Origin: Selaginella tamariscina
Lineage: Eukaryota; Streptophyta; Lycopodiopsida; Selaginellales; Selaginellaceae
Assembly (NCBI GenBank): GCA_003024785.1
Contig: PUQB01000950.1
Span: 1-64,000 of the forward strand
Length of the DNA stretch: 64,000 bases
Reading direction: 5' to 3'
Made by a program: the position numbers and the translations under genes. The notes below the pieces were generated by a model. The model ran no database searches, was not told where the DNA came from, and was given only the letters and a program-made list of their open reading frames with translations. Below, one piece after another: positions 1 to 64,000 of this stretch (the stretch's first letter is position 1; each line of letters begins with the position of its first letter).

Positions 1-324
1 TATATACCTATGTACATATATACATACATATATTATGTGTACAGTATCTGTATAATTTTATTTATTTATCTATTTCTCGCACACACACACACTCCTATAT
101 ATATATATACACACACACATATATATATAATTTTATTGATTTGTTTGTTTATTTGTATGATTTTATTTGTTTCACACATGCATACACACGATATACATAT
201 AATTTGTGTATTAGTATAATTGTGTATAATTTGTGTATCAGTATAATTTTATTGATTTGTCTATCTCTGGCACACACACGCACTCTCCTACACACATATA
301 CATATATATAAATATATATGTGCG
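1..324. repeat. AT-rich and CA-rich microsatellite DNA
   Basis: The first 320 bases are runs of TATA, CACACA and TTTAT with no coding signal. Open frames here are composed of Tyr/Ile/His/Thr from the simple repeat. It forms the left margin of the palindrome array. Confidence 0.85.
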
Positions 325-975
325 TAGCGGCGGGATTAATCCCGCCGCTATATGGTTAGTCCCTCGGCGGCGGATTAATCCCGCCGCCCTTCAGGCAGGC
401 TATTCCGTTAGCCTCATGAGCGGCGGGATTAATCCCGCCGCGTACGCATGCCCTGCGCAGAATCGGGCGGGATTTATCCCGCCGCCAAAGGCCTGCCTGA
501 AGGGCCTAGGCGGCGGGATTAATCCCGCTCGATTCCGCGCAGGGCATTGGCGTCCGGCGGGATTAATCGCCGCCTAGGCCCGAGTAAAGGGCCTGGGCAG
601 CGGATTAATCCCGCTGCCCTGCGCGGAATCGGGCGGGATTAATCCCGCCGCCAAAGGCCTGCCTGAAGGGCCTAGGCGGCGGGATTAATCCCGCCGATTC
701 GCGCAGGGCATTGGCGTCCAGCGGGATTAATCCCGCCGCCTAGGGCCCGAGTGAAGGGCCTGGCGGCGGGATTAATCCCGCTGCCCTGCGGAATCGGGCG
801 GGATTAATCCCGCCGCCAAAGGCCTGCCTGAAAGCGGGATTAATCCCGCCCGATTTCGCAGGGAATTGGCGTCCGCGGGATTAATCCCGCCGCATAGGGA
901 CCGAGTGAAGGCCCTGGGCGGCGGGATTAATCCCGCCGAGCCTTCAATGCCTATTGGAGGAATGAATCCCGCCAC
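325..975. repeat. array of GC-rich palindromes (GGCGGGATTAATCCCGCC family)
   Basis: About thirteen copies of a palindrome centred on GGATTAATCC lie within 650 bases. The core CGGCGGGATTAATCCCGCCG equals its own reverse complement; the first copy is a perfect 26-bp palindrome at 325-350. Others are at about 366-388, 420-441, 465-485, 511-529, 555-575, 599-616, 631-652, 675-696, 720-740, 772-792, 797-815, 836-850, 873-892 and 918-938. Several have lost one base or one arm, but the centre is well kept. The array lies about 700-1,300 bases upstream of the ParB-like/methyltransferase-like gene, and a degenerate copy sits inside that gene's intron. Frames opened by the array give repeated GGINPAA or AGLIPP peptides and are artefacts. 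Confidence 0.9.
461..860. repeat. ~165-bp higher-order tandem unit carrying several palindromes
   Basis: The block beginning AATCGGGCGGG recurs at 461, 627 and 792, giving periods of 166 and 165 bases. Each unit carries the sequence GCCAAAGGCCTGCCTGAA followed by further palindromes separated by GCGCAGGGCATTGGCGTCC-like spacers. The spacers are conserved as well as the palindromes, so the array grew by tandem duplication of multi-site blocks. Confidence 0.8.
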
Positions 976-1306
976 CCTTCCTTTTTCTCATTGGTGAGTC
1001 GGACCAATCCCAAACGTTTCTGTCTGAGACGTAGAAGGTTTACAACATACCAATGGAGAGAACTGGGAAGGGTGGCGAAATTCATTTAACCATCCCTTAC
1101 ATGGTGGGCGAGATTAATCCCGCCTCCTTTCTGGAGTCACTGAAGGGGTGTGCCAAATAAATCCTGCCAGTTCTCTCTGAGACCGAGAAGGGTGGCAAGA
1201 TTAATTCCGCACTCCCGTTCAAGGCCTCCAGAAAGGTGGCGAGATTAATCCCGCCCACTCTTTCAGGAGGCATTGAAGGGGTGGCGAGATTAATCCCGCC
1301 GCACCT
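976..1306. repeat. diverged outer copies of the palindrome family
   Basis: After a 130-base gap, three copies of the variant GGCGAGATTAATCCCGCC appear at 1107-1124, 1238-1255 and 1283-1300. They are embedded in sequence of the type 'cattgaaggggtggcgag' and 'ctggagtcactgaagg' that also recurs. The half-site GGCGAG replaces GGCGGG in all three, so this is a separate sub-family on the gene-proximal side of the array. Confidence 0.75.
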
Positions 1307-1414
1307 TCCATGTGAATATATATGTGTATTAGTATATATAAGTTGCATATCTCATTTTATTTACTTTTATCATCTTATCATAATATTTCGAGTAAAAGCT
1401 AGGAAACTATGTAA

Positions 1415-1501
1415 AACTGTCCAGAGCTCACATTTGTGGTGGTTCTAAAACGAAATGTTATCTTTCTTTTGCACTAGCACAAAGGTGAGCTTTGGACAGT
1501 T
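1415..1501. other. 24-bp imperfect inverted repeat (hairpin)
   Basis: Arms 1415-1438 and 1478-1501 are reverse complements with two mismatches, one of which would be a G-U pair in RNA. The loop is 39 bases. It lies between the palindrome array and the start codon of the ParB-like/methyltransferase-like gene at 1643. It could be a promoter or leader hairpin, a miniature element end, or a terminal repeat of a small insertion. Nothing decides between these. Confidence 0.6.
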
Positions 1502-1642
1502 AATTCCGTCACTTCTCTCTGTGTATTATTTTTGTATATTCGGGTTTATACAAGTGTGTGTGCGTTTTTATATGATTTGTATTCATAGTGTATTATTTTG
1601 CAGAAGGACGATTTAATTAAACAAGGAGATCGAGTCATTAGT

Positions 1643-4600
1643 ATGGAGTCGTCGTCAAATTCTGGGTAAGAATTAAAATAAATCTGTTATACTCGGATAT
1701 GTGCTTGAACTAATCATTTTTGTATTCAGATGTGGAATTGAGGTGACATTAAAGACGAGAGCAGGAGAAGAGATGGGCAGGGGGATTCTGGAATCAACTT
1801 GGCCATATTTCAAACTAAACGGGAAGCGCATTGGAACAACCATGGTTGCTGTCAAACTAACCTCTGTCACATCGCATGGACAAGCAAAACAATGGAAAGT
1901 GGGTGTGCTAGTCAAGCATCCGAAAGCATGCTGTGAACCCAGATTGAACGATGCTCGACACATATGCCTTGTTCCATCCAATGTCACGTTCTCGGATCCA
2001 GAGGTCGCCAGTTACAACATTAATTTCGGGTGGTTTTGTCGACTTGTGGATAATGACGTTCACGTGTTCACTAATGATGTTGACCTTGGAGTTCTTCTTC
2101 AACTCAACGAAAGCCCATCTATGGAGGGGATCCACTGGATGTCTACTTCGAAGATCTTCAGACTCATCGAGTAGGTGTATTCTCAGGAGATATTGCTTCA
2201 CAATACAGAAAATCACAAGTGGAGCAATCGTCCCTCTTCACATTGAAGAAGAACACAGCGACATCATAAAGGAGATTGAGAGGGTGGCTTGGTCTCAGGT
2301 TCTTTACAGATCACGTTCAATTTGCTTAGCAAATTTCGGGAGCTGGAAGAGTGTGCCGAGAACATTAGAACAGCATCAATCGGGGATCACACATGTTGAT
2401 TCGGATCGTAGAAGAAAATCATTAGTCGTTTTGTCAGCTGCACCTGTGGCGTCCCATGCTGCAATAAGCCACAAGGAAATGATGTTGGATGATAGGATTT
2501 ACGAGTGTAGGGTTAAGTATTGCAGCGTCAACCCAAACTTCAATTACAGGCCACTGAATCAGGAACGTGTAGCTGAGCTCATGGAGAAGATGAAGGACGA
2601 CAATTCTTACACCGTTCCACATAATGCTGTTTTGTGCGCATACTACGAGAGAAACAAAGGCGCTGACAAAGTGTGGATCACAACACCGGAACAAATGAGG
2701 AAGGTTCAGACGGAGAATAGAAAATCAGTTAAGTACTACATCATTAGTGGCCAGCACACAATAACGGCAGCCCAACGACTTCTCGACGAACACAACAAAG
2801 GAACGATGGCAACAAAACTTTCCGAGCATACCCGTGAGAAGCTGACGAAAAGATCGGCGTTTTTAGCGAAGCCGAATCTCACAATCGAGCAGTACCATAA
2901 GTTATCGGCGGAATGGGACGCTGCAGACACCAACCACTACAACAGCAAAATATGGGAGAAGTTCAAACACACGCGAGCCGTGTGGGAATCTCTTCAGCGA
3001 CCACAAAGAGCTACCGCAGGGAATACACAATCTGCGGACTACCGGGTAAGCAAATTGTTTGGGCGGGATTTATCTCGCCGGTATATTAATCTGTCTTTTT
3101 TCTCAGAGAGTTGAAGAAATTGTAGCAGTTGATTTTGCCCAGGTGGGCGGGAAGGAAACATCCTTTTTGATGATGTTGATTTCTTGTCCCGAGGATAGGA
3201 TCTTTGCGAAATGGTTGGGGATTATGGAATCCTTTGCAAAAGGAACACTGAAGAAGAAGCAGACAAGTGAAGTGGAGCCCTCAGAGAAGTCTGCAAAGAA
3301 ACCCAGTAAGACGCCGAAGGCTAAGTCTGTTCAATCTATAAAGGATGTAGACAACGATTTCAAGCTCACATGGTTGAAGCCTTTAAATGGAACAACGATG
3401 GAGGAGATGGAAGTCTTGGCTGATTTGGTGATTGATGGCAAATTACAGATTAACAACAGCAGCCCCACCTCTCCTTTTCATCTCAAGGCAATGGAGTTGA
3501 AGACGGTCAGGCACTTCAAGGAGTGGTTGGGAATACACTGCCACAAACTGGGTTGGATTTCGGCTTCAACATACGAAGAGGTCAGCAAATATTTGCATGT
3601 GACAAATGATGATATGCTTGTCGAATGGGTGAATCAATCGGAAGATCTGGGCAAGAATCTATTGCACGCCAACGCCAAAAAGGAGAACATTGCGATGACG
3701 CCTTCTCTTATGGCAGTCCTTCAGCAGCGGAGAACCGAGTTGAACCTTATAAAGGAGGATGCTACGAATCACGACAAGCCCTACAGATGTTTGTTGTTGG
3801 ATTCGGAGACTTTATGGGGTACCATCACTGCTTGTAGGAAACCGTTTCAATTGTTCGTGATGGATCGGCGGGTGTCAAAAAATCCTTCGACAGACAGGAC
3901 ACTAGAGGATTTGGTGGAGAAACTTAGTCGTGCAAGTATGTACAAAGAAGGTATTTATTATTGAATTCATACTTGCACTCTTGACTGATATCTACGTTTT
4001 CAGGTATTTATTTCTTGATTCTTGCTCATGTCACCGATGCCTTCCCTTTGCCTTTGCCAAGAGGAATAAACATCGTTGGACAGGATTTTATATGAATGAT
4101 GCTGATCCGAAGTGCATTGATTCGGTTGTTCACTTGGTTGTTAGGAATGCGCCAAACATTTCAAACTTCCAAATGACTGGCCAGGCATCTGTTTGCACTC
4201 CAACGGCCCTGAACCTCCATCCGATACACCGATAGGTGAGAGTGACGTATTCGGCAATGTACGTTATCCAAACATCACAAGTCAAGCGGCACGGAGCATC
4301 GTCAACTTGATCAGGGGTCCTCACAGTGATGCGTGGGTTTTTGACTACTGCACTAGGGGGTCCGTCTTGAAGGAGTGTTACCTTCGGCATACATGTGTAT
4401 TTGCCGTTGAAAAGGATAAGACCATGGTTGAGGACCTGAACAAGTGGATAGATAGGTTCTCAACTGACTACCCCAACGAATCCATAAAGGAGTATTTGAG
4501 AAAGTTCCCTCCAGATAAGTGCGATAGCTCTGAAGACGAATCTGGTTCAATGTCGGAGTCTGAGGACGAACTTCAATCAGATATTAGACCGGAAGTTATC

Positions 4601-4750
4601 TCGAGGAGTACAGAACATTCGCACACTCCATTACCCATGGAAACATCAATAGAAGATGCAGAAGATCTTGAACCATCTCACAAGCGGCTTAGACCTTCTT
4701 CGCCTCACTCAGAAGGTAATAGCGAAGAAGAATTGTTAATGAAGTTTTAG
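1643..4750 (+). pseudogene. ParB-like / DNA-methyltransferase-like protein gene, locus 1 (frame-broken)
   Basis: I infer a spliced gene. Exon 1 is 1643-1665 (ATG, 23 nt, donor GTAAG); exon 2 starts at 1730 after TTCAG. An intron at 3046-3106 (GTAAGC..CTCAG) and one from 3936 or 3951 to 4003 are clear and keep phase. The stop is TAG at 4748-4750. Translated blocks in order: an N-terminal unknown domain (about 1730-2110); a ParB N-terminal-like domain at about 2490-2800, with RPLNQERVAELMEKM followed by YYIISGQHTITAAQRLLD; a Lys-rich linker (3244-3340); a block ending PFQLFVMDRR (about 3850-3870) where a DNA methylase would have its DPPY motif; and a C-terminal block (4260-4440) AARSIVNLIRG..WVFDYCTRGSVL..FAVEKDK matching the motif I region of beta-class N4/N6 DNA methylases; then an acidic Ser-rich tail. 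Frame changes near 2120, 2240, 4050 and 4170 have no good splice sites, so it is probably a pseudogene or carries sequence errors. The catalytic motifs are eroded. Confidence 0.65.
3046..3106 (+). other. 61-bp intron containing a degenerate palindrome of the upstream array
   Basis: Donor GTAAGC at 3046 and acceptor TTTTTTCTCAG ending 3106 join two phase-0 reading frames (..ADYR | RVEEIVAV..). Within it, 3062-3079 reads GGCGGGATTTATCTCGCC, a variant of the palindrome family of 325-1300. The same TTTAT centre occurs in the array copy at 465-485. The position inside a confidently defined intron makes this copy non-coding. Confidence 0.75.
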
Positions 4751-4929
4751 AGTGACGAATAGTTGTAAATGAGTGTAACATAAGGCATTTTTGTATATTT
4801 CGTTTATATTTGTACAGAAAATAAATTCTCAAGGATTAATGAAGCTTTTAGTTCAAACATGGGTCACACATTAACAAGGTAAATAATATACCTTGATAAT
4901 TTTAAGGTCAGCTAATTATCATTTTGCAG
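4751..4929. other. 3' flank of locus 1
   Basis: AT-rich sequence with several AATAAA-like hexamers (AAAATAAATT near 4820) that could serve as polyadenylation signals for the preceding gene. No coding sequence is seen. Confidence 0.4.
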
Positions 4930-5996
4930 ATGTAATGAAACAATTGAGAACATGGATTTTCAGCATTGGCATGAGGTAAGAGAGGGGTTTGGCGACAATT
5001 TCTTGTGCCACATGTCAGAATGACAGAGTTCATGCAGGAAATGGATAATAATGCAGCTCAAAACATCGTTACCATGGGGGCCACTTCAGTTTTTTCATCA
5101 TCATTTTTATTGGCTTCAGTTCCGAAATCAATTTCTTCAGCGCATGCAATATCTGAATCTTGTAAGGATGATGTACAATTAAATGATGAAGGGATAGGCA
5201 ACGAGATAGTGCAACGGATAAATGTGAAAGGGAGCAAACAAGTGATTTGCAAAGTATTCAAGAGGCAACGCTATCTCATGTTACTCATGGCCATATTGTG
5301 TTGTTGGATGTCAATGGTGTTCTGCTTCATCGACAAAGGCCCGAGGATAGGAAAAAAGAAATCAAACAAGGAGATTTCATTCCTTGTCATGGTAAATTTC
5401 GATATGATATTATTTTTCGTCCAGGGTTGGATCGTCTCTTTCAAAAGCTTAAGGAGATGGGTGCGCTTGTGGGGATTTGGTCATGCATGCAGATTCATAA
5501 CTTAACACCGCTGTTGAATTTGCTTAAGAAACATTGTAGTGTTGCAGAAGAGGTGATTCGTAAAGATTGGATTTTTGACCAGCGAATATGTTATAAACCT
5601 CTCGAATTTCACAATATAAGAAAGGAAAGCAAGCCATACTTCTTCAAGAATGAAAGAATAATTGGGACTCATGGGGAGATCAGTCGCTTAAGGATAATGA
5701 AGAATGCACATATCTTAGTAGTAGACGACTCTCCTCAGAAGGCTATGCTCAACCAAAACATTGCTTGTATTCATCCAATCACTTTCGATCCATATTCTGA
5801 TACGATATCATGGATGAGCTAGTGAACTACTTGGATACGTGCCTCAGAAAGAAGAATCTCGAAAATTTTTGTGAGCAGTATCCACCGTATCATACATTTC
5901 CTGAAGCTTTTCTTTCTCGTGATTTTGAATTTTATAAAATGAAGGATAGCAACCGGGCGCTTTATAATATTATTCTTAAGGAACGTCATTTTTAGA
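4930..5996 (+). pseudogene. FCP1/NIF-like (HAD superfamily) phosphatase homologue, frame-broken
   Basis: An exon at 4930-4975 (acceptor TTTTGCAG, donor GTAAG) is followed by a candidate 43-nt intron and a long exon from 5019. After a ~180-residue leader the HAD motif I appears as VLLDVNGVLLHR (about 5301-5336). It is followed by RPGLDRLFQKLKEMGALVGIWS (motif II region, S in the usual place), KDWIFDQ, and motif III as VVDDSPQKAML (about 5720-5752). This matches the plant family of FCP1-homology proteins, which often have D-x-N instead of D-x-D in motif I. The leader frame changes near 5190-5240 and the C-terminus changes frame near 5810, where a conserved-looking tail continues to the stop at 5993-5995. 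Known relatives dephosphorylate proteins such as the RNA polymerase II tail; the Asn and the frame breaks make activity doubtful here. It could be transposon cargo or a host gene. Confidence 0.6.
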
Positions 5997-6475
5997 TGAG
6001 CCTTTATGCAGACCTGGTCTTATTACATCTTATGTATTAACAAGGATGGCAACTCCCAATTGCATTCGTGAGAGTGTTAGTGGTGGCAACAACATCAAGA
6101 TATTGACCAAAATGATTTGATTAATCCGGAGAGTGATGATTTAGACAAAATGAGGAGATTTCTCTGTATGGTTAGGAAGAAAGTATTTATAAATAAATTA
6201 ACATGTTGATAAGAAATGATTTCATTTGTAATTATGTTTGATAGTATTTCTTCATTATTGTAAACTATTTTTAGAATAATATGAATATTCTAAGATATTT
6301 TAGGAATATTCCTTACTAAGTAAGGTTATTGAAGGATTAATTAATTAATTAATTAATATTTAAGGCTTAATTACATATTAATTAAATGATTAATTAATAA
6401 TTAAAACTTAAGTATTAATTAGTAATTTATTTTATATTCCCATTTTCACGTATCATGCCCACTTTAGTTACAACG
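5996..6475. other. AT-rich spacer with GAATATTC repeats and TTAATTAA runs
   Basis: No gene. At 6283-6311 two GAATATTC palindromes flank AGATATTTTAG, very like the left terminal repeat of the MULE element at 48,091-48,121. At about 6335-6420 are runs of TTAATTAA. This may be an eroded terminus of an element containing locus 1. Confidence 0.5.
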
Positions 6476-7185
6476 TGCATTAATGCCTTTTTGAATGTGC
6501 AAGTAGGTTTTCGGGCCAAGGAATCTGACCAACTCCTTGGAAGTAATGTACCCACGTCACAAAGGCGTGATCTTGCCAACGATAAGGATAGTTTAACCCA
6601 AAGATGGGACGTACCCCTGTCATGTGGAAGTTAGAGTGGCACAACAGAGGGTTGTGCCTTAACGACATAAGCTTAGCTTGCACCGGTAGGAGGTTAATGA
6701 GCTCTCTTTTGAACCCAGGAAGCCTCACTACATATACTCTACCTTATTTATGCGACGGACCCGCCCCCTTTGTTTTCCTAAGTGAGTAAGTGGGTTTGGC
6801 ATGGAAATGCCAGCCCTTAGAGAAAATGAGTTGTCCTAACCTAACCCTAAACCTAACCCCTAGGGGGGTTAGGGGCGTGGGGTTAAGGAACCCTAGGGTT
6901 AGGTTAACCCTAGGGGTGTCCCTAACCCTTATTTTGACAAGCTATACTTTGCGAAGAATCCTAATCTAGAACGGTCAAAATGGGGGAGAGTTTTCTAAAT
7001 GGAAATACTAGCTTCACTAGAGTTTCTTGCAAATACTTAATGACACCCGGCTGGACCATCACTAGATACCCAAGTGCACTATGTGGGCCTGTTTCTTTCT
7101 ACATTTAGGGTTTGTCACATAATCCAGTAAGTAACAATAATCAAACCCCAAAGTAAAGGGTCGAGTCATAGTAAAAACTATGACA
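6476..7185 (-). mobile_element. 5'-truncated chromovirus LTR (copy A)
   Basis: It aligns with the two full LTRs at 27,691-28,670 and 34,010-34,969 from about their position 270 to the end (..GTAAAAACTATGACA at 7185), including the CCTAACCCTAAACC block at 6838-6925. The first ~270 bases are missing. What follows at 7186 matches what follows the 34,969 LTR end, so it is the edge of a segmental duplication and not an independent insertion. Confidence 0.85.
6835..6930. repeat. telomere-like CCTAACCCTAAACC motifs inside the LTR
   Basis: Degenerate CCCTAA/CCCTAAA units in both orientations (..TAACCCTAAACCTAACCCC.. then GGGGTTAGGGG..) occur here and at matching sites of both other LTR copies (about 28,318-28,410 and 34,620-34,715). 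Because they sit at the same place in each LTR they are part of the LTR and not a chromosome end. Confidence 0.75.
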
Positions 7186-7705
7186 CCTTGAGCACCACCT
7201 TTAGCTTGGTTTGCCATTCGTATGAGGAAGGGTGAGGGTTCTAGGGGTGGCACTCCCAGCTTCTAATGGAGCTCCATTGACATGATATTCACACCCGATC
7301 CTCCATTTATGATCATGTTTTGGATTGTGCGTCCTACAACCTGGATTGGTATGGTTGGTACGTCGTCAATGAAATCGACTATTGTCATTGTGACCCTTGG
7401 ATGGTCTGTACAGCTCTCAGGTGAGGACTTCATACAACCCAGGGGATAGGTGGAGTAGCTCACCTATGGTCACCAACACTTGGGTTTGCTGTACTTTCCC
7501 TGTGAGGACTTCCTATAACCTTGTCATTCCTCTTGATCCTTGTCCCTACGGGAGTCTTATCTGCTCTACAACGGTCCTCCACTTTGGCGCACTTTCTCGC
7601 CCACTATCTCAGCTTAGTGGGCTTTGTTGCCACTTCCTCCTCACTAGATTCCCCATTGTCTTCATCCTCTATGATTGGTGGTTTTGCCCTCTTCTGTCTG
7701 TTAGG

Positions 7706-8855
7706 TGTCACAACCCGATATAGGATACAGGATTCCGGATACAGGATACGGGTTACAGGATATACTTATAGGATATGCTACAGGATATGCCTAGAGGATA
7801 AGGGTCACTATTCTTAGCTCATGACTAGATTAAACTCATGATTAGATTAGCTTGGAGTTGTGAGCATAAAAAGCTCCAACCTAATTGTTGTACAATCAGT
7901 TACTATCAACACCAGTCATTCTACGATCATTCTTGTTCTTGTCTTGTTTGTATCTTGTTCCTTGCCTCTTGCTTTTGTCTTGCTCTCGGATCCTGTCCTG
8001 TTCCTATCTTGCTCCCGGATCTTATCTTGTTCCTGTCTTGCTCCTGGATCCTGTCCTGCGCCTGGTCTTGCTCCTAAGTTCCTAGTTCCTGCTCCTGCTC
8101 CTTGTCTTGCTATCTTGCTCCATTCCTATCCAATTCCTAGTCCTACTATCCTACTCCGGTTCCTTCCAGCTCCTTGTCTTGCTATCCTGCTCCTGTCCTG
8201 CTATCCTGCTTCGGTTCCTACTATCCTACTTCGGTTCCTATCCAACTCCTTGTCTTGCTATCCTGCTCCTTGTCCTGCTATCCTACTCCGATTCTTATTC
8301 AGCTCCCTGTCCTGCTATCCTACTCCGATTCTTATTCAGCTCCTTGTCCTGCTATCCTACTTCATTTCCTATCAGCTCCTATCCTGCTATCCTGCTCCAT
8401 TTCCTATTCTGCTCCTTGTCCTGCTATCTTGCTTCCATTTCTTATCCTACTCCTTGTCCTGCTATCCTGCTCCATTTCCTATTCTGCTCCATTTCCTATC
8501 CTGCTCCTTGTCTTGCTATCCTGCTCCAGTTCCTATCCAGCTCCTTATCCTGCTATCTTGCTCCATTTCTATCCTGCTCTTTGTCCTGCTATCCTGCTCC
8601 TTGTCCTGCTATCCTACTCCTTGTTCTGCTATCAATGCTCCTTGTGCTGCTATCCTGCTCCAGTTCCTATCCTACTCCTTGTCCTACTCTTGAGTTCCTA
8701 GTTCCTATCCTGTTCCAGTTCCTATCTTGCTCCTTATCCTGCTCCTTGTTTTGCTCCTGAGTTCCAAGTTCCTGTCCTGCTCCTTGTCTTGCTCCTGAGG
8801 CCTCCTTGTTCTTGGAATCCTGCTCACCTCCTTGTTCCTGGATCGTGGCTTGACA
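7706..8855 (+). mobile_element. solo LTR of the small gypsy family, with 5-bp target duplication
   Basis: It begins TGTCACAACCCGATATAGG and ends GATCGTGGCTTGACA, matching the ends of the LTRs at 13,814-14,191 and 17,632-17,989. It is flanked by perfect TTAGG duplications (7701-7705 and 8856-8860). Copy B lacks it: the corresponding sequence around 35,480 reads straight through. At 1,150 bp it is three times the family's usual 360-390 bp because of an internal minisatellite. Confidence 0.85.
7930..8830 (+). repeat. TCCTGCTATCCTGCTCCTTG minisatellite inside the solo LTR
   Basis: About forty degenerate units built from CTTGTCCTGCTATCCTGCTCC and TTCCTATC words. The parent LTR has only the short stretch 'cttgttccttgctcttgccttgctcttg'. 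All three plus frames stay open for up to 277 codons giving Leu/Ser/Cys/Pro-rich repeats; this is composition, not a gene. Confidence 0.85.
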
Positions 8856-9540
8856 TTAGGCTTGTGACCTCGTGATTGCTTCGCATTGTAGTTCTGGTGG
8901 TGACATTGCTACATGGTTAGCTTGCGACATGGAGGTTGGTGTTTGTGGGAGAGATGGTTGGTCCTTCGGCTACCTTTGCAGACCCCGGTGCATGCACTTC
9001 TAGCATAGGCTTGATCATTGAGATTCAGGAGCAACGGTTGGTTGGTGGGGACTCCATAGGCTAGATGTGGGGTGACTTATGTAGCCTCAATCGTCACCAG
9101 GATGCTATTGCCAACGCCCAATCCTATGGGTTCCTAGCTGGGGTCCGGCCTATACCTCAGGATATGCAGGAATGTGCGGTGGTGGCCTCTACCTAGACAC
9201 TGTGAGGGTTTCGTGTGCCGGTGGAGTGGAGCTCCTTTCTAGCAGTGTTGCAGCCTCCTCTGCTAGGAAGCTGGACGGCGAGAGGAGGAGGGAGATTTGG
9301 GAAGTGGCAATGGTAAACAAAAGAGATTTATATATTGCCTTTTGAGATACAGGGTGGCCCCTTCCCCAAAGAAGGTCGGAGCAAGATACAATCAAGAATA
9401 TGGATTAGAAGAACCCCGACCCATTGCTTACTTCTTATTTAAATAGTGGGTTGATTGGTGCTAGATAATAGGCCTAGGTGGCACTCCCCCACCATGTGAC
9501 TGGGTCTTATCCTATGGCTTTAATGCACCTCCCTTACGCA

Positions 9541-10430
9541 TGTTGTCCTGAGTACCTTGGTAGTCAATCTAGATATAATATAATATCCAAATATGTATGA
9601 TTTACAAATTAAAACAAATTCTCATACACAATAAACTAAATATATAATGTAGTAGCTCTAAATTATTAAATAACAACAAAAAACTGTAGATGACACATTC
9701 AAAGTGAATGAAAACTTCTTCAAATAAGCAAACATAAGAAGAACACCATCAAATAAAAGTGTGAGTGGGTGCGTGCCTGTGTGTTTGTGTGCATGCGTGT
9801 GCGGGTGTGATATGAACATGTGAGACTAATATGCATGTGAAAAACCTGCATGACGCATGTGCTTGTTGCTTATACAATGTAAAACATGTATATATAGAAA
9901 TGAATACAGACTTTTATTAAATCATAATTAACATTTAAACTCTAATATATATACAATAGCTAACGGTACAAAAGGAGATCTTTTGTTTTTCATAGATGTG
10001 CATAATATATATTTATTAGTTGCCATTCACCACATATGACAATGCTGACTTATGTAATATTACTTGTAATATGTATATTGTATAATAATGTATTCACACT
10101 ATGGCTGTTTATGTCCACTTATACCCATAATCAATACGATATCACCACAATAGACGTATATAGATGTATACACAATTGCATATAGTCATTTAGGATTGTA
10201 AAAGTCAGCCCAAACTTGTTGGAGTTGTAAGGCAAATTGAAGTGTGTGTGAGAGAGGGGAGGGTCGTATGCCCACATGGTACACATTCATGTTCAAACAC
10301 CAGCCATGGCTAGTTCACAATATTATACAATCTAACCACTGTGTTAAAACTCATATGCTTGTTTGTTCTACCACGTGGTACATTTGCGTGGTCAATTGAG
10401 GGTATATTTAAAATAGATACGCGACCAAGA
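9541..10430. other. AT-rich non-coding DNA (duplicated at about 36,170-37,060)
   Basis: AT-rich sequence with TG-rich stretches (GTGTGTTTGTGTGCATG near 9780). No convincing gene. It is near-identical to copy B over the whole length, so it serves to align the duplication. Confidence 0.6.
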
Positions 10431-10570
10431 ACTAGGATCTAATCGTACATTAATTATGTGCGTGTTTGTTCAGCCACGTGGTCAGCCGTACATTAATTAT
10501 GTGCATGTTTGTTCAGCCACGTGGTCAACCGTACATTAATTATGTGCATGTTTGTTCAGCCACGTGGTCA
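10431..10570 (+). promoter_or_regulatory. 43-bp tandem repeats each with a G-box (CCACGTGG), copy A
   Basis: CCACGTGG occurs at 10474, 10517 and 10560, spaced exactly 43 bases, each within CGTACATTAATTATGTGC..GTTTGTTCAGCCACGTGGTCA. A further CCACGTGG lies at 10371. The array ends about 45 bases before the ATG at 10614. CACGTG is the core of bZIP and bHLH binding sites in plants, so this looks like the promoter of the downstream gene. Confidence 0.6.
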
Positions 10571-10613
10571 GTCAAGGGTATGTAAAAGCGTAGGGTTTTT
10601 AAATTGAATCGCT

Positions 10614-11676
10614 ATGTACACATGCGAGCAAAAAGAGGTTATGGTACTCTGCAGCGCCGCCATCACAACCAAACACCAAAGATGATTCAGGTAATATGAG
10701 AGATGAGAGAGAGAGATTCATCTGACTCATTGGGCAGGCGCCGTCGATGAAGATGACCCATATGTGGATCCAACAGTGTGGGGGTATCTGGAAAACCACG
10801 TTGCAGCACAACCGAGTTCTTTGCACTGGGGTGAGTTTTGGAACCTCCTCCCAAGAAAAGAAGGAAATACATTAATTATATGGCTGACTTAATACGTGAT
10901 GGGCGTTTGGGATTACAGAGATCCACCGCCATGGTCAATTGTGGGTGAAGAGACAGGCAAGGGAAATGAGGGTGGGAGCACGGAAAAGGTTGAAGAGGCA
11001 ATGAAGGGAGTTCATGTGGAGATGAGAAGGGGAGGTAATGTGGATGCTTTGGATGAAAAGCGCAACAAGGTGGAGAGTGAGGAGCAGAGGTAGAGGGGCA
11101 TTCACATAACACTGTGAATGAGTTTGATCGGTTATTTAAGGAGGAGGAGGAGGTACAGGGGCATTCAAAGGGCAACAAGGAAAATATGGATGAATTCGAT
11201 CTACTATTTGAGGAGGATGAGGCAGTAAAGGGCAACAAGGAAAATATGGATGAATTCAATCTGCTATTTGAGGAGGATGAGCAGTAGAGGGCAACAAGGA
11301 TGGGCTTGATCTTTTGTTGGATGGAGAGGAGATCAAGGGGGAAGAACAGGCAACTAGAGGGGAAAAGGGCAAGAATAAAGTAATTAAGGGTGGGAAAGAA
11401 CACTAAGAAGAAGAAGAAGAAACATCCAGAAATGGAAAAGTTAATACAAGAGGCTAAAGCGTTGTGGCCAGACCAAATACCATGTAAACACCATGGAGTT
11501 AAAAGTTGTACTCAGTTCTGCGACGTTAACAACGGCAGTTTGACTGGGCTAGGTACAAATGCAACATAAATAAAAGCCGTTGGACACATTCGATGATGGA
11601 CCATGATCCCGTTGTTGGAAATATCCTCAAGAATATGACGAAAAGGTATCGCCAGCTTGAAAAGGAGCTAGTGTGA
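10614..11676 (+). pseudogene. acidic nuclear-type protein gene, copy A (degenerate)
   Basis: Paralogue of the gene at 37,238-38,241. An extra A in GCAAAAAGAGG just after the start shifts the frame, and later indels break it again. It still shows the PKKRRKY-like basic motif region, the NEFDRLF..EEEE repeats and the C-terminal block WPDQIPCKHHGVKSC. It carries one more ~62-base acidic repeat (NMDEFDLLFEEDE type) than copy B. In the segment GGAGAGGAGATCAAGG it keeps a base that copy B has lost. Confidence 0.65.
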
Positions 11677-13808
11677 ATATTATGCTTTAGGCCATTTGGA
11701 TATAAATGATTTAATAAAGAATTATACTTGTGCTTTTGCATGCTTTGTACATATAAAATATATTATGTGTTCATACATTTCATTAAATGTATCGTTCTTA
11801 AATGAATAAGAAAAACCCATCTTTTTTATTTCTAAAAGATTTCTAATTTTTGATTTTCAAGAGAAATTTTATATGCACTATAACATAGCATTTAAGAAAA
11901 GTCTTGAAACGAAGAAAAATAAGAATACATATATATTAACTGCTATATTATATGAAATCTATATAGGATTTATAAAAATCTCATTTTGATTTTTATATTA
12001 GCTGTTTTTGTGAATTTTATTGCATAAAGACAACCTTCATATATTATTGTATATAAATCATGATTATATAACGAATACAATCATATATAACTTATTGTGC
12101 TTTATTATTTTTAAAATATTATTTATTTTTTAATGGATGCTATTTACATTTAATATTGTCATGAATAACAAAAGTAATTTCAAATAAAATGGGATTACAT
12201 ATGAAGTGGATGCAAGAATTAGTTTTTTTAAATATTAAGTATTAAGTGCATATAGAAATTAAATTTTTCTACCTCCCCATGTACAATTTAAGAATTAAAC
12301 ATTAGGTGATTAGATTTATAGAAATTCCAATTGAATATAAATGACATATTCTTATTTTACTAAATATTTAAGAAATAATAAAGCACAACACATGCTTATT
12401 ATGATTTAAAAAAGTTAACATAATGTTAATTCTGAGTGTTATTTGGGAAGTGTTGGGAAAATTCCCACATTGATTTAACAAATACTAAACACAATGAAGA
12501 ACTGGCTAGTAGGAACATTGTAATGCATGCGTACACGTGCATGTCTGCATTTATGGTATTTGTGAATATCTATACACACTTACATGAGAACATTATAGTG
12601 GAAATGGAGGTGACTGTATTACTTGAATGTTTATCTATGCTGCTGGAAGACAGTGCTTTTGGGTTTGTTGTTAGTATTCACATATTTTGTTCCATGGTAT
12701 GTACTTAGAAACTTAATAGTCAAGCACACACATCGTTATATGCATGATATTCTTACTCATACACTTAGCTGATTTGTTTTTGTGTGTGTCTACGTATAAG
12801 ATTAGTTGTGGGTATCATATAGTTAACAAGAAACCATTAATTCATGTGTACATACATTCGCACGTATACATAGATTATTAAAACAGACGTATATATGCCA
12901 ATATTACCAATAGATGGACATTAATTTAGATCATTTATTAAATACACACATAATGATTATTTATATACGCATACATACATGGCCAGTGTGTTTGTTCTTT
13001 ATTCATTTCAGAAAACCAAGTAGCACATTCACCCATGCATATCCTCTGAACATATGCTTTATGTATCTTAACATAATTATAAAAATGGTAAGATATATAT
13101 TCATATGGATACACGCATATATACATGAGAGATTCAAATTGACATTAATAAATCGGGCAAAGTATTTATATGAAATGATACAAAAGTAACCTTTGTAAGC
13201 AGTACAATAGAGATAAATACACACTAGTGTAACACGAAATGTAAATTATGAAAAATTGTATATTGGTATAGTAATTATTATGTAATCACATGAATAATAA
13301 ACTTTGTAACAATAGAACTAATCGTATATATGGAAAGCTTTATTACACATACAGGATTATTAAACTATTGTATAACACATGATTATAGACAATTATTAAT
13401 ATAATTGAATATATAAGGAGTAATAATATTATCTAGTACCATTTTATTTATTTATGAAATAATCATGTATCTTATATAATAAGTTTATATGTTGTGTCTG
13501 TGTGTGTCCGTTGTGAACACCCCATCAACGACCATTCTAAATTCTATCCAACGGCCTTCCTAAATTGTATCCAACGGGTATTATGAATTCCATTCGATTA
13601 AATTCCATCTAACAATTATCCTAAATTTTATCCGATGGTTATCCTCTTAAACTAATAATTATCTTAAATTCACGAGGTTAAGGTGGTTAAATGTTCAAAT
13701 TAGGGATAAAGTCACTTGGTTAAGGATAACAATGGGATTGAGGGTCCAACTCAAGGACAAAGCATAAACTCACTATAGGATTAAGGATAACAACAACTGA
13801 GAATTTGA
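11677..13808. other. AT-rich non-coding DNA
   Basis: About 70% or more A+T by eye, with no gene signal. Short open frames are shadows. The 12,938-13,126 stretch is identical in translation to 39,490-39,684, showing how recent the duplication is. Confidence 0.7.
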
Positions 13809-13813
13809 GTTAA

Positions 13814-14191
13814 TGTCACGACTCGTATAAGAATACAGGATATGCTTACAGGATACGACCTACATGATACAGATATGAGATACAGATACAGGATACAAGA
13901 TATACAGGATATGCCTACAGGATATATAGATATGCCTACAAGATATGCTTACAGATATACCTATAGGATAAGAGATAGTATTTTTATCTCATGCCTAGAT
14001 TAGCTCTTGGAGTATCATTTTTAGCTTATGCCTAGATTAGCTCTTGGAGTTTGAATATAAAAGCTCCGACCTAAATCAGTTAATATCAACACTAGTCATT
14101 CTATGATCATTCTTGTCCTGTTCCTTGCTCTTGCCTTGCTCTTGAGTCAAGCCTCCTTGTTCTTATCCTGCTCTTGGGTCGTGACTTGACA
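13814..14191 (+). repeat. 5' LTR of small gypsy element, copy A
   Basis: It runs from TGTCACGACTCG to GGTCGTGACTTGACA. It contains repeated GATATGCCTACAGGATA words and a TATAAAAGCTCC box near 14,057 that is a plausible core promoter. Confidence 0.85.
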
Positions 14192-14370
14192 GTTTGAACC
14201 CTTGTAGACTCTGGAGAAGCTCTTGCCAAAATTGGACATAAATTGTGGGCCTCGATTAGAAACAATGCTCTCAGGAAGACCATGATGTCGAAACACTTTG
14301 CGGATCACCAACTCAGCAGTTGCTTGCTCCTGTATCAGTGTCGAAGGTTCCTCCTTGACAGGATCCACCT
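14190..14370 (-). pseudogene. inverted integrase fragment next to the 5' LTR, copy A
   Basis: The minus strand reads VIRKVFRHHGLPESIVSNRG followed by PQFMSNFGKSFSRVYKG, an integrase catalytic-core stretch that includes the second Asp region (here S-N-R-G in place of SDRG). The sense-strand counterpart of the same segment is present at about 16,715-16,815. The fragment occupies the spot where a primer-binding site and gag would be expected. Confidence 0.75.
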
Positions 14371-14739
14371 CCTGTCAATTCGTCAGCACATTCGCAGGCT
14401 CTTCTTCACTCATGTGCATTCAACTTTTGTACAGGGTTCTTCCAATCTTGTACACTCGTCAACATCAGCAAAGTTTTCACCAATTTTGCCTCTTTTCATT
14501 ACTCTGCTTTTTCCATCCCGCAAGATCCTTTTTTTTCATTCACAACTCCCTCCTTCTCCTCTCGCGTTCTAACCATTACTATGCATGAACTTGCCACTTA
14601 TCCTGCTCCTTTTCATCTTTTTGCTTTTCAAGTAACTCCTACGTCCTCTTTTACCTCTCATGTATCTGACTCTCCTTTTTTCAATCTTCTTCTCCTTCTC
14701 TTACTTCTTCCTTACCATCCAAGTATCACTCTTTCAGGA

Positions 14740-17260
14740 TGTTTTTGATAAGCACAAGGCTGCAGTTCTTCTATTTACAGGTCCTATGACTGTACCATCG
14801 ATCTTGCAGAGGGGAAGACTCCACCGTTTGAACTGACTTATGTACTATCACCTACAGAATTGGAGGTTCTTCGCTAGTACATGAGGACAACTTGGCATCC
14901 AGCTTCATTCGTCACTCAAAGTCTTTTGCAAGAGCACCTATCTTTTTTGTTAAGAAGAAAGATAGGAGTTTGCATTTGGTTGTGGACTAAAGGTTTAAAT
15001 TAAGTCACCATCCGGAACCGGTACCCGTTATTATTAATCCGGAACTTCTCGATCAACTACGAGGAGCAAAGGTATTTACGAAGATGACTTACGAGGGGCC
15101 TACAATCTTGTACGGATTCGTCTAGGTGATGAGTGGAAGACTGCCTTTCATACAAGGTATGGACACTTCGAGTACACGGTGATGCCTTTTGAACTTATAA
15201 ATGCCTAGCCATGTTTCAACACATGGTGAACAACATCTTTCGCGACTTCTTGAACCAATTTGTGTGATTTACCTCGATGACATCCTCATTTTCTCCAAGG
15301 ACCAGGCGGCACATGACAAGCATGTACGACTAGTTCTACAGAAGCTTCGCGATCATGGCATGTATGCAAAGTTGGAGAAGTGTTTTTTTGACAGGGATAC
15401 TGTGGAGTGCTTGGGCTACATCGTCTCTCCTGCTGGTGTCTCAATGAACATGCACAAAGTGAAGACTGTCGTGGAGTGGGAGAGGCCTAAGTCTATATGA
15501 AACGTACAATGTTTCCTTGGCTTCGCAAATTTCTATAGGCATTCATACATGACTTCTCCAAGCATGTACTTCCACTCACGGAACTCACCAAGTGCTTTGG
15601 GGATTTCTCTTGGTCTGACAAGGCGGAACATGCATTCACAGCACTCAAGGACGCTTTCACGACAGCTCCGATTTTAGTACATCCTGATCCTTCTTGTCCC
15701 TTCTTCGTTGAGGCAGATGCTTCGGACTTTGCAATAGGTTCTATCCTATCACAAGTTGGAGAAGATAAGTTACTTCATCCTATAGCCTTTCACTCTTCGT
15801 AAGTTCCTTTCAACAGAGATCAATTACAAAATTCATGACAAGGAACTCAAGGCCATTGTGATTCGTTCAAGGAGTGGTGGCACTTTCTGAAAGGTGCTGC
15901 ACATCCTATACAAGTTCTTATGATCACAAGAACCTGGAGTTTTTTGGGCTTGAGTTCTCACTCGATAACAGGCTAGGTGGGCGAAGTCCTATCATGTTTT
16001 GATTTTGTCATTGTCTACAGGCCTGGTTTTCGAAATGGCAAAGCGATGCATTGTCTAGGCGCTCTTACCTTGCACCGACCCAAGGCGATCCTGCATACGA
16101 CTGTCAAAAGCAAGTGTTGCTGGGTCCTGATTGATTTCGACTTGCAACACTATAGGTTCATCAGGCTCCAGCAAATTCAACACTTCTACAGGGCATTCGT
16201 TTGCAATTGGCTATAAACGACTTAGCAAAGAATGTTCTCACACATTAGTCCTGACATCGCAAGCTCCTCTTCTCCAGTTCCCGTACAGACTATAAGCTTT
16301 GCCATACAGGATGAACTCATGTACCGGGAGGGTCTCATGTACATTCCTGTTGGTGTTTACAAGACTCGTGTGGTAAAATTGTCATGATACCCCGGCTACA
16401 TGACATTTTGGTGTGGCCAAGACAATTGAGTTGGTGACTCGCAACTATTGATGGCTTGGGTTGTGAGGTTTTATGGAAAAGTTTGTACGGAGTTGTGACA
16501 CCTACAACAGGTTGAAGATGCCTCGTCACGCCCTTCTGATCTTCTTTGTCCTCTTCACGTTCCCTCTGCTCCTTGGAGATCCATTTTTATGGATTTCCTC
16601 ATAGATCTTCCTTCTTCTCGTGGATTTGATGCAGTTCTTGTGGTGGTTGACCGTTTCACCAAAAGCTCATTTCCTGCCTTGTAACAAGACGGCTACATGC
16701 TAGACAACTACTAAGTTGGTGATTTGCGAAGTGTTCCGACATTATGGTCTTCTTGAGAGATTGTTTTTGATCGAGGCCCACAATTCATGTCCAGATTTTG
16801 GCGAGAACTTCTCCAAAGTTACAAGTTAAAGCAGATCTTTCTTTAGGATATCATTTGTAAACTGATGGCAATCAAAATGCAATTTAACCTTGGAGCAGTA
16901 TCTTCTTGCTTCATCAGTTACCAATAGAACAACTGGTTGGACCTTCTTCCTATGGCGGAGTTTGCTTACAACAACTCCGTTCACGCATCTATAGGCCAGA
17001 CACCTTTCTTCGCTTTACAAGTTACCATTCACTTTTGACTTTGCTCCTCATGCTTCTCCTTTTTCCACTCTGCAGTACAGAATCGTCTCTAGCATTTTGT
17101 CAAGTACAGGATGATCTCCGAGTTCATCTTCAGCAAGCAAGGAACGGTACAAGCGTCACGCTGATGCATCGTCAGCACCTGCATACAAGTTGGTAATCTT
17201 GTGTGGCTTCTTTGTCGGCATATCGCACCAACATGCCTTTTCTAAGTTGGATTTTTAATG
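14740..17260 (+). pseudogene. pol remnant (RT, RNase H, integrase) of small gypsy element, copy A
   Basis: Reading across frames: the RT start is about 14,790-14,880 (CTIDLAEGKTPPFEL..EVLR) and the palm motif [11 protein letters not shown] is near 15,270. The connection is [16 protein letters not shown]. RNase H carries [18 protein letters not shown] near 15,710. The integrase zinc-binding part is near 16,375-16,500 and its core near 16,640-16,760. Many single-base changes break the frame; it cannot encode a full polyprotein. Confidence 0.75.
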
Positions 17261-17631
17261 ATTGGGCCCTTACAGGATTATGGTTGAGGTCAATCCTGTA
17301 GCTTTTCTAACTAGAGCTACCATCTACTATGAAACTTCATCCTGTGTTTCACACTTCTTTGTTGGAACCGTATCATCCTTCTTCTCTTCCTGGTCGTGCT
17401 TCTTCTCTTCCCCCTTCTATGGTCATTAACAATGAACTTGAGTACGAAGTTGTACCATCCTTATTCTCATCTTCATCACATTCAACTTAATACTTGGTGG
17501 ATTGGAAAGGTTATTTGCCTACCGATCGCACTTAGGACCTGCATCCAATTTACTCCATGCTTCTTCCAAGTTGCTGCCTTCCATCAACGTTATCCTGTTA
17601 AACCAGGTCCATGTCCTTAGGGAAGAGGTGC

Positions 17632-17989
17632 TGTCACGACCCGATACAGAATACATGATATGCTTACATGATATGACCTATAGGATACAAGATACAAGAT
17701 ACAAGATACATACAGAATATGCCTACAGTATATACCTATAAGATATGCTTATAGTATATACCTATAGGATAAGGGACATTATTTTTAGCTCATGCCTAGA
17801 TTAGCTCTTAGAGTATCATTTTTAACTTATGCCTAGATTATCTCTTGAGTATAAAAGCTCCAACCTAATTTGTACTCAATACTATCAACACCAGTCATTC
17901 TACGATATTTTTTTTCTGTTCCTTGCTCTTGTCTTGCTCTTGAGTCAAGCCTCCTTGTTCTTATCCTGCTCTTGGGTCGTGACTTGACA
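17632..17989 (+). repeat. 3' LTR of small gypsy element, copy A
   Basis: It starts TGTCACGACCCGATAC and ends GTGACTTGACA, followed by GTTAA. It is preceded by the polypurine tract at 17,619-17,630. It differs from the 5' LTR mainly by small indels. Confidence 0.85.
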
Positions 17990-17994
17990 GTTAA

Positions 17995-18700
17995 GGCTTA
18001 GGACTTAAATAATTAAGCTCGGGCATAAGCTTAAGAATAAACTCACTATAACAATTGGGTTAAAAGACCCACTATGTTAAGAATAATAATAAGTTCATAT
18101 TGCGTGTGTCTGTGTGTCACCGATGCCCCCTCTCTGGCCATTAATATCTTACTCAATATGCTGGATTATCCTAAATTCGCCATCTAACCATTGATATCCT
18201 ATCCCATTCGATGGTTATCTTAAGGATAACAATTGGGTTAAGGGTCCATATTAGATAAAAATTTACTATGTTAATTAATTAAATAGTTAAGTCCAAGCAC
18301 GAGCTTAAGGATAAATTCATCAGGTTAAGAATAGCAATTGGGTTAAGGGTCCTAATTAAGGATAAACTCACTATAAGGTCAAGGGTCTAGTTAAGGATAA
18401 ACTCACAGGTTAAAAATAATTGCTTGGTTAAGGGTCCAACTTAGTATGGTAAGAATAACAACTATGTTAAAGGTTATTAAATAGTTAAGTCAGGACATAA
18501 ATAAACCAACTCAAGAATAAACTCGCAATAACAAATGGGTAAATAGTAAATAGTTAAGCCCACCAACGTGTACTAGTATATAAAATACGATTATTGAAAC
18601 AAACAATTGATTTAATAAAGAACAAAAGAAATAATTATCGATTTATCCGAGGGTAAAAAATTTGAAAGATAAAGTATAACAAGACTTTTTAATCCACACT
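17995..18700. repeat. degenerate TTAAGGATAAACTCACTA / GGGTTAAGGGTCC repeat tract, copy A
   Basis: Loose tandem array of ~45-50-base units built from TTAAGGATAAACTCA, ATAACAATTGGGTTAAGGGTCC and ATTAAATAGTTAAGTCC. The same family recurs at 13,680-13,800, 44,640-45,190 and 57,840-59,340, and inverted at about 25,430-25,520. No genes. Confidence 0.75.
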
Positions 18701-18719
18701 TTGTTTGTCATATGTATAT

Positions 18720-19330
18720 TGGGAAGGGTTACAAGTCCATGAACGAGTACATCTCGTGACCCGCTACGTCTTCTAGGATGGCCTCTGCATGGTGGCTTTT
18801 AGTCATTGGTAGTTTATACAGATTCTTAGCTGCCCACCTTCTTTGGTACGATGACAATTGGTGAAAGTCATTTGGGTTCTCGATGGGGTAGATGAAGTCC
18901 GCTTTGAGCCACTTGTCAATCTCTTTTTGGCCTTCCGGCGTAGTTAGGGTTGATGCGGTACTGTTGTTGGTGGCTAGGTCAAACGTCGAGTTTTAGCTTA
19001 ATTCTGTGCTAGCATAACTCCGGCAGTACTCCCTTAGGTCGTGATAGGTCCAGGCAAACACTTCCCTATGCCTACAGAGGCAGTCGGCAACTGCTCCCTT
19101 AGTTCTAAACTTGTGTGAGCATTGACATTCACTAGCCGGGGTTCTCGTTGGTGCCAGGCAGGCGACACTCCGCATTTCCTTCCACATGACGGGCCACCTC
19201 AAGATCTGTGCTTCTGGGGTTTCTACTCCGGCCTTCAGCCAAGCGCAACAGTCTTTGCAATTGATCATAAAACCCCAAAATGGGGTGCAACAACTGCTAG
19301 CCTTGATCAAAGCAACTAGTCTTCAGTAGT
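18720..19330 (-). pseudogene. gypsy pol fragment (protease-RT linker), copy A
   Basis: Minus-strand ORF 19,310-18,993 contains PEAQILRWPVMWKEMRSVA and CRHREVFAWTYHDLREY, the stretch just before the RT domain in plant gypsy polyproteins. It is related to the sequence at 27,391-27,035. Frame breaks follow. Its 5' side abuts sequence whose plus strand encodes a gag-pro remnant, so two oppositely oriented scraps are joined. Confidence 0.6.
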
Positions 19331-19359
19331 AGTGAGGAACCCACAACAACTTCCAAACT

Positions 19360-20660
19360 TAATTTGGGAGGAGCTTGTGCAAGCGAACCACAGAGGAGCC
19401 ATAGTAGCATCCAAAGCTTGAACCGTGGGGGGAGGCTGTGGCAAGCGGAGCCAGGAGGAGCCACAACAGTCCATAGCTTGATTTGTAGGGGGAGGCTGTG
19501 CAAGTGGAGCTACAGGGAAGCCACAACAACGGGGGGAGCATGTGCAACCGAAGCCGCAAGAGGAGCCTCTACAGCTTGATCCATGGAAGTAGGAGGAGCC
19601 ACATCAGTGAGTGCAACAGGCCCAGAGGAGTCACAACAGCAAGTGCAAGGGGGGCCGCATGAGAAGGAACAACAGCCTGTGCAAGCGGGCCTCAGCAGAG
19701 CCACAACAACCAGTGCAACCGCAGGAAGAGCAGCCACTATTTGACCAGAGAAGCAACCGGAGGAGGGAGCGTGTGAGGAGCCCGTGTTGGATCAGCCAAA
19801 AGAGGAAGAAGAAGTACAAAGTGAAGAGGAGTCGACAAAGCATAGCCAAAGCAATCCACAAGCGACTCTCAGATCTCTTCGCCCTCTACTTTGAAGTCAA
19901 CTTCATCAGAATCTGTATCTTTGGAGGTTGAGGTTGTGATAAAGCAAACTCATAAAGCTGCCACTTTGCTGCCCAGATCTTTGAAGTTGTCCAGCCATCT
20001 CCAAAAGGCTAAGTGTGACGAATCATCTCCAAAGGCAAGGTCCAACAATCTCCTTGTGCAAAGTAGACATTGCAACGTTCTCCAAAGGCAGTGTTAGGGC
20101 AATCTACGAAGGCAATGTCAGGGTCATCTCCCAAGCAACGGCCATCTACGTGCCACCATACCAGTCCAAGTGGTGGGCTGCACAGTCCACACGTGATCAT
20201 AGACGGGGTCAGGCGTAAACATCATGTTGGCAGAGCTCCATTGAGAGCTAGGGATGCCACCCCGGAGCCCTCACCCTTCTCATATGTATGGCGAACCAAG
20301 CCAAGGTGGCACCCAAGGGCATCATGAGAAAGGTAGAGATCAGGATTCAAAGTGTCAAGTTCTTGATAAACGTGGTCATCTTCAACATGCATGCAAAAGG
20401 GGTTCGACTTACTCTGGGCCGGCCGTGGCAGGGGTACGAGGTACACATGACTGGGAGAATTAGCGAGTTCAATTCCGCCAAGAGAGGACTAATATTGTTA
20501 CTATGAAACATGTCCGAGCGCCACCATAGAATCTCGACCCCAGGAGTACCATCTCCTAGATTGGAGCAAGGGGCTAGACGATGAGGAAGAAGAGCTATCT
20601 TGGCATGTTTACCAGACTTTTTGTTGTATGGGAGGTAGACCCTGACAGGAAGTATGGGAG
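19360..20660 (+). pseudogene. gypsy gag-protease fragment, copy A
   Basis: Proline/alanine/glutamine-rich low-complexity coding is followed by a basic/acidic stretch and, at about 20,140-20,460, a retropepsin-like region. That region has ANQAKVAPKGIMRKVEI, KFLINVVI and later GRPW, matching the better kept copy B (46,624-47,232). Stops and frame changes are frequent. Confidence 0.55.
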
Positions 20661-20989
20661 TCCGCCGCCACATACCTGATGGCACCTGCATGAACTCTTG
20701 CCTCAGGCACCATGAAAACCCTAAACTAAGCCTCGTACACAAATTGTTGCTAAGTATGAAACTATGCTAGAAACTGCATGAACAAACTATAGCATATAAG
20801 AATATACCACTATTTGAGAATATTTCAAAATTACAAAAATGCATTTTTACCAAGTGCCACTAAGTTTGGTGTTCGAATCTTGCGACTAACTTCCTACATA
20901 GACACCATGTGAATATTCGCCTCGAGCCGCTCATTTTGAACTTGCTCACATTGAATGTGAAGGCTAGGGTTCTAGTTTGCCTCACGTAA
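20661..20989. other. spacer without recognised gene
   Basis: It joins the gag-pro remnant to the next gene and is conserved with 47,233-47,600. It includes an AT-rich stretch (20,750-20,860). Minus-strand frames here lack family resemblance. Confidence 0.4.
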
Positions 20990-21361
20990 GCCATAGAGGA
21001 TGCCTCAAACACGCAATTAGCGCAAGAGCGGTGCTGGGTCTGGAACAGCTTCAAAGTGGCCGCCAAAAGGAGCTCCAAGAAAACCCAAGGCAGCAGCCAA
21101 AAGTGTGAAACACAAGTCTAGTAAGTGGGTTCCTATTTTATTTTCATGCATTTCTCTGTTTGTTCCAGTCGATCGATCTGCATCTCCCCCACCTAAACAT
21201 AGGCAGGTGAGTAAAGGATCCCCTTCTCCCCCACCACCACCGCAGCAGGAGGAAGAAGAGCCACAACAGGAGGAAGAGCAGCCACAGGAGTTACTCCATT
21301 TGAGCAAACTAGCTTAACAACAGCCCCGAAATGCACGAGGAATGGCTTAAAGCCAGGTGGG
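20990..21361 (+). pseudogene. 5' exons of a DNA-transposon-type gene, copy A
   Basis: Two exons by comparison with copy B: a basic exon (..KWPPKGAPRKPKAAAKSVKH..) to about 21,120 with donor GTAAGTGG, an intron, then an exon after GTTCCAG (about 21,168) encoding SPPPKHRQVSKGSPSPPPPP and a Glu/Gln-rich repeat. An inserted T (CTAGCTTAAC) creates a stop not present in copy B. Downstream sequence may be the rest of the same gene. Confidence 0.5.
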
Positions 21362-21439
21362 ACAAGCATTCCATATAGCACTTAGCGTGAGCATCAACAA
21401 AAGATGAAGCTTTTGAAGGTGAATAGTAGGGGTTTTCGG

Positions 21440-23870
21440 AGGGCAAACAAACATTTGTTTGTGTCATTGCAGCCGTTGTCTCATCAATTTTCCCCATGGA
21501 AAGCCCTTTGCCACTGCTGGCAGCTACAAAGGGCATGTTTCTGGCTTAGACAAGGCGGGTAAGAGACCAAACAAGAAGGGTTGCCAAGAAGAGGATGTTT
21601 TGTGTACAGAAGGTGGAGTAGATGGAGGATCTTCATCCACTTGCACCCCATGAAGAGCATGCAGGAAGTTCCAATGTCGACTAGCAAAAAAGCTCCACGT
21701 CGTGCACTGAATACAAGCCCAGGCAAGTTTAGATTGGTGGATGCAATTCCCCTACATATGGGATAAGTTAAGAGATTGCTGCAACGAGCATGTGTGTGTT
21801 GTATGCCAAATACCATGGAAGAGTGCTCTGACATTTATGTACATGCCACTAGCATGACGACTACAGATTCGGAGTCAGTCTCAAACTGTTTGCAACCATG
21901 ATCTACGGCCGTGGGTGGAATGAGAAGATTGGCTCAACAAAGATACTACATATGCCCAAGAAACTATACGTGAGTTTTGGCACGCGAGACGTTGGCAAGA
22001 AGTTTCTGGCTTTTTAGATTCTTAGTCCTCGATTCCCATGGCTGTGAAGTGTAGCAACTGCAACAGGCACATGAGCCAGGCATCCTTGCTTTCAAGATGC
22101 AAAAGAGGATGCACATTTGCAGGTGACAACAATTCAGTGCCCAAATTGTGACATGAAAATAACATTCAAGCAGCAATACTTTCCAGGTGATCCTCAAAAT
22201 TTGTTGTTGATGCTGCACTCAAATGGTTTCTAGGTGACATCAACTAAAATCAGATCTGTTCATGCTATCACTATGATAGTTATCAATGGTGGTGTACATG
22301 GTCAAAGTGATGTGGATGGGATGATTTTGCCTTTGGTTTTCACAAGGAAAGCATTTCAAGGCTTGGGAAGAGGAAAGGTTCTGACTGGATGGATATATAT
22401 CTGGAGCCTATATTGAAGGAGTTGGAGGATTTGTTTAACGTGGGGTTCGTGTGAAGTATGGCTTGGGTTCTCATGAGATTCAAAACTACCAACACTTACC
22501 ACAGGAATTTTGTCAGTGGGTAATGTTATATTGCACAATAGGCAATCATGTCGCACAATCATGAAGCTCGAATTTGTCAAGTTGTAATAGATCTCAGCAA
22601 GGTCTTCTATGATACCACTCGCAGAACAGGTTGGACTGAGGATACTATTATGAAGACGAAAGAGCTGCTCCAAGTATGGTGGCTGTTATGGACTAAAGGA
22701 AGCAGCTCCCGTGCTCCACTAGAACATGCTTTGGGTGCCGGGCATGTACTAGACAATTGCATGGTGATCAACCCTCATGAAAGCTGCTGGTGTTATCGTT
22801 TTGAGAGGTTGTTTGGAGAAATAGGTAAGATAAAAACAAACAAGGAGGCAGTAGGATAATGAATGACATATTCGCAGCAAAATAAGCAGCTTGAGGAATG
22901 AGTGTTGGGAGTCCATGTTTTTGAAGTGCATTAAGAGTACCTCACCAAATGAACCAGAGAGATCTCCCTCTCTTCACTATTCTGTAGCTTAAGTCTTTTC
23001 ATCTCATGCATGCTTCATTTGTTGTGCGTCATTGGATGAGGCAGCGGCTGTTTGGTCTGGATGCCTTGGAACACCATGGGAGAGCTTCTTTGAAGAGAAA
23101 GGGATTGTCATTGGAAGAGGTATTAAACGGGAGATCCGTGAACAGAAACGAGAAGCCTTCATTCGAGAAAATAGGCTGAACCTGGTGCAATTTGAACATG
23201 TAGTTTTTGAATTTCCTACGATATATCAGCGAGGTCAACTTTTCCGACGGGATGATTCACTGGTTGTGACTAATACAGAACCTGGTGCACAAGATTTTAT
23301 AGGCCACTTCAAGTACACATTGGTGGTACTAGCAGAGACAGGTGCTAGAAGTGTTCTTTTATGTAGAGTATTATAGGTACTGTTTGACTAATGAAGTCGA
23401 CGATTTCACTGGAGGTTTCATATTGGACAAGGCCATGCAACCGTCATCTTCTCTTGAAATATTGCTAGTTAGTTTGATTGAACGGGAAATATGCATTCTG
23501 CCTCTACGAGATGGTGCAAGGCTAGGATACAAATTAGCGCTGGAAACTACATGTAAGGATTTTCCAACCCGTTTGACAGGGATTTTGGTGGAAGGCTAGA
23601 TGCCCTATTGGCCACTATGTTGAAGTTGTTGCTGGGCAGAGAAAGGAAACCTGGTTTGCCAAGGTGGCGAAAGTGGACATGAGAAATAAGAAATGTGCTG
23701 TGATATGGTTGAAGAGAGACCAATCATTCGAAAACAAGTCTCGTAAGGCCTACGTGGCAGATTATAGAGAGGAGATTTATCAACACCGGGAGTGTTATTC
23801 GCAAATCACTAAATGTTGAGGTTGTTAGGGAAGAAAGACAAACTTGGTATGTCATATGCTGAAAGGTCTC
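21440..23870 (+). pseudogene. decayed CACTA/Plavaka-like transposase gene (tentative)
   Basis: Fragments in several plus frames: LCHCSRCLINFPHGKPFATA (about 21,457-21,530); VKCSNCNRHMSQASLLSRCK (about 22,046-22,105); DWMDIYLEPILKELEDLFNV (about 22,383-22,442) followed by GLGSHEIQNYQHLPQEFCQW; a block ending CWCYRFERLFGEIGKIKTNK (about 22,790-22,850); then 23,032-23,600. The order 'YLxPLxxEL..L' followed by an 'xFERxxGxxKxxxxN' block is typical of TNP2/Plavaka-type transposases. Catalytic residues cannot be placed because of frame breaks. The family call is by resemblance only. Confidence 0.4.
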
Positions 23871-26762
23871 ATATAGTCTCTATGATAGGAATAAACTACA
23901 TCTTATAAAATTGCATCTTAAACTATAGATCTTAGAAAACTTCTCTTGAAAAACTTACCGGCCATTAACTATAATCCACAACTATATATAGTTAATTCAC
24001 AAGTGTAGTTCAAGTGAGGTTAGTATAGTTTCCAGGTGAGGTAGGCTGCCGGGGTTTCTAGTGCTTCTTTGGGTTACAACAGTGGTAATATTGTATGAAA
24101 TTAAAGTCAACACTATATTTTTAAAAATATTTTCTTTTGCCATTAGACTGAACCATCATAAAAAAAAAAATAATTATTGACATGTGTTAGATAATGTATT
24201 AGGATATAAGTATGCTGGTAGTACTACCATTATTATAAGCATTGCATGTAAAGATATGAATCTGAGATATAATTTCATTATAAAGATTTTAAAATAGCCT
24301 TTTGTTGTTGAGGACACCATGTGTAGTGGTGGATATCCGAGGAAAGGAAAGAGTGATTAAAGTAACTATAAACATTTGAAAGGAAAAGTAAATTGACTAA
24401 CTCTGACTTGTAAAATAAATATAAAAACCTTACCGATTTTATTAATATAGGTAATTAGCAACCATATTAGAACTTGTCTTTGCAAATGCCATACAATAAT
24501 TAATTAAGTAATTTAAGATTTTATTTTAATTTTGACATTTTTAAAATTATTTAATTAATAAACATGTAGTTCTAATTTATTTTTATTATATAATTAATAA
24601 ATACGAGTAATAAATAATTAAAGGATTAATACATGATTAATAAATATGTAATTTAATTGTTATAATTATGCTAGTTATATGTTATGGATTCAGGAAGCGC
24701 GAACGGATGGCTTGTAGTTTCTCCAAGTAGTGTACTTAACAATTTAATTAGTGCTTAATTAGGGCTTTGGTTATAATATTTTGTTGAAAGTTATAATTAT
24801 ATATATTTAATTAATAATTTAGATGAGATTTAGATTAAGAAACCATTTTTCAATTAATACACTAAGAGCAACATATATCAATTTAAACTAATCACTATAT
24901 TCTTGAGTATATTCTTCATGAATTAACCTTTTTAAAACATGATTAGTATTTACTAAACATTATGAGACTATGAAATGTCAAATTACTTAATTGGTGATTC
25001 TACCAACTTGTACAACCACAAAACTTGCATGTGGATATTTTAAATCACAATGGGTATATGCTCAAAATAAAGTTTTTAATATTAAAGTATGCATATTACA
25101 TATTACATAATTATTGTAAGAACCTCACAGAAAAGGTTTCTTTTTTAGTTTATTTCACCAGTACACAATATATTCTTTATTATTATTGTTGTTGTTGTTG
25201 TTGTAATTAAATATGTATTAATATGTAGGATTATAATTATGTTAATAGATAAATGGTTCACATAAACTTTTGTATGACATAAACAAGAATTTATAATTTT
25301 CTTGTTAAACTAAGTACACATGTCCACCATTGGTGGCTTAATTATTTAATAATAGTTTATTAATTAATATACTCATGTGTAACCTGGATCCTTGTTCTTT
25401 TCTTCTTATGGTGAGTTTATCTTTAAGTTGGACTCTTAACTTCCTAGGTTTACCCGTGACTCTTAACCTTGTTGTTATCCTTAACCTAGTGCCCTTAACC
25501 CGGTAGTCATGCTTAACCTAATGAGTTTACATTAAACACCAATACCATACATGCATGGTCATGTATGATCTTGATGGTGCCACGTGGATTTAGATTTAGA
25601 ATGGTTGTTTGATGGGTATTGATGACACACAATAAACCTTAAAGTTATTTTAGTATTATATATATGATCATATGTTTACATGGTTTAGATTTGATAAACC
25701 CTTACATCTTACTTAGAGAATGTTAGAAATATAAAAACAAAATTAACATACTTTAATAAGATTTTGTGTTTTGATAATGTAAGAATTTTTTAATATGCTT
25801 TAGTTGAATGGTTTAAACTTTATTTCAATATCCAACTTCAGTCAAAAAATACTCATAAATATCTATGTTCTATTGATATTTTATGTTTAATATAATACAT
25901 GTATACCTTACTATTTAAATCATAAAAATATTATGTAATTTAAACTAGCTTTTGACCAGCTTTTTCTAAAACATATTCATGATTATTATAAACTAGTCAA
26001 AACTAATATCAGTCACATGTTTTCTTTAGTAGGTTTTACTACCTTCCAAAATAATAATAATCATTAATAGGCATTGTGAAGGATAGTCATAACAAATAAT
26101 TAATCAACATACTAAATATTTTAACATTTATTAATAACACATGTATGAAATCCTGAATATATATCAAAACATATATGTCATCATATAATATGCATCAATG
26201 GAATGTGCACTAAATTATTTGATGTGTGACGATTAAACAAGATTAACTAGCAAAACCTTGATTAAAGAATATTCTCAATTTTTACTATGTTATAAATAAA
26301 GAGATGACAATTATAGAAAATTCTATTTAAAACCCAACACAAAATTTAAGCACGCATATAATAACTAAAACCCTACAGCTTTTATAACTACGAGTAACTA
26401 TGACTATCGGATCTTGTAAATGTTTGTGTTAGCCGTTGGATCTTATACATGTAAGCACAAATTTTCATGTGGATATTCTAAATTTAATAGGTATATGTTA
26501 AATATAAAGTTTGTAATATGTATGCCGATTGCTATTTCAAATATGAATATGATAATTAAATATACATGCATTATGTAGAATATAATTATTGAAGGAAACA
26601 AATATTTCACATGAACTCATAAAGGACATAAACAAAACTTATGATATGGTATTTCTCAACATACACACAAAGATGTAGTAGTATGGTAAATTTATATTAG
26701 AAGTAAAACACACAGAGAATAGACATCTTTTGTTAAACATTTATTTGTTAAATTTTTATGTT
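23871..26762. other. AT-rich non-coding DNA
   Basis: About 2.9 kb rich in TTAATTAA, TATA and a short (TTG)n tract at 25,186-25,204. An inverted copy of the TTAAGG/GGGTTAAGGGTCC repeat lies at about 25,430-25,520. No gene is supported. Confidence 0.6.
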
Positions 26763-27690
26763 TCAAGGTGTTTCCACATAAAAATTTAACCCTGAACAGG
26801 TCCTTCTCTGTGGCAATGTTTGTCTATGCATATCCTTAGTCATTGTCCTTCTTTTTAATTGATGATAACCTCTCCGGGTTCTTAATGGGTACACGAAGTT
26901 TGCTTCCAACCACTTGTCAATCTCTTGTTTGGCCTTCCTGGCTAGTTCGGGTTGATGTGGTATCGTTGTTGGCAACTGGGTCTTGTGTCAGGTTTTAACT
27001 TGATCTTGTGCTGCATAGCTCCGGCGGTACCCCCTTAGTCATGGTATGTATAGGCAAATACTTCCATGTGACTGCGGAGGCAATCGACAATCTGTTCCCT
27101 CATTTCTGATCCTATGTGAGCATTGATATTCACTAACCCGGGTTCCTCGTCGGTGCCTATGTTGACCTTCTTGATTGCTGCTTCGGGGATCATGTTCCAC
27201 ATGTACATTGGCTTGTTTGTACTCCTCCTCTTGGGCAGTGGGGCAAAGTTCCTCAGTTCCTTCCACAGAATAGGCCACTTCGGGATCTGCACCTCTGGGG
27301 CTTTCTTCGTGGCCTCCAGTCGGGTCACGTGGTATGCTGCGGTGATCTCTTGCACTTCCTGTTGGAGGTCTACATCTCCTACGACGAACAAGTCTAGTAT
27401 GGCCCCTCTTCCTCATTGTCTAGTCCCTTGCTCCAGTCTGGCAGGTGGTATTCCTGATGTTGGGACTCTAACAGTGGTGCTCAAACTTGCTCTTTGCAAT
27501 GGATATTAATCCTCCTTTGGTGGGGAATTGAACCCCTGGTGCTCCCAGTCATGCTGCACCTTCGCGCCTTGAGCCACGGGCAGCCCAAGAGCAAGTCAAA
27601 CCCCCCTTTTGCATGCATGTCGAGGATGACAATATTTATCAAGAACTTGACACTCTAGATCTTGATTTTCACCTTTTTCATGATGCCTTT
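26763..27690 (-). pseudogene. old gypsy pol, downstream half (split by chromovirus)
   Basis: The minus strand, read from 27,690 downward, continues the protease region interrupted at 34,970: GIMKKVKI..KFLINIVILDMHAKGGFDLLLG, then PEVQIPKWPILWKELRNF, LRSHMEVFAYTYHD and ELARKAKQEIDKWLEANF, the entry to the RT domain. RT itself is not recognisable further left. Several frame breaks. Confidence 0.7.
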
Positions 27691-28670
27691 TGTCAAAGTT
27701 TTTACCTGGTGCCACAAAGGTGGCTTGCCAGGTGCCAACCCTGGAATCCCTCTCTGGAAACCCCACAAAATCTGGTAAAGTAACATGTGTTAGGAACCCA
27801 ACCCTTAGGAATTTAAGCCCTTGGCTGACCAAATCCATGAATGAGGCTCACCTTGTGAATCAAGACATGTGGACTAGCCGAAGTACAGGTATCGTTCCTA
27901 GCTTGGCGTGGTTGAGGCGGCTGGAGCAAGGCCTCAACCACTAGTTCTGCAGAACGTGAACTCGGGCAATGCCTTCTTGAGCGTGTGAGTAGGTTTTCGG
28001 GCCAAGGAATTTGACCACCTCCTTGGAAGTAACGTACCCATGTCACAAAGGCGTGATCCTGCCAACGGTAAGGATAGTCTAACCCAAAGGTGGGACGTAC
28101 CCCTGTCGTGTGGAAGTTAGGGCGGCACAACAGAGGGTTGTGCCTTAACGACACAAGCTAGCTTGCACCGGTAGGAGGTTAACGAGCTTTCTTTTGAACC
28201 CAGGAAGCCTCACTACATATACTCTACCTTATTTATGTGACGGACCCGCCCCCCTGTTTTCCTAAGTGAGTAAGTGGGCTGGCATGGAAATGCCAGCCCT
28301 TAGAGAAAATGAGTTGTCCTAACCTAACCCTAAACCTAACCCCTAGGAAGGGGGTTTAGGGGTGGGGTTAGGGAAACCTAGGGTTAGGTCAACCCTAGGG
28401 GTGTCCCTAACCCTTATTTTGATAAGTTATACTTTGCAAAGAACCCTAATTTGAAACGTCAAAACGGGGGAGAGTTTTATAAATGGAAGTGCTAGCTTCA
28501 TCTAGAGTTTCTTGCAAATACCTAATGACACCCGGCTGGACCATCATTAAATACCCAAGTGCACTATGCAGGCCTGTTTCTTCTACATCTAGGGTTCGTC
28601 ACATAATCCAGTAGTAACAATAGTCAAACCCCAAAGTAAAGGGTCGAGTCATAGTAAAAACTATGAGACA
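27691..28670 (-). repeat. chromovirus 3' LTR
   Basis: It starts TGTCAAAGTTTTTACC and ends CTATGAGACA on the plus strand; about 980 bp. The end has a 2-base difference from the other copy (ATGAGACA against ATGACA). Confidence 0.9.
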
Positions 28671-28680
28671 CTCCCACTTT
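28671..28680 (-). promoter_or_regulatory. polypurine tract
   Basis: The minus strand reads AAAGTGGGAG directly upstream of the 3' LTR, the expected plus-strand primer for reverse transcription. Confidence 0.8.
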
Positions 28681-29040
28681 GAAAATGTTAACGTACTCAT
28701 TGACGTCTAACTCCAAGACTAGACTAGGTTAGGAAAAATTAACTGAAAACTAACGCTAATTACTTATGCGGAGTCAGCAAAAAGTTCACAAGTTTTATTA
28801 CCCCCTGCATTACGCAAAGCCAAATACTTCAGAACCGTCATTCATTGAGCGAGAACCCAGCTGCCGGAGGTACCACCTGTGACAAGAAGTCTTTTGGAGA
28901 CCTTTTGCATGTCTGCAAAGTTTGTCACCCGACACAGATAACAAGTTAGTTAATTTATTTAAGTTAACTAGAATTTATATTGGAGGCCTCAGTTAATGTT
29001 GTCTGTCGGCCCCTAGGTTAAGAAGAAATAACTTTATTCC
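28681..29040 (-). other. chromovirus 3' untranslated region
   Basis: The stretch between the pol stop codon at 29,041-29,043 and the polypurine tract; no coding signal. Confidence 0.6.
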
Positions 29041-30609
29041 TTAATTAGTTTGAGACCTTGCCTCAAACTCATTCACCAACTCCATCGCGTTTTGTAGATT
29101 CTCCAATGGTTCCCATGTCGATTCGCACGCTGGATAGCCTTTCCATTTGACGAGATACTCAAACTTACGTTTTCGCGGTCCATAAACCTTCCTTTTGCCC
29201 AATATGGATTCGACTTCGTACTCCGTACCTTCATGAACCAGCTCAGGGGGCGACGTAAGTTTTCATATCTTTGCGGATGTTTCTCATCTTTGTGGAATGG
29301 CTCGAGCAAATTGACATGAAACACATTGTGTATTGTTCCCAACTCTGGAGGAAGATCCAACTCATAAGCCACTTTCCCTACTTGCTTCACCACCTTGTAT
29401 GGACCTATGTAGTGCGATAGAAACTTCCTCGAAAGAGTCATTGGAACCTTCAGGTTTTTGGTACTCAACAATACCATATCCCCAACCTGATACTCTACAT
29501 CCCGCCGATGCTTATCGTACTGCTGACGATACCTTTCCTGTGCTGCAGCCATCGCTTGACGAGCAGCTTCCCATGTTCGATACAATTGTCCCGTGAACTC
29601 TGCTACAGATGGAACTCGATTGCTATCGTCTTTCGGTAACACCATACTCTGAGGAATACCACCCTTATTCCCAGTTAACACTTCCATCGGGCTACATCCG
29701 ATTGCAGTGTGTGTCGAGTTATTGTAACATATCTCAGCCATATCTAAGTGTTCAGCCCAATCAAGTTGATCACCTTGAACATAGCATCTGAGATAGTCCT
29801 CGACTTGTCGGTTTACCCTCTCCGTTGACCATCCGTTTGTGGATGGTAGCTGTACTAACTTAGCATCGTCCAAATTGCTTAACAACGTTCCCCAAAACTT
29901 GCCAGTAAATCGAGGATCCCGATCTGAGATCATCGTTTCCGGTAGCCCGCACTCTTACGACTTCGTGGAAGAACAACTTTGCTGCTTGAATTGCATTCAC
30001 TGTCTCTACAGTTGGAATGAAATGAGCAACCTTTGAAAACGATCGACTACCACCATGAGCGTTAAAACCACAAGATTTTGGCAATCCCATGATAAAGTCC
30101 AAAGTAACACTTTGAAATGGCCGCTCTGGAATCGGTATACATGCAACTTCCCAGCTCGTTTTTGCGATCGGCTTTACTTGTTGACATGTGGGGCATGTCT
30201 TGACATACTTGGCAACATCGTCTATCATACCCGGCCAATAGAATCCCTGTTTCAACAAAGTCTTATGCCTTCCACCATGTCCTGCCAAAGGAACGTCGTG
30301 ATGCTCTCTTAATAGCCTCTCCCTCCATGTCCCTTCTGGAACATAGAGTCTCTTTTCTTTATAATAAAGAACTCCATCTCGTACTGCAAAATGGGCCTGT
30401 TTGAGTGCATCCATTCGACTTTCTATTCCTGCTGGAATATTACCATCTCTTCGTAATTGATGAACTTGTTTCCTCTTTGCCACCAGGCTCAAAGCCTCCT
30501 TAGCAAACTTGTCCTGAGGATACGCCGTCACAAATTCATCCACCAAAGTTGACACGGGTGCTGACATAATACGAAGATGACCCTTTCTACTGAGTGCATC
30601 AGCTACCAC
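29041..30609 (-). pseudogene. chromovirus integrase and chromodomain
   Basis: Frames read downward from 30,609. DALSRK ends RNase H. Then comes the integrase zinc-binding motif HHDVPLAGH..CPTCQQVK, the catalytic core beginning TLDFIMGLPKS, the block MISDRDPRFTGKFW (second Asp), and STERVNRQVEDYLRC carrying the Glu region. The C-terminal part has GPYKVVKQVGKVAYELDLPP and FHVNLLEPF. A one-base change near 29,240 separates this from a chromodomain (EYEVESILGKRK..YLVKWKGYP..STWEPLENL) that ends at a TAA at 29,041. A break near 29,950 also separates the core in two. Active-site spacing looks normal for the family. Confidence 0.85.
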
Positions 30610-31898
30610 ATTGTCTTTCCCGCCTTATGTCTGATTTCAGGCTGAAATCGTGCCAACTTCTGCTGCCATCTAGCATACTTTGGCGATAGCTTCGGCTGCG
30701 TTTCAAAATACCTTAGAGTTACACTATCTGTCCAAACCACAGTGCCATGACTTGGAAGATAATGACGCCAATACTCCAAGGAAGCAACAATAGCATACAT
30801 CTCCTTTTCGTGAGTAGGCCATCGAGTTTGCGCGGCATCTAACTTTTCGAGAAAAAGGACACTGGATGTCCTTTCTGTTGCAATACACCACCAATTGCAA
30901 AGTCGGAAGCGTCACATTCTACTTCAAAGGGATCTTCAAAGATGGGCAACTGCAAAACTGGCTCAGAAGAGATAGCCTCTTTGAGTTTGACGAATGCACG
31001 TTGGCACTCTGGAGTCCAATGCCATGGAATGTTTTTCGTAAGATCTGTCAATGGGGCCGCTATTTCCGAGTAACCCTTTATGAATCTTCGGTAATACCCT
31101 GTCAGACCAAGAAATGATCTAACTTCATGCACGTCTTTTAAAGTCATCCACTCGGTAATAGCTTGAATTTTCTTTGGGTCCATGGCAACCTCCCCACCTG
31201 AGAGTGTCCCAAGAAATCTATCTTGGTTTGACCAAATGCGCACTTGCTTTCTTTAGCATACAACTGGTTCTCTCTCAACCTCTGAAACACTTTTTCTAAG
31301 TGTTCCACATGTTCCTCAATTGTCGAACTGAAAACCAGAATGTCATCAATATACACCACTACGAACTCGTCTAGATAGTCTCTAAACACATCATCCATCA
31401 TTGTGCAAAAAGTTGCTGGAGCATTGCACAACCCGAATGGCAAGACTAGAAACTCAAATGATCCATAACGCGTTCGAAAAGCGGTCTTCTCAATGTCATT
31501 CTCTGCTACCCGAATCTGATGGTACCCAGACTCAAGTCTATTCTTGAAAAATACTTTGCTTTTGATAGCCTATCAAATAAGTCGTCCACTCGTGGAAGAG
31601 GATACTTATTTTTGATAGTTATCGCGTTCAGTGCTCGATAGTCCACACACATTCGCATCGTACCATCCTTTTTCATTACAAACAAGATAGGTGCACCATA
31701 CGGTGATCGACTAGGTCGAATGTGTCCTCGACCAATCAATTCTGTCAGCTGTCTCTTCAATTCTCTAACTCTTGAGGATTCAACCGATATGGGGCTCTTG
31801 CCGGTGGAGACGAACCTGGCAAAATCTCTATCTGTGGTCCACAGCTCGACGTGGAGGTAACTCGGGCGGCAAATCTTAAACATGTTCAAGACTTCCAA
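30603..31898 (-). pseudogene. chromovirus reverse transcriptase and RNase H
   Basis: [57 protein letters not shown] (31,820-31,590), then [12 protein letters not shown] and the palm motif [11 protein letters not shown] (about 31,365-31,335). The thumb/connection is LGLTGYYRRFIKGYS. RNase [27 protein letters not shown] and ADALSRKG at the end. Frame breaks near 31,500, 31,200 and 30,830 prevent a continuous product. Confidence 0.85.
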
Positions 31899-32106
31899 AA
31901 TAGGTTCAGGAACAATTCTTGACCATCTCCTATTTTGACTTCACCAGTATCCAAAACCATTGCAAGAAACACACGTTCCCGATGTCTAACTGCCTTACAA
32001 CTGAGTTAAGGTAAGGAACATAGGATTCCAATCCTTATCAGTTAGCGTTTCCATTTTGAGCGTGTTTTTCTAATGTCCTTCTTTATCTGCTGCAAGCGTG
32101 ATTCGA

Positions 32107-32586
32107 TTATCTCCAAACCCTCATTTCGATTACATGTTTATGGAACCATTCCATACCCAAAACAAAGTCAAACCCCGTCATATTCAAGACAACTAAGTCT
32201 AGCTTAGCCTTCCAATCTTTGATTTGGACAGGAACTGCCCTTGCTATATTATTAGTATTTTGAGAACCTTTGCCAAAATTGATCTTTATTTCACACATCT
32301 TTATTACATCCAAATTCAATCGACGAGCTAGACTAGTCGATATGAAGTTGTATGTTGCTCCAGTATCGATCATCATTCGGACTCGGTCCCCTCGTATCCT
32401 TCCTGTCAAATATAGCAAAGGGTCAGTTTTGTCTTGAATAGCGAATAAGGCAGGTTGTGTCTGGCACAACATTACCTCTTCTGACTCATCTTCCGGATCT
32501 TCAAGCGTTTCTGGTTCAGCAACTTCCTCTTCTACCATCGCCTTGAAATGTCCTGATTGTTGTGAGGTGCCGACACTCTTTAGCAA
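32107..32586 (-). pseudogene. chromovirus aspartic protease
   Basis: Retropepsin with intact active site MMIDTGATYNFIS and downstream VPVQIKDWKAKLDLVVLNMT followed by GFDFVLGMEW, the usual flap and helix landmarks. It cleaves the Gag-Pol polyprotein. It overlaps the end of gag by ~70 bases in another frame. Confidence 0.85.
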
Positions 32587-33683
32587 AATGACCAGGCTTG
32601 TTACAATTATAACATTTCACGAACCCCGCCTGCGGAACGCGGGAGCAGACTTTGGAGCCGATCCTTTGGCCTGCTGAGGAGGTGGTAACGCTGGTTTCCG
32701 AAATCCGGTGGGTCTTGATGTGTCCAAAACTTGAACTGCCGACAAAGGGACTTGCACTTCGAATTGATGGCGATTGATCTGGTCGCCTATCAAACCTTCT
32801 GAACCCAGACTTTGGAGGAAACCTCCTTGGTTTAGGTTTTGCTTCCTCCCCTTTGTACAAGTCTTCTAACGACATGCCATAAGCAACCTTTTGAGCTGCC
32901 TCTTGACATTCCCGATAGCTTGTTGGCTTGTACCTTAAGATTTCCTTCGCGTCTTCTCATTCAAGCTAGCCATGAAGCAACTTCGAGCTTCATCATCACT
33001 CATATTTGGCACCAATCGCCGTACACTTTCGAATCGATAAACGTGGTCCATTGGACTTCCCCGAACTCCCTGTTGACAAAGTGCCAGGTCAGCACGCAAT
33101 CGCAAACCGAGATCATCCGGCATATACTGCTTTTTGATCTCCTTTTTCATGTGCTTCCAGCTGTTTCGGTATCCACGTTCACCTTCAACAATTCGCCACC
33201 AAGTCTTAGCTTCTTCTTTAAGAAACTGCTTGGCACATGCAACCTTTTCTGTCTTTCTCACGGAAGCAGCCTCGAAATAGCTTTCCATATCATACAACCA
33301 GTCATCCAAAACCTTGTAATCCTTTGAACCCATGAAATTCGAAGGCTTTACCGGTTTGAATTTACTGGGACCTCCACCCTACTTCCGTCGAAGAATCTGA
33401 TTCAGAGGAACCTGACTCTGAGTCATGCTTCTTTCTTTTTTTGTGTGTCTTTGCGGAACATCTGGCACTGCTATATCGGAATCCGAACGGCAACATTATC
33501 GATTCGTCATTCAACCCAAAACATCCCCTCGAAGTTCGTTTAGGGCATCCATCATTATTTCTCCCAACCAGGTCGTTGTCTAACTCTAGGGGGTCGACCT
33601 GGATCAGCCTCATCCATCTCCTCATTTTGAGCCTCTGCGACAGCCCTCTCTGCCTCAGGCTCTGGTTGCTTTCTTTTGCTCAT
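32516..33683 (-). pseudogene. chromovirus gag with CCHC zinc knuckle
   Basis: It begins at ATG 33,681-33,683 (MSKRKQPEPE..), then an acidic/Ser-rich part, the capsid-like core (DDWLYDMESYFEAA, FLKEEAKTWWRIVEG, LRADLALCQQG) and at 32,620-32,575 the knuckle CYNCNKPGHFAKEC (C-x2-C-x4-H-x4-C). Three frames are used, so indels have accumulated. Gag packages the element RNA. Confidence 0.85.
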
Positions 33684-33995
33684 CGTATTGAACCCTAGTT
33701 TCAACACTCGGAGAATATGCTTGGAATATTCCCAATGTAAGTTGGAAACACCCTGCACAGGTTGTACACCCACACACATCAGCTTGAACTAGCATAAGAC
33801 TTTCGGACATACCTAGAATCTCACGCCGACTCACTGAGCAAGTGTTCTCCGAAGTTTGACAACTCACAGGATCAAACTCTCTGCGCAGAATACAGACATG
33901 TCAACCAAAGCGATAGAGTATATCAAGAATTTAGAGTTATCTAAACATTGAAACACCCTATGACTTAAGGTAGTCCTACTGACCGCAGAGAACTT

Positions 33996-34007
33996 GCTCC
34001 GATACCA
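33996..34007 (-). promoter_or_regulatory. primer-binding site (initiator Met tRNA type)
   Basis: The minus strand reads TGGTATCGGAGC two bases inside the 5' LTR, one mismatch from TGGTATCAGAGC, the complement of the plant initiator tRNA-Met 3' end. Confidence 0.85.
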
Positions 34008-34009
34008 AT

Positions 34010-34969
34010 TGTCAGAGTTTTTACCTGGTGCCACAAAGGCGGCTTGCCAGGTGCCAACCCTGGAATCCCCTCTCTGGAAACCCCACGGAATCTGGTAAAG
34101 TAACCCGTATTAGGAACCCAACCCTTAGGAACTTAAACCCTAACTGACCAAGTCCAAAGACTCACCTTGTGAATCATGCACGGACTAGCCGAGCTACAGG
34201 TATCGTTCCTAGCTTGGCGTGGTTGAGGCGGCCGGAGCAAGGCCTCAACCACTAGTTCTGCGGAACGTGAACTCGGGCAATGCCTTTGAGCTTGCGAGTA
34301 GGTTTTCGGACCAAGGAATCTGACTAACTCCTTGGAAGTAATGCCCGTCACAAAGGCGATCCTGCCAACGATAAGGATAGTCTAACCCTAAGGTGGGTTG
34401 TACCCCTGTCGTGTGGAAGTTTGGGCGGCACAACAGAGGGTTGCCCTTGACGACACAAGCTTAGCTTGCACCGGTAGGAGGTTAACGAGCTCTCTTTTGA
34501 ACCCAGGAAGCCTCACTACATATACTCTACCTTATTTATGTGACGGACCCCCCCCCCCTGTTTTCCTAAGTGAGTAAGTGGGCTGGCACGGAAATGCCAG
34601 CCCTTAGAGAAAATGAGTTGTCCTAACCTAACCTAAACCTAACCCCTAGGGGGGGGTTTAGGGCGTGGGGTTAGGGCAACCCTAGGGTTAGGTCAACCCT
34701 AGGGGTGTCCCTAACCCTTATTTTGACAAGCTATACTTTGCGAAGAACCCTAACTAGAACGTCAAAACGGGGGAGTTTCTAAATGGAAGTGCTAGCTTCG
34801 CCTAGAGTTTCTTGCAAATACCTAACGACACCCGGCCGGACCATCACTAGATACCCAAGTGCACTATGCGGGCCTGTTTCTTCTACATCTAGGGTTCGTC
34901 ACATAATCCAGTAGGTAACAATAGTCAAACCCCAAAGTAAAGGGTCGAGTCATAGTAAAAACTATGACA
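34010..34969 (-). repeat. chromovirus 5' LTR
   Basis: Plus-strand sequence starts TGTCAGAGTTTTTACC and ends AAAACTATGACA; about 960 bp. It contains the telomere-like block. Copy A's truncated LTR is a duplicate of this one, as shown by the identical right flank. Confidence 0.9.
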
Positions 34970-36060
34970 CCCTTGGCACCACCTTTAGCTTGGTTTGCCA
35001 TTCGTATGAGGAAGGGTGAGGGTTCCGGGGTGGCACTCCCAGCTTCTAATGGAGCTCCATTGACATGATATTCACACCCGATCCTCCATTTATGATCATG
35101 TTTCGATTGTGCGGCCTGCAACCTGGATTGGTATGGTTGGTACGTCGTCAATGAAATTGACTGTTGTCGTATGACCCTTGGATGGTCGTGCAGCTCTCAG
35201 GTGAGGACTTCATACAACCCAGGGATAGGTGGAGTAGCTCGCCTAGGGTCACCGACACTTGGGTTTGCCGTACTTTCCTTGTGAGGACTTCCTATAACCT
35301 TGTCATTCCTCTTGATCCTTGGCCCTACGCGAGTCTTATCTGCTCCGCAACACCTCCACTTTGGCGCACTTCCTCGCCCACTATCTCGCTCAGTGGGCTC
35401 TGTTGCCACTTCCTCCTCACTGGATTCCCCATCGTCTTCATCCTCTAGGTTGATTGGTGGTTTTGCCCTTCTGTCTATCAGGCTTGTGACCTCGTGATTG
35501 CTTGCATTGTAGTTCTGGTGGTGACATTGCTACATGGTTAGCTTGCGACACGGAGGCTAGTGTTGTGGGAGAGATGGTCGGTCCTTCGGCTACCTTTGCA
35601 GACCCGGTGCATGTGCTTCTAGCATAGGCTTGATCATTGAGATTCAGGAGCAACGTTTGGTTGGTGGGGACTCCACAGCTAGATGTGGGGTGACTTATGT
35701 AGCCTTAATCGTCACCAGGATGCTGTTGCCAACGCCCTATCCTATGGGTCCTAGCTGGGGTCCCATGTACCTCGGGATATGCAGGAATGTGCAGGTGGTG
35801 GCCTCTACCCACAGCCATGAGGGTCCTGTGCCGGATGAAGTGGAGCTCCTTTCTAGTAGTGTTGCAGCCTCCTCTGCTGGGGAAGCCGGACAGCGAGAGG
35901 GAGGAGGGAGATCTAGGGAAGTGGCAATGGTAAACAAAAGAGATTTATATATTGCCTTTTGAGATACAGGGTGGCCTTCTTTCGGAGCAAGATACAATCA
36001 AGAAGATGGATTAGAAGAACCCCGACCCACTGCTTACCTTCCTATTTAAATAGTGGGTCG
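34970..36060 (-). pseudogene. old gypsy element, upstream half (split by chromovirus), copy B
   Basis: Minus strand at about 35,150-34,980 shows VPTIPIQVAGRT and, after frame breaks, the GVNIMSMEL region of a retropepsin; it continues at 27,690 past the chromovirus. The 35,200-36,000 part matches 7,440-9,400 of copy A minus its solo LTR. No full-length ORF. Confidence 0.65.
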
Positions 36061-37065
36061 ACTGGTGCTAGATCATAGGCCCATGTGGCACTCCCACTGG
36101 TCTGTTGCCATGTGACTGGGTCTTATCCTATGGCCTTAATGCACCTCCCTTACACATGTTGTCCTGAGTACCTTGGTAGTCAATCTGGATATAATATAAT
36201 ATGCAAATATGTATGATTTACAAATTAAAACAAATTCTCATACACAATAAACTAAATATATAATGTAGTAGCTCTAAATTATTAAATGACAACAAAAACT
36301 GTAGATGACACATTCAAAGTGAATGAAAACTTCTTCAAATAAGCAAACATAAGAAGAACACATCAAACAAAAGTGTGAGTGGGTGCGTGCATGTGTGTTT
36401 GTGTGCATGTGTGTGCGGGTGTGATATGAACATGTGAGACTAATATGCATGTGAAAACCTGCATGACACATGTGCTTGTTGCTTATACAATGTAAAACAT
36501 GTATATATAGAAATGAATACAGACTTTTTATTAAATCATAATTAACATTTAAACTCTAATATATATACAATAGCTAACGGTACAAAAGGAGATCTTTTGT
36601 TTTTCATAAATATGCATAATATATATTTATTAGTTGCCATTCACCACATATGACAATGCTCACTTATGATAATATTACTTGTAATATGTATATTGTATAA
36701 TAATGTATTCACACTATGGCTGTTTTATGTCCACTTATACCCATAATCAATACGATATCACCACAATAGACTGTATATAGATGTATACACAATTGCATAT
36801 AGTCATTTAGGATTGTAAAAGTCAGCCCAAACTTGTGGAGTTGTAAGGCAAATTGAAGTGTGTGTGAGAGAGGGGAGGGTCATATGCCCACATGGTACAC
36901 ATTCATGTTCAAACACCAGCCATGGCTAGTTCACAATATTATACAATCTAACCACTGACAGTTTACGTGTTAAAACTCATATGCTTGTTTGTTCTACCAC
37001 GTGGTACATTTGCGTGGTCAATTGAGGGTATATTTAAAATAGATATGCGACCAAGAACTAGGATC
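36061..37065. other. AT-rich non-coding DNA, copy B
   Basis: Counterpart of 9,420-10,430, near-identical. No gene seen. Confidence 0.6.
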
Positions 37066-37190
37066 TGACCGTACATTAATTATGTGCGTGTTTGTTCAGC
37101 CACGTGGTCAGCCGTACATTAATTATGTGCATGTTTGTTCAGCCACGTGGTCAACCGTACATTAATTATGTGCAGCCACGTGGTCAGTCA
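37066..37190 (+). promoter_or_regulatory. tandem G-box repeats upstream of acidic protein gene, copy B
   Basis: CCACGTGG at 37,100, 37,143 and 37,177, plus one at 36,997. The first spacing is 43 bases; the second is 34 because part of the unit is deleted. They end ~55 bases before the ATG at 37,238. Likely a promoter array for plant bZIP/bHLH factors, by analogy only. Confidence 0.6.
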
Positions 37191-37237
37191 AGGGTATGTA
37201 AAAGCTGAAATGTGTAGGGTTTTTAAATTGAATCGCT

Positions 37238-38241
37238 ATGTACACACGCGAGCAAAAGAGGTTATGGTACTCTGCAGCGCCGCCATCACAACCAAACACC
37301 AAAGATGATTCAGGTAATATGAGAGATGAGAGAGAGAGAGATTCATCTGACTCATTTGGGCAGGCCGCCGATGAAGACGACCCATATGTGGATCCAATGT
37401 GGGGGCATCTGGAAAACCACGTTGCAGCACAACCAAGTTCTTTGCACTGGGGTGAGTTTGTGGAACCTCCTCCCAAGAAAAGAAGGAAATACATTAATTA
37501 TATGGCTGACTTAATACATGATGGGCGTGTTGGGGATTACAGAGATCCACCGCCATGGTCAATTGTGGGTGAAGAGACAGGCAAGGGAAATGAGGGTGGG
37601 AGCACAGAAAAGGTTGAAGAGGCAATGAAGGGAGTTCATGTGGAGATGAGAAGGGGAGGTAATGTGGATGCTTTGGATGAAAAGCGCAACAAGGTGGAGA
37701 GTGAGGAGGCAGAGGTAGAGGGGCATTCACATGACACTGTGAATGAGTTTGATCGGTTATTTGAGGAGGAGGAGGAGGCAGAGGGGCATTCAAAGGGCAA
37801 CAAGGAAAATATGGATGAATTCGATCTACTATTTGAGGAGGATGAGGCAGTAAAGGGCAACAAGGATGGGCTTGATCTTTTGTTGGATGGAGAGAGATCA
37901 AGGGTGAAGAACAGGCAACTAGAGGGGAAAAGGACAAGAATAAAGTAATTAAGGGTGGGAAGAACACTAAGAAGAAGAAGAAGAAACATCCGGAAATGGA
38001 AAAGTTAATACAAGAGGCTAAAGCGTTGTGGCCAGACCAGATACCATGTAAACACCATGGAGTTAAAAGTTGTACTCAGTTCTGCGACGTTAACAACGGC
38101 AGTTTGACTGGGCCTAGGTACAAATGCAACATAAATAAAAGCCGTTGGACACATTCGATGATGGACCATGATCCCGTTGTTGGAAATATCCTCAAGAATA
38201 TGACGAAAAGGTATCGCCAACTTGAAAAGGAGCTAGTGTGA
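37238..38241 (+). CDS. acidic nuclear-type protein of unknown function, copy B (one frameshift)
   Basis: Two open frames, 37,238-37,948 and 37,996-38,241, make one ancestral ~334-residue protein. Copy A keeps a G in GGAGAGGAGATCAAGG that is lost here near 37,895, and restoring frame joins them through a Lys-rich stretch. Features: MYTREQKRLWY start; a basic cluster PPPKKRRKY around residue 85 that looks like a nuclear localisation signal; acidic repeats (NEFDRLFEEEEE, NMDEFDLLFEEDE); and a C-terminal block with CKHHGVKSCTQFC..RYKC whose Cys/His pattern may bind a metal. The end is ..RYRQLEKELV, TGA 38,239-38,241. I do not recognise the family. Acidic repeats plus a nuclear signal could suit a chromatin or transposon accessory protein. 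Alternatively the second half is a separate exon, but no good splice pair is seen. Confidence 0.55.
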
Positions 38242-40375
38242 ATATTATGCTTTAGGCCATTTGGATATAAAATAATTTAATAAAGAATTATACTTGTGCT
38301 TTTGCATGCTCTGTACATATAAAGTATATTATGTGTTCATACATTTTCATTAAATGTATTGTTCTTAAATGAATAAGAAAAACCCATCTTTTTTTTTTAT
38401 TTCTAAGAGATTTCTAATTTTTGATTTTTAAGAGAAATTTTATATACACTATAACATAGCATTTAAGAAAAGTCTTGGAACGAAGAAAAATAAGAATACA
38501 TTATATATTAACTGTATATTATGAAATCTATATAGGATTTATAAAATCTCATTTTGATCTTTATATTAGCTGTTTTTGTGGATTTTATTGCATAAAGATA
38601 GCCTTCATATATTATTGTATATAAATCATGATTATATAACGAATACAATCGTATATAACTTATTGAGCTTTATTATTTTTAAAATATTATTTATTTTTTA
38701 ATGGGATGCTATTTACATTTAATATTGTCATGAATATCAAAAGTAATTTCAAATAAAATGGGATTACATATGAAGTGGATGCAAGAATTAGTTTTTCAAA
38801 TATTAAGTATTAAGTGCATATAGAAATTAAATTTTTCTGCCTCCCCATGTACAATTTAAGAATTAAACATTAGGTGATTAGATTTATAGAAATTCCAATT
38901 GAATATAAATGACATTTCTTATTTTACTAAATATTTAAGAAATAATAAAGCACAACACATGCTTATTATGATTTAAAAAAAGTTAACATAATGTTAATTC
39001 TAAGTGTTTATTCAGGAAGTGTTGGGAAAATTCCCACTTTGATTTAACAAATACTAACACATATGAAGAACTGGCTAGTAAGAACATTGTAATGCATGCA
39101 TACACGTGCATGTGTGCATTATATGGTATTTGTGAATATCTATACACACTTACATGAGACATTTATAGTGGAAATGGAGGTGTATTACTTGAATGTTTAT
39201 CTATGCTGCTGGAAGACAGTGCTTTTGGTGTTGTTAGTATTTCACATAATTGTTCCATGGTATGTACTTAGAAACTTAATAGTCAAGCACACATCGTTAT
39301 ATGCATGATATTCTTACTCATACACTTAGCTGATTTGTTTTTGTGTGTGTCTACGTATAAGATAGTTGTGGGTGTCATATAGTTAACAAGAAATCATAAT
39401 TCATGTGTACATACATTCGCACGTATACATAAATTATTAAAACAGACATATATATGCCAATATTACCAATAGATGGACATTAATTTAGATCATTTATAAA
39501 TACACACATAATGATTATTTATATACGCATACATACATGGCCAGTGTGTTTGTTCTTTATTCATTTCAGAAAACCAAGTAGCACATTCACCCATGCATAT
39601 CCTCTGAACATATGCTTTATGTATCTTAACATAATTATAAAAATGGTAAGATATATATTCATATGGATACACGCATATATACATGAGAGATTCAAATTGA
39701 CATTAATAAATCGGGCAAAGTATTTATATGAAATGATACAAAAGTTACCTTTGTAAGCAGTACAATAGAGGTAAATACACACTAGTGTAACACGAAATGT
39801 AAATTATGAAAAATTGTATATTGGTATAGTAATTATTATGTAATCACATGAATAATAAACTTTGTAACAATAGAACTAATCGTATATATGGAAAGCTTTA
39901 TTACACATACACGATTATTAAACTATTGTATAACACATGATTATAGACAATTATTAATATAATTGAATATATAAGGAGTAATAATATTATCTAGTACCAT
40001 TTTATTTATTTATGAAATAATCATGTATCTTATATAATAAGTTTATATGTTGTGTCTGTGTGTGTCTGTTGTGAACACCCCATCAACGACCATTCTAAAT
40101 TCTATCCAACGGCCTTCCTAAATTGTATCCAACGGGTATTATGAATTCCATTCGACAGTTATATTAAATTCCATCTAACAATTATCCTAAATTTTATCCG
40201 ATGGTTATCCTCTTAAACTAATAATTATCTTAAATTCACGAGGTTAAGGTGGGTTAAATATTCAAATTAGGGATAAAGTCACTTGGTTAAGGATAACAAT
40301 GGGATTGAGGGTCCAACTCAAGGACAAAGCATAAACTCACTATAGGATTAAGGATAACAACAACTGAGAATTTGA
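38242..40375. other. AT-rich non-coding DNA, copy B
   Basis: Counterpart of 11,677-13,808. No gene; short frames are shadows in AT-rich sequence. Confidence 0.65.
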
Positions 40376-40380
40376 GTTAA

Positions 40381-40768
40381 TGTCACGACTCGATACAGAA
40401 TACAGGATATGCTTACAAGATACGACCTACATGATACATGATATAAGATACGGGATACAGGATATGCCTACAGGATATACCTAGGATATGCCTATAAGAT
40501 ATGCCTACAAGATATGCTTACAGGATATACCTATAGGATAAGAGATAGTATTTTTATCTCATGCCTAAATTAGCTCTTGGAGTATCATTTTAGCTTATGC
40601 CTGGATTAGCTCTTGGAGTTGTGAATATAAAAGCTTTGACCTAATTGTTGTACAATTAGTTAATATCAACACTAGTCATTCTATGATCATTCTTGTCTTG
40701 TTCCTTGCTCTTGCCTTGCTCTTGAGTCAAGCCTCGTTCTTATCCTGCTCTTGGGTCGTGACTTGACA
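40381..40768 (+). repeat. 5' LTR of small gypsy element, copy B
   Basis: TGTCACGACTCGATAC..GTGACTTGACA; 388 bp; contains a TATAAAAGC box near 40,627. Confidence 0.85.
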
Positions 40769-40770
40769 GT

Positions 40771-40960
40771 TTGAACCCTTGTAGACTCTGGAGAAGTTCT
40801 TGCCAAAATCTGGACATAAATTATGGGCCTCGATTAGAAACAATGCTCTCAGGAAGACCATGATGTCGAAACACTTTGCGGATCACCAACTCAGCAGTTG
40901 CTTGCTCCTGTATCAGTGTCAAAGGTTCCTCCTTGACAGGATCCACCTCCTGTCAATTCG
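40771..40960 (-). pseudogene. inverted integrase fragment, copy B
   Basis: Reverse strand of the sequence just inside the 5' LTR encodes the same VFRHHGLPESIV..-type integrase core stretch as in copy A, showing that the inversion predates the segmental duplication. Confidence 0.65.
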
Positions 40961-41329
40961 TCAGCACATTCGCAGGCTCTTCTTCACTCATGTGCATTCA
41001 TGGACTTTTGTACAGGGTTCTTCCAATCTTGTACACTCGTCAACATTAGCACAAGTTTTCACCAATTTTGCCTCTTTTTATTACTCTTGCTTCTGTTCCA
41101 TCCCGCAGGATCCTTTCTTTTTTTCATTCACAACTCCCTCCTTCTCCTCTCCGCGTTCTAACCATTACTATGTATGAACTTGCCACTTATCCTGCTCCTT
41201 TTCATCTTTTTGCTTTTCAAGTAACTCCTACATCCTCTTTTACCTCTCATGTATCTGACTCTCCTGTTTTTCAATCTTCTTCTCCTTCTCTTACTTATTC
41301 CTTACCATCCAAGTATCACTCATTTCAGG

Positions 41330-43920
41330 ATGTTTTTTGATAAGCACAAGGCTGCAGTTCTTCCTATTTACAGGTCCTATGATTGTACCATTGATCTTGC
41401 AGAGGGGAAGACTCCACCGTTTGAACTAACTTATGTACTATCACCTACAAAATTGGAGGTTCTTCGCTAGTACATCGAGGACAACTTGGCATCCAGCTTC
41501 ATTCGTCACTCAAAGTCTTTTGCAAGAGCACCTATCTTTTTTGTTAAAAAGAAAGATAGGAGTTTGCATTTGGTTGTGGACTACAAGGGTTTAAATTAAG
41601 TCACCATCCGGAACCGGTACCCGTTATTATTAATCCCGGAACTTCTCAATCAACTACGAGGAGCAAAGGTATTTACGAAGATCGACTTACGAGAGGCCTA
41701 CAATCTTGTACGGATTCGTCTAGGTGATGTGTGGAAGACTGCCTTTCATACAAGGTATGGACACTTCGAGTACACGGTGTTGCCTTTTGAACTTATAAAT
41801 GCCTTAGCCATGTTTCAACACATGGTGAACAACATCTTTCGCGACTTCTTGAATCAATTTGTCGTGATTTACCTCGATGACATCCTCATTTTCTCCAAGG
41901 ACCAGGCGGCACATGACAAGCATGTACGACTAGTTCTACAGAAGCTTCGCGATCATGGCATGTATGCAAAGTTGGAGAAGTGTTTTTTTTGACAGGGATA
42001 CTGTGGAGTGCTTGGGCTACATCGTCTCTCCTGCTGGTGTCTCAATGAACATGCACAAAGTGAAGACTGTCGTGGAGTGGGAGAGGCCTAAGTCTATATG
42101 AAACGTACAATGTTTCCTTGGCTTCGCAAATTTCTATAGGCGATTCATACATGACTTCTCCAAGCATGTACTTCCACTCACGGAACTCACCAAGTGCTTT
42201 GGGGATTTCTCTTGGTTTGACAAGGTGGAACATGCATTCACATCACTCAAGGACGCTTTCACGACAGCTCCGATTTTAGTACATCCTGATCCTTCTTGTC
42301 CCTTCTTCATTGAGGCAAATGCTTCGGACTTTACAATAGGTTCTATCCTATCACAAGTTGGAGAAGATAAGTTACTTCATCCTATAGCCTTTCACTCTCG
42401 TAAGTTCCTTTCAACAGAGATCAATTAAAAAATTCATGACAAGGAACTCAAAGCCATTGTGATTCGTTCAAAGAGTGGTGGCACTTTCTGAAAAGTGATG
42501 CACATCCTATACAAGTTCTTACGAATCACAAGAACCTGGAGTTTTTTGGGCTTGAGTTCTCACTCGATAATAGGCTAGGTGGGCAAAAGTCCTATCATGT
42601 TTTGATTTTGTCATTGTCTACAGGCCTGGTTTTCAAAATGGCAAAGTGGATGCATTGTCTAGGCGCTCTTACCTTGCACTGACCCAAGGCGATCCTGCAT
42701 ACGACTGTCAAAAGCAAGTGTTGCTGGGTCCTGATTGATTTCGACTTGCAACACTATAGGTTCATCAGGCTTCAGCAAATTCAACACTTCTACAGGGCAT
42801 TCGTTTGCAATTGGCTATAAACGACTTAGCAAAGAATGTATTCTCACACATTAGTCCTGACATCGCAAGCTCCTCTTCTTCCAGTTCCCGTACAGACTAT
42901 AAGTTGTTTGCCATACAGGATGAACTCATGTACCAGGAGGGTCTCATGTACATTCCTGTTGGTGTTTACAGGACTCGTGTGGTACAAAATTGTCATGATA
43001 CCCCGGCTACAGGACATTTTGGTGTGGCCAAGACAATTGAGTTGGTGACTCGCAACTATTGATGGCTTGGGTTGTGAGGTTTTATGGAAAAGTTTGTACG
43101 GAGTTGTGACACTTACAACAGGTTGAAGATGCCTCGTCACGCGCCTTCTGATCTTCTTTGTCCTCTTCACGTTCCCTCTTCTCCTTGAAGATCCATTTTT
43201 ATGGATTTCCTCATAGATCTTCCTTCTTCTCGTGATTTGATGCAGTTCTTGTGGTGGTTGACCGTTTCACCAAACAAGCTCATTTCCTGCCTTGTAACAA
43301 GACGGCTACATGCTAGACAACTACTAAGTTGGTGATCTGCGAAGTGTTCCAACATTATGGTCTTCTTGAGAGTATTGTTTTTGATCGAGGCCCATAATTC
43401 ATGTCCAGATTTTGGCGAGAACTTCTCCAAAGTGTACAAGTTAAAGCAGATCTTTCTTTAGGATATCATTTGTAAACTGATGAGCAATCAGAATGCACGA
43501 TTTAGACCTTGGAGCAGTATCTTCGCTGCTTCATCAGTTATCAATAGAACAACTGGTTGGACCTTCTTCCTATGGCGGAGTTTGCTTACAACAACTCCGT
43601 TCACGCATCTATAGGCCAGACACCTTTCTTTGCTTTTACAAGTTACCATTCACGTTTTGACTTTGCTCCTCATGCTTCTCCTTTTTCCACTCCTACAGTA
43701 CAGAATCGTCTCCAGCATTTTTGTCAAGTACAGGATGATCTCCGAATTCATCTTCAGCAAGCACAAGAACGGTACAAGCGTCATGCTGATGCTTATCGTC
43801 AGCCAACACCTGCATACAAGATTGGTAATCTTGTGTCTGCTTTGTCGGCATATCCCACCAACATGCCTTTTTCTAAGTTGAATTTTTAATGATTGGGCCC
43901 TTACAGGATTATGGTTGAGG
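41330..43920 (+). pseudogene. pol remnant (RT, RNase H, integrase) of small gypsy element, copy B
   Basis: RT entry DCTIDLAEGKTPPFELTYVL (41,383-41,442); RT core ORF 41,729-41,992 with [20 protein letters not shown] and [14 protein letters not shown]; RNase H ORF 42,225-42,428 with FIEANASDFTIGSILSQ, where a catalytic Asp of ADASDF has become Asn (copy A keeps Asp); integrase zinc-binding region 42,960-43,060 (NCHDTPATGHFGVAKT); integrase C-terminal ORF 43,557-43,889 ([19 protein letters not shown]). Frame breaks between each. Non-functional. Confidence 0.8.
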
Positions 43921-44261
43921 TCAATTCTGTAGCTTTCTGACTAGAGCTACCATCTACTGTGAAACTTCATCCTGTGTTTCACACTTCTTTGTTGGAACCG
44001 TATCATCCTTCTTCTCTTCCTGGTCGTGCTTCTTCTCTTCCCCCTTCTGTGGTCATTAACAATGAACTTGAAGTTGTAGCCATCCTTTATTCTCATCTTC
44101 ATCACAGCCAAATTTAATAATTGGTGGATTGGAAAGGTTATTTGCCTACCGATCGCACTTAGGATTCTACATCCAATTTACTCCATGTTTTTTCCAAGGT
44201 TGCTGCCTTCCATCAACGTTATCCTGTTAAACCAGGTCCCATGTCCTTAGGGAAGAGGTGC

Positions 44262-44633
44262 TGTCATGACCCGATATAGAATACATGATATGCTTACAGG
44301 ATATGACCTATAGGATACAAGATACAAAATACGAGATACAGAATATGCCTACAGTATCTACCTATAAGATATGCTTATAGGATATGCTTACAGGATATAC
44401 CTATAGGATAAGGGACATTATTTTTAGCTCATGCCTAGATTAGCTCTTAGAGTATCATTTTTAGTTTATGCCTAGATTATCTCTTGAGTATAAAAGCTCC
44501 AACCTAATAGTTGTACAATCAATACTATCAACACCAGTCATTCTACGATCATTTTTTTTCTGTTTCTTGCTCTTGTCTTGCTCTTGAGTCAAGCCTCCTT
44601 GTTCTTATCCTGCTCTTGGGTCGTGACTTGACA
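44262..44633 (+). repeat. 3' LTR of small gypsy element, copy B
   Basis: TGTCATGACCCGATAT..GTGACTTGACA followed by GTTAA. Confidence 0.85.
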
Positions 44634-44638
44634 GTTAA

Positions 44639-45230
44639 GGCCTTAGGACTTAAATAATTAAGCTCGGGCATAAGCTTAAGAATAAACTCACTATAACAAT
44701 TGGGTTAAAAGACCCACTATGTTAAGAATAATAATAAGTTCATATTGCGTGTGTTTGTGTGTCACCGATGCCCCCCTCTCTAGCCATTAATATCTTACTC
44801 AATATGCTGGATTATCCTAAATTCGCCATCTAACCATTGATATCCTATCCCGATAACAATTGGGTTAAGGGTCCATATTAGATAAAAATTTACTATGTTA
44901 ATTAATTAAATAGTTAAGTCCAAGCACGAGCTTAAGGATAAATTCATCAGGTTAAGAATAGCAATTGGGTTAAGGGTCCTAATTAAGGATAAACTCACTA
45001 TAAGGTCAAGGGTCTAGTTAAGAGATAAACTCACTAGGTTAAAAATAATTGCTTGGTTAAGGGTCCAACTTAGTATGGTAAGAATAACAACTATGTTAAA
45101 GGTTATTAAATAGTTAAGTCAGGACATAAATAAACCAACTCAAGAATAAACTCGCAATAACAAATGGGTAAATAGTAAATAGTTAAGCCCACCAAGGGTA
45201 AAAAATTTGAAAGATAAAGTATAACAAGAC
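44639..45230. repeat. TTAAGG/GGGTTAAGGGTCC repeat tract, copy B
   Basis: Counterpart of 17,995-18,700, with two deletions relative to it (one near 44,850, one near 45,193 removing ~90 bases). Confidence 0.7.
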
Positions 45231-45244
45231 TTTTTAATCCACAC

Positions 45245-45858
45245 TTTGTTTTCATATGTATATTGGGAAGGGTTCACATGTCCATGAACGAGTACATCTC
45301 GTGACCCGCTACGTCTTCTAGGATGGCCTCTGCATAGTGGCTTTTAGTCATCGGTAGTTTATACAGATTCTTAGCTGCCCGTCCTTCTTTGGTACAATGA
45401 CAATTGGTGAAAGTCATTCTGGGTTCTCGATGGCATAGATGAAGTCCGCTTTGAGCCACTTGTCAATCTCATGTTTGGCCTTCCGGGCGTAGTTAGGGTT
45501 GTGCGGTACTGTTGTTGGTGGCTAGGTCAAATGTCAAGTTTTAGCTTAATTCTATGCTAGCATAATCTGGCAGTACTCCCCTTAGGTCGTGATAGGTCCA
45601 GGCGAACACTTCCCTGTGCCTACAGAGGCAGTCGGCAATCTGCTGCCTTAGTTCTAAACTTGTGTGAGCATTGACATTCACTAGCCGGGGTTCCTCGTTG
45701 GTGCCGCAGGCGGGGCGACACTCCGCATTTCCTTCCACATGACGGCCACCTCGAGATCTGTGCTTCTGGGGTTTACTCCGGCCTTCAGCCAAGCGCAACA
45801 GTCTTTGCAATTGATCATAAACCCCAAAATGGGTGCAACAACTGCTAGCCTTGATCAA
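45245..45858 (-). pseudogene. gypsy pol fragment, copy B
   Basis: Minus-strand frame 45,858-45,541 with LVNVNAHTSLELRQQIADCL and CRHREVFAWTYHDLRGVLPD, the pre-RT linker of a plant gypsy polyprotein. The minus strand above it (46,159-45,881) reads as a Pro/Ala repeat (APLAQPPP, AMDVVVAPP), possibly a coding relic or a shadow. Confidence 0.6.
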
Positions 45859-45899
45859 AGCAACTAGTCTTCAACAGTAGTCAAGGAACCCACAACAAC

Positions 45900-47232
45900 T
45901 TCCAGAACTTAATTTGCGGGAGGAGCTTGTGCAAGCGAACCACAAGAGGAGCCATAGTAGCATCCAAAGCTTGAACTTTGGGGGGAGGCTGTGCAAGCGG
46001 AGCCGTAGGAGGAGCCACAACAACGTCCATAGCTTGATTTGTAGGGGGAGGCTGTGCAAGTGGAGCTACAGGAGAAGCCACAACAACGAGGGGAGCATGT
46101 GCAACCGAAGCCGCAAGAGGAGCCTCTATAGCTTGATCCATGGAAGTAGGAGGAGCCACATCAGTGAGTGCAACCAGGCCGGAGAGTCACAACAGCAAGT
46201 GCAAGGGGGCCGCATGAGAAGGAACAACAGCTTGTGCAAGCGGGCCTCCAGTAGAGCCACAGCAACCAGTGCAATTGTAGGAAGAGCAGCCACTATTTGA
46301 CCCAGAGAAGCAACCGGAGGAGGGAGCGTGTGAGGAAGCCCGTGTTGGATCAGCCAAAAGAGGAAGAAGAAGTACAAAGTGAAGAGGAGTCGACAAAGCA
46401 TAGCCAAAGCAAATCCACAAGCGACTCTCAGATCTCTTCGCCCTCTACTTTGAAGTCAACTTCATTCAGAATCAGAATCTGTATCTTTGGAGGTTGAGGT
46501 TGTGATAAAGCAAACTCATAAAGTTGCCACTTTGCTGCCCAGATTTTTGAAGTTGTCCAGCCCTGTCTCCAAAAAGGCTAAGTGTGACGAATCATCTCCA
46601 AAGGCAAGGTCCAGACAATCTCCTTGTGCAAAGTAGACATCGCAACGTTCTCCAAAGGCAGTGTTAGGACAATCTACGAAGGCAATGTCAGGGTCATCTC
46701 CCAAGCAACGGCCATCTACGTGCCAACCATACCAGTCCAAGTGGTGGGCTGCACAGTCCACAACGTGATCATAGACAGGGTCAGGCGTAAACATCATGTT
46801 GGCAGAGCTCCATTGAGAGCTAAGGATGCCACCCCCAGAGCCCTCACCTTCCTCGTATGTATGGCGAACCAAGCCAAGGTGGCACCCAAGGGCATCATGA
46901 GAAAGGTAGAGATCGGGATTCAAAGTGTCAAGTTCTTGATAAACGTGGTCATCCTCAACATGCATGCAAAAGGGGGGTTCGACTTACTCCTAGGCCGGCT
47001 ATGGCTCAAGGGCACAAGGGTACAGCATGACTGGGAGAATCAGCGAGTTCAATTCCTCGCCAAGAGAGGACTAATATCCGTTACTATGAAACATGTCCGA
47101 GTGCCACCATCAGAATCTCGACCCCAGGAGTACCATCTCCTAGATTGGAGCAAGGGGCTAGACGATGAGGAAGAAGCATCTATCTTTGCATGTTTACCAG
47201 ACTTATTTGTTGTATGGGAGGTAGACCCCTGA
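45900..47232 (+). pseudogene. gypsy gag-protease fragment, copy B
   Basis: Plus ORFs 46,297-46,497 (PKEEEEVQSEEESTKHSQSK) and 46,624-47,232. The latter has YVPTIPVQVVGCTVHNVIID, then after a base change GSGVNIMLAEL, then PKGIMRKVEIGIQSVKFLIN, KGGFDLLLGRLWL and a 3' block DWSKGLDDEEEASIFACLPD. This is the retropepsin region of a gypsy polyprotein whose active-site DGGSG is broken by an indel. It stops at 47,232 with no RT following, so the element is truncated. Confidence 0.65.
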
Positions 47233-47619
47233 CAGGAAGTATGGGAGTCCGCCGCCACATACCTGATGACACCTGCATAGAACTCTTGCCTTAGGCACCA
47301 TGAAAACCCTAAACCTAAGCCTCGTACACAAATTGTTGCTAAGTATGAAACTATGCTAGAAACTGCATGAACAAACTATAGCATATAAGAATATACCACT
47401 ATTTAAGAATATTTCAAAATTACAAAAATGCATTTTTACAAGTGCCACTAGGTTTGGTGTTCGAATCTTGCGACTAACTTCCTACATAGACACCATGTGA
47501 ATATTCGCCTCGAGCCGCTCATTTTGAACTTGCTCACATTGAATGTGGAGGCTAGGGTTCTAGTTTGCCTCATGTAAGCCACAGAGGATGCCTCAAACAC
47601 GCAATTAGCGCAAGAGAGG
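47233..47619. other. spacer without recognised gene, copy B
   Basis: Counterpart of 20,661-20,989; no supported coding sequence. Confidence 0.4.
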
Positions 47620-47945
47620 TGCTGGGTCTGGAACAGCTTCAAAGTGGCCACCAAAAGGAGCTCCAAGAAAACCCAAGGCAGCAGCCAAAAGTGTGAAACA
47701 CAAGTCTAGTAAGTGGGTTCCTATTTTTATTTCATGCCATTGCATTTCTCTGTTTGTTTCCAGTCGATCGATCTGCATCTCCCCCACCTAAACATAGGCA
47801 GGTGAGTAAAGGATCCCCTTCTCCCCCACCACCACTGCAGCAGGAGGAAGAAGAGCCACAACAGGAGGAAGAGCAGCCGCAAGAGTTACTCCATTTGAGC
47901 AAACTAGCTAAACAACAGCCCCGAAATGCACGAGGAATGGCTTAA
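47620..47945 (+). pseudogene. 5' exons of a DNA-transposon-type gene, copy B
   Basis: A basic exon (GSGTASKWPPKGAPRKPKAA..) ends at a GTAAGTGG donor near 47,708. An intron ends TTTCCAG near 47,762 and the next exon encodes DRSASPPPKHRQVSKGSPSP, a Glu/Gln repeat and LLHLSKLAKQQPRNARGMA, stop 47,943-47,945. The reading frame is open across the junction. In copy A possible downstream gene sequence follows, but here it is cut by the MULE element some 90 bases later. Confidence 0.5.
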
Positions 47946-48038
47946 AGTCAGGTGGGACAAGCATTCCATATAGCACTTAGCGTGAGCATCAACAAAAGAT
48001 GAAGCTTTTGAAGGTGAATAGTGAAGGGGTTTTTGGAG

Positions 48039-48155
48039 AGTGTCGCCATTTGGAGGCTTGGGGCCCAGGAGCCTGGGCTCAAATATTCAAGAATATTCTA
48101 GAATATTTTGGAATATTCTTTCTGGTCGGCAGTATTGGCCTCAGTCGGCAAAAAA
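48039..48155. repeat. left terminal/subterminal repeat of the MULE element
   Basis: It contains GGAGGCTTGGGGCCCAGG, then TTCAAGAATATTCTAGAA and GGAATATTC (48,085-48,119), then two copies of the GTCGGCA word (48,126 and 48,144, the second within TCAGTCGGCA). The alternating GAA/TTC at 5-base steps also matches a heat-shock-element pattern. Confidence 0.6.
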
Positions 48156-48232
48156 GAATTCTATTAAAACTGTTGTATTTCTTTTTTATTTTTTTTTATA
48201 TTAGCTTAATTTATTACTCAATATACATTAGC

Positions 48233-51200
48233 TTAAAGTTTCTTCTTCATCTTAAGTAAAGCTGCAGTTCTCGAACCACCAGTTACGCTTGGACGTGGAG
48301 GTGTTTGAGTAGGTAACTCTTCTGGTCTAATGTTCTCTGCAAGCTTGTTTGTTGCCAACCTAGAGAGTTTGAAACTCTTCTCGGTTCCTATAATATTCCT
48401 TCCAAGCTCGACGGCAGCTAACAATGATGACCCGGTTCTGGAACCAATATCCCAGACTAGGTCGCCAGGTCTACTGAGACGCTCGATCAAAAGCTGCATG
48501 AGTCGAACACTCTTCGGTTGAATCATAATCCTGCACAATCTTCCATTAGGATAAACATAGCAAAGCACTTCCTTACCAAGCCTCCTGATAACGGTCGGCA
48601 GTGTCGACGAGGATCGTGTTCGTCAACGCCAGAGGGTTTGGCCTCTTCGACTTCTTCTCAGAGCTTTACAGCACCAAGAGAACTAACAAGTTATCCTGCC
48701 ACATAGACCAAGTTAAACTTGAACTTGAATAGCTAGCTTACCCTTAATTGTCACGGTATCCCAGCCTCGTGCACGGTAGACGCTGTAAGTCCCTGCAACC
48801 TCCAAGTTGATTACTGCAGCCGCCTGAATCACCGCCGAAACAGAAGGAGAACTCGCGAAGACGACCATGAAACCACTCGCTGCCAAGTGCATTCCACTGA
48901 ACTGCAAGGCCTCCTCAAACTTCACCGGATCTAGCTGCACAATGTCCTTGTTGATGCTAGCACCTCCATATACAAGCTCATTGGGCAAGTCGAGGATGAT
49001 GAGGTTGAAGCCGTATTCACCTACCACTTCCTGGAACAATGTTTGTGACTCAACCTATGTTAGTCTGTCAACCTGTTCTGGAAGCTTGGTGTACACCTTT
49101 GTCTGGGAAGCACCTGGCTCGAAGAAAGACCTGCTCATCTCCTCATGTCGCACACAGCTAGGTCGTAGGATCCACGGGATGCAGCCAGGGTCGGGATGAA
49201 GGTCATCAGGTCGTCCTTGATGTCCAAACTAGCTACAAGTGGCTGTACCTCATTGATTGTAAAGTCGAATGCCGGCGGAGGTGCTGTAGAAGAGCTTGGT
49301 CCCGCACCCGATCCCTTTACAGGTGTAGTTGTCTTCCGCACCGTCTTCTTCATCTTGCTCTTCTTGATAGCCTCTACTTCTTCTGGCTCCCAAACAATCG
49401 CTGGTAGATCATTGGCGTGCATGTCGAATAGTGTGCTCTCCCAAGCTGGTGGCTGTTGCGACGGACAGTCAAGCCAGAATGAACATGCTCCCGTTCGAAC
49501 GGTGTTAGAGCTCCTCTGCTCTTCGACCACATGTGAGGCTCGCTTGTATGATCTGTCCACAGCTTCATCGTATGGGACGGTGTCATTTGCTTCGCCAGTA
49601 TGAACCTGCAACACAAAGTCAGACAGTAGCAATGCTGGATTGAAAGCTTACCTCCATATCATCCGACGCGCAGATTCCTCACGCTCCAGAAACTCATTCG
49701 GCTCCATCGAATAAGTGAACCGTATGCAGTCATGGAAGGGCTGAAAGACCAGGCACTTGCTCCGAATTCTCATCTCGTCAAACCAGCTCATGAAGTCGAC
49801 ATCCGTTCCAACTTCTTCACCATCCTCTCGCAACCCCTTAAGGATCTGAATGGCTTCCTCGCGCACAGCCTTCCAATATAAGTCCAAGGTGAACCACTTG
49901 ATCCACTCTTTGTCCTGCATGCCCGGTAGCCCAAGTGTCTGTTGTTCTGCCTTGGATTCGAGACGGGTGAGCTTGTTCAGGTATCGGAGTCGCAGCATGT
50001 TTGGAATCTTCGCCCTTGACATCGCATACAGCTTCTCAATGCCCATCCAGCGACACTGCTTATGAGAGATGTTTGTCACCTTCTGGAACCACTCCTCCCC
50101 CAAGTCTGGGTCTATGATGGAGAGGAACTTGTGCATACGCTTGTCATGCTTCTTGTACACTAGCTGCTTAGGTTCACCTCAACCTGTGATTGCCCTTAGC
50201 ACTGGTGACTGCTCTGTCGAGATCATCGTCGATCTCGTTCTGCACATAGAACAAGTTAAAAATTTCTTTCCTATAAATTAAATCGGAGGTTACCTTGAAA
50301 AGTATCTTTGCGCAGATCAGGTTCGGAAGAGGATGCCAAGCCGTCTTTCCTGATGAACTCTCCTTCCACTTCCGCACCTCAAGACGATCAACCTCCGTGA
50401 GTGACTCGAGGATTTTCTGAGTTCCTTCTGTACTAGTGCAGACCGCCTTTACAGCGAGGAGAATATGTGGTAGCGTTGTTTCCACAGATGTTGCTGAAGA
50501 TCTGTTCAACGAAACTGTAAGTCTAAACTCTTAACAAAAAGAAAAGAAAATACTCACATGTTAATCGATTGGAACATCGAAACCAGTTGAAGAATGTCGA
50601 GGTTCTCCGTGGAGATGAAACTCGATCGAACGCGAATAGCCCATCGCTGGTTGTCCTCTGCATCCTCTCGGTACAGCTTCTGCAAAGCCTGTAGCCTATG
50701 GTTCCCGTCCCAGCAGCTAAACTTCCTGTTTGAGAGCCTTGAAGCCCACTGTTTGTACTCCGGCTGAGTAAGAGCTTGCTCGAAAGACCGGTGCTGCTCG
50801 TACTGAATCGTGTCCTTCGACAGCTCCGATAGCTCCTCAGCAGTGAGTCGATCTCCGATGGACAGAATGAACAAGGCCGTGTTGCGTAGATAACCAGCCT
50901 TCTTCAACGATGACACCAGCCTGTCCAAGTCCCCTGGGTTCACTCGTCGAACCACCTCGTTGGAATGTATTCTGCAGATGGGCACATCAGGAGGATCACC
51001 AAGTCCCTTGATAGTAATTTTGTCGAGCAGGTTTGCTGAGCTCTCCAAATGCAGGCTCGCCGGTATGCTGTATAACTCCTTCGGCTCCTTATCGCTCTTC
51101 GCCTTCTTGCCTTTTGAATCAGCTTTCCCGCGGCCTCTCTTTTTGCTGACTGCCTCCTCCAAGTCGTCCTCGCTAGCTTCAGCTGCCTCTGTCATCTGCA

Positions 51201-51453
51201 CTTGCTCGTTCAGGACTGCAACCTCAGCGGATGAAGGAGGCAACTGCGACGAGCTCTCCGGGAAATCTGTGATTGTTGGTGGAGGCTGTTCTTGCTCAAC
51301 TGCTACTACTCCAGACTGAGTCACTGGAGGATCCTCCTTTGCTACATTAGATGGTTCTCCTCTCTTGCCTCGCTTCTGCTTCGATATCCTCTTCTCTTCC
51401 CGTGGCTCTTCATCAGGCGCAGTCTCTAGTAGACGTTTTGAAGCTCTCACCAT
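48233..51453 (-). pseudogene. ParB-like / DNA-methyltransferase-like protein gene, locus 2 (lightly frame-broken)
   Basis: Start ATG at 51,451-51,453 (MVRASKRLLE..), stop TAA at 48,233-48,235. Clear exons: 50,558-51,453 (donor GTGAGT), 50,294-50,501 (donor GTAACC), 49,652-50,239 (donor GTAAGC), 48,742-49,605, and a last exon to 48,233. Exon 1 has a Lys/Glu-rich disordered part (~160 residues with GKKAKSDKEPK) then a ParB N-terminal-like domain: VPICRIHSNEVVRRVNPGDL, LDRLVSSLKKAGYL, and SCWDGNHRLQALQKL near residues 243-257. The fourth exon has GFNLIILDLPNELVYGG, the DPPY position, and GFMVVFASS; the last has PKSVRLMQLLIERLSRPGDL then VWDIGSRTGSSLLAAVELGR, the motif I region. This order (IV before I) is that of beta-class N4/N6 DNA methylases. 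DPPY is DLPN and FxGxG is IGSRT, so catalysis is doubtful. One-base frame changes lie near 50,175, 49,600, 49,130 and 48,600, plus TAG at 49,055-49,057 in place of a probable Trp. Confidence 0.7.
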
Positions 51454-51460
51454 TTTGAAC

Positions 51461-51530
51461 TCTGGAAAGTAAACACACAAGTCAATTGATGAGGAGTCAA
51501 AATAAAAAAAACAAACAAAGATGACTAACC
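51461..51530 (-). other. 5' leader intron of locus 2
   Basis: On the minus strand, CCACAAG followed by GTTAGT at 51,529 and an acceptor TTTACTTTCCAG ending at 51,462 define a 68-base intron immediately before the start codon context AGTTCAAAATGG. Confidence 0.6.
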
Positions 51531-52494
51531 TTGTGGCTGCCGACTCAAGCTAGATGCTGCCGACCCTCTCAGTCGGCAGAGAGATGTAGAAGAAAAACCT
51601 GCCGACTGAGATAGTTTGTGCCGACTCTGTCAGACGGCACGAAGAGATAATGGTGCCGACTGAGATAGGATGGTGCCGTCCCTCTCAGACGGCACAAATG
51701 GGAAGACCCATTAACTGTTTTAAAAGAAATACTTGAGACGCAAAGAAAAAAAAAACTAATTCAAAATACCTTGTGGCTGCCGACTGAAGAAGGATGGTGC
51801 CGTCACTCTCAGTCGGCACAAATGGGAAGACACTATAACTCTGAAAAAAAACATTGTTATACGGATACTTGAGCCGCAAAGCAAAATATAAACAAATTCA
51901 AAATACCTTGTGGCTGCCGACTGAAGAAGGATGGTGCCGTCACTCTCAGTCGGCACAAATGAGAAGACACATTAACTCTGAAAAAAAACAATGTGATACG
52001 AATACATGATCCAGAAAGCAAAAAATAAATATATCGAACATACCTTGTGGCTGCCGACTGAACTAGGATGGTGCCGTCACTCTCAGTCGGCACAAATGGG
52101 AAGACCCATTAACTCTGAAAAAAAAACCTTGTGATACGAATACTTGAGCCAGAAAGCAAAAAAAAACAAATCGAAAATACCTTGTTTTTGCCGACTGAAC
52201 CAGGATGGTGCCGTCACTCTCAGTCGGCACAAATGGAAAGACCCATTAACTCTGAAAAAAAAACATTGTGACACGTATACTTGAGCCGCAAGGAAAAAAA
52301 TAAATAAATCGACGATACCTTGTGTTTGCCGACTGAACCAGGATGGTGCCGTTGCTCTCAGTCGGCACAAATAAGAAGACCCTATATCTCTGGAAAAAGA
52401 AATACTTTGAGCAGCAAATCATAAAATACAGAAATTACACATACCTTGTGGCCGCCGGCTGAGCAGGATGGTGCCGAGAATCTAAATCGGCACA
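51531..52494 (-). repeat. 137-bp tandem array of palindrome-bearing exon-like units
   Basis: Units begin (plus strand CTTGTGGCTGCCGACTGA-type sequence) at 51,771, 51,908, 52,045, 52,182, 52,320 and 52,446: periods 137, 137, 137, 138, 126. A compound unit lies at 51,531-51,714. Each unit contains the inverted arms TGCCGACTGA and TCAGTCGGCA. On the minus strand each also contains a T-rich tract plus CAG and, exactly 71 bases on, CACAAG followed by GTAT. This defines candidate exons 52,319-52,389, 52,181-52,251, 52,044-52,114, 51,907-51,977 and 51,770-51,840, all 71 nt, separated by 66-67-nt introns. Four units hold an 8-codon upstream ORF of the MGLPICAD type. The array lies directly upstream of locus 2 and between it and the divergent transposase gene. 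Confidence 0.85.
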
Positions 52495-52991
52495 GAAATC
52501 TCCATTGTTATACTTGGGCGCTGCACGAATCGAGTCGAAATGGATGGCGCCGCAGTGGAAACCGTAACTCTGAGATCTGAGATTGAAGAAACCCTCTGGA
52601 TCTGCCGCAGTGGAAACAGATCTGAGATTGAAAGAACCCTAGCCGCAATGGAAACAGTAAACCCTATCTACCAAAAAACCCTAGCCGCAATGAAAACAGT
52701 GAACCCTACGGAATAAATGTGACATTAATATTTAGGGTTTATTTTAAAATATGTGAATAATTGGTAAATGTGAAGATATTTCAAATCATAAAAGGTAGAA
52801 ATTAAATTAAATCGGTGATACTAGAGAGGACATCATTAAGAACACTGTGAACTGGGCAGCATAGAATTAATTATATACAAACGTGTATTCACGTTTATTG
52901 TTAACGATTGTAATTTTTTTTTGGTAAGAGAAAGTGTGTTTAATCTTTTGCTTTGCTTTCCTAAACCACCGAGCTTTCTCCTTGCGTTGTC
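52495..52991 (+). promoter_or_regulatory. divergent promoter region between array and transposase
   Basis: Contains repeated GCCGCAGTGGAAAC and CTGAGATTGAA words (52,550-52,640), then three AACCCTAGCCGCAATG-like words with AAACCCTA/AACCCTA telo-box motifs. AT-rich sequence follows up to the ATG at 52,992. Transcription in both directions from this region is an inference from gene orientation. Confidence 0.45.
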
Positions 52992-55900
52992 ATGGCCAGA
53001 GTTACCTATGAAGGCATTGACAAAGATTTCCCAGTCGATGAAGATGGAAATGCTTTTGTGTTTGAACATGATCTTCACATTGCTTTCAACATTCCTTGTT
53101 GGTTCAGTATACATGTGGTTCAATTGATGTCAGTTTCTGCGAGTTCTGGAGAAGATGTGGAGTTGTTACCAGAAGGCAATGCATCAAACCAGTTTGTCTT
53201 TTACACATTGTGCCCGGCAAAGGGCCCGTTGTTCAGGTTGCGGACAGAGGAGCGTGAGGAATCCATGCTGGTGTGTCTTCTAAGAGCAGACAAATGTAGG
53301 ATAGGGAAGGATCTCATTGGTTCGTCTGAAGTTAAACGAGTCTCTGAACTACCGCAGATATACAATGGAAATGTCATTTTCGAACTTCCCCCTAAGACAG
53401 AAAGCACAGAGAAGTACTCGGGGATGAATCGCAAGGATGGCTGCTACCATTGGACACACCCGAGCACAACACACTGGCATGTTCCGGCGCGAGTCAGTCG
53501 AAGTTCATGTGTCGGACATCTCCAATGCATCAATCCTACCTGCCCCTACTTGGCTTTTGAGAAGAAAGCAAATGAATGTCACTTCAAGGGTGCTGTGGAG
53601 AAGGCAAAGACAACTGAGACAGGCAAAGTAATAGGCATAAAATGTAAGCATTGTGGAGAGGAGCCATTGCTGGTGCACACTTGTCCGGCTTATGTGTACT
53701 ACATTCTGCCAGACGACATTTCTTTTACAAGGTTGTTCATTCACAGAGGTGTTCATCAGCATCCAGTCAGCCCCTCAGTGTCAGCTTCAAACGTTCAGCG
53801 AGCCAGATCTAGTGTCAGCAACGTGGTAAAGAGCAGTCCGCGAACCAATCAACGAGTGATTGAGTTTCAAGCCGCGCGTGAGCTCATCTTTGAAGAACTT
53901 TTCAAGGAAGAAGGAGAAGTCTCGTACACTGGTTTACTCTCAAAACTTGAACCTCTAACAAACCATCGAAGGTATTTTTTTTAGATCTCTACACACTGAC
54001 GTGACCTTTTCTTTAGGACTCGGGACTGGATTACACAATCAAGACAGAAGGAGACACACTTTAGAGAGGGTTACGAGGGTCTTCTGAGCTGAAGACAAAG
54101 CTGCCAATACCTTTTCATTCACGTCATACATGTTCCAGGGATGGAACTGCATGGTGCTGAGGAGCAGCCTCTGATCTTCAAAATGACAGTTGAGGGACCG
54201 GGTTCAGGAGTTGAGTACATCAGAAGGTGTCAAAGTGGAGGAGACCTTCATGATCAATGGGTTGTTCTGGACCACACGCACCGCATACCAGACTGGGCGA
54301 CAATTGGAATACACCTTTATGACCCATTGTAAGTTGTAAAACTCTTCATAACACTTTCTAATCTTCGTTATCTAACGCTCTCTTGCAGTGTCAGATCCAT
54401 GGTGACTATAGCTTACGCAGATATGTGCCGCGAAGATAATGTTGCAGTGCTGAAGTTCTTGAACACAATGCTAGAGGTTTGTAAGAAGCAGGGTTTGGAG
54501 AATGTCAACTTTGCTGGTTTCATGTCGGATGAGGCTGGAGCGATATGGATAGCCTTGCGCCAAGTATTCAACAACGGAGCAAAGATGAAAGGGAGGGAAA
54601 GAAGCTGTCTGTTTCACTTTATGCAATCCGTGCGTCAGGTGACAAAGAAATGGATCGCAGAAGAACATCGCGAAGAACACATGAAGCTTGCTCGTGCCTG
54701 GCCTGCAGCACTGAATGAACAATCTAAGAAAGAACAACTGGCAATTCTCGAGTCTTTTGGGAAGGACGAGCGTCAAACATTCGAGCTTTGAAGACATGGC
54801 TGTCTTGGTGGATCAGGCATGAGGACCACATCTCCATGGCGGAACTGGGAGACATGACAGAAGAAGGACTCGCGAGCGTTCCAACTACAAACAATGCTGA
54901 AGTGATTCACGCGAGAGCAAGAAGAGCAAGATTGGCCAAAAGAGTACCACTGCTGGAGGCGACAATGTTAGACCTCACCGATGCAGTTATGCAGAGTGCG
55001 AAGGTGAAAGCGGCAATAGAAGGGAGGTATACAGGGTCAGGGCCTTCGAAGGAAACTCTGTTGAAACGAGTGCAACGCAAACTCTCTGAGGGGAAAAGTG
55101 TATCTCCATCAACAATTATTAATCTGGTGGAAGGCGAGGAACACTTGACCAGCCCGGAGTTCACGAGTACCACTAACGTTCGAGTGCAAACTGTTAGGAG
55201 AACAGTCACAGGAACAGAACAGTCTGATGCTCGACGTTCACACAGACATGATGTAGAGTACACAGAGCGGGTGGTCCAAAACAACAGGAGAAAGAGGTTA
55301 AGGTTCGAAGAGGTTTCGGAGAGAGAGATTGCTCAAACAGAGTGGGCCATCAGACGAATCGGAGCATCCAGTAAGGTTAAGTGTTTGGGGATGAATCAGG
55401 AAGGAACTGCTCTGTGTGGAAAACCAATCGGTTATCCAAGCAGAGTGCCAGCACCAGGATTCTATGGAAAACGAATGTACATTGATGCCTTGGGGAATGA
55501 GGAGTATGTACAACAGATGATGTGGTTCTGCCCAAAAGATTCAGGGTGTTTCACGCGGCCAAACGGCAAAATTCTTCGGTCACGAATTCCAACACCACCA
55601 ACGGTTTGGCCTGTGCTCAAGGAAACGAAGCTGACAAGTGAGGAGGTCAGAGAACTACAGGATGCAGGCTTTGTTCTGGAAGGTTTACAGGGGATGGCAG
55701 GAAGAGTAGATGAGGGTCAGAAGGACAAAACACCATCGCCACCACGTGGAGCTGGATCTACAACAATTCCACCTTTCGAAGGACGTATGGTTCGGACTCC
55801 AACAAAAATGTCTAAGGAACAAGAGAAGAATTTCCGCAAGGCCAAGACGTTTTTAGGTTGTGTGCGAAATGTTGAAGTGACAGCTAGAGGACGGAAGGAG

Positions 55901-56156
55901 GGCTTTCGTTGTGTCGGCAGGAAATGACTCTGCAAAGGTGACTATTAATACTTATCCTTCATGCAGTTGTTCTACATTTCAGAAGAGCAAAAGTTGGAGC
56001 CCATGTGTACACATGTACTTCGTCTATAGCCGTGTGCTTGGCTTGAACCCGGAAGTCACATATTTTCTACAAAGGCGATCGCTCAGTGACATGGAGGTCC
56101 ACCGTTTGCTGGTGAATTGCAACAGAGTTCATGACCCACCGGTGCTACAAGGATAA
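52992..56156 (+). pseudogene. MULE-type DDE transposase with GCM/WRKY-like and SWIM zinc fingers (lightly frame-broken)
   Basis: Exon 1 52,992-53,971 (donor GTATTT), exon 2 54,017-54,328 (TTTAG..GTAAGT), exon 3 from 54,389 (TTGCAG). An N-terminal ~170 residues of unknown fold precede a Cys/His cluster (HWTHPSTTHWHVPARVSRSS, CVGHLQCINPTCPYL, CKHCGEEPLLVHTC, HRGVHQHPV) like GCM/WRKY-type DNA-binding zinc fingers. The catalytic triad fits MULEs: first Asp in VVLDHTHRI (54,270), second in GFMSDEAGA (54,528), Glu in TTNNAEVIHAR (54,899), with SCLFHFMQSV between. The C-terminus has a SWIM finger, CSC..SPCVHMYF (55,964-56,010). Breaks: in-frame TGA at 54,090, a likely lost T near 54,786, and a frame change near 55,915. 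It would cut and paste the element by binding its ends. Flaws are few, so a related intact copy may exist elsewhere. Confidence 0.75.
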
Positions 56157-56340
56157 ATGGTTTAGGGTTTAGGATAATGTTTTATTAAGCCAGTCGGCAT
56201 ATATTAAGCCAGTCGGCATATTAAAAAAACTTATATATTCTAGAATATTCTTGAGAAATTCTAGAATATGCTAGAATAACCCTAGAATATCCGCGAATAT
56301 CTAGAATAATATGAAGCCTCCTAAGCCGGAGCGTCGAGAC
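56157..56340. repeat. right terminal/subterminal repeat of the MULE element
   Basis: A 19-base direct repeat TATTAAGCCAGTCGGCATA is followed by AT-rich sequence and six GAA/TTC blocks (TTCTAGAATATTCTTGAG.. to about 56,312). The reverse strand then shows GGCTTAGGAGGCTTCATATT, matching GGAGGCTT of the left end. The outermost boundary is not resolved. Confidence 0.55.
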
Positions 56341-57840
56341 CCCTATGAGTGTGCCGCTTGCAATTCCCTTGAAACGAAGCATCAATGCTTTCATTTTTCA
56401 AAAATTGTGAGCTGGTCACTTGCAGTTCTTTACAAACAAAACTGCAAGTCGCAGTTCTTGCAATTTCTTAAAAATAGAATTATGAGCAGACAAGTCGCAA
56501 TTTTTTAAAGAAAGAACAGTGAGCGGATGGCTCGTAGTTTCACAGTGATGAATTGCATGCAGGACGGACAAAATGCAAATCGTGCGGCTCCCGTACAACA
56601 TCAGTGCAACTAGCATGAAAGCCGCATGGCTCAAAATGCGGCTTCCCTATGAGACCAAACAAACTTGCACAGCTTCCATATGGCCGCATACGAAAGCTGT
56701 GTGGTGAGTTCAAATCTGCAAGCAAATGCAGATCACTCACGAAAACAAAAGAAATTGCGGGCAAATGCAAAAATCGCACGCAAATGCAAAATCAAAAGAG
56801 AAATCAAAAAAATTGAGAAGAAGATGCACAAATTTATTAAAAATGACTGTAATATTTTATTGATATTTCAGCAAAAGAATCTGCAAAAAAAATTTAACCA
56901 ATGAACCCTAACCTAACCCTACAAAATTAGGGCTTTATCAAACCCTTTTGTATGACCCTACCAAAGTTAGGGCTTTTGGATTTTATAGTTTTTGAGGTGT
57001 TTAATTAAAGTTACTTTGAAACTAATTACAAGCAAATTGTTACAATTTAATTATATTATTTTTATAGTTGATTACATACGCAAGGACAAAATATATTGAT
57101 ATATATATATAAAGATTTAATATGCATTGTCAAACTTAAATTGAATTTTAAGGTTTAAGGTTATTTAGGTGAAATTTACATTGACATTTTAATACTTCCA
57201 CAAATAAATTGATATAGAATGTTGTCTGTGTCATCAACATTTAACGGCCATTCTAATTCACCTTATTGACTCTTAAATAGTAAACTTGTGTTATCAATAC
57301 TCATTAACCATTTTGATAATAACCATCCTAAATGTTAAACTCACATGGTCCCAAATGATTATCTTAAACTTTCTTTATAATATATTAGACGGTTATTTTA
57401 AACTCCTTATCTAATCCATTTGATAATTATTTTAAATTACATTTATAATGTACTAAACTTTTTATATAATTCATTCAATTATTATCCTTACCGTTAAGAT
57501 ACAAAATTTGATACATTAATAACTTGAGAGAGAGATAAATAGAGTAGAAAAATAGTTAAATTATCACATACATATAATAATTTGAGAAAGTTTGAAGAAA
57601 AATTATCACATACATATAATAACTTGACACAATAAAGAGATTTCATGTGTTATCACATATACACAATGAAAGTACACTAATTTAAATTGTAAAATTCTTT
57701 AAATATATTAAAGTATTATAAAGAGAGGGAAATTGTTAAGTTATAAGAGAGAGTTATTACATATACATAATAACTTAACAGAGTTAAAAGAAATTACACA
57801 TAACTTTGAAAAAGAATTAAGTTATCACATAAAGTAATTT
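56341..57840. other. AT-rich non-coding DNA
   Basis: The 56,400-56,900 part has repeated TGCAAGTCGCAG and GCAAATGCA words in both orientations. The rest is AT-rich with no gene. A short CCTAACCCTA motif is at about 56,905-56,925. Confidence 0.5.
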
Positions 57841-59345
57841 AAATTATTAAATTAAAGATAATAATTGGGTTAAGGGTCTAATTTAAGAATAAACTTACAG
57901 GTTAAGTATAGCAACTCATTAAGGATCATTAAATAATTAAGTCCAACTTAAAAATAAATTCACATGTTAAAAAATAATAATTAGGTTAAGGGTCCAACTT
58001 ATTAATACCAAATTAAAGATAATTAAGTAAAATCATTATGTTAAGAATAATAATCAAGTTAAGAGTCATTAAATAGGTTTAAGAACTTAAAAAATAAACT
58101 CAAAATAAGAATTTAATTAAAGGTTCAATTCATTAAATTAAGGATAATACACTAATTAATAAGTTATTATTAAATAATTAAGACCACCAATAGTGGGCAT
58201 GTATACAAGTAATTATAAGTGTGTGTTTGTGAATGCCTCATCAATATTTTAAATTTCATTTTATGGTCATTCTAGTTTTCATTTGGCAGTTATTCTAAAT
58301 TTTATCTCTATGGTTATTATTTTAAATTCATAAGATTAACATGGTTTAAGGGTCCAAATTAGACATAAACTCACTAGATTACAGATAATAATTAGGTTAA
58401 GGGTTTAAACTAAAAATAAACTCATTAAGTTAAAAATAATAATTAGGTTAATGATCTAGCTTAGGGATAAACTCACATGTTAAGAAAATATTTAAGTTAC
58501 TTAGAAATAAAATCATTATGTTAAGGATCATTAAATAATTAAGTCCAACCTAGGAGTTTAAGAATAAACTCACTATGTTAAAAATAATAACTATATTAAA
58601 GATATAAACTCACTAGGTTAAAAAATAACAACTAAGTAAAAAATAAATTATTACTAAATAGTTAAGCCCATCAATTGTGGGCATATGGCCCTATGTTACA
58701 GTTGATCTTATATAATAAGTTTTATTTAAGGATCATTCTAAATCTTAAATTTATGTGACACTCTTGGGGCCATTAGATTACGATGGGTTGTGATTATAGA
58801 TAAACTCATCGTGTTAAGAATAATAATAAGTAGGTCAAGGGTAAATTTATTAAATTAAGAATAATAAATGGATTAAGGGTCTAACTAAAAATAATAACTT
58901 GGTTAAGAGTCTAAATTATGAATAAACTCACAAGGTTAAAAGTAATAACTACGTTAATGGTCATTAAATAATGAAGTTCAGGCATAAGGTCTTAATAATA
59001 TACTCATTATGTTAAGGATAACAACTGAGTTAAAGGTTTAAGTTAACTTGCTAAGTTAAAGAATGTTAAGAGTTATTAAATAGTTAAGTTTCAAATTTAA
59101 GAATAAACTCATTACAACTAAATTAAAGATTTAGATTAAGGAATGTTAAGAGTTATTAAATAGTTAAGCTTCAAATTTAAGAATAAACTCATCACAACTG
59201 GATTAAAGATTTAGATTAGAGATAAATTTAATATGTCAAAGATAACAACTAAGTTAAAGGTTTAATTCAAGATAAATTCACTAGGTTAAAGACAATAATT
59301 AGGTTAATTCAGTAAATAATAAATTATTATTAAATAACTAATTGT
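57841..59345. repeat. long TTAAG.ATAAACTCA repeat tract
   Basis: About thirty degenerate units of AAGAATAAACTCACTATGTT, AAAATAATAACTAGGTTAAG and GGGTCCAAATT words. An ~80-base direct duplication lies at about 59,062-59,222. Same family as at 18,000-18,550 and 44,640-45,190. Confidence 0.75.
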
Positions 59346-60355
59346 GGGCATATGGTTTAATAAAAATGATAATTATGAAGGATTTTATTATTTACCACAA
59401 AAACATAAAGGAGTTATAATATTGTATTGTACATAAATAACTCAATTAGTAGTTTATTACATTTACCCTTAGGAAAAGTCTGGAAAACTATTTTTATTTA
59501 TGATTAACATGTATGAATGTATGTAAACTTTGTTAAACACTTTAAACCCAATAATTTTAAAATCTAAATAATACTATGTGTACAAAGTATGTTGAAACTT
59601 TCATGTTCTTTAATTATAATTGATAAAATTACATAATTTTCAAGTCTGATGTATATCTCTATGTTCAATTATTCGGTTCAAAACCATGGAACTTGACAAA
59701 TAAAAGTCTTGTACTCAGAATTATATTTGACACAAATATATACTCAGTCTGTGGTTTGTGATATCTTGTGTGCATGTGTATTTAGAAAAATTATTAAAAA
59801 AACATATATATAACTTAGTCTAATGTGATCTAGCTTGTAGTATCAAGTGAAACATTCCCATGAATATGTTAAATTCACACAAAGATTTATAACATTCTAT
59901 ATGCAATTCCTTCTTCATTAGTTAATCTTCTTAAGAATATGCTCACATAGTTTTAGTGAGGGCCTAATTACCCTTTCTCACACTTATAATATTAAGGTAT
60001 TTCAAAACTGGCTTTTGAAGAGTGAAATATCCATCCTTACTAAGAAAAATAAATTATCTAGCACGTATCATAAACTTCATTCTTCATTTATAACATGATA
60101 AACTCAAAGTATAATTAATTTATATTGAGAAAGACTTTTTTATTTAATTCTTATTCAAACGTTCTAACATTATAATTATAGCGTTAGAATATCAATTAAC
60201 AAATATTATGTTTAAATTTAATCAAGAAGTCTTACTCTATTCAAATAATAACCTAGTTGGTGGCCATTTTGAAGGGCACCACAAACATAAAAAGTGTATA
60301 TATATACATATATACTATTTAGATTTACGGTATGTAACGGGTGTCGCAATACGTA

Positions 60356-60407
<52 letters not shown>

Positions 60408-61960
60408 TTAGGTTTTGATTAGCATCACCTTGTAGTATTTATCTTCTTTTAAAAGCCAAATCCAAGTCTTTATTAAATAATGTAGCGTGTTTCTCTTTAC
60501 TTCTCTATTTCTTATTTATTTCAGTAGCCGAAAATCATACAGTACATTGATGCTGAAAATCATTTAGTACATTGATGTTACGCTTCCTCGTTACTATTAC
60601 CTAGACCAATGAATTTGATAGTTTAAAAATATTTAAATTATATTCATTTTCGAAAACTTTTTTGCCCTTTTGACAAGATCAAAATTTTCATTGGCCAAAT
60701 CAAAATCGAAATCCTGAAGTTAAATATATATTTCATTATACGATTATTGTGTAGTAACTACCCATTTGTAAAATGAGTATTGAAATTGAAATTTATTATG
60801 AATTTGAAACTCTGTTATATTGTAAGTGCTACACATGTTAAAATATATATTTAATACAGTCGAACGTATGTGTGCGTGAGTGGATGTATCAATTAGCATT
60901 TACATATATTTATATTCTTTCATAATTCAAAATACATAGGTTGACGTATACATTTTATTCACGATCGTCCTTTCATGGTTAGAATGGACATCCTTTAGTA
61001 ATTTAAGTAATTTATAAATTACTGTGGAAAATTAAGCATAGTTAAGGTTGAAAATTAAAGGCTACTAACCTTCACATGCTTTGTGAAAGAAGGATAATTT
61101 TAAACTATATAAATATAGTTTAAAATATTAAATTTTTTAGAAGCCCTTCAACATTGAAGGTCTAAGATAAAAAAATAATTAAAATTAAATATTCTAGTGA
61201 GAAAGATGATTCATCAAAATTAGAACGGTGATAACTATAAAGTCTTAATATTGAAGAGAATTAAAATAGATTTTGAAGTTTAAATTAAAAACCAACCTTC
61301 TAACTTAAAAGAACTTCAACTTGAAAAATGCCCTTGTGTTTCACATTGGGCATAGAGTTAGAGCTGTCCCACGAGACCCTTGTGAGTGTTCCACCGTATA
61401 TATTTAGTGTAATAATACGTAGTGGAGTTATGACTTATGCATTGTTTCATTCATCTTTTCTGCATGCATTCTCTTCACCCCATGAAAATTCTTGGATTAA
61501 GGAATGGAAGGATAAAGAAGGTCAAAACCTGGTGTAGCAAGTGGCACATATTTAGTTATTATAATGCAAGCATTTAAGTTTGGGTTCCTTTTCCTTTACA
61601 CCACGTCAGGTTCTTTTACACCACCTCGGGTTCTTCTACACCACCATGGGAAATTAAGGTTAGTTTGTTCCACTCCAAATTGTGGGTTCATGACATCTAT
61701 TGTTATTGTTAAGAAGTCTGAGTCCATCCAAGTCACCTTGGGAGATATTTTTTATATAATCTCTTTTAACATAATTAACAGTCCTAAATAAGGTACATCA
61801 TGGTTTGAGATGCACAATCTGATCATCGACTGGCACAATCTTGCTAGATGAGTTCATTTAAAAGGGTAAATAAGATCCTTTGTTAGTTTTTCATTTCAAC
61901 ACCCGAATTCAGTTCAAATCTTTAGTATAGCTACCAACCAAGTATAATGAGTTTGCTAAT
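59346..61960. other. AT-rich non-coding DNA
   Basis: No family-level protein similarity recognised. ORFs of 69 and 75 codons at 61,328-61,537 and 61,564-61,791 show no known domain and are probably chance. Confidence 0.45.
60361..60404. repeat. (TA)22 microsatellite
   Basis: Uninterrupted TA dinucleotides. Confidence 0.95.
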
Positions 61961-64000
61961 GTCTTTGGCAAAGTCAAGGCTGGTAAGCTTCCAAAACATT
62001 GGCTATATGATTGTCCCATTGACTTGATTGAAAGTGCTCAACCCCCTTGGGAATCAATTTATGGGTTTTCTTCTCAACTGGTGCACCCATCTTCTTTATC
62101 AAAAAGAAGGATGATTCATTATGTTTAGTAATGGATTATGGTGGGATTAATAAAGTAATAATACAAATAAATACCCTTTACCACTGAAATTGAGCTTGTT
62201 GAAGCGTCTTACCTACACCAAGTACTTCATTAAGATTAACCTCTGAGGTGCGTATAACTTAATCATGATCCACCCAAGGAATGAATAAAAGATTGCAATT
62301 TATACACGGTATGAACATTTCAAGTACATGGTGATATCATTTGGTCTCACCAATGCACTAATTATCTTACAACACATTTGCAAGTTCTTGAATGTGTTTA
62401 TATAATGTACCTTGACAACATTCTCATATATTTCAAAATATTGAAGAAGCATGAGGAGCATGTTTGACAAATACTGTAGAAGTTGCAGAACCATGGCCTT
62501 ATGCTAAGCTTGAGAAGTGTAATTTTAAACAAGACTATGTGGAGTTCCTAAGGTATATTGTCTCACTACAATGGATCTTGTTAATGTGAGAATTGTGTTG
62601 GATTGGCAAGTCCCACAATTTGTGAAATGTTTAGTGTTTTATCGGCTTTATCAACTTTTATAGCAAGTTTATCAAGGATTACTTCAAAATTATGTTACCA
62701 TTCACCAAACTCACATAGAAGGACAAGCTATTTGTGTGGTCACTAGAGGTGGAAACTGCCTTCAACACTTGAAGTAAGCCTTCAGCTCCACTTTAATATT
62801 GGCTCACTCGAATTTTAACAAACCTTTTGTCATTGAAACTTTGCACTTAATAGCATCTTATTCAAGGTTAGTGAAGATGGTCAACTATATTTCATTCCCA
62901 CAAGTTTCTTACATCGAAGATCAATTATGAGGTACATGATAGGAGCTTTTGGTTATTATAGATTCGTTTGACAAATGGAGGCACTTCTTGAAAGGTTTGT
63001 TACACCAAATAGTCTACAATGACCACAAGAATCTCATGTACTTTTAGTCATGACGAGTTTGAGTCGTCCACAATTTCATTGGACATAGTTTTTAGCGCGG
63101 TTCAATTTTGTCATTATGTATTAACTAGGTTCACAATAGGGTAAAGCATATGCTTTTCCTGATGGTTCTATTTGGCTCTTTTCCCTAATGACCTGAGTTT
63201 GACCAAACATGACAAGTTCTTTAGGATCAAACCAACTAAAGTTGATGGTATTGAAGTGTTGCAAACTTCAATGGATTCTAGTATTCTTGATATGGTTCGT
63301 GGGACACCAACGGATCTAGTTGCTTAGGATGTTGTAAATTATATTGCTTTTGATAGAGCCTCGAGTTCTAGTTCTTAGTATCACTTTGGTGACTACAATC
63401 GGTTTAAGCTTCATGATGGATTGCTACTCTACAACAATCTTGTTTATATTTTAAATGCGTCTTCGAGTATTATAAAATTGTTATGATAGTCATGTTGCTG
63501 GACATTTTGGCACCCACAAGACATTCGAATTGGTTACTTAAAGTTATTAGTGGCCCTAACTTCAAAGAGATATAACGAACTTTATTCACACTTGTGATGT
63601 TTGTTGTTAGTCCAAGGCTCCTTACCATTGTTCATATGGATTGTTTTAATTGTTGTCGATTTTAATTAATCCTTGGAAGTCAATCTCTATGAATTTCATC
63701 ACTAACTTTCTTTTATTTAAGGGGTTTGATGAGGCTTTGATTTAAGGGGTTTGATTGTGATGGACCGATTTTCCAAGATAGTTCATTTTCTTTTATGCAC
63801 AAACTCCATCACAAGTAAGGAGATAGCAGAAATGGTGCTTAAGAAAGTTTTGGATTGCATGGTTTATTAAAAGATGTTGTCACTGAATATGGACTTCAAT
63901 TTGTTGCCAAGTTTTAAAAGCGATTATTATAGCTTTTAAACATTAAGTGCAAGTTGTCGTTGAGGTATCATTTACAGAATGACAATCAATTCGAATGTAC
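61960..64000 (+). pseudogene. decayed gypsy pol, cut by the window edge
   Basis: Scattered homology in all plus frames: GAPIFFIKKKDDSLCLVMDY (about 62,088-62,147) for the RT fingers, TRYEHFKYMV and SFGLTNALIILQ (about 62,305-62,370) for the palm entry, a YLDNIL remnant of the YxDD box near 62,408, KCNFKQDYVEFL-like connection, RNase H-like and integrase remnants (63,480-63,900, including EYGLQFVAKF). Heavily mutated; an old element, more decayed than the other gypsy copies. Confidence 0.65.

Follow-up and report, generated by a model that had tools for sequence, protein, structure and literature searches.

The window, a 64,000-nucleotide stretch of Selaginella tamariscina DNA, contains a Mutator-like transposase gene and, divergent from it, a gene whose product appears to join a ParB-like region to a DNA methylase-like domain. 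The question raised by this locus is whether the second gene is a regular part of the transposon and, if so, what its product might do for the element. An earlier note on the window had placed such an element at 48039..56340; the element itself has held up, while its exact tips have been corrected to 48038 and about 56342 (Table 1). Comparison of sister copies gives tip sequences of GAGTGTCGCC at one end and GAGACCC at the other. MULEs have long terminal inverted repeats, and in the four copies examined imperfect repeats of this kind can be aligned over about 85 nt, beginning some 15 nt in from the tips; the alignment scores are 47-54, compared with 29-40 for the best of 200 shuffles per copy. 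The description of AGAATATTCT-rich ends enclosing both genes is borne out by these inverted repeats and by end-to-end copies that span both genes.

Table 1. Positions of the element, its genes and its repeated sites in the window, and of a second ParB-like gene
Feature	Position	Strand	Remarks
Whole element, this copy	48038..56342		Mutator-like transposon, ~8.3 kb
Left terminal inverted repeat	48038..48121	+	AGAATATTCT-rich; TIR alignment
Subterminal AGTCGGCA site, left end	48143..48150	+	Exact word
ParB-like / N4-N6 methyltransferase-like gene (second gene)	48236..51453	-	Five-exon model; frame-broken in window copy
Exon 5	48236..48530	-	Methylase C half; SAM motif DIGSRTGSS in window copy
Exon 4	48577..48695	-	Sister-copy gene model
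Exon 3	48742..49605	-	Methylase N half; motif IV NLIILDLPNE
Exon 2	49652..50522	-	Linker; after 35-nt intron
Exon 1	50558..51453	-	ParB-like region about 51081-50560; box FSCWDGNHRLQAL
Central array	51538..52494		~137-nt repeats between the divergent genes; TGCCGACTGA-N21-TCAGTCGGCA or variant per repeat
Transposase gene	52992..56156	+	Exons 52992-53971, 54017-54328, 54389-56156; frame-broken here
SWIM zinc finger (sub-cut-off match)	55911..56153	+	PF04434; C-terminal end of transposase
Two subterminal AGTCGGCA sites, right end	56192..56218	+	Exact word
Right terminal inverted repeat	56230..56342	-	This copy short of few bases near tip
Second-family ParB-like gene	1948-4750	+	Box YYIISGQHTITAAQRL; motif test

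Target duplications of MULEs are 8-11 bp in length and typically 9 bp. In 12 of the 20 copies fetched from the host genome, a script that let the right boundary shift by 0-2 nt could recognise both tips; nine of these 12 are flanked by exact repeats of 9-10 bp. Copy L028 has one mismatch in the nine positions of its duplication, and copies L039 and L040, two of the 12 with both tips recognised, have no flanking repeat. Inspection by eye gave duplications of 9 bp for L029 and L031 and of 8 bp for L030. The window copy has no target duplication at its ends; on the left it is bordered by the end of a duplicated block, and its right flank is common to L030 (one match, 9.1 kb at 99.1%). Placement of the ParB gene outside the element is ruled out, as both genes lie within sharp ends bordered by 9-bp duplications.

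The host genome searched comprises 300.7 Mb in 1,391 contigs. PF03195, the LOB domain, which is not known outside streptophytes, has 20 matches in it and none in 14 control genomes (prokaryotes, as far as their names show), in keeping with a host that is a land plant or a near relative. The ParB-like exon has at least 133 matches in it, window copy included, a lower bound for which 132 of 1,814 candidates were scored; 37 among the matches listed are identical in protein. The 20 fetched copies were all taken from the protein-identical matches and are not a random sample. Thirteen match positions 48038-56335 of the window in one piece, with ends within 13 bases and at 98.0-99.4%, four (L024, L029, L031 and L033) reach both ends in pieces, and three (L026, L036 and L038) are incomplete. 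Counting substitutions alone, 17 of the 20 have 98.87% identity or more with the window copy, which indicates a recent spread of the element; the remaining three, incomplete or misaligned, align poorly at 75-89%.

A piece of the transposase gene has at least 109 matches in the genome (108 of 2,170 candidates scored). Among the matches listed, a divergent ParB exon lies beside the transposase in 57 of 109, at a gap of 2,589-3,703 nt (median 3,340). Ten of the 52 unpaired matches were sampled, and the second gene was at the expected place in all ten (L054 gave a partial view). The second gene is thus found at 67 of the 67 transposase places that were paired or inspected, out of the 109 among the matches listed, and no copy without it was seen among those 67. 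Seen from the other gene, 76 of the 133 listed ParB matches have no transposase partner among the matches listed; several fetched ParB copies that are unpaired in the lists do carry the transposase by DNA match, with L026 and L036 matching its first part only. The earlier note would have abandoned its reading had other copies lacked the ParB gene and had the ends defined an element without it; instead, the same divergent two-gene layout recurs and the ends enclose both genes. The element is a young, multicopy Mutator-like transposon with two divergent genes, the reality of the element and of the gene pairing is practically certain, and the shared ends and the pairing make the methylase-like second gene a regular part of a eukaryotic Mutator-like transposon.

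The transposase gene has long open exons in the window copy and encodes DDE-type landmarks (VVLDHTH, FMSDEAG, SCLFHF and TTNNAEV) in the order D, D, CxxH, TN-E, which we take to be that of MULEs. Its N-terminal region is rich in Cys and His by eye. The claim of a MULE transposase with GCM-like and SWIM zinc fingers agrees with the ordered DDE landmarks; the GCM profile had no match in the transposase, PF10551 did not score in the window copy or a sister copy, and PF04434 (SWIM) just missed its cut-off of 19.6 bits with 17.2 bits in the window copy and 17.6 in the sister copy. Zinc fingers of the WRKY/GCM and SWIM types are common in MULEs without being universal. Among the 11 copies that fit the gene models, the transposase stops at codon 564 in seven and earlier in four, none being open, and the transposase model near positions 54755-54790 is provisional for this reason. 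The stop there is either an unseen intron or a break common to the copies.

The five-exon model of the second gene, fitted to sister copies, has introns of 35, 46, 46 and 46 nt, and its intron patterns were located in 11 of the 20 fetched copies. Three of these 11 (L026, L027 and L042) have an open frame of 1,017-1,020 codons and the other eight have an earlier stop. The frame breaks of the window copy are missing from most of the 20 copies. Earlier versions of the model, which had an intron of 20 nt or of 54 nt, were given up once the sister copies had been read.

The methylase half of the second gene was supported by several searches. PF01555 matched the letters joined from sister copies at 37.8 bits (cut-off 26.7), with the C half of the profile alone matching, and the window's own piece at 30.1 bits, in agreement with the earlier description of a methylase-like gene. 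A search of the PDB matched the methylase domain to MboIIA (E=3.7e-4), and phage methylases are homologs of the domain. Seven phage enzymes of the beta class of N4/N6 methylases (L001-L005, L007 and L008) have 18-26% identity to the read-through domain of the window and the same order of motifs; unlike the protein of this element, they stand alone and their motif IV reads D[PIV]P[YF]. Homology of the second gene to the beta-class N4/N6 methylases is therefore very probable from its sequence. The SAM motif DIGSGTGSS is present in 16 of the 20 fetched copies, with three variants and one copy in which it was not found. The usual catalytic motif IV of N4/N6 DNA methyltransferases is (D/N/S)PP(Y/F/W). 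All 20 fetched copies have NLIILDLPNE at this place, that is DLPN without an aromatic residue, and this makes catalysis by the methylase half, and hence methylation by the protein, doubtful. Searches with the composite protein found nothing at E<=1e-3 in a set of 5.8 billion proteins, and two scans of viral contigs found nothing.

The ParB half of the earlier ParB/methylase-like claim fared less evenly than the methylase half, as PF02195 was silent and a two-block motif test was positive. The best match in this test (LDRLVSSLKKAG.../RKFSCWDGNHRLQAL) was reached by 3 of 500 shuffles and the second box alone by 0 of 500, whereas for four control segments the corresponding counts were 42, 205, 279 and 392 of 500; the test blocks came from four ParB proteins and were cut by hand with the candidate already known. 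PF02195 had no score on the second gene at E<=10, and Pfam and NCBIfam gave no ParB support for the ParB-like region. One weak match of the protein to a PHROG of unknown function fell outside the ParB-like box, a sequence search of the PDB with the region returned five chance-level hits, and a phage tblastn search returned one irrelevant hit. Comparison by hhalign of both ParB regions of the window (this one and that of the second family described below) with 16 plasmid ParB/RepB proteins gave about 1%, and 30 shuffles of each region reached 1.3 and 0.8. Single-sequence AlphaFold models of both regions were poor, with pLDDT of 32 for this element and 45 for the other. As PF02195 and hhalign were negative, the term ParB-like derives from the two-block motif test, by which the region of exon 1 is likely to be ParB-like. 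The reading of the earlier note is thus supported in part, and the prokaryotic source that it proposed for the gene is its more tentative element.

The exact word AGTCGGCA occurs at 20 places in the window, 18 of them within 48039-56340; when the element was simulated 300 times by a first-order Markov model, the mean was 0.23 and the maximum 2. The word marks both ends and the center, as the earlier note observed. In 18 of the 20 copies the exact word also turns up in the initial 1200 nt of the stretch that was fetched. The central array comprises 3-7 units in each of the 20 copies, and half-sites number 11-19 per copy. The genome has 1,147 occurrences of the palindrome TGCCGACTGA-N21-TCAGTCGGCA and 0 of its reversed control. 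By eye and among the matches listed, eight of 14 palindrome clusters are within about 5 kb of a ParB or transposase match, and a ninth, on C50, is near a PF01555 match.

The window also contains a ParB-like gene of a second family, for which 6 of 500 shuffles reached the two-block score and 11 of 500 that of the box alone. Its C-terminal part looks like a degenerate methylase by eye, the putative motif being degenerate as well, and had no profile match. The stretch from 329 to 1300, upstream of this gene, contains GGCGGGATTAATCCCGCC 20 times with at most 5 mismatches, six of these copies being exact; that this ParB-like gene also has an upstream palindrome array, one that differs in sequence from the array of the element, speaks in favor of self-recognition. 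The second-family exon has at least 150 matches in the genome (150 of 4,927 candidates scored), and its exact palindrome occurs at 27,128 places, of which the first 100 listed are all on C1, with 0 for the reversed control. One exon match, at C1:131749, follows a palindrome cluster at C1:130054-130227 by about 1.5 kb, in the layout seen in the window. No transposase of the second family was seen in the window, the left part of that family lying beyond the window edge. It is a speculative idea that families of eukaryotic transposons each pair a ParB-like protein of their own with a palindromic array in the manner of ParB/parS, the arrays perhaps having been hugely multiplied in this genome. Searches of the whole window for tRNAs, and for Rfam families at gathering score, were negative.

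There are precedents for a ParB-methylase accessory gene in a transposon, as algal cases are in print. The available passages of PMC12477816 describe Sola1-1_Ec32 of Ectocarpus, in which an accessory gene encoding ParB and an N4/N6-methyltransferase lies opposite the transposase, propose self-methylation by this protein, and cite precedents from green and red algae (Iyer 2011; Petroll 2025). Likened by that description, the two elements have in common the pair of domains (ParB-like and methylase-like in the present protein), the strand opposite the transposase and the location inside a DNA transposon, and they differ in that Sola1-1_Ec32 is a 21.5-kb element of a brown alga with an accessory protein of 1104 aa, while the present element is an 8.3-kb Mutator-like transposon of a plant with a protein of ~1,017 aa. 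The second gene agrees with the algal class in position, orientation and methylase half, and its ParB half is moderately supported. The site array and the loss of motif IV are features of the present element that the same passages do not mention for Sola1-1_Ec32. ParB-methylase fusions of prokaryotes, as covered in part of PMC5512222, likewise join a ParB-like domain to an adenine-methylase-like domain, but lack the long linker, introns, eukaryotic transposon and DLPN motif found here. The literature searched, which included few subscription papers, yielded no Mutator-like or land-plant example, and the Ectocarpus paper was the one in it that was seen to describe a protein of this type. What is apparently new is that the carrier is a Mutator-like element, that the host is a plant, that the gene comes with arrays and that motif IV is altered.

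Another parallel comes from Arabidopsis. According to the available part of PMC5735166, VANC proteins of VANDAL MULEs bind tandem-repeat motifs of their own elements, which leads to loss of DNA methylation, VANC proteins and these motifs co-evolve in non-coding parts of the MULEs, and the motif is also found upstream of the VANA gene. Likened by this description, both cases involve an accessory protein borne by a MULE and a short element-specific motif in non-coding tandem repeats; unlike VANC, the protein described here has a function that we infer, and its motif is an interrupted palindrome. By this analogy, the accessory ParB-like protein may use the arrayed palindromic word to recognize its own element, with putative recognition sites dense between the two promoters and single sites inside both ends. 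The bound protein would then keep copies active or mark the ends for transposition, as VANC does on VANDAL MULEs. Given that motif IV is DLPN in every fetched copy, the protein more likely binds DNA, and perhaps SAM, than methylates DNA. The chances that the protein is a VANC-like self-recognition factor acting via the palindrome array appear evenly balanced, as do those that the array is bound by it, and a VANC-like anti-silencing activity is a more tentative proposal.

The methylase half could instead be active and, guided by the ParB-like region, modify the DNA of its own element with N6-methyladenine or N4-methylcytosine. The above-cut-off PF01555 match, the SAM motif and the activity proposed for the Ectocarpus protein (PMC12477816, in part) are consistent with such an enzyme, but the uniform lack of an aromatic residue in motif IV, which the seven phage homologs retain, and the degenerate look of the putative second-family motif argue against it, and it is considered unlikely. 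Alternatively, the palindromes could be sites of the transposase, serving subterminal binding and promoter autoregulation, with the ParB-like protein acting as a transposition helper such as a nickase, a factor that bridges the ends or one that chooses targets. Transposase binding sites often lie inside transposon ends, where AGTCGGCA sites are found in this element, and the N-terminal region of the transposase is itself a candidate for binding the array. ParB domains elsewhere are DNases/NTPases (PMC5512222, in part). Counting against recognition by the ParB-like protein are the partial tie of the palindrome to the element among the matches listed, the negative PF02195, PDB and hhalign results, and the frames of the model-fitting copies, closed in eight of 11 second genes and in all 11 transposases. 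That another ParB-like gene lies next to an array of quite another sequence speaks against the palindromes being transposase sites, though weakly since the second-family transposase was not seen; such a role is likewise improbable.

MULEs do capture genes, and a functionless passenger in the style of a Pack-MULE would fit the closed frames of eight of the 11 model-fitting copies and the selection counts in young copies, where exon 3 and the exon-5 region of the second gene have 14 synonymous and 16 non-synonymous changes (P 0.18 and 0.17). The rough dN/dS of the transposase in young copies is 0.9-1.45, and ParB exon 1 has 24 synonymous among 57 changes compared with 23% expected (10 transposase-chosen copies, transition bias still in). 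Its presence at every transposase place paired or inspected, its open frame in three copies and the like pairing reported for a brown algal element of a different superfamily (PMC12477816, in part) make a passenger very improbable. An assembly artefact or a chance neighborhood has as its sole point the left junction of the window copy, which is without a duplication, and is set against an identical layout on many contigs with differing flanks; the probability of either is negligible, and chance neighborhood is ruled out by the end-to-end copies and the regular pairing.

Recognition of its own element by the accessory protein, the reading preferred here, can be put to a direct test, since the arrays lie beside the gene and the catalytic motif is changed. 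With the present element, the range of ParB-methylase accessory genes widens from transposons of algae (Sola1) to a plant Mutator-like element. Palindromic arrays in many copies next to the gene, and a catalytic motif that has changed, come in addition to what the available passages of PMC12477816 describe. If the protein does bind its own transposon, self-recognition of transposons by arrayed sites would have converged at least twice, in VANC and in the ParB-like protein.

At the left end of the window copy of the Mutator-like transposon (positions 48037/48038), the tip is intact and adjoins foreign DNA without a target duplication, and the right flank of this copy is common to L030, one of the sister copies from the host genome. 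The left junction is perhaps a deletion adjacent to the transposon or a rearranged duplicate. A large duplicated block, listed in the table with other features of the window, stops at the same tip.

Within the transposase gene, a frame change occurs at about 54755-54790, where 7 of 11 copies stop, and this represents either an unseen intron or a break common to the copies. The terminal repeats of the transposon contain runs of GAAnnTTC (48087-48120 and 56235-56305) that resemble heat-shock elements, and these runs could be transposase sites or parts of a heat-responsive promoter.

Features of the window outside the transposon
Feature	Position	Strand	Remarks
Second ParB-like gene and upstream array	329-4750	+	right end perhaps near 6272-6315
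NIF/FCP1-like phosphatase frame	5190-5819	+	PF03031, 1.3e-10
Large duplicated block, four main pieces	6482-21441 and 34279-48038		91.6-95.4% identity
Retrotransposon-like polyprotein frames	29073-30609	-	integrase-like by eye

The second ParB-like gene is preceded by its own array, the palindrome of which is GGCGGGATTAATCCCGCC, and is followed closely by the phosphatase frame. Among the matches listed, an exon of this gene has at least 150 in the genome, and the exact palindrome occurs at 27,128 places genome-wide. Among the places listed on contig C1, the palindromes by eye are often clustered with a spacing of about 44-45 nt, and some clusters are paired with about 3-4 kb between them.

A profile search of the host genome with PF01555, the N4/N6 methyltransferase profile, gave 739 candidates, and all 150 places that were scored, which lie on many contigs, exceed the cut-off; most have an open frame of about 106 amino acids. 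By eye, at least four coincide with ParB exons of the Mutator-like transposon family (contig positions C14:499976, C111:33311, C113:193422 and C964:102387). The remaining places suggest that the genome may harbor another, larger methylase-bearing family besides that of the Mutator-like transposon.
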